Source: Stomatobaculum sp. (GTDB lineage: Bacteria; Bacillota_A; Clostridia; Lachnospirales; Lachnospiraceae). Taken from it: a stretch of 29,863 nt of DNA. The notes under the pieces were generated by a model. That model worked only from the letters and a program-made list of their open reading frames with translations, did no database searches and was not told the origin of the DNA. Both the position numbers and the translations under genes were made by a program. Below, in pieces: positions 1 to 29,863 of the stretch (position 1 is the stretch's first letter; each line of letters starts with the position of its first letter). Location of the stretch: assembly GCA_017449925.1 (NCBI GenBank), contig JAFSYO010000173.1:1-29863 (forward strand), read 5' to 3'.

Positions 1-136
1 AGGCCAAGGGTTTGCTTACAGCTTCCTTCAGATTCCACCTCACGATGGACACCCTTGCTGTTCAGCTATGTACTTCGTCGTTGCCTACGCGTACTCGGGA
101 CTTTCACCCGTTAGAGCGCGCCCATGGCGCGCAAAC
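1..136 (-). mobile_element. Group IIC intron, 5' part (domain I), cut by window edge
   Basis: Read on the minus strand, the RNA begins near position 136 with GUUUGCGCGCC and continues with GGGUGAAAGUCCCGAG, AAGGGUGUCC and GUGGAAUCUGAAGGAAGC. These are hallmark domain I segments of bacterial group II introns, and the order and spacing closely follow the Oceanobacillus iheyensis class C intron as I recall it. The intron starts right after the T-run of the terminator at 138-172, which is the known insertion preference of class C introns. The remainder, including the reverse transcriptase/maturase gene and domain V, would lie left of position 1, so intactness cannot be judged. The exact first base (136 or 137) is uncertain by one. 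Confidence 0.85.
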
Positions 137-137
137 C

Positions 138-172
138 AAAAAAGAGGTCCGGCTTTCCGCCGGGCCTCTTTT
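138..172 (-). terminator. Rho-independent terminator of the CW_7 protein gene
   Basis: On the minus strand a GC-rich stem (AAAGAGGCCCGGC pairing with GCCGGACCTCTTT, one mismatch) with a GGAAA loop is followed by six T. It lies just behind the stop codon at 194 and is also the apparent target of the group IIC intron. Confidence 0.85.
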
Positions 173-193
173 CTAAATAACTGATTCTGCTGC

Positions 194-709
194 TTACTTT
201 CTCAGCATTTCGTTGACTCTCTTCTGGACCTGCTCATAATTATAGCCGGCCGCCGTCAGTTTTTTCTTTCTCTCTTCTCCGTTGCCGTAGTTGCCGCGGA
301 TCACTTCCTTCGCGATCTCGTCGATGCTCTTCAGCTGAGGCGCTGCCGGAGCCGGAGCTGCCGCAGGAGCCGGTGCCGCTGCAGGAGTGGGTGCCGACGC
401 AGGTTTCTGCGCCGACGCAAAAACCGGTGCCGAGGGTTTGGGCGCTGATGTAGAAACCGGTGCCGAGGGCTTAGGCGTCGGTGCAGGAGCTGCTGCCGCA
501 GGCTTCGGCGCCGCCGGCGCTGCAGGTGCAGCTGCTGCCGCGGGCTTTTGCGCTGCCGCTCCCGCTGCTGAATTCTTTAAATTTGCAAATTTACTGAATG
601 CTGTCGCCGCCGGAGCCGCAGGCTTCGGTGCCGCCTCTTCTTTGGCAGAGTTCTTCATATTTGCCAGTTTATTGAATGCTGAAGAAATCGGTTTTCCTTC
701 CTGACCCAT
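194..709 (-). CDS. Ala/Pro-rich protein with C-terminal CW_7 (Cpl-7-like) domain
   Basis: This 171-residue protein has three parts. The N-terminus carries two related segments, AFNKLANMKNSA and AFSKFANLKNSA, about 30 residues apart. A low-complexity linker of Ala, Pro, Lys and Ser covers roughly residues 45-125. The last about 44 residues match the CW_7 repeat of the Cpl-7 phage lysozyme (SIDEIAKEVIRGNYGNGEER, then a YNYEQVQKRVNEML-type helix). In Cpl-7 this repeat binds cell-wall muropeptides. No signal peptide or membrane segment is visible, so a wall-binding role is not obvious; CW_7-like repeats also occur in other contexts. The start is set by AAGGAGG 8 bases before ATG. It is monocistronic with its own terminator. 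Function is unknown; only the domain call is reasonably firm. Confidence 0.8.
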   Translation of the reverse strand: MGQEGKPISSAFNKLANMKNSAKEEAAPKPAAPAATAFSKFANLKNSAAGAAAQKPAAAAAPAAPAAPKPAAAAPAPTPKPSAPVSTSAPKPSAPVFASAQKPASAPTPAAAPAPAAAPAPAAPQLKSIDEIAKEVIRGNYGNGEERKKKLTAAGYNYEQVQKRVNEMLRK

Positions 710-771
710 AAGTTTTCCTCCTTCATAATTCTCTGGGACAATTATATTATATCATCCGCAAGACAGACTGA

Positions 772-2775
772 TCATAGTTTTTTTCGAACCTCGACGGTAT
801 TGTCATTCATGGTCGTGGCTTCCGCGAGATCCGACAGCCGCGCGTGCTGCAGCGCGTTCACGCCCAGACCGCTCTTTGTGAGTGCGTGGGCGTAGACACC
901 GGGCGCTGCCGCCGCTCCTTTTGCGACCAGTTCCGTCACATACGCTGTAAAGCGGACGCAGGCAAGGTCGTTGAAGACTTCGATGTCATCCCCCGTAACG
1001 ATTCCCCGTTCTCCGGCATCCTCCGGATGAAGACACAGGATCATCGGACCGCGGGCAGGGATCAGATCCTCCGTCCGCTCGTGGAAAACGGAATTCAGCG
1101 TCCAGAGTCCCGGCACGGAAATGAGACGCAGCGATTCGGGCCCTCCATAGGGCGGCTTCCAGCGGGGGACCGGGTCCCCCATCGTCTCATTGACGATCTT
1201 CCACTGTCTTCCCTCCTTCATGAACCGCAGGTGATCCGCATAAGGGACCGTGACCGCACCGCCGCTGTGAAGACGATTCACCTCTTCTTCCGGGAGCAGA
1301 GCGGCGTTCCCCTTCAGACCAGCCAGGAGTTTTTCGAACATCTCCTCCTCCGTACGGCGGAAATAGGCGTCTTTAAAACCCATTGCTTCCGCCATGGCCT
1401 GAAATGTCTGCCAGTCTGACCTGCATTCGCCGGGCGGATCGATCAGCTTCGGCGCCGCGGACAGGGTACAGTAGCCATAAGCAGTATAGACATCTGACTG
1501 CTCCACAGAATATGCCGCTGGGAGAATGATGTCCGCATACCGGGCAGTATCTGTCATTACTCTCTCGTGGACTACCGTGAAGAGATCCTCCCGGGAAAGG
1601 CCTCGAAGCACCGCCTTCGTGTCACTGACCGAGTTTGCCGGATTGCTTCCGTAGACATAGAGACTCCGGACTGCCGGATCGCAGATCCCTTCACCCAGCT
1701 GATTAATATTGATCGCGGGGTGATTCCCCCGGAACTCCGGCGGGTCGACAATGTCGGTGTCTATGTAGCCTCCGCCTGTGGGACTGCAGCCGCACAGACC
1801 TCCTCCAGGATGCTTCCATGCGCCGGTGTACTGGGAAAGGATCGTGATGATGCGGGCAGTCATTCCGCCGTTCGCATAGCGGGAAAAGCCGGAGCCCAGG
1901 AGGATCACCGGAGCCTTTGCAGCCGCGTATTCCCGGGCCAGCGCCTCGATCTTCTCCGCCGGCACCCCGCAGATCTCCGCCGCCCATTCCGGCGTATACC
2001 CGGAAAGGCTGTCCCTGAAAGTCTCATACCCGTATCCCCAAGTCTTCAGATACTCTCTGTCGGCGAGTCCTTCCCGTTCCAGGACATGCATCATGGCAAG
2101 GGCCAGGGCGCCGTCGGTCCCGGGACGGACCAGCAGCAGTTCATCGCTGAAGGGCGCCATGTCGATCCCGCAGACCTCCACGGTCACGACCCGTTTCCCC
2201 TTTTCCCGGAATTCCCGGAGCTGCCGCATCATGGGATTCCGCGTAGCCGGGACATTGCTGCTCCAGACGATCAGAAAATCGCTGTCTTTCGTCTCCCGTG
2301 GATCAAGACAGCCGACGCTGCCCATCACAGACTGATACCCTGCGCCCTTTGCGTTCGCGCATAGGGTGCGCACCAGACCGCGGCTTCCAAGACGGTTGAA
2401 AAACGCCCAGCCGCAGCTCCGCTGGAGTGGCGTCATAATGCCGGAATAATTGCACCATGCGATCGCTTCGGAGCCGTATTCCCGGAAAATTTCTTTCCAG
2501 CGCCCGGATATCTCTTCCAGAGCCTCATCCCAGCTGATCCTGACGAAGGTTCCGGAGCCTTTCGCCCCGTTCCTCTTCATAGGAAACAGTATGCGGTCCT
2601 CCGCATTGACGGAACGCTCGTAGCGTCCCATCTTTCTGCAGAGTCCGCCGGGGGAGACCGGATGCAGTGGATCCGGATGCACACCTTTCAGGCGTCCGTT
2701 TTCTATTTCCGCATAAAACCCGCAGCTGGAAGGACAGTCATAGGGACATACGGCATAACCTGTCCGTAAAGTCAT
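772..2775 (-). CDS. Molybdopterin-dependent oxidoreductase (DMSO reductase/formate dehydrogenase superfamily)
   Basis: A 667-residue member of the BisC/FdhF superfamily, which binds a bis-molybdopterin guanine dinucleotide Mo or W centre. The N-terminus has the 4Fe-4S motif C10-X3-C14-X3-C18-X27-C46 (CPYDCPSSC, then GGLCRKM). Cofactor-domain landmarks follow: SWDEALEEI, WCNYSG, a C-A-N-A-K-G-A-G-Y stretch where the metal ligand is expected, the VWSSNVPAT loop, and a C-terminal dinucleotide-binding domain (LCLHPEDAGERGI, NDLACVRFTAYVTE). No twin-arginine signal is seen, so it is probably cytoplasmic. No partner Fe-S or membrane subunit and no molybdenum cofactor gene lies beside it. The ligand residue is not clear from the sequence and the substrate cannot be predicted. 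The ATG at 2775 has GGAAGG upstream. Confidence 0.88.
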   Translation of the reverse strand: MTLRTGYAVCPYDCPSSCGFYAEIENGRLKGVHPDPLHPVSPGGLCRKMGRYERSVNAEDRILFPMKRNGAKGSGTFVRISWDEALEEISGRWKEIFREYGSEAIAWCNYSGIMTPLQRSCGWAFFNRLGSRGLVRTLCANAKGAGYQSVMGSVGCLDPRETKDSDFLIVWSSNVPATRNPMMRQLREFREKGKRVVTVEVCGIDMAPFSDELLLVRPGTDGALALAMMHVLEREGLADREYLKTWGYGYETFRDSLSGYTPEWAAEICGVPAEKIEALAREYAAAKAPVILLGSGFSRYANGGMTARIITILSQYTGAWKHPGGGLCGCSPTGGGYIDTDIVDPPEFRGNHPAININQLGEGICDPAVRSLYVYGSNPANSVSDTKAVLRGLSREDLFTVVHERVMTDTARYADIILPAAYSVEQSDVYTAYGYCTLSAAPKLIDPPGECRSDWQTFQAMAEAMGFKDAYFRRTEEEMFEKLLAGLKGNAALLPEEEVNRLHSGGAVTVPYADHLRFMKEGRQWKIVNETMGDPVPRWKPPYGGPESLRLISVPGLWTLNSVFHERTEDLIPARGPMILCLHPEDAGERGIVTGDDIEVFNDLACVRFTAYVTELVAKGAAAAPGVYAHALTKSGLGVNALQHARLSDLAEATTMNDNTVEVRKKL

Positions 2776-2800
2776 CGTAAACCTTCCTTTCTTTCCAGTA

Positions 2801-2833
2801 TCTTTTTCGTATCTTTTTCAAGTCTTTTTCATT
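2801..2833. repeat. Three tandem 11-bp repeats (TCTTTTTC core)
   Basis: The octamer TCTTTTTC occurs at 2801-2808, 2812-2819 and 2823-2830, exactly 11 bp apart, in the leader of the molybdoenzyme gene. It may be a phased protein-binding array or replication slippage; the sequence does not decide. Confidence 0.6.
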
Positions 2834-2890
2834 TATATTATATACATATCATCTTCCGGCTGTCTGCCGAAAAAACAGGAGGTAATATAA

Positions 2891-2986
2891 ATGACGAAGT
2901 TCGGAATCATCGGTGCAGGAGGGATCGCGCGCACCATGGCGGAAACGATCCGGGCACAGTTCGGAATCGTTTACCCCTTCGAGTGA
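2891..2986 (+). pseudogene. N-terminal remnant of a Gfo/Idh/MocA-family oxidoreductase
   Basis: A strong ribosome binding site (AGGAGG, 8 bases upstream) leads into a 31-codon reading frame beginning MTKFGIIGAGGIARTMAETI, the classic Rossmann GxGxxG opening of Gfo/Idh/MocA NAD(P)-dependent sugar dehydrogenases. Full-length members are about 330 residues. Here the frame leaves the family pattern after about 25 residues and stops at 2986, and the next 30 bases run into the tRNA-Ala terminator. The 11-mer AGTTCGGAATC occurs near both the start and the end of the remnant, which may mark a deletion. It looks like the surviving 5' end of a deleted gene, with translation signals still intact. Confidence 0.7.
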
Positions 2987-3010
2987 GAAAACGCGAAAGA
3001 TCCATAAGCA

Positions 3011-3058
3011 AAAAATACCCCGGTGTTTCAGCCTTTTCAGGCTGAAGCGCCGGGTTTT
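3011..3058 (-). terminator. Terminator of tRNA-Ala, also usable from the plus strand
   Basis: A 15-bp stem including two G-U pairs (left arm 3019-3033, right arm 3040-3054) with a 6-base loop. On the minus strand it ends in TATTTTTTGC, and on the plus strand in TTTTCTG. It lies 15 bases beyond the 3' end of tRNA-Ala. Confidence 0.85.
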
Positions 3059-3072
3059 CTGCAATAAAAAAA

Positions 3073-3145
<73 letters not shown>

Positions 3146-3172
3146 ATTTGCGGTCTTCCGACCAACAACGAT

Positions 3173-3201
3173 ATTATAGTATTAAACCATCATTCGCGCA
3201 A
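3173..3201 (-). promoter_or_regulatory. Sigma-A promoter of tRNA-Ala
   Basis: On the minus strand, TTGCGC (3196-3201) is separated by 17 bp from a perfect TATAAT (3173-3178). It lies 28 bp upstream of the tRNA and 18 bp behind the EamA stop codon. Confidence 0.75.
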
Positions 3202-3218
3202 GCACTATTTTTTCAGCT

Positions 3219-4103
3219 TTATTCCTGCTGTTTTTCCGGCTTCGCCGGCGGCATCAGCTCGCTTCCCGCCGCAGCCCCGATGATCAGAAAAGCTCCGGCC
3301 CATCCTGCAGGGGACATCGGTTCCTTCAGGAAAAAAGCGGAACAAAGCACGGCCACCACCGGCTCCAGGTAGCCGAGGATGGCGACAGTCTGGACCGGAA
3401 GACTTCCCATACCGCTCAGGTAAAGGTTGTAAGCAACGCCAGTGTGGAAGACACCAAGAAGAAGGATGACCAGCAAAGAAACAAGATCCGGACGCAGCTC
3501 CTTCCCCATGTTCCGGGCCAGGAGGTACGGAAGAATCACTGCTGCTGACACGGAAAGCTGTATGATGGTCTTGTCCCCGGCGGAAATATGCCGGATGTTA
3601 CGATTGCAGATCACGATTCCTACAAATCCCAAAGCTGCTCCCAGTCCCATCAGGACCCCCGGCACGTTCCCCCCGCTTCCGCCGAGAACGCCGGACACCA
3701 GGACGACGCCCAGAAAAGCTGCGATCACAAAGGGGACCTTCCGCGGATCCATAGGCTCTTTCAGCACCAGCGGCGCGATGAGAATCACGATGAGAGGAGC
3801 CAGGTAGTTGCATAGGCTCGCCACCGCCACCGTGGTGGTGACATAAGCGGCAAAAAGAAAAGTCCAGTTCAACCCCAGGAAAACGCCTGACAAAAGAAGC
3901 CATTTCCTGTTCCGGAGGATCGCCTTCCGTTCAAGGCTCTTTCCATGTCTTTTCTGCCACAGAAGCAGGAACAGGGTGCCGATCACTCCGCGGCAGAAGG
4001 CCGCGGTTTCACTCGGCAGGCTGCAGTATCTTAAAAACAGTCCGGTCGTGCCGAAGATCACCACCGCGGCGATATATTTTAATCTCTCAAGACGCAGATT
4101 CAA
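3219..4103 (-). CDS. EamA/DMT-family transporter
   Basis: A 294-residue integral membrane protein with about ten hydrophobic segments arranged as two EamA repeats (roughly residues 8-135 and 150-280). Family features include the opening KYIAAVVIFGTTGLFLRYC, the segment around NYLAPLIVILIAPLVLKEP closing repeat 1, and LGYLEPVVAVLCSAFFLKEP closing repeat 2. DMT transporters export or import metabolites; the substrate is not predictable. The start is a TTG at 4103 that overlaps the TGA of the upstream gene (TTGA). A later start would remove the first membrane segment, so TTG with translational coupling is preferred. It is the last gene of the minus-strand operon; no terminator is seen before tRNA-Ala on the same strand. 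Confidence 0.88.
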   Translation of the reverse strand: MNLRLERLKYIAAVVIFGTTGLFLRYCSLPSETAAFCRGVIGTLFLLLWQKRHGKSLERKAILRNRKWLLLSGVFLGLNWTFLFAAYVTTTVAVASLCNYLAPLIVILIAPLVLKEPMDPRKVPFVIAAFLGVVLVSGVLGGSGGNVPGVLMGLGAALGFVGIVICNRNIRHISAGDKTIIQLSVSAAVILPYLLARNMGKELRPDLVSLLVILLLGVFHTGVAYNLYLSGMGSLPVQTVAILGYLEPVVAVLCSAFFLKEPMSPAGWAGAFLIIGAAAGSELMPPAKPEKQQE

Positions 4104-5233
4104 TTCGTGTATTCTCCGTATTCACAGCCGGCGTGGGAAAAATCTATCACATCCTTCAGGACCATCTTCCAGCCCTTTCTGTCGTAAAGGCGTACAGTCC
4201 CCCGGCCGTTTCCTCCGTTCCAGAGGCGGTTATGACGCTTCGCGCCGTCCGGCGATTCGTAATTGACGAACAGCATGTCTTTTTTCAGGCAATGGACCTC
4301 CGTGTCCATCGCGCTGAACAGATTGGTCTGACGAATATGCCAGACGACTTCATCCGGCTTTTCCTCAAAGGAGAACTTTGTCCTGACCCCCAGCCAGAAG
4401 TGGGAAAAATTAAAGTCGTACTCTTTGCCTTCGTAGAAGAAAACGCCCAGAAGAAGGCGGTTCAGGGCCCATCCGAAGATCTTCGGTCTGCCGCCGCCGA
4501 TATCAAAAACGCTGTTCTGAAGTTTTCTGCCGGTGCGCCGGCTTTTCAGACAATTGGAAGAGATCCACACCCAGGGGGTCGTGAAATCGCTCCCCCAGTT
4601 CTTGTCGGCATAGCCGAAGCAGGTCTCCGGGCGTACAGTATAAGTCCTGCCGTTGTGGACGATGGTCCCGCTGTAGGCGGTCTTCATTCCTTCAGCGTGC
4701 CAGTACATGGCAAAGGCATTCAATGTCCGGAACAGGCGGGAAGCCCCGAAACCCACATTGAAGGCGATCTTTTTATCCACCTTAAGGTCCCAGCGGATCT
4801 CCCCGCTGCCGCACATCCATTCCGGATGTGCCAGGGCCTCTTTCTCCGTGACCCGGACGCTGCCCTTCAGGATGGTTTCAGAAGCAGCACAATCCTCTGC
4901 TTCCACCCGGTACGGCGCGTCCGCATGCAGCGACACTTTATTCCACGGGAAAAAGCGGTGCAGCTGGCAGTGTTCCTCTCCCCAGCATCCAGCCTTGACC
5001 ATCAGGTAGGAAGGTTTTTTCCCCGCCTCCTTGTTTTCCGGCAGCTGTCCCAGCACAGCCTCCTTTTCCGCCAGATCAGGATTGCACAAAAAGAACTCCA
5101 GGAAAAACGCCTTTTCCTGTCCATTGGTTTCGTCCACTGCGGTGAAAGAATGCCACCACCAGTCATAACCCTGTTTCCGAAGCGCTCCCCGCAGCATGCA
5201 GGCATCCCTGCTGATGTCGTGACGATTAAACAC
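4100..5233 (-). CDS. Tocopherol cyclase-like family protein
   Basis: A 377-residue soluble protein matching the tocopherol cyclase-like family (Pfam Tocopherol_cycl). The diagnostic stretch is FGYADKNWGSDFTTPWVWIS in the middle of the protein. Plant tocopherol cyclase forms the chromanol ring of vitamin E, but firmicutes lack that pathway. Bacterial homologues are lipocalin-like barrels of unknown activity, so a function in lipid or hydrophobic-ligand metabolism is only a guess. The start is GTG at 5233: the nearby ATG is out of frame and stops after four codons, whereas GGGGAGG lies 9 bases before the GTG. The upstream gene ends 3 bases earlier and the EamA gene overlaps the stop codon, so the three are probably co-translated. 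Confidence 0.8.
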   Translation of the reverse strand: MFNRHDISRDACMLRGALRKQGYDWWWHSFTAVDETNGQEKAFFLEFFLCNPDLAEKEAVLGQLPENKEAGKKPSYLMVKAGCWGEEHCQLHRFFPWNKVSLHADAPYRVEAEDCAASETILKGSVRVTEKEALAHPEWMCGSGEIRWDLKVDKKIAFNVGFGASRLFRTLNAFAMYWHAEGMKTAYSGTIVHNGRTYTVRPETCFGYADKNWGSDFTTPWVWISSNCLKSRRTGRKLQNSVFDIGGGRPKIFGWALNRLLLGVFFYEGKEYDFNFSHFWLGVRTKFSFEEKPDEVVWHIRQTNLFSAMDTEVHCLKKDMLFVNYESPDGAKRHNRLWNGGNGRGTVRLYDRKGWKMVLKDVIDFSHAGCEYGEYTN

Positions 5234-5236
5234 AGC

Positions 5237-5968
5237 TCATTTCCTCCCCGCCAGTCCGGCGATCGCCTTTTTCATCCTGCAGGTCCGGTCCCTGCAGTTC
5301 TCGCACCGCAGATTCCTGTTGGAGCCGTACCAGAACCGCTCCGGATGAGACGCGTAAACCAGCTCCCAGTGGATCAGGACGACGCAGGATGTAAAAAAGA
5401 GAGTCCAGCTGAAAAAATTCCTGATAAGCAGCATCGGCGTGAACATCATAAAATGACCCCAGTCATAGATCCTGCAGTTCACGCAGCAGCGGTTTTTCAT
5501 AATGCAAGTCTGGAAAGGGCAGAACAGAAGAATACAGATATAATCGCAGAGAAAATAGAATACTGAAAGGAGAAGCAGCTCTTCCTCGTGGATCACGCCG
5601 AAGCAGTACAGAAGTCCCACCACAGCGTTTCCGGAAAGCCAGACCAGCATCACAAGCCAGGCCTTGCGGTTCATTTCCTGGACGAATTTCAGAAGTTCGA
5701 ACTCCGAATACTCCGGGTCCGGATCAAAGTTTTCGTCCTTTGATTTCAGCAGAGCCATGGTGCGCAGCTTCCCGGGAAACAGATGAGATATCATAATGCA
5801 CATGAAGACAGCCCAGAGGACATGCAGCGGCGTGATGCCGTATTTCAGGTTCTGGGTCATCATGGCGGTCACTTGTTCCTTTTTTGTTAAATAGAGGACC
5901 AGGACCGCCAGAAATATAAGGATCCTGCAGATAAACTTTCTGATGTATTTACGGAAATTTCTGGTCAT
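5237..5968 (-). CDS. Unknown membrane protein with C-terminal cysteine cluster
   Basis: A 243-residue protein that I do not recognise. It begins MTRNFRKYIRKF, then has hydrophobic segments near residues 12-28, 45-60, 100-120 and 125-150, and one or two around 180-205. Cysteine-rich patches (CIMKNRCCVNCRIYDWGH and, near the end, CENCRDRTCRMKK) suggest a metal site on one side of the membrane. The reading frame is open further upstream, but the start at 5968 is chosen because ATG overlaps the stop of the VanZ gene (ATGA) and GGGAGG precedes it. Its place between vanZ-like and tocopherol-cyclase-like genes suggests shared expression but reveals no activity. Confidence 0.7.
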   Translation of the reverse strand: MTRNFRKYIRKFICRILIFLAVLVLYLTKKEQVTAMMTQNLKYGITPLHVLWAVFMCIMISHLFPGKLRTMALLKSKDENFDPDPEYSEFELLKFVQEMNRKAWLVMLVWLSGNAVVGLLYCFGVIHEEELLLLSVFYFLCDYICILLFCPFQTCIMKNRCCVNCRIYDWGHFMMFTPMLLIRNFFSWTLFFTSCVVLIHWELVYASHPERFWYGSNRNLRCENCRDRTCRMKKAIAGLAGRK

Positions 5969-6462
5969 AAGACCTCCCGCTGATTCTTTCTCAGAGTACA
6001 GCTGCTGCAGAAAAACAGGACACACCAGCCAAGCAGGAGCCCTGCCAGGACTCCTGCGCTGTCCAGCACCACATCGGTCCACATGCAGGCCCTGCCGGGC
6101 ACGAACATCTGATGTATCTCATCGGAAGCAGCGTATCCAATACCAGCGGCCCATGCCCTGATCCCCTGGCGGATACAATCTGTTTTTCCGCTGCCCGCCT
6201 GGAAGAACACTCCTGCGAGAAGCGCCCCCAACACAGCATATTCAAAAAAATGGGCCGTTTTCCTCACCTTGTGATCCATGGATTTCACAACGGCCTGCTG
6301 CTCCTCCGCGGACATTCCGCGGAATCCGGGCACCAGAAGTACTGCCGCTGTCCGGCCGATGAGATAACTGTCCTCTGTGGAACTGGCGGCATCTTTAGAT
6401 GAAAAACAGAAGATCACCGCCATCCAGAGTACCGTCAGCAGCAGAAAGACCCGTCTTCTCAC
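5965..6462 (-). CDS. VanZ-like family membrane protein
   Basis: A 165-residue protein with four to five membrane segments and the VanZ-like signature: an SSKD motif near residue 22, HKVRKTAHFFEYAVLGALL in the middle, and SDEIHQMFVPGR...TDVVLDSAG. VanZ gives low-level teicoplanin resistance in enterococci, but most family members are chromosomal proteins of unknown role. The start is GTG at 6462, which overlaps the TGA of the thrH-like gene (GTGA). The ATGA at the other end couples it to the next membrane protein. There is no van cluster nearby, so a glycopeptide-resistance call is not justified. Confidence 0.88.
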   Translation of the reverse strand: MRRRVFLLLTVLWMAVIFCFSSKDAASSTEDSYLIGRTAAVLLVPGFRGMSAEEQQAVVKSMDHKVRKTAHFFEYAVLGALLAGVFFQAGSGKTDCIRQGIRAWAAGIGYAASDEIHQMFVPGRACMWTDVVLDSAGVLAGLLLGWCVLFFCSSCTLRKNQREVL

Positions 6463-7061
6463 TTCATAGCCGCCCGGATTGCCGCAAGCAGCTCATTGTA
6501 AGTCTCGAAAGCCGGAAGTTCCGGATAGTCCGCTTTGATCTTTTCTGTGCTGCGGAACAGGAAGCCTGCCTTGCTTGCGAGAATCATATCCAGGTCATTG
6601 TAGCTGTCTCCGCAGGCGATGGTGTCATAACCGATGGACTGCAGCGCCTTCACGGTGGAGAGTTTGGACTTTTCGATGCGCATTTTGAATCCTGTGATCT
6701 CGCCGTTTTCCGCCACCTCCAGAGAATTGCAGAAGATCGTCGGCCATCCCAGCTTTTTCATCAGCGGGGTAGCGAACTGTGTGAAGGTGTCACTCAGGAT
6801 CAGCACCTGCCCCTCCGCCCTGAGCTGGTCCAGGAATTCCTTTGCCCCCGGCATCGGGTCGATCTTTGCGATGGTCTCCTGGATCTCTTTCAGTCCCAGG
6901 CCGTGTTCTTTGAGGATGCCGATCCTCCAGCGCATCAGTTTGTCGTAGTCCGGCTCGTCCCTGGTGGTCCGCTTCAGCTCCGGAATGCCGCTGGCCTGGG
7001 AAAATGCGATCCAGATCTCCGGTACGAGAACTCCTTCAAGATCAAGACAGGTAATGTACAT
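6459..7061 (-). CDS. thrH: ThrH: phosphoserine phosphatase / homoserine phosphotransferase
   Basis: A 200-residue HAD-superfamily phosphatase. Motif I is D7-L-E9-G-V (the ThrH variant of DxDGT), motif II is S90-D91 in LILSDTF, K133 lies in the motif III region, and motif IV is GDSYNDLDM (D152, N155, D156). The opening MYITCLDLEGVLVPEIWIAF and overall length match Pseudomonas ThrH, which removes phosphate from phosphoserine and can pass it to homoserine. It would thus supply serine or O-phosphohomoserine for threonine. GGAGG lies 7 bases before the ATG. It is 58 bp downstream of the LarA-family gene with no clear terminator, so it is likely in the same transcript. Confidence 0.88.
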   Translation of the reverse strand: MYITCLDLEGVLVPEIWIAFSQASGIPELKRTTRDEPDYDKLMRWRIGILKEHGLGLKEIQETIAKIDPMPGAKEFLDQLRAEGQVLILSDTFTQFATPLMKKLGWPTIFCNSLEVAENGEITGFKMRIEKSKLSTVKALQSIGYDTIACGDSYNDLDMILASKAGFLFRSTEKIKADYPELPAFETYNELLAAIRAAMK

Positions 7062-7119
7062 CGTTCTACCTCCAGTTTTTCTTTTTAATCATACAGATAT
7101 TCTGTAAAAAATCCGGTAT

Positions 7120-8373
7120 TCAGCTTTCTGAAACACAGGGCAGTGTAGAGCCGCCGTAGGGCATCACCAGCACGGAAGCTTCTTTTCCCAGCTTCTCCGC
7201 CGCCGCATCGTAGGCCTCCTGGACGGAAGCGAAGGGCGTCATGAACAGGGTCCGCACGAAGGAAGGCTCCATTTCGGAAACAAGATAGATCTCCGCGTGC
7301 TCCAGCACCATGGCGATGGCTGCCGCCTTGTGCCCGCCCAGCCGGAACTCCTTCCGGATCCGCTCTGTCAGTTCTCCGGGCGCTTTTGCCCCGGTAAGCC
7401 ATTCTTCAAAGGTCTTCTCCCCCAGTCCTTCTCTGCAGGAGCCGACGAGGATGATGATCCCGCCGTCCCGCACTGCGTGCTTCGCATTATCCAGCGCTTT
7501 CTGGGTCTGGTAGAGATTCAGGTCCTTCGGCGCTCCTCCCTGGGACGCGATGACTATGTCCGCCCGCCGGGGGATCGGTTTTCTGTAAAGGGTGTCAAGG
7601 AAGGCGCAGCCGGCGCGGTGGGCCTGCTTCAGATCGCCGGCCGCCGCCATGATGATCTCCTTATGCTCGTCCAGGACCACGTTCAGGATAAAATCGACGC
7701 CGCAGATGGCAGCTCCCTCTTCGAGGTCCTGGCGCAGCGGGTTCGTATCCAGGTTGCCCACACAGGCCGTCTCTTCCGTCATCATACGGTGATTCGACTG
7801 AATGGCTTCCCTGGTGGAAACTCCGGGCATGATCGCCTTCGCTCCGCCGGAATATCCGGCGAAATAATGGTACTCCACGTTTCCAAGGCAGATGCGCCTG
7901 TCAGCCTCCGCCACCGTCCGGACGATATCCACCGGAGTCCCGCGGGAAGTTACCCCCATGTGGACGCAGTCCGATGGGTCTCCGTTGATGCAGCGGATCC
8001 TTCCGAAAGCTTCCGGTCCGGCAAGTTTTTTACGCTCCTCGTCCGTCATAGGCCGATGGCTCCCCAGGGCGAAGACCAGCGTCACGTCCTCGTCCCGCAC
8101 TCCGGCGGCGGAAAGCTCCTCCAGGATTACCGGCATCACTTTATATGTCGGCATCGGCCGCGTGATATCGCTGGTGATCACTGCGATCTTCTCTCCCGGA
8201 TGTACGATTTCCCTGAGGCGAGGCGTTCCGATGGGCGCCGCCAGAGCTCTCCGCACCTCTTCCTGTCCAGTCAGGCCCTTCTCCACCGGATTTGCGTGAA
8301 GCACATCCATGACGCAGGTATCGGGAATCATCAGATCCTGTGTTCCCGCTCCAAAACCGATCTTCAGCTTCAT
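7120..8373 (-). CDS. LarA-family nickel-dependent lactate racemase-like protein
   Basis: A 417-residue homologue of lactate racemase LarA (about 424 residues). Conserved positions include D69-T71-R72 in SDITRP, H106 in GSHRP, H169 and K179 in EYHYFAGYSGGAKAIMPG, and H195 in SNHRMM. In Lactobacillus LarA the equivalent lysine carries the nickel-pincer nucleotide cofactor and the histidines bind nickel or move protons. Those residues are kept, so a Ni-pincer racemase or epimerase is likely. Relatives act on other 2-hydroxy acids, so lactate is not certain. The cofactor genes larB, larC and larE are not in this window. GAGG lies 7 bases before the ATG. It is the first gene of the minus-strand operon ending with the EamA transporter. 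Confidence 0.85.
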   Translation of the reverse strand: MKLKIGFGAGTQDLMIPDTCVMDVLHANPVEKGLTGQEEVRRALAAPIGTPRLREIVHPGEKIAVITSDITRPMPTYKVMPVILEELSAAGVRDEDVTLVFALGSHRPMTDEERKKLAGPEAFGRIRCINGDPSDCVHMGVTSRGTPVDIVRTVAEADRRICLGNVEYHYFAGYSGGAKAIMPGVSTREAIQSNHRMMTEETACVGNLDTNPLRQDLEEGAAICGVDFILNVVLDEHKEIIMAAAGDLKQAHRAGCAFLDTLYRKPIPRRADIVIASQGGAPKDLNLYQTQKALDNAKHAVRDGGIIILVGSCREGLGEKTFEEWLTGAKAPGELTERIRKEFRLGGHKAAAIAMVLEHAEIYLVSEMEPSFVRTLFMTPFASVQEAYDAAAEKLGKEASVLVMPYGGSTLPCVSES

Positions 8374-8437
8374 AGGGTAACCTCGCTGCTAATTTCTGTA
8401 ATCTTCCATGACCCGTAATGCTGCGCATTCTTCGTTT

Positions 8438-8466
8438 ATCTTACCCCATTTTGTTTTCAGCCGCAA
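8438..8466 (-). promoter_or_regulatory. Candidate promoter of the larA-like operon
   Basis: On the minus strand, TTGCGG (8461-8466), a 17-bp spacer and TAAGAT (8438-8443), about 65 bp upstream of the larA-like ATG. The hexamers are only moderately close to consensus. Confidence 0.4.
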
Positions 8467-8479
8467 TGCGGCAATAACC

Positions 8480-8508
8480 TTGTTTTACTTGATTCATCAT
8501 GTTAGAAT
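8480..8508 (+). promoter_or_regulatory. Promoter of the amino acid ABC transporter operon
   Basis: TTGTTT (8480-8485), a 17-bp spacer and TAGAAT (8503-8508). It lies about 68 bp before the lipoprotein start and immediately upstream of the palindrome at 8517-8535. Confidence 0.65.
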
Positions 8509-8516
8509 GGTAAAAC

Positions 8517-8535
8517 GATGCAGTTATACTGCATC
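8517..8535. promoter_or_regulatory. Perfect 8-bp inverted repeat at the transcription start (candidate operator)
   Basis: GATGCAGT-TAT-ACTGCATC, 8-bp arms with a 3-bp centre, covers about +2 to +20 relative to the predicted start of the transporter operon. It could be a repressor operator blocking promoter clearance, or a hairpin protecting the 5' end of the mRNA. There is no T-run, so it is not a terminator. Confidence 0.6.
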
Positions 8536-8575
8536 AATATATAAATAAAGAAGTTTAACGGGAGGTAACCAGATC

Positions 8576-9487
8576 ATGAAAAAAATTTTTCTTACCGGAG
8601 CAGCCGCTATCCTTGCAGCCATTGCCGTGACAGCCTGCGGAGGCGGGTCCTCTTCCACCACCACTGCAGCCCCGACCACTGCGGCCGCTGCAGAGACCAA
8701 GGCTGAGGAGACCAAGGCCGAGGAGACCAAGGCTGAAGAGACCAAGGCTGAAGAGACTAAGGCTGAAGAGACCAAGGCTGAGGAGGCCGCAGGCGGCACC
8801 TTTACTGTCGGATTTGACCAGGATTTCCCGCCCATGGGTTTTGTGGGAGACAACGGTGAATTCACCGGCTTTGACCTTGATCTTGCAAAAGAAGCAGCTT
8901 CCCGCATGGGTATGGAAGTCGTCTACCAGCCCATCGCATGGGATTCCAAGGACGCCGAGCTTGACGCAGGCACCATCGACTGCATCTGGAACGGTTTCAC
9001 CATCAACGGCCGTGAAGACGGCTACACCTGGTCCGAACCCTATATGACCAACGATCAGGTCTTCGTCGTTACCATGGATTCCGGCATTGCTTCCCAGGCA
9101 GATCTGGCAGGCAAAGTCGTCGAAGTCCAGGTCGACTCTTCCGCCCAGGCAGCTCTGAATGATCTTCCGGAGCTCACTGCGACCTTTGCTTCCATCCAGA
9201 CCACACCGGACTACAACACCGCGATCATGGATCTGCAGAGCGGCGCAGTTGATGCCATCGCCATGGACAGCACGGTAGCAGGCTACAAGATCACCACCGG
9301 CGGTCTTGACCTGGTCGTCCTTCCGGATAAGTTCGCCGAGGAAAGCTACGGCATCGGCTTCAAGAAGGGCAACACCGAGCTCGCGGAGAAAGTCAACGCT
9401 GTGCTCCACGAAATGGCTGAGGACGGCACGCTGGAGAAGATCTCCAACGAGTGGTTCGGCATGGACGTCACCATCATCGGAAAGTAA
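8576..9487 (+). CDS. Amino acid ABC transporter substrate-binding lipoprotein
   Basis: A 303-residue extracytoplasmic binding protein (periplasmic-binding-protein type 2, SBP_bac_3). The signal peptide MKKIFLTGAAAILAAIAVTAC ends in a lipobox with the lipidated Cys at residue 21. A flexible linker (residues 22-73) contains six ETKAE repeats. The ligand domain follows (FTVGFDQDFPPMGFVGD, FTGFDLDLAKEAASRMGM, IDCIWNGFTIN, and a C-terminal EISNEWFG-type end). Family and gene order indicate a polar amino acid such as glutamine, cystine or histidine; the residues visible do not fix the ligand. GGGAGG precedes the ATG by 10 bases. It is the first gene of a three-gene importer and is anchored to the outer face of the membrane. 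Confidence 0.94.
   Translation: MKKIFLTGAAAILAAIAVTACGGGSSSTTTAAPTTAAAAETKAEETKAEETKAEETKAEETKAEETKAEEAAGGTFTVGFDQDFPPMGFVGDNGEFTGFDLDLAKEAASRMGMEVVYQPIAWDSKDAELDAGTIDCIWNGFTINGREDGYTWSEPYMTNDQVFVVTMDSGIASQADLAGKVVEVQVDSSAQAALNDLPELTATFASIQTTPDYNTAIMDLQSGAVDAIAMDSTVAGYKITTGGLDLVVLPDKFAEESYGIGFKKGNTELAEKVNAVLHEMAEDGTLEKISNEWFGMDVTIIGK
8693..8782 (+). repeat. Six in-frame 15-bp repeats encoding ETKAE
   Basis: Six consecutive near-identical 15-mers (GAGACCAAGGCTGAG and synonymous variants) encode the charged linker of the substrate-binding lipoprotein, a site prone to slippage length variation. Confidence 0.9.
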
Positions 9488-9512
9488 TTAAAACGAAGGA
9501 GAAATTACCGCC

Positions 9513-10163
9513 ATGAGTATGGGAATGATCTTCAAACAGCTGATGCAGGGTATGGGCGTCAGTATACAGATCTTCGTCATCACCCTGCTCTTCTCTCTCC
9601 CTCTGGGGCTTCTCATCGCTCTGGGGAGAATGGGCAAAAACAGGGTCCTCTCTGCGCTTGCCAGCGTCTATATCTCTGTGATGCGCGGCACGCCCCTGAT
9701 GCTGCAGCTCATGGTGGTGTACTTCGGTCCCTATTATCTGTTCGGGATCAAGATCTCCAACTCCTACCGGCTGACTGCGGCTCTCATCGGTTTCGTCATC
9801 AATTACGCAGCCTACTTCGCTGAGATCTACCGGAGCGGTATCCAGTCTATTCCGGTGGGTCAGTATGAAGCCGCACAAATGCTGGGGTATTCCAAAACCC
9901 AGACTTTCTTCTACGCGATCCTTCCCCAGGTGGTCCGGATCATCATGCCCTCTGTAGGAAATGAAGTCATCAACCTCGTAAAGGACACGTCCCTCGCCTT
10001 TACCATCAGCGTGGCCGAGATGTTCACCACCGCGAAAGCTCTGGCGAGCTCCCAGACCAGCATGCTGCCTTATGTCGCCGCCGCAGTGCTCTACTATGTC
10101 TTCAACTGCATCGTGGCCGGCGCCATGGGTCTGGTCGAGAAGAAGCTGTCCTATTACAGGTAA
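9513..10163 (+). CDS. Amino acid ABC transporter permease (HisM/GlnP family)
   Basis: A 216-residue inner-membrane permease with about five membrane segments. The family features are VYISVMRGTPLMLQLMVVYFG near residues 48-68 and the EAA loop QYEAAQMLGYSKTQTFFYAI (about residues 118-137), which contacts the ATPase. The end of the protein is ELSYYR-like (VEKKLSYYR), typical of polar amino acid permeases. It probably works as a homodimer because only one permease gene is present. AAGGAG lies 12 bases before the ATG. It sits 25 bp after the binding protein and 12 bp before the ATPase. Confidence 0.94.
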   Translation: MSMGMIFKQLMQGMGVSIQIFVITLLFSLPLGLLIALGRMGKNRVLSALASVYISVMRGTPLMLQLMVVYFGPYYLFGIKISNSYRLTAALIGFVINYAAYFAEIYRSGIQSIPVGQYEAAQMLGYSKTQTFFYAILPQVVRIIMPSVGNEVINLVKDTSLAFTISVAEMFTTAKALASSQTSMLPYVAAAVLYYVFNCIVAGAMGLVEKKLSYYR

Positions 10164-10175
10164 GGGGGTGCGGAA

Positions 10176-10940
10176 ATGGCTCTGCTGGAACTGAACCACA
10201 TTAAGAAAACTTTTGATTCGCTTACGGTCCTGCAGGATATCACAGTCCACGTGGATGAAGGTGAGATCCTCTCTATCATCGGTCCCTCCGGGTCGGGGAA
10301 ATCCACCCTGCTCCGCTGCGCCACCATGCTGGAGACCATTGACGGCGGCGAGCTGATCTACAACGGGAAAACCGCGGCGAAAACCTTCGAGTCCGGTACC
10401 GTAACCTATGCTCCGCCTTCCGAGCTGAAGGAGATATCCTCCCTCTACGGTCTGGTCTTCCAGAACTTCAACTTGTTCCCCCACCGTTCGGTGCTTCAGA
10501 ACATCATGGACGCGCCGATCAAGGTACAGAAGCGGAAATCGGCAGAGGTGCGGAGGGAAGCGGACAAACTCCTTGAAAAAATGGGATTGAGCGACAAGTG
10601 GAACTACTATCCTTACCAGCTGTCCGGCGGACAGTGCCAGCGCGTGGCCATCGCCCGGGCCCTGGCGCTGAACCCCAAGATCCTCTTTTTCGATGAACCG
10701 ACCTCCGCTCTGGACCCGGAGCTTACAGGAGAGGTCCTGAAGGTGATCCGTTCCCTCTCCGACCTTCACATCGCCATGGTCATCGTGACCCACGAGATGG
10801 CCTTTGCCCATGAGATCTCCCACCGGGTGATCTTTATGGAAGGCGGAGTCATCGTGGAAGAAGGAACACCGGCGGAGGTTTTCGCCTCCTCCAACGAACG
10901 GACCAAAGCTTTCCTCGGAAAGTACGGCTCATCTCTGTAA
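10176..10940 (+). CDS. Amino acid ABC transporter ATP-binding protein (GlnQ-like)
   Basis: A 254-residue ABC ATPase: Walker [10 protein letters not shown] (about residues 35-43), Q-loop FQNFNLFPH, signature LSGGQCQRV, Walker [14 protein letters not shown] and the switch histidine in [10 protein letters not shown]. The order and spacing match polar amino acid importers (GlnQ, HisP). An extra stretch after GGELIYNGK (about residues 67-85) enlarges the region before the Q-loop, as seen in some clostridial members. It energises the permease and binding protein encoded just upstream. The rho-independent terminator at 10985-11018 ends the operon. Confidence 0.94.
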
Positions 10941-10984
10941 CCTGGGAATTTTTCCTGATTCAGACAGGATATGCTTTGAAATGC

Positions 10985-11018
10985 CGCACCGGCTGACATT
11001 CCAGCCGGTGCGTTTTTT
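10985..11018 (+). terminator. Terminator of the amino acid ABC transporter operon
   Basis: An 11-bp stem (CGCACCGGCTG / CAGCCGGTGCG) with a 6-base loop, followed by six T. Confidence 0.92.
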
Positions 11019-11088
11019 AATGGCTCCAATGTTCCGCAAGAGTAACTTTAATTAAAACAATCTTCAGAAATTCTTTTCCTCTCAGTTC

Positions 11089-11117
11089 TTGCTTTGATCT
11101 TATCTGCGGTGTATACT
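11089..11117 (+). promoter_or_regulatory. Promoter of the ytrA-like operon
   Basis: TTGCTT (11089-11094), a 17-bp spacer and TATACT (11112-11117), followed at once by the inverted repeat at 11125-11151. Confidence 0.75.
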
Positions 11118-11124
11118 TCTCCAT

Positions 11125-11151
11125 AAGTGTACTAATACAAATAGTACACTT
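11125..11151. promoter_or_regulatory. Operator for the YtrA-type GntR regulator
   Basis: A perfect 10-bp inverted repeat, AAGTGTACTA-N7-TAGTACACTT, starting 8 bp beyond the -10 box and ending just before the ribosome binding site of the regulator gene. Its place over the start site indicates autorepression by the encoded GntR protein; this is inference from position and symmetry. Confidence 0.8.
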
Positions 11152-11169
11152 TAGAAAGGAGGTTTCTCC

Positions 11170-11622
11170 ATGATTCTTCTGGATCCCAGGGACCATCGTC
11201 CCATCTACGAGCAGATCACGGACAAACTCTCGGAGCTGATCCTTCTGGGAGTTCTTCCCCCGGACAGTCCGCTTCCTTCCGTGCGGAGTCTTGCCTCAGA
11301 CCTCTCCATCAATCCGAACACCGTCCAAAGAGCTTATCTGGAACTTGAACGGAAAGGCTTTACCTATTCCGTCAAAGGAAAAGGCAGCTTTGCGGCGGAT
11401 CCGCACCATGCCCGCATCCAGAAACAGCAGCTGATCAGGACGGAACTGGAGAATATCGTCCGGAAAGCGGTGTCCTTATCTTTGCCGGAGGAGGATCTTG
11501 TCGAGGAGACAAGAAGACTTTACGCCATGTATTCCGAACAGCTGCTTCCTGCCCTCCGCACTGCGGCGGACGGCACCGGCAACATGGAGGACCGCAAAAA
11601 TACAGAAGGAGGCGCGGAATGA
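11170..11622 (+). CDS. GntR-family transcriptional regulator, YtrA subfamily
   Basis: A 150-residue regulator. Residues about 10-75 form the winged helix of GntR proteins (PIYEQITDKL, PLPSVRSLASDLSINPNTVQ, AYLELERKGFTYSVKGKGSF). The short helical C-terminal part (about 75-130) without a ligand domain is typical of the YtrA subfamily, which controls adjacent ABC transporters and often answers cell-envelope stress. The C-terminal about 20 residues (TAADGTGNMEDRKNTEGGAE) look like a disordered tail. AAGGAGG lies 8 bases before the ATG. Its stop overlaps the ATPase start (ATGA), so regulator and exporter are co-translated under the operator at 11125-11151. Confidence 0.92.
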   Translation: MILLDPRDHRPIYEQITDKLSELILLGVLPPDSPLPSVRSLASDLSINPNTVQRAYLELERKGFTYSVKGKGSFAADPHHARIQKQQLIRTELENIVRKAVSLSLPEEDLVEETRRLYAMYSEQLLPALRTAADGTGNMEDRKNTEGGAE

Positions 11623-12518
11623 TCAAGACTACAGAACTGACCAAGCGCTTTGACAACGTCACTGCGCTGGACCATGTGAACGCAGAGATACGCGAAGGAG
11701 CCGTTTTCGGCCTGATCGGCACCAACGGCGCCGGTAAAAGCACCTTTTTGAAACTTCTCACCGGAATCCTGAAGCCGGACGAAGGAGAAGTCCTGATCGA
11801 CGGAACGGAGATCTTCGGGAATCCTCTGAAAAAAGAAGATTTCTTTTATATTTCGGACGATCAGTACTTTTTCGCAAATGCTGTCCCGGCGGATATGGAA
11901 AAATTCTGCAGCATCTTCTACCCTGCCTTTGACAGCGGACGCTTCCGGAAGCTCCTGAAGGGCTTTGACCTGTCCCCGGAAAGAAAGATCAACACTTTCT
12001 CCAAAGGAATGAAGAAACAGCTCTCTCTTCTTCTGGGCCTTTCCGCCGGGACAAAATACCTGTTCTGCGACGAGACCTTTGACGGGCTGGACCCTGTTAT
12101 GCGCCAGACTGTAAAAAGCCTGTTCGCGGAAGATATGGCGGAGCGCGGTCTGACTCCCGTCATCGCCTCCCACAACCTGCGGGAACTGGAAGATATCTGT
12201 GACCACGTAGGACTTCTGCACCATGGCGGCATCCTTTTGTCCCGGGATCTGGACGACATGAAGCTGAACATTCACAAGCTCCAGTGCGTCCTGAAGCCCG
12301 GAAACACGATAGAAGACCTCAGGGATCTGGATATCGTCCTCAGTGAACAGCGCGGGAGCCTGATCACGCTTACCGTCCGCGGAGAGAAAGAAGCTGTTCT
12401 TTCCGCCATACAGCAAAAGGAACCGGTATTTGTGGAGCTGGTTCCCCTTTCTCTGGAAGAAATTTTTATCTGTGAAACGGAGGTGAAGGGCTATGACATC
12501 AAAAAGCTTGTTCTCTGA
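11619..12518 (+). CDS. ABC transporter ATP-binding protein (YtrB-like)
   Basis: A 299-residue ATPase of the export/drug-type group. It has Walker A GTNGAGKST (residues 34-42), a degenerate Q-loop region ISDDQYFF, signature FSKGMKKQL, Walker B YLFCDETFDGLDP (DET in place of the common DEP) and the switch histidine in VIASHNLRELEDI. A C-terminal about 80-residue domain follows. It pairs with the large permease encoded downstream, whose start lies inside its 3' end (26-bp overlap). With the YtrA-type regulator upstream it forms a three-gene ytr-like cassette. The substrate is unknown; antibiotic or envelope-stress detoxification is the usual hypothesis for such cassettes. Confidence 0.9.
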   Translation: MIKTTELTKRFDNVTALDHVNAEIREGAVFGLIGTNGAGKSTFLKLLTGILKPDEGEVLIDGTEIFGNPLKKEDFFYISDDQYFFANAVPADMEKFCSIFYPAFDSGRFRKLLKGFDLSPERKINTFSKGMKKQLSLLLGLSAGTKYLFCDETFDGLDPVMRQTVKSLFAEDMAERGLTPVIASHNLRELEDICDHVGLLHHGGILLSRDLDDMKLNIHKLQCVLKPGNTIEDLRDLDIVLSEQRGSLITLTVRGEKEAVLSAIQQKEPVFVELVPLSLEEIFICETEVKGYDIKKLVL

Positions 12519-14733
12519 CCTCTTACGCGAAAACATGAAGCGGCGCCTCTGGTCCGCCGCCCTTACCCTGCTCCTGTTCTTTTTCCTGTATCCTGTCGCC
12601 GCCCTGCTTTCCGCTTCTGACGCTTTGTCCCCGGAGAAAACAGGAAGCTACAGCGGAGAGCTGAGTCAGGAGATGATCCTTCTCCTGGCCCGCCGCAGTC
12701 TGCACAATGACTGGCTGTCCTGGATCTCGGCAGCAAATCCTATGTTCTGTTTTCTGATGGCTGTTCTGGCGATGACCCTGTCCTTTTCGGGATTCCGCTA
12801 CCTGCAGCTTCGGCAGCAGACAGACTTCTTCCACAGCCTGCCCTTAAGCCGGAACCGCCTGTTTCTGGCAGTGAACCTGAACAGTCTTCTGATCACAGCG
12901 GTCCCCTGTTTTCTTATGGGACTTCTGGGCGGACTGATCATGCAGTTTCAGACCGGGTTCACGGACTGTGTCCCGGCGACCCTGCTGAACTGCCTGTTCC
13001 TGCTCCTGTTCTTCTGCCTGTTCAGCATGACCGCGGTGCTCTCCGTCATGCTGACCGGAAATATCGTAGTGTGCATGCTGGCCATGTATGTTTTCCTGGG
13101 CTGGGGACCGATGTTCCTCGGAATCATTGACTGGATGAAGAGCGCCTTCTTCCATACAGCCTGGGGACCGACATTTGTCATGGACCATCTTCTTCAGTAT
13201 GCCTCTCCCTCCTGTTTCTGTGCAGCTATTACGGAGAAATCAACGGCGATACGCGCAGTCTCAGCCTTTGCAGTCTCCATCGCAATGTTTTTCCTGAACC
13301 TGAAACTGTACAGCATCCGCCCCTCGGAGGCGGCGGAAAAAGCAATGGCGTTCCCGAAAACCGAAGTACCGGTCAAATGCATCATCACCGTCACCATAGG
13401 TCTGGCAGGAGCCATGTTCTTCCATGAGCTTCAGAACAGCACCGCCTGGTCCTTCTTCGGTATGTTCTGCGGCGCAGCCCTGACGCACTGCATCATGGAG
13501 ATCATCTACCGCTTTGATTTCCGCAGGATCTTCGCCAGAAAGCAGCATCTTCTTATATGCCTGCTTCTCTGCGCAGCTGTTTTTTCGATATTCCGCTGGG
13601 ATCTTTTCGGATATGACCGTTATCTCCCCAAGGAGGGCCAGGTGGTAAGCGCCGGTCTGTACTCTGATGTCCTGGAGGCAAATCTTAACTCCATGAACAG
13701 TACTGTGCGCCTGAACGACAACAACGGGACCCTGTACGCGGTGCAGGAACTGACCCGCAACGAGGCGGGCATCCTCCAGGAAATGGAACTGAAAGATACC
13801 GGAGCTGTTCGTCGTGTCGCAGAACAGGGAATCGCAGACATGCAGAGTAAGGAAATGTATGAACATCCCGGCACTGTACGAGTTGCCTGGCATCTGAAGA
13901 ACGGACGCACTATCTACCGGAATTACTATATGGACCTGGGAAAAGTACGGGCAGAGCTGGATGGCATCTATGACGACCCTTCTTTTAAGACTGCTGTCTA
14001 CCCGGTACTCTCCCTGTCTTCCGAGGACCTGGCCGGAATCAATTATCAGGATTTCTCGGGACCGGACCATGTGCCCCAGACCCGAAGGGGAGAAAACGGA
14101 CTGCCTGCGGAGGCGGAAGCCGTCATGGAAGCTTACAGAAAAGATCTTCTTTCCCTCACCGCAGAGACCCGCCGGGCCGAGGCTCCGGAGGCCTGCCTGC
14201 AGTTCAAGAACATGGATTTTCAGGACGCCGCGGACAGGATGCGGAGTGAACATAAAAATGATTTCAGCGCCAGTGTCTTCAATGATGTCGGGTGGCATCC
14301 GGTCTACCCCTCTTTCCTGGAGACAAAAAAAGCCCTTGCGGAATGCGGCGTGACGCTGAACAAAAATCTTACTCCCGAAAACATCATTCTGGTCCTGCGC
14401 GACAACACTGTCATGCCGTCAGGTCTCAGCAAAGAAGAAATGGACCGGGAAAGCTGGCGGAAATCTCCTGTCACCATCACAGAACCGGAGAAGATCAGAA
14501 AGCTCCTTGATGAAACATCTTCCGGAAGCCTCTTCGTCAGCGATCCTCTCTTCAAAAGCTGGAACGGTGTTGAGATCCAGGTCCGTCTCCGGGACGCCGG
14601 CGCGGAAGACCCGGAAAACCGGGACTTCCAGTACCGTATATTCCACGCGGACCGGGTCCCTGATGAAGTCCGGGAACACTTCGGCCTTGCAGAAAAGGAA
14701 GTGTTCGCGGGTTATATCAACGAAGCATACTAA
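12493..14733 (+). CDS. Large ABC transporter permease (DUF6449-like)
   Basis: A 746-residue permease. Residues 1-370 hold eight or more membrane segments, beginning LLRENMKRRLWSAALTLLLF and including the polar loop FSGFRYLQLRQQTDFFHSLP, which is common in YtrC/D-type and DUF6449 permeases. The last membrane segment ends near residue 370. The remaining about 375 residues form a soluble, presumably extracytoplasmic domain with no motif I can name, the size expected for DUF6449 proteins. GGTGAAG lies 5 bases before the ATG. It is the partner of the upstream ATPase. No separate second permease is present, so it may dimerise. Confidence 0.82.
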   Translation: MTSKSLFSDLLRENMKRRLWSAALTLLLFFFLYPVAALLSASDALSPEKTGSYSGELSQEMILLLARRSLHNDWLSWISAANPMFCFLMAVLAMTLSFSGFRYLQLRQQTDFFHSLPLSRNRLFLAVNLNSLLITAVPCFLMGLLGGLIMQFQTGFTDCVPATLLNCLFLLLFFCLFSMTAVLSVMLTGNIVVCMLAMYVFLGWGPMFLGIIDWMKSAFFHTAWGPTFVMDHLLQYASPSCFCAAITEKSTAIRAVSAFAVSIAMFFLNLKLYSIRPSEAAEKAMAFPKTEVPVKCIITVTIGLAGAMFFHELQNSTAWSFFGMFCGAALTHCIMEIIYRFDFRRIFARKQHLLICLLLCAAVFSIFRWDLFGYDRYLPKEGQVVSAGLYSDVLEANLNSMNSTVRLNDNNGTLYAVQELTRNEAGILQEMELKDTGAVRRVAEQGIADMQSKEMYEHPGTVRVAWHLKNGRTIYRNYYMDLGKVRAELDGIYDDPSFKTAVYPVLSLSSEDLAGINYQDFSGPDHVPQTRRGENGLPAEAEAVMEAYRKDLLSLTAETRRAEAPEACLQFKNMDFQDAADRMRSEHKNDFSASVFNDVGWHPVYPSFLETKKALAECGVTLNKNLTPENIILVLRDNTVMPSGLSKEEMDRESWRKSPVTITEPEKIRKLLDETSSGSLFVSDPLFKSWNGVEIQVRLRDAGAEDPENRDFQYRIFHADRVPDEVREHFGLAEKEVFAGYINEAY

Positions 14734-14775
14734 ACTGCAGCTTCCCATATCCGGGCTGCTGCGCGTTCCAGACAA

Positions 14776-14817
14776 AATGTCAACCATTCTCTTTGCGGAT
14801 GGTTGACATTCTTTTTT
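14776..14817 (+). terminator. Probable terminator of the ytrA-like operon, overlapping a BirA box
   Basis: A perfect 12-bp inverted repeat (AATGTCAACCAT, 11-base loop, ATGGTTGACATT) followed by CTTTTTT. It is the only terminator-like structure between the permease and bioY. The same bases form BirA-type box 1 and the bioY -35 element. The stem is AT-rich, so termination strength is uncertain. Confidence 0.5.
14777..14809. promoter_or_regulatory. BirA-type operator, box 1
   Basis: ATGTCAACC-N15-GGTTGACAT, a perfect 9-bp dyad with the 15-bp spacing typical of biotin repressor sites (TTGTAAACC-N14/16-GGTTTACAA in enterobacteria). Its right arm contains the -35 hexamer of the bioY promoter. Confidence 0.8.
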
Positions 14818-14831
14818 GTTCCGTTTATAAT
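14803..14831 (+). promoter_or_regulatory. Perfect consensus sigma-A promoter of bioY
   Basis: TTGACA (14803-14808), a 17-bp spacer and TATAAT (14826-14831). Both hexamers and the spacer are ideal, so strong expression is expected when the site is not repressed. Confidence 0.92.
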
Positions 14832-14837
14832 TCATAA

Positions 14838-14870
14838 TTGTCAACCGTATTATTCCTTTCGGGTTGACTG
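14838..14870. promoter_or_regulatory. BirA-type operator, box 2
   Basis: TTGTCAACC-N15-GGTTGACTG, a 9-bp dyad with two mismatches at the outer right edge. It covers the predicted transcription start of bioY, 6 bp beyond the -10 box. Confidence 0.78.
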
Positions 14871-14873
14871 TTT

Positions 14874-14980
14874 GGCCGCCTCTCGCAGCCTGTTTACTCT
14901 TACTTACACTGACGGACATAATATAAACAGTCTTGCTCTGGACGGCGTGACCGCCGTCGGGAGGCGGCCTGTTGTTTTTA
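14874..14980 (+). ncRNA. Structured bioY leader RNA (three-stem fold), candidate attenuator
   Basis: The leader can form an outer stem GGCCGCCUC (14874-14882) with GAGGCGGCC (14961-14969), extendable by two more pairs. Two inner stems are CUGUUUA (14890-14896) with UAAACAG (14924-14930), and GACGGC (14941-14946) with GCCGUC (14953-14958). A competing hairpin CCGCC (14951-14955) / GGCGG (14963-14967) lies directly before UGUUGUUUUU (about 14970-14979), and so could act as a weak terminator. It matches no riboswitch class that I recognise. Confidence 0.5.
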
Positions 14981-14998
14981 AAAGGAAGCAGATTTATC

Positions 14999-15547
14999 AT
15001 GACTAAAAATAATCAGATCAGGATCCTTACCACCACCGCGCTGATGACTGCCGTTCTCTGTGTCCTCAGCCCGATCTCTCTTCCCATCGGCCCCGTACCG
15101 ATATCTCTTACCAATCTGGCCCTGTATTTCATGATCTATGTCGTGGGGACCAGGATCAGTTTCACATCCTGTCTTCTTTTCATTCTGCTGGGTCTTGTAG
15201 GCATGCCTGTGTTTTCCGGGTACACAGGAGGACCGCAGAAGCTCTTCGGACCCACGGGCGGATACATTATCGGATATCTCCCCATGATCCTCATCATGGG
15301 CTCCTTCGTCAAAAAACATTGGCAGAACCGGATCGCCTGCGTCGCAGTGATGGAGGCCGCCACCTGGATCCTCTACCTTCTCGGCACCGCATGGCTGTCC
15401 TTCGGCACAGGGATGAGTTTCCGCGCCGCTCTCGGTGCCGGCGTTCTTCCTTTCATTATTCTGGACTTTATGAAAATGTGCGCCGCCGCAGTCACGGCCC
15501 CCATGATCTGTATGAGGCTTCAGAAAGCTGGCGTCACTGCCTTCTGA
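14999..15547 (+). CDS. bioY: BioY, substrate-binding (S) component of the biotin ECF transporter
   Basis: A 182-residue membrane protein with six hydrophobic segments, matching BioY. Landmarks are LPIGPVPISLTNLALYFM near the N-terminus, the loop GLVGMPVFSGYTGGPQKLFG followed by PTGGYIIGYL, and LGAGVLPFIILDFMKMCAAA near the end. BioY captures biotin and works with an EcfA/A'/T module that is not encoded here; some BioY proteins also work alone. The open frame extends upstream to a TTG, but the ATG at 14999 with AAAGGAAG about 10 bases before it is the likely start. Two BirA-type boxes and the promoter upstream agree with biotin control. Confidence 0.94.
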   Translation: MTKNNQIRILTTTALMTAVLCVLSPISLPIGPVPISLTNLALYFMIYVVGTRISFTSCLLFILLGLVGMPVFSGYTGGPQKLFGPTGGYIIGYLPMILIMGSFVKKHWQNRIACVAVMEAATWILYLLGTAWLSFGTGMSFRAALGAGVLPFIILDFMKMCAAAVTAPMICMRLQKAGVTAF

Positions 15548-15574
15548 AAACCCGGGATACTATTCCATACAAAG

Positions 15575-15603
15575 AAAAAGACCGCTATTTCTGCGGTCTT
15601 TTT
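15575..15603. terminator. Bidirectional terminator shared by bioY and the DUF1576 gene
   Basis: A perfect 11-bp stem (AAAAAGACCGC / GCGGTCTTTTT) with a 7-base loop, flanked by A and T runs so that it works in both directions. The right arm and loop lie inside the last codons and the stop (15585-15587) of the minus-strand gene. Confidence 0.9.
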
Positions 15604-17030
15604 GCGTTTTCGTCCAGTGTCATCATATCGGAAAGATCGATCGTCTGGTTCATGGCGTCCCGCGGAGTCTTCACATAATGCTCCAGGATCGGGATCAGGA
15701 TCAGCGCGGCGATACCGGCAGTAAAACCGCCGTTGTAGAGCATCAGCCCACCATGCAAGGCTCCCGTCGCAGTGCAGAGCGCCGCACAGAGCGCACCGGC
15801 CGCCACTCCTGCCGCCTCACCGTATCGTCCCACGATGGGGCAGAGGCCGGTGGCGAAAGCGACGCTGTTGATGTAAGCCTGGGTGGAGACAGTCCATGTG
15901 GCATGGCCGCCGACCAGGTGGTTGAACAGCATGGCGATCAGGGACAACAAAGGGAATCCGAGGAAGATCGGCCACACATTCCGCGGATGCTGACCCATGG
16001 ATGTAAAGGTCAGCGCCGCGAAGATCACGCCGAAGGTCGGACCTGTAAAACCGGCCCCGCTTGTAAATTCCACCGCCAGATTGATATATCCCAGGAACAA
16101 AAGACCGTAGAGTCCGACATTGATGAGGCACAGAGGCATGCCGTATTTTTTGGCAAAATTGCTCTGGTAGCCGGTGTCCAGCAGAAGATGCCTGAGTCCC
16201 CGGAAGCTTTTACAGTTCAGGTACCATCCGGCCAGAAGGCACAGAAGAAAGATCGTTATAAAATACAGATTCCCGAACAGTTCATAGGAACGGCCGAACC
16301 GGTTGTAGACGCCGTTGGTGTAGATGGGTACCACCGGCACCGTCACGCCCACAGTCCTGTAAAGGAAATTGAAGACCAGGAATCCGAACATACCATATGC
16401 CAGGCCGCCGTTATACAGGTTATAACCTTTGTGCCACGCTCTCACACCGGGCAGGACTGCCGGGGCGACAAAAGCGATGACAAAGGCAAAGAGCACTGTC
16501 AGCAGGATCCCCTTCGGATTCAGGGAAGCCTCCCCCGCAACAAAGGTAGCTGAGTTGGTGTATCGGAACAAAAGCTCGCTCACAAAGGGACTGAAGCAGG
16601 TGGAGAACATACAGACATGAAGGTTCTGGTTGTAATCCAGGTTCTTCAGCTTCAGGTACAGGAAAGGCGCCAGAAAACATGGCCACATGTTGAGAAAATT
16701 AAGGCCGTAGAAACAGTGGGCAATGACCAGGAAATAGCCCGCCAGTGTATTCACATGGGAAGGCCCGGGCAGAAGGATCATGGAAGCGCTCATCACGGCG
16801 CCGCAAAGCCCCGCGTTCAGAAATGCCGCGGGGAGACTTCCGATGTTGAAGTAATCCGTCACCAGCGGCCCCGGCGTCACCAGGATCCTCAAAAAATCCT
16901 GTCCCAGTGTTCCCCAGGTCCCGGTGTAAGTCGCTCCCGCGGCAGCCGCAAGAAACAACGAAGCTGAAAGTCCGATGGTAAGTCCGTCGATGATCCTGCT
17001 GGTCCATGATTCTGATGTATCTATTATCAT
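15585..17030 (-). CDS. DUF1576-family integral membrane protein
   Basis: A 481-residue polytopic membrane protein with about ten or more hydrophobic segments. It matches DUF1576 proteins, which are common in clostridia and have no assigned role. Motifs seen include SRIIDGLTIGLSASLFLAAA at the N-terminus, MLLPGPSHVNTLAGYFLVIA, the repeated GGLAYGMFGFLVF and GGFTAGIAALILI segments, and SMGQHPRNVWPIFLGFPL. The repeated glycine-rich segments suggest an internal duplication, as in many transporters. The frame is open to 17066, but the ATG at 17030 with GGAGGG 6 bases upstream is preferred. It converges on bioY, and no functional link with biotin is shown. Confidence 0.82.
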   Translation of the reverse strand: MIIDTSESWTSRIIDGLTIGLSASLFLAAAAGATYTGTWGTLGQDFLRILVTPGPLVTDYFNIGSLPAAFLNAGLCGAVMSASMILLPGPSHVNTLAGYFLVIAHCFYGLNFLNMWPCFLAPFLYLKLKNLDYNQNLHVCMFSTCFSPFVSELLFRYTNSATFVAGEASLNPKGILLTVLFAFVIAFVAPAVLPGVRAWHKGYNLYNGGLAYGMFGFLVFNFLYRTVGVTVPVVPIYTNGVYNRFGRSYELFGNLYFITIFLLCLLAGWYLNCKSFRGLRHLLLDTGYQSNFAKKYGMPLCLINVGLYGLLFLGYINLAVEFTSGAGFTGPTFGVIFAALTFTSMGQHPRNVWPIFLGFPLLSLIAMLFNHLVGGHATWTVSTQAYINSVAFATGLCPIVGRYGEAAGVAAGALCAALCTATGALHGGLMLYNGGFTAGIAALILIPILEHYVKTPRDAMNQTIDLSDMMTLDENAKRPQK

Positions 17031-17125
17031 ATCTTCCCTCCGGCAGTTCAGAGCTTTTCTTTGCATTTCTTTAACTTTTAGTATAACGCTGCGGAGAGAT
17101 TTTTGGTGGTTTCAAAAGTAAACAA

Positions 17126-17161
17126 AAGAAAAAACCTTTGAACAATCGTCCAAAGGTTTTT
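17126..17161 (-). terminator. Terminator of tRNA-Leu (AAG)
   Basis: AAAACCTTTG (17131-17140) pairs with CAAAGGTTTT (17151-17160) around a 10-base loop. On the minus strand the stem is followed by TTTTTTC. It lies 6 bases beyond the tRNA 3' end. Confidence 0.85.
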
Positions 17162-17166
17162 ATCGA

Positions 17167-17249
17167 TGCGGGAAATGGGACTTGAACCCACACGACCTAC
17201 GGCCACTAGATCCTTAGTCTAGCCTGTCTGCCAATTCCAGCATCCCCGC
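17167..17249 (-). tRNA. tRNA-Leu (AAG)
   Basis: An 83-nt class II tRNA on the minus strand, starting GCGGGGATGCTGGAATTGGC. Anticodon stem CTAGA/TCTAG encloses CTAAGGA, so the anticodon is AAG (Leu). The long variable arm (TGGCCGTAGGTCG) is as expected for Leu. T-arm GTGGGTTCAAGTCCCAT; discriminator A; CCA not encoded. Confidence 0.95.
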
Positions 17250-17261
17250 TCAACGTTAGAG

Positions 17262-17290
17262 AGTATAGCACAGACAGCTCTCCGATGCAA
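17262..17290 (-). promoter_or_regulatory. Promoter of tRNA-Leu (AAG)
   Basis: Minus-strand TTGCAT (17285-17290), a 17-bp spacer and TATACT (17262-17267), 12 bp before the mature 5' end. Confidence 0.75.
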
Positions 17291-17313
17291 GCGTTTTAAT
17301 TGCAAAAAAGAAG

Positions 17314-17342
17314 TTGACACACCAGCTGTTTTAAGTTATACT
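17314..17342 (+). promoter_or_regulatory. Promoter of tRNA-Leu (CAG)
   Basis: TTGACA (17314-17319), a 17-bp spacer and TATACT (17337-17342), 11 bp before the mature 5' end. Confidence 0.85.
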
Positions 17343-17353
17343 ACCAACTGTTC

Positions 17354-17437
17354 GCAGAGATGGCGGAATTGGCAGACGCGCACGGTTCAGGTCCGTGTGA
17401 CAGCAATGTCATGAGGGTTCAAGTCCCTTTCTCTGCA
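17354..17437 (+). tRNA. tRNA-Leu (CAG), integration target
   Basis: An 84-nt class II tRNA starting GCAGAGATGGCGGAATTGGC. Anticodon stem CACGG/CCGTG encloses TTCAGGT, so the anticodon is CAG (Leu). Acceptor GCAGAGA pairs with TCTCTGC; discriminator A; CCA not encoded. The last 17 bases belong to the 18-bp attachment repeat, so the tRNA stays intact after integration. Confidence 0.96.
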
Positions 17438-17438
17438 C
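17421..17438 (+). repeat. attL of the integrated element (18-bp core)
   Basis: AAGTCCCTTTCTCTGCAC covers the T-arm 3' side and acceptor 3' strand of tRNA-Leu(CAG). An identical copy lies at 26448-26465, and the flanking bases differ on both sides. Confidence 0.9.
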
Positions 17439-17447
17439 TACTTTTTC

Positions 17448-17472
17448 AGCACTGGTTATCCAGTGCTTTTTT
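17448..17472 (+). terminator. Terminator behind tRNA-Leu (CAG), supplied by the element
   Basis: AGCACTGG (17448-17455) pairs with CCAGTGCT (17460-17467) around a 4-base loop, followed by six T. It lies inside the element just right of attL. Confidence 0.88.
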
Positions 17473-17580
17473 CATGCCGAAAATGGCTTAACCACGCTGT
17501 TTATCGGTTCTTTCACTTCTTCTGTAACTGTCTTTAGAGTGCCGCCTTTTGCCGCCGAAAAACCACCTTTTTTGACCTTC

Positions 17581-17682
17581 CTGCGGTCACTCCTGCGGTC
17601 AAATCTGCGGTCAGGAAATGGCCTGTTTCCTTGGATTCCTGGCATTGCCGCCGGGCGCTTTCGGGATCCCCTGCGGTCAAAT
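17581..17682 (+). repeat. Left-end arm-type repeats (CTGCGGTCA, 12-bp period)
   Basis: CTGCGGTCA occurs at 17581, 17593 and 17605, exactly 12 bp apart, and again at 17671 in the form CTGCGGTCAAAT. Two copies with the same spacing and linker recur at 26388-26408 near attR. Paired repeats at both ends of an integrating element are characteristic of integrase arm sites. Apart from these and the terminator, I see no gene between 17438 and 17812. Confidence 0.75.
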
Positions 17683-17764
17683 TCCCCGATTCCCCTTTTA
17701 CGCCCTGTTCCGGGACTTCCTGAGACCCGTTTTCCTGCCCTTCTTCACAACCGGGATCGTCTGA

Positions 17765-17789
17765 TATAATGATGATAACCTGTATACAG
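17765..17789 (+). promoter_or_regulatory. -10 box and CTGTATACAG palindrome upstream of the ArpU-type gene
   Basis: A perfect TATAAT (17765-17770) lacks a convincing -35 box at 16-18 bp. Ten bases on is the palindrome CTGTATACAG (17780-17789). The layout suggests an activator-dependent or repressed promoter. Confidence 0.4.
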
Positions 17790-17812
17790 TATTCAGAATG
17801 TGAGGCCGTGCC

Positions 17813-18163
17813 ATGGAAAGAAACACGATGGAGCTTGAGCGGGTGAGGGATTTTCTGAGCGACTACCATCGGGCAAAGAAAGGATTGCAGTATGCAGAGG
17901 AGTGCATTGAAGAACTGCAAGGAGCTGGCGCCAATCCGGGCGATGACCTGAAGCAGATGAAGAAGGGCTGTGAAGATCGCATGCACAGGGTCGCTTCTGC
18001 CGTGTCTATGATTCATGACGATGACGCCCGGATGGTGGTTTTCTGCCGTTTCATCAAGCTCATGAACGTCGACGAGACAGCGGAACACACTTGCTTCTCT
18101 TCCCGCCATACCCAGAGGATCGTGAACAGGGGATTGGCGGAGCTGTCCCGGATCATCAGCTAA
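17813..18163 (+). CDS. Sigma-like / ArpU-type phage transcriptional regulator
   Basis: A 116-residue protein with a helical N-terminal half (ERVRDFLSDYHRAKKGLQYAEE) and a C-terminal helix-turn-helix resembling sigma region 4: RFIKLMNVDETAEHTCFSSRHTQRIVNRGLAEL. This pattern is typical of ArpU/DUF1492-type late-gene regulators of firmicute phages, which activate the packaging and structural operon. It is the leftmost gene of the element, and no late genes follow it. It could act on a helper phage, on the element itself, or be a leftover. GAGG lies 7 bases before the ATG; M6 (position 17828) is an alternative start. Confidence 0.7.
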   Translation: MERNTMELERVRDFLSDYHRAKKGLQYAEECIEELQGAGANPGDDLKQMKKGCEDRMHRVASAVSMIHDDDARMVVFCRFIKLMNVDETAEHTCFSSRHTQRIVNRGLAELSRIIS

Positions 18164-18254
18164 AGCACATGAGGACATGAAAACAGCCCCGCACAAGGCC
18201 AGGCACCCAACGGAGCTGCAAAAAATGATAAATCCTGTTCGTATTGTACCACGT

Positions 18255-18905
18255 TCATGTGATCGGCTTCCATGGATCAGGCGGAGAAAGCGCCTTGAAT
18301 GGGTCGCAGAGCGCACATCTTTCCGAGCAAATAGCGGCGTCTTTCCTGCTGACCCGCCGGGCCTTCCGGTCAATCAGCCATTCAGTTTCAAGCGCTAAGA
18401 TCTGATATACCTTTTCGGTAAATTCTTCCATTTCTTCGGGGGACACAGAAAGCACTCTTGACGGTTCCCGGCTTACTTCCCTTTCATGGTTTTCGCATAC
18501 GAAGTATTTCCCGCCCTTACCCTCTCTCATATCCAAGAAAACCTCATATCCCAGATCATAAAGCAGTCCCCGCATTGAGTATAAACGATGCTCTGTTGAA
18601 ATCGACACGGTTCTTACTTCTTCCGTGTCCCTTGGCGTCTGCTTCAACAGCAGATAATCCGCACTCACGCCGAGCACATCCCCGAACTGTTCCGCCCACG
18701 TTGCACCATAACCACGCCTGCCTTTGATGATATTATTGATGTTCTGAGAGGAAACACCTGCCCTTCTGGATAATTCCGCCTGACTCATTCCCGCATTGTC
18801 TAAGCACTCTTTAAGGCGTGTACCCTGCTCCTTCCATTCCGCCCGTTGCCAGTCTGGCGCCTCTTGCCACTTCGGAACACCATTCGTTGTTTTTCCCATA
18901 GTCAT
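18255..18905 (-). CDS. Xre/CI-like repressor of the element
   Basis: A 216-residue DNA-binding protein on the opposite strand to all early genes, the usual position of a lysogeny repressor. The helix-turn-helix lies at about residues 27-87: LKECLDNAGMSQAELSRRAG, VSSQNINNIIKGRR, then FGDVLGVSADYLL. The C-terminal about 120 residues have no S24 peptidase Ser/Lys motif that I can see, so RecA-stimulated self-cleavage is unlikely. Two in-frame ATGs compete (18905 and 18899); AAGG is 4 bases from the first and 10 from the second. The 190-bp region upstream holds seven ATTGTC half-sites, presumably its operators. Confidence 0.85.
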   Translation of the reverse strand: MTMGKTTNGVPKWQEAPDWQRAEWKEQGTRLKECLDNAGMSQAELSRRAGVSSQNINNIIKGRRGYGATWAEQFGDVLGVSADYLLLKQTPRDTEEVRTVSISTEHRLYSMRGLLYDLGYEVFLDMREGKGGKYFVCENHEREVSREPSRVLSVSPEEMEEFTEKVYQILALETEWLIDRKARRVSRKDAAICSERCALCDPFKALSPPDPWKPIT

Positions 18906-18915
18906 CCATCCTTAT

Positions 18916-19049
18916 ATTGTCTTTTCTGTATTGTCTATAAATGCACCAAAACGATTCAAAATACACCATATTCCAAAGCTCTATTGTCTAAATAATGACA
19001 ATTTTAAATTGTCTATATGGACAATATAATAATACCATAGACAGACAAT
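18916..19049. promoter_or_regulatory. Operator cluster (ATTGTC half-sites) and divergent early promoter region
   Basis: ATTGTC lies at 18916, 18930, 18983 and 19008, and its complement GACAAT at 18997, 19020 and 19044. Two pairs form inverted repeats: 18983-19002 (8-bp centre) and 19008-19025 (6-bp centre). A perfect TATAAT for rightward transcription (19025-19030) touches the second pair. This is the expected layout of a CI/Cro-type switch. Confidence 0.75.
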
Positions 19050-19094
19050 TATAGCAAGCGAACGGCATTTACAGCAAAGAAAGGAGCATGGAAA

Positions 19095-19313
19095 ATGGGG
19101 AGACTCAGGACGGACACGATCACAGACATGAAGAAGAAGAGACTTTTAAACACAAGGGAAATGCAGGGATATATCGGACAGGGTAAGGATCTGGCCCGGA
19201 GATTCTGCGATGAGATCGGAGCAACACGGAAATTCGGGAGCCGGGTGCTGTTTGACCGGGAAGTGATCGACAGGGCTCTTGATCGTATGGCGCTTGAAGC
19301 GTCCGCAAGGTAA
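19095..19313 (+). CDS. Excisionase-like small DNA-binding protein
   Basis: A 72-residue basic protein, LNTREMQGYIGQGKDLARRF followed by IGATRKFGSRVLFDREVIDR. The pattern of a short winged-helix turn with an RKFGxRVLFD wing resembles excisionase/DUF6462 proteins of clostridial elements, which bend DNA at attachment sites or act as early regulators. AAAGGAG lies 9 bases before the ATG. It is the first rightward gene after the operator cluster and is 14 bp from the next gene. Confidence 0.7.
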   Translation: MGRLRTDTITDMKKKRLLNTREMQGYIGQGKDLARRFCDEIGATRKFGSRVLFDREVIDRALDRMALEASAR

Positions 19314-19327
19314 GAAAGGAGACAGCT

Positions 19328-19717
19328 ATGGGATACGACGGCTATGTTTCACGGGAAGGATTCTCAGGAGATTTGCAGGGGGAATTGTTGAAGAATATCC
19401 CTTACGGAAAGAAGAACGCCATTCCGATGAAGGTTTTAGCAGCTAAGATGGGCGTCAGTGATCGGAAGCTCCGGGCCATGATCAAGGAAGCAAGGATCGA
19501 CAGGGCGCTTATTGCACTCGGTAAGGGCGGCAAGGGATATTATCGGCCTGAGACAAAAGAAGAACTTGAAGAATTCCTTGCTTTCATGGACAAAAGCGCA
19601 CGGACTCATTACATCTGCACAAACGGAGCCAGGGCGGCGTTGCAGAATATAGAGGAAGGCCGTACGGAATGGAAAGCAGAATACCGTCAGACAGACCTAT
19701 GGGAACAGGGGGATTGA
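19328..19717 (+). CDS. Unknown helix-turn-helix protein of the early region
   Basis: A 129-residue protein. Residues about 30-55 (NAIPMKVLAAKMGVSDRKLRAMIKEARID) form a likely helix-turn-helix, followed by GKGGKGYYRPETKEELEEFL, a winged-helix-like end. It probably binds DNA. The place between the excisionase-like gene and the replication initiator suggests an accessory replication or regulatory role. I recognise no named family. AGGAG lies 6 bases before the ATG, and the next gene starts 3 bases after its stop. Confidence 0.65.
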   Translation: MGYDGYVSREGFSGDLQGELLKNIPYGKKNAIPMKVLAAKMGVSDRKLRAMIKEARIDRALIALGKGGKGYYRPETKEELEEFLAFMDKSARTHYICTNGARAALQNIEEGRTEWKAEYRQTDLWEQGD

Positions 19718-19720
19718 CTT

Positions 19721-20554
19721 ATGGGGGAGCGCAGAATGGTTTCCCGGTCAGTGATTCGGACGGATCAGTTTTTAGATATGCCGCTGAGCGCTCAGGCTTT
19801 ATACGTCCACCTGAATTTGGATGCAGATGATGACGGATTCGTGGCAAACCCGAATACCATCCGAAGGATGATCGGGGCAAGCGCAGACGATATGAAAATC
19901 CTTATGGCGAAGAAGTTTGTCCTTGCCTTTGATAATGGCGTGGTAGTTATTCGGCACTGGCGCCAGATGAACACGCTTCAGAATGACAGGTATAAACAGA
20001 CCGTTTTCAAGGATCAGTATAAGGCCCTGAAGCTCCATGACGATAAAATCTATTATCCCGAAGGCCCTGATTCCGGGCTGATTCGTGACTGTTTCCAAAC
20101 TGATTCCAATCTGGATACAGACTGTTTCCATAGTGGTTCCAGTTCGGAACCTCAACTTAACTTAACAGAACACAACATAACACAACATAACTCAACCCAA
20201 CCCAAGGAACCCGGAACCAAGAACAAAAAGCGTTCTGGCGCTGTGGCGCCTGTGGTGGATGACCCGGATCTGAATCAGGCTTTATTGGATTTTGCGGAGC
20301 ACAGGAAGAATCTTAAAAAGCCTTTGACTGATAAAGGCATGAGCTTACTCCTGAAGAGACTGGAGAAGCTGGCACCAGATAACAGAACCCGGATCAGGAT
20401 TCTTGAGCAGTCCATGTTGCAGGGGTGGCAGGGGGTCTTTCCTCTGGATGAAAACGGAGCTTCCGGGAAGGGAAAGGACAGGTATCAGCCCGTCATGGAA
20501 TTTGGAGAAAGCGCCATGAATGGGGGTGTGCCTGATGATTTCTACATGCAGTGA
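19721..20554 (+). CDS. Phage-type replisome organizer / replication initiator
   Basis: A 277-residue protein. The N-terminal about 100 residues, with RSVIRTDQFLDMPLSAQALY, then LNLDADDDGFVANPNTIRRM and RHWRQMNTLQNDRYKQTVF, match the N-terminal winged-helix domain of phage replisome organizers (DnaD-like initiators of lactococcal and clostridial phages). A low-complexity, Asn/Thr/Gln-rich linker (about residues 140-165) is encoded by the decamer array at 20151-20200. The C-terminal part (FAEHRKNLKKPLTDKGMSLL and on) resembles the domain that contacts other replication proteins. It would open the element's origin and recruit the helicase loader encoded next. Confidence 0.8.
   Translation: MGERRMVSRSVIRTDQFLDMPLSAQALYVHLNLDADDDGFVANPNTIRRMIGASADDMKILMAKKFVLAFDNGVVVIRHWRQMNTLQNDRYKQTVFKDQYKALKLHDDKIYYPEGPDSGLIRDCFQTDSNLDTDCFHSGSSSEPQLNLTEHNITQHNSTQPKEPGTKNKKRSGAVAPVVDDPDLNQALLDFAEHRKNLKKPLTDKGMSLLLKRLEKLAPDNRTRIRILEQSMLQGWQGVFPLDENGASGKGKDRYQPVMEFGESAMNGGVPDDFYMQ
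20151..20200 (+). repeat. Decamer array inside the initiator gene, candidate origin
   Basis: Five consecutive 10-mers share the pattern CnCAACnnAA: CTCAACTTAA, CTTAACAGAA, CACAACATAA, CACAACATAA, CTCAACCCAA. The 10-bp period places them on one DNA face. Phage initiator genes often carry their own binding repeats at this place, so this is a candidate origin. Confidence 0.6.
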
Positions 20555-21215
20555 GCAGGATTTCATGAAGGTTGTCCTTTTCCTGAAAGGCGCTTACGGA
20601 TCCCCGACTTTTCTTGCTGATGCTGGCATGGTGAAAGTCTGGTATCAGTCTCTTAAAGATCTTCCCTTCGATGACCTGCGGGCGGCGGCACAGCGGCATG
20701 TGGCAACGCAGAAATTCCCGCCGAGTATTTCAGACCTGCGGGCCGCTTCCGCCGAGAGCAAACAGGATGGGGCCATGCAGGCGTGGCAGGAAGTCATAAA
20801 GGCCATGTCCCGGAGCGCATACAGCGCAGAGCAGGAGTTTGCAGCTCTTCCGCTCCTGTCAAGGCGGATCATAGGAAGCCCGAACGTGCTCCGGTCATGG
20901 GGCCTGACGGAATCGGGGGAAGTCCATACCGTAATCATGTCGCACTTCTTGAAGGCATGGCGGGAAGAATCCGAGAAACAGAGATTGATTGACCTGATGC
21001 CTGAGCCCCTGAAACCGCAGTTACCAGAGCAGAAAACGGAGCGGATCAGCGCCAGAACGGCGGAGATACCCGAAAAACAACCATCAGATGAGGCGGAAGG
21101 CCGGGAGAAAACCAAGGAAGAAATAAACGCCCTGTTCAATGAGACCATGCGGAAGATCAGAAAGCGGTCACAGCAGAGGCGGTGGGAACAGATGCGGAAG
21201 CAGGGGCCTGAATAA
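20535..21215 (+). CDS. Helicase-loader/inhibitor-like replication protein (G39P-type)
   Basis: A protein of 226 residues from the chosen ATG. The N-terminal about 75 residues (QDFMKVVLFLKGAYGSPTF, VWYQSLKDLPFDDLRAAAQR, TQKFPPSISDLRA) match the fold of SPP1 G39P-type helicase loader/inhibitor proteins, in which a short four-helix domain with the KFPPxIxDLR motif binds the replicative helicase. The middle resembles helicase-loader relatives. The C-terminus is highly charged (EEINALFNETMRKIRKRSQQ). The start is uncertain: ATG 20520 (five residues longer) or 20535, both overlapping the initiator gene. GGGGG upstream of 20535 and family alignment favour the latter. Confidence 0.65.
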   Translation: MISTCSEQDFMKVVLFLKGAYGSPTFLADAGMVKVWYQSLKDLPFDDLRAAAQRHVATQKFPPSISDLRAASAESKQDGAMQAWQEVIKAMSRSAYSAEQEFAALPLLSRRIIGSPNVLRSWGLTESGEVHTVIMSHFLKAWREESEKQRLIDLMPEPLKPQLPEQKTERISARTAEIPEKQPSDEAEGREKTKEEINALFNETMRKIRKRSQQRRWEQMRKQGPE

Positions 21216-21535
21216 CACAGAGCCGGGAATGATGCGGGGGAAAAGAGAATCTGCCAGGGTGCGACTTCCGCTTTGCGGGATCCATGGCGGCGGCGGGAAT
21301 CGGCGGGAGTTATGCACAAACCGCTGTGGATAATGCCCGGAGAAGGGGAAGGAAGTCACCATAGATTTTTTTCTTCTTAGCCGGGAAAAACGCACCCTCG
21401 ACGCCCCGCAGTACCCCTACCCCTCAGGAAGTACCTTTCCGCTTTTCAGCAGGATTTTTGAATTGTCAGAAAATTCCGAAAAATAACAGACAAATCGACA
21501 GAAAAACATATTATGTTGACCAATGAGGATATACC
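21216..21535. other. Gap region with inverted DnaA-box pair
   Basis: I find no convincing gene in these 320 bases. They contain TTATGCACA (21310-21318, one mismatch to the DnaA box) and TGTGGATAA (21325-21333, perfect on the reverse strand) in inverted order 6 bp apart, a T-rich tract at 21363-21378, and an AT-rich stretch (about 21450-21520) before the next gene. Confidence 0.55.
21310..21333. repeat. Inverted pair of DnaA-box-like 9-mers
   Basis: TTATGCACA, six bases, then TGTGGATAA. The second is a perfect DnaA box on the minus strand and the first has one mismatch. It lies between two replication/recombination genes of the element. Confidence 0.6.
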
Positions 21536-21946
21536 ATGCAGTCATTCACTATAACAGGAAGGCTTGACGGTCTGAACGAATTGATAAACGCAAACCGTAT
21601 GAACAGATACGAAGGAGCGAAACGAAAGCGGGCCTATACAGAATTATGTGCATGGTCAGCACGGGCGGCACGGATCAGGAAGCCGGGACGCTTTCCCGTC
21701 ATGGTATGGATTCATTGGATAGAACCGAACAGCCGCAGAGACCCGGATAATATAGCATCAGGGAAGAAATATATCCTTGATGGGCTAATGTCGGCGGGGG
21801 TGCTTCCTAATGATGGGCCGAAACAGATACGGGGCTTTCTGGACACGTTCGGCACGGATCAGCGGGAGCCCCGCATAATTGTAAGGCTATATGAGGACGG
21901 GGAGCCGCTACCATGGGAAGAGCTCACACAGTACGCCGGGCAATAG
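21536..21946 (+). CDS. RusA-family Holliday junction resolvase
   Basis: A 136-residue endodeoxyribonuclease of the RusA family, which cleaves four-way junctions formed during phage replication and recombination. The key region is RRDPDNIASGKKYILDGLMS, with DPDN carrying the metal-binding aspartates, followed by AGVLPNDGPKQIRGF, whose Asp belongs to the catalytic set. The N-terminal strand (FTITGRLDGLNELINANRMN) is also family-typical. GAGGA lies 8 bases before the ATG. The next small gene overlaps its 3' end. Confidence 0.88.
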   Translation: MQSFTITGRLDGLNELINANRMNRYEGAKRKRAYTELCAWSARAARIRKPGRFPVMVWIHWIEPNSRRDPDNIASGKKYILDGLMSAGVLPNDGPKQIRGFLDTFGTDQREPRIIVRLYEDGEPLPWEELTQYAGQ

Positions 21947-22066
21947 AAAAGGCCGCAGGGCGGGCGCCGCTGAGACCTAATCTATCCGCTTACATGCGGG
22001 CTATGGGATAATCTGATTCTATCATGGTATCAGGCAAGGGACAAGGAACAGGCCGCACTAATCTAA
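21913..22066 (+). pseudogene. Small phage gene split by a +1 frameshift
   Basis: From ATG 21913 (GGAG 8 bases upstream, overlapping the RusA end) the frame reads MGRAHTVRRAIEKAAG, then LRPNLSAYMRAMG and a stop at 22009. In the +1 frame, the bases from 22001 read LWDNLILSWYQARDKEQAAL and stop at 22066. The two halves look like one protein of about 50 residues, because the second half is well formed and has no start of its own. A single-base indel near 21998-22003, a sequencing error, or programmed frameshifting could explain it. Function unknown. Confidence 0.5.
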
Positions 22067-22108
22067 GCCCCGCCGATCATAGCGGAGCGGATGCCTGGAC
22101 TTTTCGTA

Positions 22109-22312
22109 TTATGTTCCCGATTCCATGCGGCGAGTGATTGCCTTTCTTATGTACTCATTTGAGGACTCACCCACGGCGGCGGCGGCTTCTTTGATTTTTT
22201 CGCTGTCACCTTTCGGAACCGTAAGATTGATTCGATCGTAGTTATTTTTCATGTATTTATTCACAGCTTTTTGCTGTGCCTTACTTACTTTCTTCTTCTC
22301 TTCATCAGACAT
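22109..22312 (-). CDS. Ribbon-helix-helix (Arc/MetJ-type) repressor
   Basis: A 67-residue protein with a lysine-rich N-terminus (EEKKKVSKAQQKAVNKYMK) and a ribbon-helix-helix domain: strand DRINLTVPKG, helix SEKIKEAAAAVGE, then SSNEYIRKAITRRME. These proteins dimerise and bind palindromes through the strand. It is one of only two minus-strand genes in the element. Its upstream region has three copies of TATCTGCGCA-type sites, one lying inside the promoter of the divergent operon, so it is very probably a local repressor. It could instead be an antitoxin; no toxin gene is adjacent. Confidence 0.82.
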   Translation of the reverse strand: MSDEEKKKVSKAQQKAVNKYMKNNYDRINLTVPKGDSEKIKEAAAAVGESSNEYIRKAITRRMESGT

Positions 22313-22432
22313 ACTAAAACCTTCTCTTTCATTAAAGCCGGGTGCGGCTCATTGGCGGAAAGAATACTGACCATTGGAGCTGCAAAAATGCCTGCACCTT
22401 CTCCACGATACCATAATCTTATCACGAAAAGC

Positions 22433-22512
22433 TATCTGCGCAAATAGAAATATTTCACAAAAATATCTGCGCAAATATGTGAACTATGCCGATTGATATA
22501 TCTGCGCAGATA
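22433..22512. promoter_or_regulatory. Three TATCTGCGCA-type operators between divergent genes
   Basis: TATCTGCGCAAATA at 22433-22446 and 22464-22477, and the perfect palindrome TATCTGCGCAGATA at 22499-22512. The start-to-start distances are 31 and 35 bp, close to three helical turns. Site 1 overlaps a candidate leftward promoter of the repressor gene (TTGCGC, 16 bp, TAAGAT), which would allow autoregulation. Confidence 0.85.
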
Positions 22513-22521
22513 GTGTATGAT
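22493..22521 (+). promoter_or_regulatory. Promoter of the second early operon, with operator in the spacer
   Basis: TTGATA (22493-22498), a 17-bp spacer and TATGAT (22516-22521). Operator 3 (22499-22512) fills 14 of the 17 spacer bases, so bound repressor must block polymerase. Confidence 0.8.
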
Positions 22522-22563
22522 ACAGACATGAAGCACGAAGGACAGCAACGAAAGGACAAGGAC

Positions 22564-22872
22564 ATGAGAAATTATTACAAAGATTACTACTTCGACATCG
22601 ACTTAGAAATCTACTTCGATGATCTGGGTGATTATACAGAAACAAGAGTAAAAGACATTCTGGATAAGGCGGGTGCATGGAGCGTTTGCATCACAGACAT
22701 AATCCATGATGGGGAAGATGATGTAAAGGTAAAAGCCTCTGTCACACTTACCATTATCGGATACAGTGAGGAAGCCGCTCTTGAAGATGCGATGGAACCG
22801 ATAAGAAGAGCACTTCTTAAAGAAGCAAACGACTATGATTGGGAACTCGACAGAGTAGAGGTTGTAGCATAA
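22564..22872 (+). CDS. Unknown acidic small protein
   Basis: A 102-residue protein that I do not recognise. About a quarter of the residues are Asp or Glu (26 against 11 Lys/Arg). It opens with an aromatic, acidic segment MRNYYKDYYFDIDLEIYFDD and continues with an alternating strand-helix pattern (VKVKASVTLTIIGYSEEAAL). It is the first gene behind the RHH-controlled promoter. An in-frame ATG at 22528 lies at the predicted transcription start and lacks a ribosome binding site, so ATG 22564 (AAAGGA upstream) is preferred. A DNA-mimic or inhibitor role is possible but unsupported. Confidence 0.65.
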   Translation: MRNYYKDYYFDIDLEIYFDDLGDYTETRVKDILDKAGAWSVCITDIIHDGEDDVKVKASVTLTIIGYSEEAALEDAMEPIRRALLKEANDYDWELDRVEVVA

Positions 22873-22887
22873 CAATTACAGGGCCGG

Positions 22888-22914
22888 GCGGGGCGGCTAA
22901 TCCCCGCAGAAAGG
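22888..22914 (+). other. Hairpin plus CAGAAAGG linker, copy 1
   Basis: GCGGGG (22888-22893) pairs with CCCCGC (22902-22907), followed at once by AGAAAGG, the ribosome binding site of the 54-aa gene. It is the first of several similar intergenic modules in this operon. Confidence 0.6.
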
Positions 22915-22922
22915 ACAAAGAA

Positions 22923-23087
22923 ATGACACGCTATAGAGAAAACCTTATGAATCAGATGAACAGCATTATGGACGATGTGACTGTAGAACTTGAAAGAATC
23001 ATCCATATGGCGGAACAGGAAGAAGCGGACTACAGCCGGGAAGATCTGATAAACGATCTGACAAGGCTCTGCAATTCCCTTTGCTGA
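22923..23087 (+). CDS. Unknown small helical protein (54 aa)
   Basis: MTRYRENLMNQMNSIMDDVT followed by an acidic helix with HMAEQEEADYSREDLINDLT. It is predicted almost wholly helical. The open frame extends upstream, but the hairpin and AGAAAGGACAAAG linker (22888-22920) set the start at 22923. No family is recognised. It lies in the RHH-controlled operon. Confidence 0.6.
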   Translation: MTRYRENLMNQMNSIMDDVTVELERIIHMAEQEEADYSREDLINDLTRLCNSLC

Positions 23088-23099
23088 TTATAAAGCCGG

Positions 23100-23133
23100 G
23101 CGGGGGCGGCTGAAATCCCCCGCAGAAAGGCGG
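23100..23133 (+). other. Hairpin plus CAGAAAGGCGG linker, copy 2
   Basis: GCGGGGG (23100-23106) pairs with CCCCCGC (23117-23123), followed by AGAAAGGCGG just before the ATG at 23139. The surrounding bases (GCCGGGCGGG...GGCGGCT) match copy 1. Confidence 0.6.
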
Positions 23134-23138
23134 GCGCC

Positions 23139-23324
23139 ATGATTGGAAGTTATTACGACCTGACAGATATTGAGATTGTGGAACTGATGAACTCCATTGA
23201 TTCAGACAATTACAGCACGGGCCTGAATGATCGGTTCCATTCCCCAAGATGGTGGGCCCTTGAGTCCATTTTACGGGAGCGGCACGGGAACGACTGGAGC
23301 ACAGCCCTTTCCGTAACAGCATAA
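23139..23324 (+). CDS. Unknown small protein (61 aa) with RERHG tail
   Basis: MIGSYYDLTDIEIVELMNSI, then an aromatic segment (RFHSPRWWALESI) and a C-terminal LRERHGNDWSTALSVTA. The tail resembles that of the zinc-ribbon protein at 24996-25199 (IRERHGERWTLAVDAAS). Not recognised. AAAGG lies 10 bases before the ATG. Confidence 0.6.
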   Translation: MIGSYYDLTDIEIVELMNSIDSDNYSTGLNDRFHSPRWWALESILRERHGNDWSTALSVTA

Positions 23325-23329
23325 TAAAA

Positions 23330-23363
23330 CCGCTGTCCTATCGGCATGACGGGGAGAAGGGAA
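23330..23363 (+). repeat. 34-bp direct repeat, copy 1
   Basis: Identical at 32 of 34 positions to 24683-24716. It contains CGGCATGACGGGGAGAA and here supplies the ribosome binding site of the 46-aa gene. Confidence 0.8.
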
Positions 23364-23369
23364 AAAGCT

Positions 23370-23510
23370 ATGGGATATACTAACGATGTGGATCATGTGG
23401 AATTCCGGGAACTTCCAAACGGCAACATTGAAGTTACCTGCTTCGGTAGCTTCGGGGTATGGACGGATGAAATCCCCGCTTCGGATATGTTCCCCGATTA
23501 TGACAGGTAA
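23370..23510 (+). CDS. Unknown small protein (46 aa)
   Basis: MGYTNDVDHVEFRELPNGNI, then EVTCFGSFGVWTDEIPASDM and an acidic end (FPDYDR). A compact beta-rich pattern with the strong ribosome binding site GGGGAGAAGGGA upstream supports it as a real gene despite its length. Not recognised. Confidence 0.55.
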   Translation: MGYTNDVDHVEFRELPNGNIEVTCFGSFGVWTDEIPASDMFPDYDR

Positions 23511-23570
23511 CAGGCGGAACAGGGGCGGCGCTCCAATTCTCCGGGTGCCGCTGCCCCCACGCCCCATTTA

Positions 23571-23597
23571 AGCCCCCTGCGGGGCTCAGAAAGGCGG
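23571..23597 (+). other. Hairpin plus CAGAAAGGCGG linker, copy 3 (no gene follows directly)
   Basis: AGCCCC (23571-23576) pairs with GGGGCT (23581-23586), followed by CAGAAAGGCGG. No start codon follows within ribosome-binding distance; the next gene starts at 23694 behind another CAGAAAGGCGG (23678-23688). This may mark a lost small gene. Confidence 0.5.
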
Positions 23598-23693
23598 TTC
23601 CCCTTTTCGGCGGGATTTTCCCATTGAAACCCATTCACGGGGCGGGCTGAAGCGTACGGAAAGCCACGGCCCCATTTCAGAAAGGCGGCAAGT

Positions 23694-24287
23694 ATGGCAC
23701 TGACTTTTGAAAGCATCGAGAAACTGAACCAGACACTTCCCAAAGTTGACTTTAAGGGAAAGGCTTATACCATGGTGGCAAGCCGGGTGCAGGCGTTCCG
23801 AATGTTGGTTCCTGACGGATCAATCACCACGGAAGTTGTAAGCATGGATTCCGAAACAGTGGTCATGAAAGCGACCATAGCGGACGAGACCGGGCGGGTG
23901 CTTGCGACCGGAACAGCCTACGAATCAAAGGGCTCCAATTACATCAATAAGACCAGCTACGTTGAGAACTGCGAAACTTCTGCGGTAGGGCGTGCGCTCG
24001 GTATGCTCGGCATTGGATCGGATTCAAGCATGGCAAGCGCTGACGAGATGAGCAACGCCATTGCGGCACAGGCGGCGGCACAGGATGCGGAGCAGGTACG
24101 GACAAACGAAATGCGGGCCGAAGTCCTGCGGATCATCAATAAGTATCCTGACCGGGCCGAAAGACTTACGGAACAGATCAGAGCTTCCTACGGGGTCGAC
24201 CGTGTGACAGATCTTTTCGGGGATGACCTGCGGCATTGCCTGAACAGATTACGGAGCACTGACAGGCTTTGGAGCGAAGAAGGCTGA
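23694..24287 (+). CDS. Putative single-strand annealing recombinase (Rad52/ERF-like)
   Basis: A 197-residue protein. Its core (KGKAYTMVASRVQAFRMLVP, an alternating strand region with ESKGSNYIN, then TSYVENCETSAVGRALGMLG) resembles phage annealing proteins of the Rad52/ERF superfamily, in which a helix with an ETSAVGRAL-like pattern follows a three-strand sheet. These proteins pair single strands during phage recombination and fit beside RusA. The C-terminal about 60 residues (EVLRIINKYPDRAERLTEQI) are helical. The superfamily call is by pattern only and could be wrong; position and size agree. CAGAAAGGCGG precedes the ATG. Confidence 0.6.
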   Translation: MALTFESIEKLNQTLPKVDFKGKAYTMVASRVQAFRMLVPDGSITTEVVSMDSETVVMKATIADETGRVLATGTAYESKGSNYINKTSYVENCETSAVGRALGMLGIGSDSSMASADEMSNAIAAQAAAQDAEQVRTNEMRAEVLRIINKYPDRAERLTEQIRASYGVDRVTDLFGDDLRHCLNRLRSTDRLWSEEG

Positions 24288-24377
24288 ACCCCATTTCAGA
24301 AACCCATAGCGGCGGCGGGGGTGCCGGGATCGGTGGCCCCTGCCCCATTCCCTAAAATGACAGAAAGGGAAGGCGGA

Positions 24378-24551
24378 ATGACCATTGAACAGTCTGATGA
24401 AATCCTGCGGATGAATGATTGCAGAAAGGCAATCGCCCGAACCATAGAACTTGCGGATGACGATATTCTGGACGGTCTTTTCTTCGTGGTGCTCAGCTAT
24501 GTAAGAGCGGATGAAGATAAAAGAAGATGGATCGGGCTTGCGGCGAGATGA
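24378..24551 (+). CDS. Unknown small protein (57 aa)
   Basis: MTIEQSDEILRMNDCRKAIA followed by RTIELADDDILDGLFFVVLS and YVRADEDKRRWIGLAAR. Helical and acidic, with one hydrophobic helix face (ILDGLFFVVLSYV) that looks amphipathic rather than membrane-spanning. CAGAAAGGGAAGGCGG lies directly upstream. Not recognised. Confidence 0.55.
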   Translation: MTIEQSDEILRMNDCRKAIARTIELADDDILDGLFFVVLSYVRADEDKRRWIGLAAR

Positions 24552-24572
24552 CCAGAAAGGAAAGGCGGAAGT

Positions 24573-24653
24573 ATGGACATGACCAGTATCATCCTGGCAA
24601 TGATCGGCGCTTATATTGCGGGCCGGGTGCATGACATGATGGGGGTGGGGTGA
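24573..24653 (+). CDS. 26-residue putative membrane microprotein
   Basis: The frame MDMTSIILAMIGAYIAGRVH continues DMMGVG to a TGA at 24651. AAAGGCGG lies 4 bases before the ATG, and the stop overlaps the GTG start of the next gene (GTGA), so it is well placed for coupled translation. The hydrophobic run TSIILAMIGAYIAG could span or dip into the membrane. It is too short for family recognition. Confidence 0.5.
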   Translation: MDMTSIILAMIGAYIAGRVHDMMGVG

Positions 24654-25012
24654 AGGAATCCCCAAACCAGAAGAATGAAAAGCCGCTGACCTATCGGCAT
24701 GACGGGGAGAAAGGAATCATCTGCACAATGGAAAAACTGAACAAAGCACAGGCGGCGGCACTGTTTGAGGCGAACGCTTTTCTATTCGGATCCATAGACG
24801 CAGTTCCAGAGGAAACCGTAATAGACCTTTTCGGGGAAGATGCCGCAGAGCATGTGAAGTCACAAGGCATGGGGCGGCTCATCAATGGTTATGGAGTCGG
24901 GGACTATACCGCAACATATTACACTTTTGAAGGTTTTATGAGGGCCGCAACCTATCACAATATCAAGAAGCTCATGGAAAGAAGTCGGGGGAAGCATGAA
25001 AAACATGAATAA
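24650..25012 (+). CDS. Unknown protein (120 aa)
   Basis: A 120-residue protein whose body (NKAQAAALFEANAFLFGSID, DLFGEDAAEHVKSQGMGRLI, YTATYYTFEGFMRAATYHNI) is helical and not recognised. The start is GTG 24650 if the GTGA overlap with the microprotein is used, or ATG 24729. The first about 26 residues (to GIICT) are encoded over the second copy of the 34-bp repeat, which acts as a leader elsewhere. That favours ATG 24729, although its AAAGGA is 12 bases away. Confidence 0.6.
   Translation: MKESPNQKNEKPLTYRHDGEKGIICTMEKLNKAQAAALFEANAFLFGSIDAVPEETVIDLFGEDAAEHVKSQGMGRLINGYGVGDYTATYYTFEGFMRAATYHNIKKLMERSRGKHEKHE
24683..24716 (+). repeat. 34-bp direct repeat, copy 2
   Basis: Two mismatches to 23330-23363. 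Here it is read through in frame (PLTYRHDGEKG) if translation starts at 24650. Confidence 0.8.
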
Positions 25013-25199
25013 AATCAAATGGTGCTGTATCTGCGGGCGTGAGATCATTCCCGCACGGGATGAAGAAATGAACAGGATCAGGCATTTTGAGGAAGAAGGC
25101 GAGTGCTGTTCTGTCTGCAATGCGGCGGGTGCAATGCCCGCCAGAATCCGGGAGCGGCACGGGGAGCGGTGGACTCTGGCCGTTGATGCCGCAAGCTGA
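24996..25199 (+). CDS. Zinc-ribbon small protein (67 aa)
   Basis: Two CxxC knuckles (WCCICG near residues 9-14 and CCSVC near 37-41) in a 67-residue protein indicate a zinc ribbon. The C-terminal IRERHGERWTLAVDAAS resembles the tail of the 61-aa protein at 23139. It overlaps the previous gene by 17 bases. ATG 24996 or the in-frame ATG 25005 may be the start. Function unknown; nucleic-acid or protein binding is usual for such ribbons. Confidence 0.65.
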   Translation: MKNMNKIKWCCICGREIIPARDEEMNRIRHFEEEGECCSVCNAAGAMPARIRERHGERWTLAVDAAS

Positions 25200-25220
25200 G
25201 AGGAAAAGAAAGGCGGGGAC

Positions 25221-26372
25221 ATGGCGAAGGGAAAGAAGAAAAAGACCGCACGGGTGCAGAGCAATTTCACCTATGACGGGAAGCGGTATTATGTTTACGG
25301 CGCTACGCTGAAAGAAGCCCATCTGAAAGCGGATGAAAAACTGAAGGAGCTGGAAGCGGGTGCACGGAAGCGGTCAAAAGACCTGACCTTTTCGGAATAT
25401 GTCGAAAGGTGGTCGGAAGCACGGGAAAAGACTGTCAAGGGTGCCACGATCAGGAAGCAGGAATTACAGTTCAAGGCGGCATCCTCTGCGGTGATCGACA
25501 GGAACGGGAAACACTTCGGGGACATTCCCCTGAAGGATCTGGAAGTGCAGGACATCCGGGAGCTGCAAAAAGCGCTGTCCCGCCGGGTGGATCGGGACGG
25601 GAAGCCCCTGCCGGGAAAGAAAGAACGATCCCCGCAAACGATCAATGATATTATTGCCCTTGTGTCCCATGTCCTGAGCGATGCGGTCAATGAGCGGGCC
25701 ATGGACTGGAACCCATGCAAGGGCGTGAAGAATCTGAAGCGTGAGGACAGGCCCGCACGGGAGACTATACACAGGGCGCTTACGGAAGAGGAACTGATTC
25801 TCTTTTTCACAGCCGCAGAAGAATCATGGTATTATTACCTGTATCGTTTTCTTCTGGCATCCGGGTGCAGATGCGGCGAAGCGGGGGCGCTCATGCTTTC
25901 CGATGTGAAGCCCGACCGGGTGGAGATCAGGCGGACGGTCACGAAAAACCAGTATGGAACAAATGTGATCGGGGACACTCCAAAGACCGGGCAGGGGCGG
26001 CGGGACATTCCCATGACAGACGCCATCCGGGAAGCGATCAGCGCACAGAAGGCCGTCAACGCTTCCGTGTTCGGGGATGTGATCGGAATGAATGATACCA
26101 TCTTTCGGACGGGGTGGGGCAATATCCTCGTTCCTGCGAACGTGGACAGGGACATTGAAAGGATCTGCCGCCGGGTGGGGATGAAGAAATTCACGGCCCA
26201 TGCCTTCCGGGATACATTCGCAACAAGGTGCATCAGTTCCGGGATGAATCCGAAAACCCTTCAGGAAATCTTAGGCCATGCGGATTTCAGCGTTACGATG
26301 AACGTATACGCCCATGCGCTAGATGAGACCAAAGCGCAGGAGATGCGGCGGGTGATCGCAATTCCTGTTTGA
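25221..26372 (+). CDS. int: Tyrosine-family site-specific integrase
   Basis: A 383-residue phage integrase with three parts: an N-terminal arm-binding domain (about residues 10-50, FTYDGKRYYVYGATLKEAHL), a core-binding SAM-like domain (about 55-165), and a catalytic domain. Catalytic residues are R217 (GCRCGE), K242 (probable), H327 and R330 (AHAFRDT), H353 (LGHAD) and nucleophile Y363 (MNVYAH), all present. The protein recombines the 18-bp core at tRNA-Leu(CAG). The arm domain fits the 12-bp repeats near both ends. Unusually, it is the last gene of the rightward operon, beside attR. GAAAGGCGG lies 7 bases upstream. Confidence 0.95.
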   Translation: MAKGKKKKTARVQSNFTYDGKRYYVYGATLKEAHLKADEKLKELEAGARKRSKDLTFSEYVERWSEAREKTVKGATIRKQELQFKAASSAVIDRNGKHFGDIPLKDLEVQDIRELQKALSRRVDRDGKPLPGKKERSPQTINDIIALVSHVLSDAVNERAMDWNPCKGVKNLKREDRPARETIHRALTEEELILFFTAAEESWYYYLYRFLLASGCRCGEAGALMLSDVKPDRVEIRRTVTKNQYGTNVIGDTPKTGQGRRDIPMTDAIREAISAQKAVNASVFGDVIGMNDTIFRTGWGNILVPANVDRDIERICRRVGMKKFTAHAFRDTFATRCISSGMNPKTLQEILGHADFSVTMNVYAHALDETKAQEMRRVIAIPV

Positions 26373-26387
26373 TTCCAGATTGCACCC

Positions 26388-26410
26388 CTGCGGTCACTCC
26401 TGCGGTCAAA
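26388..26410 (+). repeat. Right-end arm-type repeats (CTGCGGTCA, 12-bp spacing)
   Basis: CTGCGGTCA at 26388-26396 and 26400-26408, with the same CTC linker and AAA tail as the copies at 17581-17603, so 23 bp are identical. It lies 37 bp before attR. Confidence 0.8.
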
Positions 26411-26447
26411 CAGGGGAAAAACCGCACGGAATAAGGACATAGTTTGT

Positions 26448-26465
26448 AAGTCCCTTTCTCTGCAC
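26448..26465 (+). repeat. attR of the integrated element (18-bp core)
   Basis: AAGTCCCTTTCTCTGCAC, identical to the tRNA-Leu(CAG) 3' end at 17421-17438. Confidence 0.9.
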
Positions 26466-26466
26466 G

Positions 26467-26496
26467 AAAAAGCACCGGTCGTCCGGTGCTTTTTTT
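26467..26496. terminator. Bidirectional terminator, probably the original tRNA-Leu terminator
   Basis: AAAAAGCACCGG (26467-26478) pairs with CCGGTGCTTTTT (26483-26494) around a 4-base loop, with T and A tracts on both sides. It begins 1 base after attR, so before integration it would have followed the tRNA. It now ends the integrase operon and the minus-strand operon from the right. Confidence 0.9.
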
Positions 26497-26499
26497 GTG

Positions 26500-27033
26500 T
26501 CATTTTTCATCCTTTCTGTCTGCCGGCAGGATCAGGCGCAGTATCAGACCGCGGCAGTCATAGTCGGAAAGAAATCCTTCCATGGAAACGCGGTAATCCT
26601 CTCTCCCGTTCTCCACGTTCAGGAACCGGTAGATCCTCCGGCCCTGATCGTCTGTCTCCTCCGTCCTTAAAAACGTAACGTAGTGAGGCGCTCCTTCCTT
26701 GACGCACCGCATGATGCCGCATCCTGCGCCGTCGGCACGTTTCAGCAGTCCTGCCCTCCCGTAGCGTCGCCGCGCGGGAATTCCGCGCTCCCGGAAAAAG
26801 CGGGCGATCGTAGGAAACGGTGTACCTCTTCTGCCTTCGTAGGGAAGTATCTGCAGCATTTCCGCGAAGATCCGCTCCGGGTCATCGGACAGGCCCAGAT
26901 AATGAAGGACATTATATACCGCGATCCATCCGCAGCCATTGTAGTTCGACATCCAGTAGCCATAGCGCAGACCATCAGTGTGATCCTGGTCCGCGATGTA
27001 GCCGTCTTCTGAAAACGCTCTTCTGTCGATCAT
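26500..27033 (-). CDS. C39-like (papain-fold) cysteine peptidase family protein
   Basis: A 177-residue protein. The pattern SNYNGCGWIAVYNVLHYLGL (C34), then GAPHYVTFLR (H117) and YRFLNVENG (N139 or E141) gives the Cys-His-Asn/Asp order of C39-like peptidases. Some members cleave leader peptides; others are catalytic relatives with unknown targets. No signal peptide is visible, so it is probably cytoplasmic. It is the last gene behind cobS (33 bp apart), without a known link to cobalamin. GAGAGGA lies 7 bases before the ATG. Confidence 0.7.
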   Translation of the reverse strand: MIDRRAFSEDGYIADQDHTDGLRYGYWMSNYNGCGWIAVYNVLHYLGLSDDPERIFAEMLQILPYEGRRGTPFPTIARFFRERGIPARRRYGRAGLLKRADGAGCGIMRCVKEGAPHYVTFLRTEETDDQGRRIYRFLNVENGREDYRVSMEGFLSDYDCRGLILRLILPADRKDEK

Positions 27034-27066
27034 TTTACTGTCCTCTCTTTTTCCGGCAGCAGGAAC

Positions 27067-27831
27067 TCAGGCAATAAAAAAGCCGGAAAGCGCCATGGCG
27101 CAGAGCATTGCCGTTTCGCAGATACAGACGAACCAACCGGCCAGATCCCCGGTGATCCCTCCGAAATACTTTCCGGAAATATGACGATAATATCCGAAAG
27201 CGAGAAGTCCTGCAGCAGCTGCTGATACGCCCGGCACCGGCCCTGCTTTGATCATCAGGACAGCGCCGGCCAGGATCTCCGCCAGAAGGGCGGGCGCAGC
27301 CTTTGCTTCCGCGCCCTCTGCGGAAAAACGGTTCAGACTCCCCTCCGTTTTTGCCTTTTTCCACTGAACTGCCGCGAAACCGCTGAGAGCTCTGGAGTAA
27401 ACGAAACTAAAGGCCCACGGGAGACAGGCGTTTTCTTTCAGACAAAATACCGCTGAAAGCCAGATTCCCGCAAGGCACAGAAAACGGATCACTGCAAAAG
27501 CGCCGATATGAGGATCCTTCAGGATCTCCAGACGCTCTTCTCTGCTGCCCCAGGACTGCAGCGCATCGCTGGTATCCATAAAACCGTCAGCATGGATGCC
27601 GCCGGTAAGGAGCAGAGGCAGGACTGACGCCAGGATACATCTCGCCGCAGAGGAAATCCCAAGGCGTTCTGAAGCCCAAATCCATCCGTACACCGCTGCA
27701 CCGACCAGGAAACCTGCCAGGGGGAAAAAGCAAATGGCATACTGCATGTCTTCGTCCTTCCAGGGGAACTGGGGGACTGGAAGTCTTGTGTACATGGAAA
27801 GGGCGATACAGGCAGATCTCAGAAGCCGCAT
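27067..27831 (-). CDS. cobS: CobS, adenosylcobinamide-GDP ribazoletransferase
   Basis: A 254-residue membrane enzyme that joins adenosylcobinamide-GDP and alpha-ribazole (or its phosphate) in the last step of cobalamin assembly. Signatures are FFPLAGFLVGAAV near residues 35-47, GGIHADGFMDTSDAL (77-91, the acidic metal-binding motif) and REERLEILKDPHIGAFAV (97-114). About six hydrophobic segments are seen. GGAGGGGG lies 6 bases before the ATG, inside the 3' end of cbiG (13-bp overlap), so the two are coupled. Confidence 0.95.
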   Translation of the reverse strand: MRLLRSACIALSMYTRLPVPQFPWKDEDMQYAICFFPLAGFLVGAAVYGWIWASERLGISSAARCILASVLPLLLTGGIHADGFMDTSDALQSWGSREERLEILKDPHIGAFAVIRFLCLAGIWLSAVFCLKENACLPWAFSFVYSRALSGFAAVQWKKAKTEGSLNRFSAEGAEAKAAPALLAEILAGAVLMIKAGPVPGVSAAAAGLLAFGYYRHISGKYFGGITGDLAGWFVCICETAMLCAMALSGFFIA

Positions 27832-28961
27832 TCCAACCCCCTCCTCTCTTCACCATCCGCCGCAACGCCTCGTGCAGTATCCGCCGCTGATCTTCCCGGG
27901 AAGCGAAGTACTGTTTCAGCGATTCCAACGGCGGCCGTCATCCCGTCCCGGGCGGTCTTTCTTATAAGGATGCGCGAAGCGCCCGCAGCGGCAGCGGCCC
28001 GTTCGCAGATATTGTCCGCGCCTGTGGTCCTGGAAACAAAGTCCGAGGAAGCAAACTCACCCTCCTGAGCCATCAGTTTTTCCGGACTGCAGGTGACAAA
28101 AGGAACATGAAAAAGCTCTGCCAGGCGGACCAGCCCCGGTTCCTCTTTTTTCATATCCACGCTGGCGATGCAGCGGACTGCTCTCAGGTCCAGTCCGCCG
28201 GCCGTGAATACAGATTTTACGAACTCCTGCAGCTGCTCCGCTTTGCGGCCCTTCCGGCACCCTATACCGAGGATCAGGCACCTGGGGATCAGCTGCAGGG
28301 GACGGTACGGAGAAGATACTCCTGAAACAGCGCAGATGCTGGCAGACAGTTCCGGAGAGACGAGGAACTCCGGCGCATTCCCGAAGGATGCATCCGCCAC
28401 TGAGATCTCCGGCGGCAGCGTTCCCTCTGTCCTGATCTCTTTTGAAAAGGCAGACGGTATGACCAGCGTCCCCCGGCCTTTCTTCAGAAGTGCAGCACTG
28501 AAACGCTTTGCCTCCTCCATGCTGCTGATGATCATCCCGTTTTCCGATGCGAAGACATCCACCGCGAACAGCCCATTCACATCTGTGGCTGTGGTGAGTA
28601 CCGGAACTCCGCCGGTGATCTCTGCTGCAAGGACAGCGTAACGGTTCGCCTCTCCCAGATGTCCCGAAAGGACAGGAATACAGAAAGCCCCTTTCTCGTC
28701 CAGCACCAGTACCGCCGGGTCCTCAGTCTTATTCCTGATGTGAGGCGCTATGGACCTGACCGCAATGCCGCAGGCCCCGATAAATATCAGGACCCTGCCC
28801 TTCCGGAAAGACTCTTCCGTCCAGTCCCGCAGGGAGACTCCGGTTTCTCTGGAGCACAGAACCGCCTCCGCATTCTCCCCACGAAGAGAAAAAGCCGAAC
28901 AAAGATGTCCGGCAAGCGCGTATCCCGCGTCTGTGAAACTGATGATCCTGATGATTTTCAT
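27819..28961 (-). CDS. cbiG: CbiG, cobalt-precorrin-5A hydrolase
   Basis: A 380-residue enzyme of the anaerobic cobalamin pathway that opens the lactone of cobalt-precorrin-5A and releases acetaldehyde. The N-terminal domain (to about residue 125) carries FIGACGIAVRSIAPHIRNKT and VLSGHLGEANRYA. The C-terminal CobE/GbiG domain (from about residue 230) has CLILGIGCRKGRKAEQLQEF and GADNICERAA. After KTARDGMTAAVGIA there is a longer than usual tail (about 30 residues) that overlaps the cobS start. It starts 15 bp after the small membrane protein. Other cbi genes are not in the window. Confidence 0.94.
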   Translation of the reverse strand: MKIIRIISFTDAGYALAGHLCSAFSLRGENAEAVLCSRETGVSLRDWTEESFRKGRVLIFIGACGIAVRSIAPHIRNKTEDPAVLVLDEKGAFCIPVLSGHLGEANRYAVLAAEITGGVPVLTTATDVNGLFAVDVFASENGMIISSMEEAKRFSAALLKKGRGTLVIPSAFSKEIRTEGTLPPEISVADASFGNAPEFLVSPELSASICAVSGVSSPYRPLQLIPRCLILGIGCRKGRKAEQLQEFVKSVFTAGGLDLRAVRCIASVDMKKEEPGLVRLAELFHVPFVTCSPEKLMAQEGEFASSDFVSRTTGADNICERAAAAAGASRILIRKTARDGMTAAVGIAETVLRFPGRSAADTARGVAADGEERRGLECGF

Positions 28962-28976
28962 CTCCCGCTTCCTCTC

Positions 28977-29363
28977 TCAGTACGGCAGCAGCTTCTGGAT
29001 CAGTTCTTCCTGATGCGTCAGTACATAGAACACTCCGCGATACAGTCCGTATACCACCGCGGCAGTGAAAAGCAGCCACAGGATAACAAAGGGGTTCCTG
29101 TCGGCGATCATCTGGATCAGATCGAACACATACCACAGAAGCTGAAGCGCCACCACCGTCAAAAGGGCGATGAGCATGCAGACTCCGAGGATCCCGACGA
29201 TCACGCAGAGCCGCACAGCATAGGAAAAATCCCGTTCAAACAGAGTCACCTGCCCAAAGGACACGTGATTCAGTATCAGCCGGGCGGCAATTCCCATGGC
29301 AGCAAGCGCTGCTATGCCGATCACAACGCTGACCAGATGAAAGAAGCCCTCCAGAATTCTCAT
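28977..29363 (-). CDS. Unknown small membrane protein
   Basis: A 128-residue protein with four probable membrane segments (about residues 8-30, 48-70, 72-85 and 92-115), not recognised. The frame extends upstream to 29441, but the ATG at 29363 with GGGGGG 5 bases before it is the natural start (MRILEGFFHLVSVVIGIAAL). It leads the cbiG-cobS group; whether it serves cobalt or corrinoid handling is unknown. Confidence 0.65.
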   Translation of the reverse strand: MRILEGFFHLVSVVIGIAALAAMGIAARLILNHVSFGQVTLFERDFSYAVRLCVIVGILGVCMLIALLTVVALQLLWYVFDLIQMIADRNPFVILWLLFTAAVVYGLYRGVFYVLTHQEELIQKLLPY

Positions 29364-29405
29364 GTTTCCCCCCTGAATACAAAACTCGCCTGATGCTCTC
29401 CTGCA

Positions 29406-29452
29406 GAGAAAAGGCTGCCGGCGGGATCCCAGGATCCGCAATGCGACAGCCT
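29406..29452 (-). terminator. Probable terminator behind rplT
   Basis: On the minus strand AAGGCTG and CAGCCTT close a long interrupted hairpin containing GGATCC-TG-GGATCC, followed by TTCTC. The T-run is short, so efficiency is uncertain. Confidence 0.5.
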
Positions 29453-29485
29453 TATTATATCACACTTATGAAATTCTTGTATCTA

Positions 29486-29842
29486 TTATGCGATCTGAGC
29501 CTTTGCAGCGTCGACAAGCTTGGTGAATCCGGCGGCGTCGTTGATGGCGATGTCGGCCAGGACCTTTCTGTTCAGCTCGATGCCGGCCTTCTTCAGACCG
29601 AAGATAAACTTGCTGTAGGAGATTCCGTTCATTCTGCAGCCAGCGTTGATTCTTGCGATCCACAGCTGTCTGAACTGTCTCTTCTTCTGCTTGCGGCCTT
29701 CGTAAGCAGTAGCCAGAGCTCTCATCACGGTCTGCTTGGCGATTCTGTACTGTTTGGAACGAGCGCCTCTGTAGCCCTTGGCCAGCTTCAGCGTTCTGTT
29801 ATGTTTTGCTTTTGCGTGCATAGCACCTTTTACTCTTGCCAT
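29486..29842 (-). CDS. rplT: 50S ribosomal protein L20
   Basis: A 118-residue basic protein, full length for L20. It contains [20 protein letters not shown], the [19 protein letters not shown] segment that contacts 23S rRNA, and the C-terminal [16 protein letters not shown]20 is needed for early 50S assembly and in many bacteria represses its own infC-rpmI-rplT operon. AAGGAGG lies 7 bases before the ATG. rpmI is expected just beyond the window edge. Confidence 0.98.
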
Positions 29843-29863
29843 TGTTCCTGTTCCTCCTTCTTA

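Follow-up and report, generated by a model that had tools for sequence, protein, structure and literature searches.

A probable helper-dependent phage satellite with its integrase as last gene in a tRNA-Leu(CAG) gene of a Lachnospiraceae genome

Introduction

The window analysed here (29,863 nucleotides from a Stomatobaculum sp., contig JAFSYO010000173.1) contains a compact element with phage-type replication genes, a repressor near one end and an integrase at the other, which raises the question of what kind of mobile DNA it is and how it moves. Lachnospiraceae inhabit the gut and rumen, and the satellites studied in most depth belong largely to staphylococci, streptococci, enterobacteria and vibrios. 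The passage of a review that lists known satellite families ties none of them to the Lachnospiraceae (PMC11389934). The analysis below indicates that this is very likely a self-excising, self-replicating integrated element and that a helper phage probably moves it.

Element boundaries and gene content

The element is 9.0 kb long, lies in tRNA-Leu(CAG) and is bounded at both ends by the 18-bp repeat AAGTCCCTTTCTCTGCAC. Its features are as follows (position, strand, feature; profile matches in brackets).

17354-17438, +, tRNA-Leu(CAG), attachment gene, intact at the left end (ARAGORN)
17421-17438, +, attL core, 18 bp, AAGTCCCTTTCTCTGCAC, exact repeat of 26448-26465
17448-17472, +, terminator-like hairpin directly inside attL, 84% like the hairpin outside attR (26471-26495)
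17580-17679, +, arm-type integrase sites of the left end, CCTGCGGTCA in three exact copies and one with a single mismatch
17813-18163, +, ArpU/RinA-type regulator (sigma region 4-like), between attL and repressor
18255-18905, -, XRE-type repressor (HTH_19 1.6e-8; phrog_8 1e-12)
18916-19049, no strand, divergent control region, six ATTGTCTA-like half sites as candidate operators
19095-19313, +, excisionase-like small HTH protein (DUF6462 2.4e-4, under cut-off; phrog_66 0.038)
19328-19717, +, phrog_2113 protein (2.8e-13)
19721-20554, +, DnaD-like replication initiator (phrog_8489 6.6e-56)
20067-20132, +, candidate origin within the initiator gene, iteron-like repeats of 11 bp
20520-21215, +, helicase-loader-like protein (phrog_9804 2.9e-28; phrog_2289 2.3e-11)
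21310-21333, no strand, two facing DnaA-box-like sites
21536-21946, +, RusA-like Holliday junction resolvase (phrog_1682 1.2e-29)
22109-22312, -, ribbon-helix-helix (RHH) protein (phrog_13890 4e-18)
22564-25199, +, small genes mostly without assigned function, including the next
23694-24287, +, phrog_11717 protein (2.6e-43)
25221-26372, +, tyrosine integrase, last gene (PF00589 7.2e-21; phrog_1 1.8e-65)
26387-26408, +, arm-type integrase sites of the right end, two CCTGCGGTCA
26448-26465, +, attR core, 18 bp, AAGTCCCTTTCTCTGCAC, beginning 75 bp past the integrase stop

The attachment repeats reported in a preliminary description of this DNA proved exact and far above chance, with a 16-bp core matched exactly twice in the window at up to two mismatches (0.02 expected; none of 100 shuffles reached two). 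The insertion point is the 3' end of tRNA-Leu(CAG), and the element restores the gene. All five exact copies of CCTGCGGTCA in the window lie close to the two att sites; at up to one mismatch there are six copies against 2.05 expected, a number reached by two of 100 shuffles, and the positions of the copies are a stronger sign of arm-type sites than their number. The two ends of the element have 16 10-mers in common, as many as in none of 300 random internal pairs, and terminator-like sites in the region are at chance level (10, versus 9.8 in shuffles). A query with a two-tRNA stretch of the 62 genomes in the genus of genome G001 yielded no empty attB for this element; parts of the stretch were matched in 59 of them, those whose coordinates were read (G813, G817 and G822) differ from the window in having both tRNA genes side by side in tandem, and the G001 locus beside a 73% identical left-neighbour gene is without this tRNA-Leu.

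The repressor recognised earlier is borne out by its HTH_19 match, and six of the 11 ATTGTCTA-like sites in the window (at up to one mismatch) fall in the control region to its right; as the total is not above chance (14.5 expected), it is the clustering that marks them as candidate operators. Profile support for the excisionase-like protein is weak, but an alignable gene, 46% identical, comes after the leftward regulator in the related locus L076. The ArpU-type regulator at attL has weaker but consistent profile matches (phrog_36 8.6e-6; sigma-70-like TIGR02937 6.7e-4, under the cut-off). Its solitary place there had been taken as an oddity; the position stands, but comparable slots are filled in relatives, by a sigma factor and further genes between attL and the leftward regulator in L095 and by a terminase pair to the left of a leftward regulator in L145, so the arrangement is less odd than first thought. 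RHH-type genes also lie upstream of the integrase in many relatives.

The initiator, helicase-loader-like protein and resolvase named in the preliminary description all keep their assignments by the matches given above, the loader with a further G39P Pfam match (2.6e-4) 0.1 bit below the cut-off. The initiator has 1115 homologues at E<=0.001, and a DNA search of phages with positions 18700-26400 matched only 140-200 bp of its gene, at 68-70%, in five Streptococcus phage records. Self-match of the iteron-like repeats is 0.48 at period 11 and 0.45 at period 22, versus 0.16-0.32 at other periods from 8 to 23. DnaA-box-like sites number four in the window versus 1.32 expected, which is weak taken alone (six of 100 shuffles reach four). 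A primase is absent from the window copy and present in some relatives, and the phrog_2113 protein recurs in L100 (2.9e-13). The gene at 23694-24287, originally called an annealing protein, is instead a member of phrog_11717, a phage family whose function is unknown; its predicted model has a helix-three-strand-helix core, and the annealing role is not claimed because Foldseek matched nothing in the PDB at E<=0.001.

No structural, packaging, lysis or relaxase family was recognised in the 18 ORFs of at least 50 aa scanned in the window, and no TerS, terminase, scaffold or capsid-redirection gene was found in the window copy by any library used. The matches taken as chance were a terminase small subunit on a 129-aa protein (phrog_57 0.048), a terminase model on the integrase (0.094) and a NikA-like match on the RHH protein (0.019). 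The earlier statement that late genes are absent agrees with these scans, as does that on conjugation genes, since none of the window proteins falls in a relaxase or transfer family. Since the element is without a packaging gene, we infer its dependence on a helper.

Compact relatives and integrase phylogeny

The integrase, as first described, closes the rightward string of genes beside attR. In the PDB it is best matched by the Int protein chains of 6en0/6emy (4.9e-16), the Tn1549 integrase; identity is below 60% in all 220 plasmid records (at most 27.7% among the eight matches listed). Relatives were found by alignment-based scans and none by protein-only scans. In the integrase tree (L165, 260 aa, excluded), the window falls in a 25-row clade (support 98/94) with 13 complete and seven integrase-last rows, and 12 rows with the integrase upstream of replication genes are separated by one branch (97/88). 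The label 'complete' is scattered over the tree with 10 changes, 47 of 500 shuffles being as low. MT836216 (L002), among the best-covered phage-record integrase matches, was set aside; it has a relaxase-like protein, reads as a mobilizable element and lies outside a 40-row integrase clade.

Among 27 genome loci retrieved for their related integrases, 11 are bounded compact elements, measuring 5.2-11.9 kb from core to core, and neither the tRNA site nor the replication genes are constant among them. In all 12 bounded elements, the window's included, the integrase lies 60-220 bp from attR, and in 10 of the 12 arm-type sharing between the two ends is above that of random internal pairs; gene content between integrase and repressor differs greatly among members. 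The other 16 loci were not bounded: a repeat is present in L096 (15 bp, 4.3 kb), L119 (17 bp, 14.4 kb, 25% for the integrase) and L143 (8.8 kb, arm-type repeat of 23 bp), which were left out of the count, and no bounding repeats were found in L076, L099, L117, L118, L120-L124, L136, L137, L139 and L142. Six related viral-database records look circular, at 5.3-13.6 kb with the smallest at 5.3-5.5 kb. In four of these (L147, L153, L154 and L212) a single copy of just one of the eight att cores follows the integrase, scored at up to two mismatches, a level at which any core occurs in nine of 133 other viral loci; all eight are missing from L150 and L213. Within one genus, 11 of 62 genomes have a related integrase, and counts for the family and class are lower bounds, with at most four or five candidates scored per genome.

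Certain relatives have a single packaging or head gene, or a small set of them, but no recognised capsid gene: HNH (8.8e-16), TerL (phrog_9 9.7e-44) and a scaffold-like protein (1.6e-9) in L100, TerS in L135 (8.9e-8), a scaffold-like protein in L144 (4.4e-7) and a head protease in L153 (2.5e-40). The L156-L162 relatives combine a TerS-like gene with a tape-measure protein of the tail. A Pfam scan of 88 element proteins gave 20 families in all, none of which, the L153 prohead protease excepted, belongs to a capsid, portal, tail, lysis or relaxase function; 25 of 59 families are listed from the PHROG scan of the same proteins. The 88 comprise 86 of 136 called ORFs, those of the relatives mostly of at least 85 aa, and two others. 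The 50 ORFs outside the scan were integrases, sigma factors, primases/helicases, TerL and HNH; three TerS-type or second-copy ORFs and two already-scanned window genes; and an overlapping L144 call, one or two small L150/L153 genes and antisense ORFs.

Full phages also stand close to this lineage. L149 (full record L210), in the 25-row clade, reads as a complete phage of ordinary order with the integrase beside the repressor (TerL 30% by BLAST, the rest from ORF reading), and L166/L167, just outside the clade, are 29-kb phages with portal and capsid; the integrase is therefore not exclusive to satellites. Portal PF04860 and capsid PF05065 were negative in 21 of 23 viral records, and as L149 is among them yet reads as a phage, such negatives alone are no proof of absence.

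Comparison with known satellites

In PICIs, as outlined in part of one source, the integrase lies left of the master repressor in the same direction, a packaging gene such as terS is carried, and size is typically around 15 kb without a strict limit (PMC6092414). The window element shares the absence of structural and lytic genes, but its integrase points rightward at the opposite end, it has no terS-like gene (TerS-type genes occur in some relatives), and it and its bounded relatives are smaller (9.0 kb and 5.2-11.9 kb). Its regulators may correspond to the divergent PICI pair with xis to the right, the repressor being leftward and the small HTH gene rightward with a weak xis identity by profile; where PICIs have a primase/initiator and then an origin, it has an initiator and loader, no primase, and iterons inside the initiator gene. 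The Streptococcus satellite Javan624, a Gram-positive PICI, is likewise compact, with a leftward XRE regulator facing rightward genes, among them one for a replication protein 31% identical to the window initiator and, after it, a helicase loader gene; it differs in that integrase and XRE regulator are both leftward at the left end, whereas the window integrase is rightward, last and at attR. Javan satellite integrases are 26-28% identical to that of the window among the matches listed.

The minimal PICMI satellites of Vibrionaceae are also small and without recognised packaging genes, and are defined, in the portion of the source consulted, by integrase, AlpA, primase and a fis site (PMC10803314); the window element differs in its tRNA-Leu site and lack of a primase and falls outside that definition. 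The cfPICIs, a named phage-satellite family (excerpts of PMC11389934 and PMC10803314), are of the same general kind but produce their own capsids (PMC10803314, same excerpt), while no capsid family was found in the window or in the 88 proteins scanned from relatives. The preliminary suggestion of an undescribed satellite family is partly supported, within the limited literature covered.

Discussion

Taken together, the window element is probably a phage satellite that depends on a helper and belongs to an integrase-last lineage so far without a name. The preliminary description had set such a satellite against an early-region remnant, and the satellite reading fares better on the recurrent compact form, apparent circles and partial sets of late genes, with L149, the two 29-kb phages just outside its clade and the lack of a packaging gene in the window copy counting against it. 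A remnant would be a temperate phage minus its late region, with early genes and integrase left between the att sites. The initiator, loader, RusA and ArpU-type genes are indeed phage-type, with relatives in phages such as L001 and phiRgIBDN1, and the window copy lacks both a packaging gene and the late module of a temperate prophage (terminase, portal, capsid, tail, lysis). The Clostridia temperate phage phiRgIBDN1 has a related replisome organizer (38%) and an annotated RinA-family activator, but also a late module and an integrase near its repressor genes. Full prophages as closest relatives, with the late module between the same genes, had been named as the outcome that would overturn a satellite; the evidence is mainly against a remnant, although L149 reads as a full phage of the same clade. 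In the two phages read for order, phiRgIBDN1 and L149, the integrase has the repressor as its neighbour; a simple excision of late genes from this stretch is therefore not what happened, and their loss alone would not yield the window order. With both sets of arm-type sites intact and the compact form recurring at different tRNA sites and with different replication genes, and also as apparent circles, a remnant is unlikely.

Transfer by conjugation was weighed as well, in the form of a mobilizable element with only an oriT, moved by a conjugative helper, the RHH protein acting as an oriT-binding accessory. Tn916/Tn1549-type elements resemble the window element in the catalytic part of the integrase, the closest solved integrases being the 6emy/6en0 chains, and in having the integrase as last gene, an order that counts for this explanation together with the weak NikA-like match; they differ from it in that no conjugation module or relaxase was found in the window, which has phage-type replication genes. 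As neither the window proteins nor the 88 element proteins contain a relaxase or transfer family and the packaging and head genes of relatives point to phage, this explanation appears improbable. The window element's own replication genes and the small size of some apparent circles would also fit an integrating plasmid-like replicon without regular cell-to-cell transfer, but the terminase, scaffold-like and head protease genes of relatives would then have no evident use absent particles, which makes this quite implausible.

For a satellite, a possible course of events is that derepression, with a helper phage as its probable trigger, would switch on the rightward genes, upon which the integrase and small HTH protein would excise the element as a circle with one attP. 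The initiator may work on the iterons in its own gene and load the helicase, with RusA resolving junctions, while the ArpU-type regulator would fill the slot where some relatives hold sigma or terminase genes. The helper's terminase and capsid would pack the circle, as suggested by the lack of a recognised packaging gene in the window copy, and some relatives may supply their own TerS, TerL or head proteins.

A broader proposal, for and against which the balance is even, is that this is a common Lachnospiraceae satellite lineage, unnamed and integrase-last, whose members fit different single virion-making steps into exchangeable positions on a shared repressor/integrase frame. In this view the window copy is a stripped form that kept only the late-type regulator. 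The steps seen among relatives are TerS by itself, the set HNH-TerS-TerL, a scaffold-like protein, a head protease, and tape-measure with a TerS-like gene (L156-L162). If true, Lachnospiraceae carry satellites of their own at a fair rate, judging by those 11 of 62 genomes, and a search model that expects the integrase beside the repressor could miss or misfile integrase-last satellites. The varied packaging genes on one frame would make it testable which single virion step suffices to redirect a helper phage.

Ends, genes and control sites of the element

The window carries an integrative element with intact ends and predicted regulation and replication genes, arranged as follows.

Features of the window element, from left to right
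17354-17438: tRNA-Leu(CAG)
Leftmost gene: ArpU/RinA-type regulator (phrog_36, 8.6e-6; sigma-like at 6.7e-4, below the cut-off)
Second from left, leftward: XRE repressor
Right of the repressor, in the excisionase position: small HTH protein
Between the small HTH gene and the initiator: phrog_2113 protein
Right of the phrog_2113 gene: DnaD-like initiator (6.6e-56)
Right of the initiator: loader-like protein
Right of the loader-like gene: RusA (1.2e-29)
Right of RusA, leftward: RHH protein
Between the RHH and phrog_11717 genes: small genes of no assigned function
23694-24287, left of the integrase: phrog_11717 protein
Last gene, 75 bp from attR: integrase

The attachment repeats named in the preliminary description are borne out, as the final 18 bases of the tRNA gene (AAGTCCCTTTCTCTGCAC) recur at 26448-26465 and the 16-bp att core, at up to two mismatches, matches these two places and nowhere else in the window (two matches in 0 of 100 shuffles). 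CCTGCGGTCA occurs exactly five times across the 29.9 kb of the window, every time in one orientation and beside an att site (17580, 17592, 17670, 26387 and 26399), positions that are a stronger sign than a copy number only mildly unusual (six at up to one mismatch against an expectation of 2.05, with six or more in 2 of 100 shuffles). These copies resemble the arm-type sites of a lambda/Tn916-type integrase. With the core excluded, the two ends share 16 10-mers, a number that no random internal pair reached in 300. Immediately within attL stands a terminator-like hairpin 84% like one outside attR, and the tRNA would therefore retain a terminator after insertion.

Iteron-like 11-bp repeats lie within the initiator gene (self-match highest at periods 11, 0.48, and 22, 0.45, against 0.16-0.32 at the rest from 8 to 23), and two weak DnaA-box-like sites lie beyond the loader gene. 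Six ATTGTCTA-like half sites are packed into the 134 bp separating the repressor from the small HTH gene, of 11 in the whole window, a total not above chance. The annealing role earlier proposed for the 23694-24287 protein finds no support in any solved fold. Among the 18 window ORFs scanned there were no structural, packaging, lysis or relaxase families, bar hits at 0.019-0.094 read as chance. Model hits of the RHH protein (22109-22312) to ADP-ribosyltransferase were below the cut-off (9.9e-4) and were read as chance. A motif spotted by eye, VPEExVIxxFG, is common to a small window protein (24650-25012) and an ORF of the relative L143 (11492-11971).

Integrase-last relatives and the usual gene order

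Among 397 genomes of one family, the closest match (73%) to the protein left of the element (15585-17066), which we take to be DUF1576-type, was in G001, the uncultured Lachnospiraceae bacterium RUG12648 with locus L076. This one neighbouring gene is the ground for placing the host, probably, in that group. The window integrase was matched in 11 of the 62 genomes of the genus of G001 and, at E<=1e-40, in at least seven of the 397, both counts including G001, and an eight-integrase alignment at 1e-70 reached at least nine of 391 genomes of the class.

Both ends were set by a core repeat in 11 of the 27 genome loci examined, giving bounded elements that measure, core to core, 5.20 (L135), 5.40 (L138), 5.66 (L141), 5.86 (L035), 7.50 (L097), 7.96 (L094), 9.64 (L140), 10.26 (L095), 10.56 (L144), 11.22 (L100) and 11.92 kb (L098). 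A tRNA gene (Leu, Gly, Lys, Gln or Trp) lies at the site of nine of the 11, and none was found for L035 or L098. In all 12 elements, the window's included, the integrase stop is 60-220 bp from the attR core. In 10 of the 12, both ends have short repeats in common in numbers well beyond those of randomly paired internal stretches (no more than 1 in 300 with as many); with the ends chosen, L035 and L144 do not.

One genome, G002, hosts two distinct integrase-last elements, L035 (8481-14359, 5.9 kb) and L100 (4507-15738, 11.2 kb), as well as one more related integrase, its third. At 7089-7555 the compact L094 contains a RelE-like toxin gene (phrog_1213, 2.9e-19) preceded by a small gene, and the intergenic spaces of L076 (1-7900) are densely filled with scattered GC-rich repeats, about 40-150 bp long, one 42-nt family having 17 copies. 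For nine of the 36 best window-integrase homologues (P0121-P0156), with 58-68% identity, the longest contig measures 8.4-10.2 kb and so comes close in length to the window element.

With the initiator alignment, 404 loci in genomes were confirmed, and among the best 80 of these an integrase-like hit lay upstream on the opposite strand in 21 and downstream on the same strand in five, both arrangements occurring in two and neither in the 56 with no such hit. An integrase at the left is the usual order, and only in L076 and L035 among these 80 was the initiator accompanied by an integrase of at least 33% lying downstream. The Streptococcus satellite Javan624 has the initiator-loader pair in the same order as the window, but its integrase and XRE regulator stand at the left. 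The window element departs from the gene-order criterion for PICIs (PMC6092414), and it is therefore not called a PICI; it probably works like one.

Apparent circles

Circle candidates were IMG/VR records with exact end overlaps, searched at up to two mismatches for eight att cores of integrated elements.

Records that look closed by end overlap, with att cores found
L147: 5,581 bp, overlap 77 bp; L140 core (tRNA-Trp) once, 2 mismatches, opposite strand, about 160 bp past the integrase
L150: 13,032 bp, overlap 107 bp; none of the eight cores
L153: 13,756 bp, overlap 107 bp; L135 core (tRNA-Gln) once, exact, 74 bp past the integrase stop
L154: 11,389 bp, overlap 127 bp; L100 core (tRNA-Leu) once, 1 mismatch, 119 bp past the integrase
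L212: 5,442 bp, overlap 123 bp; L095 core (tRNA-Leu) once, 2 mismatches
L213: 11,133 bp, overlap only 24 bp; none of the eight cores

With the overlap subtracted, the six measure 5.3-13.6 kb. Overlaps of at least 30 bp occurred in five of the 137 loci of up to 14 kb among L145-L368, many of which are cut pieces unable to show one, and any of the eight cores in nine of 133 other viral loci. A TerS-type gene spans the record ends in L213 and likewise in L212. Around their att cores, L153 has all four of its copies of GTGTCAGTCA and L212 its three copies of GTGGGTATAAA. Overlapping ends are a sign from the assembly and do not prove a circle; L147, L153, L154 and L212 fit excised forms carrying one attP. 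Sequence shows the window element to belong to a lineage of compact elements, found integrated and as apparent circles.

Late genes, integrase phylogeny and competing explanations

Several relatives carry partial sets of late-type genes. In L100 these are an HNH nuclease (8.8e-16), a phrog_1066 protein of no assigned function in the expected TerS place, TerL (9.7e-44) and an 86-aa scaffold-like protein (1.6e-9), followed by a leftward ArpU-type gene, an RHH gene and the integrase; the same pair adjoins TerL in L154 and L150. A TerS is present in L135 (8.9e-8) and, weakly, in L136 (1.2e-4), and a scaffold-like protein in L144 (4.4e-7), comparable to the scaffold functions of known satellites. 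L153 has a head maturation protease (2.5e-40). A Pfam scan of 88 element proteins returned 20 families in all, the prohead protease of L153 being the sole virion-assembly family. Known satellites remodel the helper capsid through such functions (PMC6092414). In L095 the space from attL to a leftward regulator contains a sigma factor along with other genes, and in L145 the TerL pair and a scaffold-like gene stand to the left of a leftward regulator, the regulator in each being assigned by ORF reading; the window ArpU-type gene, previously described as alone at attL, sits in this slot.

Seven IMG/VR records (L156-L162) have near-identical related integrases at the right end, and none matched portal PF04860 or capsid PF05065. 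In the two full records read, L209 (that of L158; 6782-10690) and L211, there is an apparent tail tape-measure protein of about 1300 aa, together with a TerS-like gene 22% identical to that of L135.

A maximum-likelihood tree built from 68 integrases places the window within a 25-row clade (98/94) of 13 complete elements, seven integrase-last contexts and five ungrouped rows (L137, L139, L149, L151 and L152). One branch (97/88) separates 12 rows, ten initiator loci and two Javan satellites chosen for an integrase upstream on the strand opposite the replication genes, and all class-level matches placed on the tree except that of G001 lie outside the wider 40-row clade.

A prophage remnant, unlikely on balance, would be a phage that has lost its late genes. 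Within the 25-row clade, the full 19.75-kb record of L149 looks like a phage that has TerL (30%) and, by ORF reading, head- and tail-like genes and an integrase adjoining the repressor, and the 29-kb phages L166 and L167, with portal and HK97-type capsid, have an integrase on a long branch next to the 25 rows, possibly a swap between phage and satellite. The 'complete' label takes 10 changes on the tree, as low as in 47 of 500 shuffles, so that completeness is no clean clade mark. These phages and the scattered label speak against a clean satellite-only story. Mobilization of the element by a conjugative helper is also improbable.

The portions covered of the literature on satellites in Clostridia, Lachnospiraceae, the rumen, Blautia/Roseburia and Faecalibacterium held no recognised account of such an integrase-last family; that it is undescribed, as first suggested, is not proven. 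The main survey, published in NAR in 2023, reportedly covers thousands of satellites. A phage satellite is the likeliest reading, ahead of the remnant and the conjugation-mobilized element, and is held with somewhat better than even confidence. As a satellite, the element would be induced, would excise and then replicate, and would be packaged by a helper.
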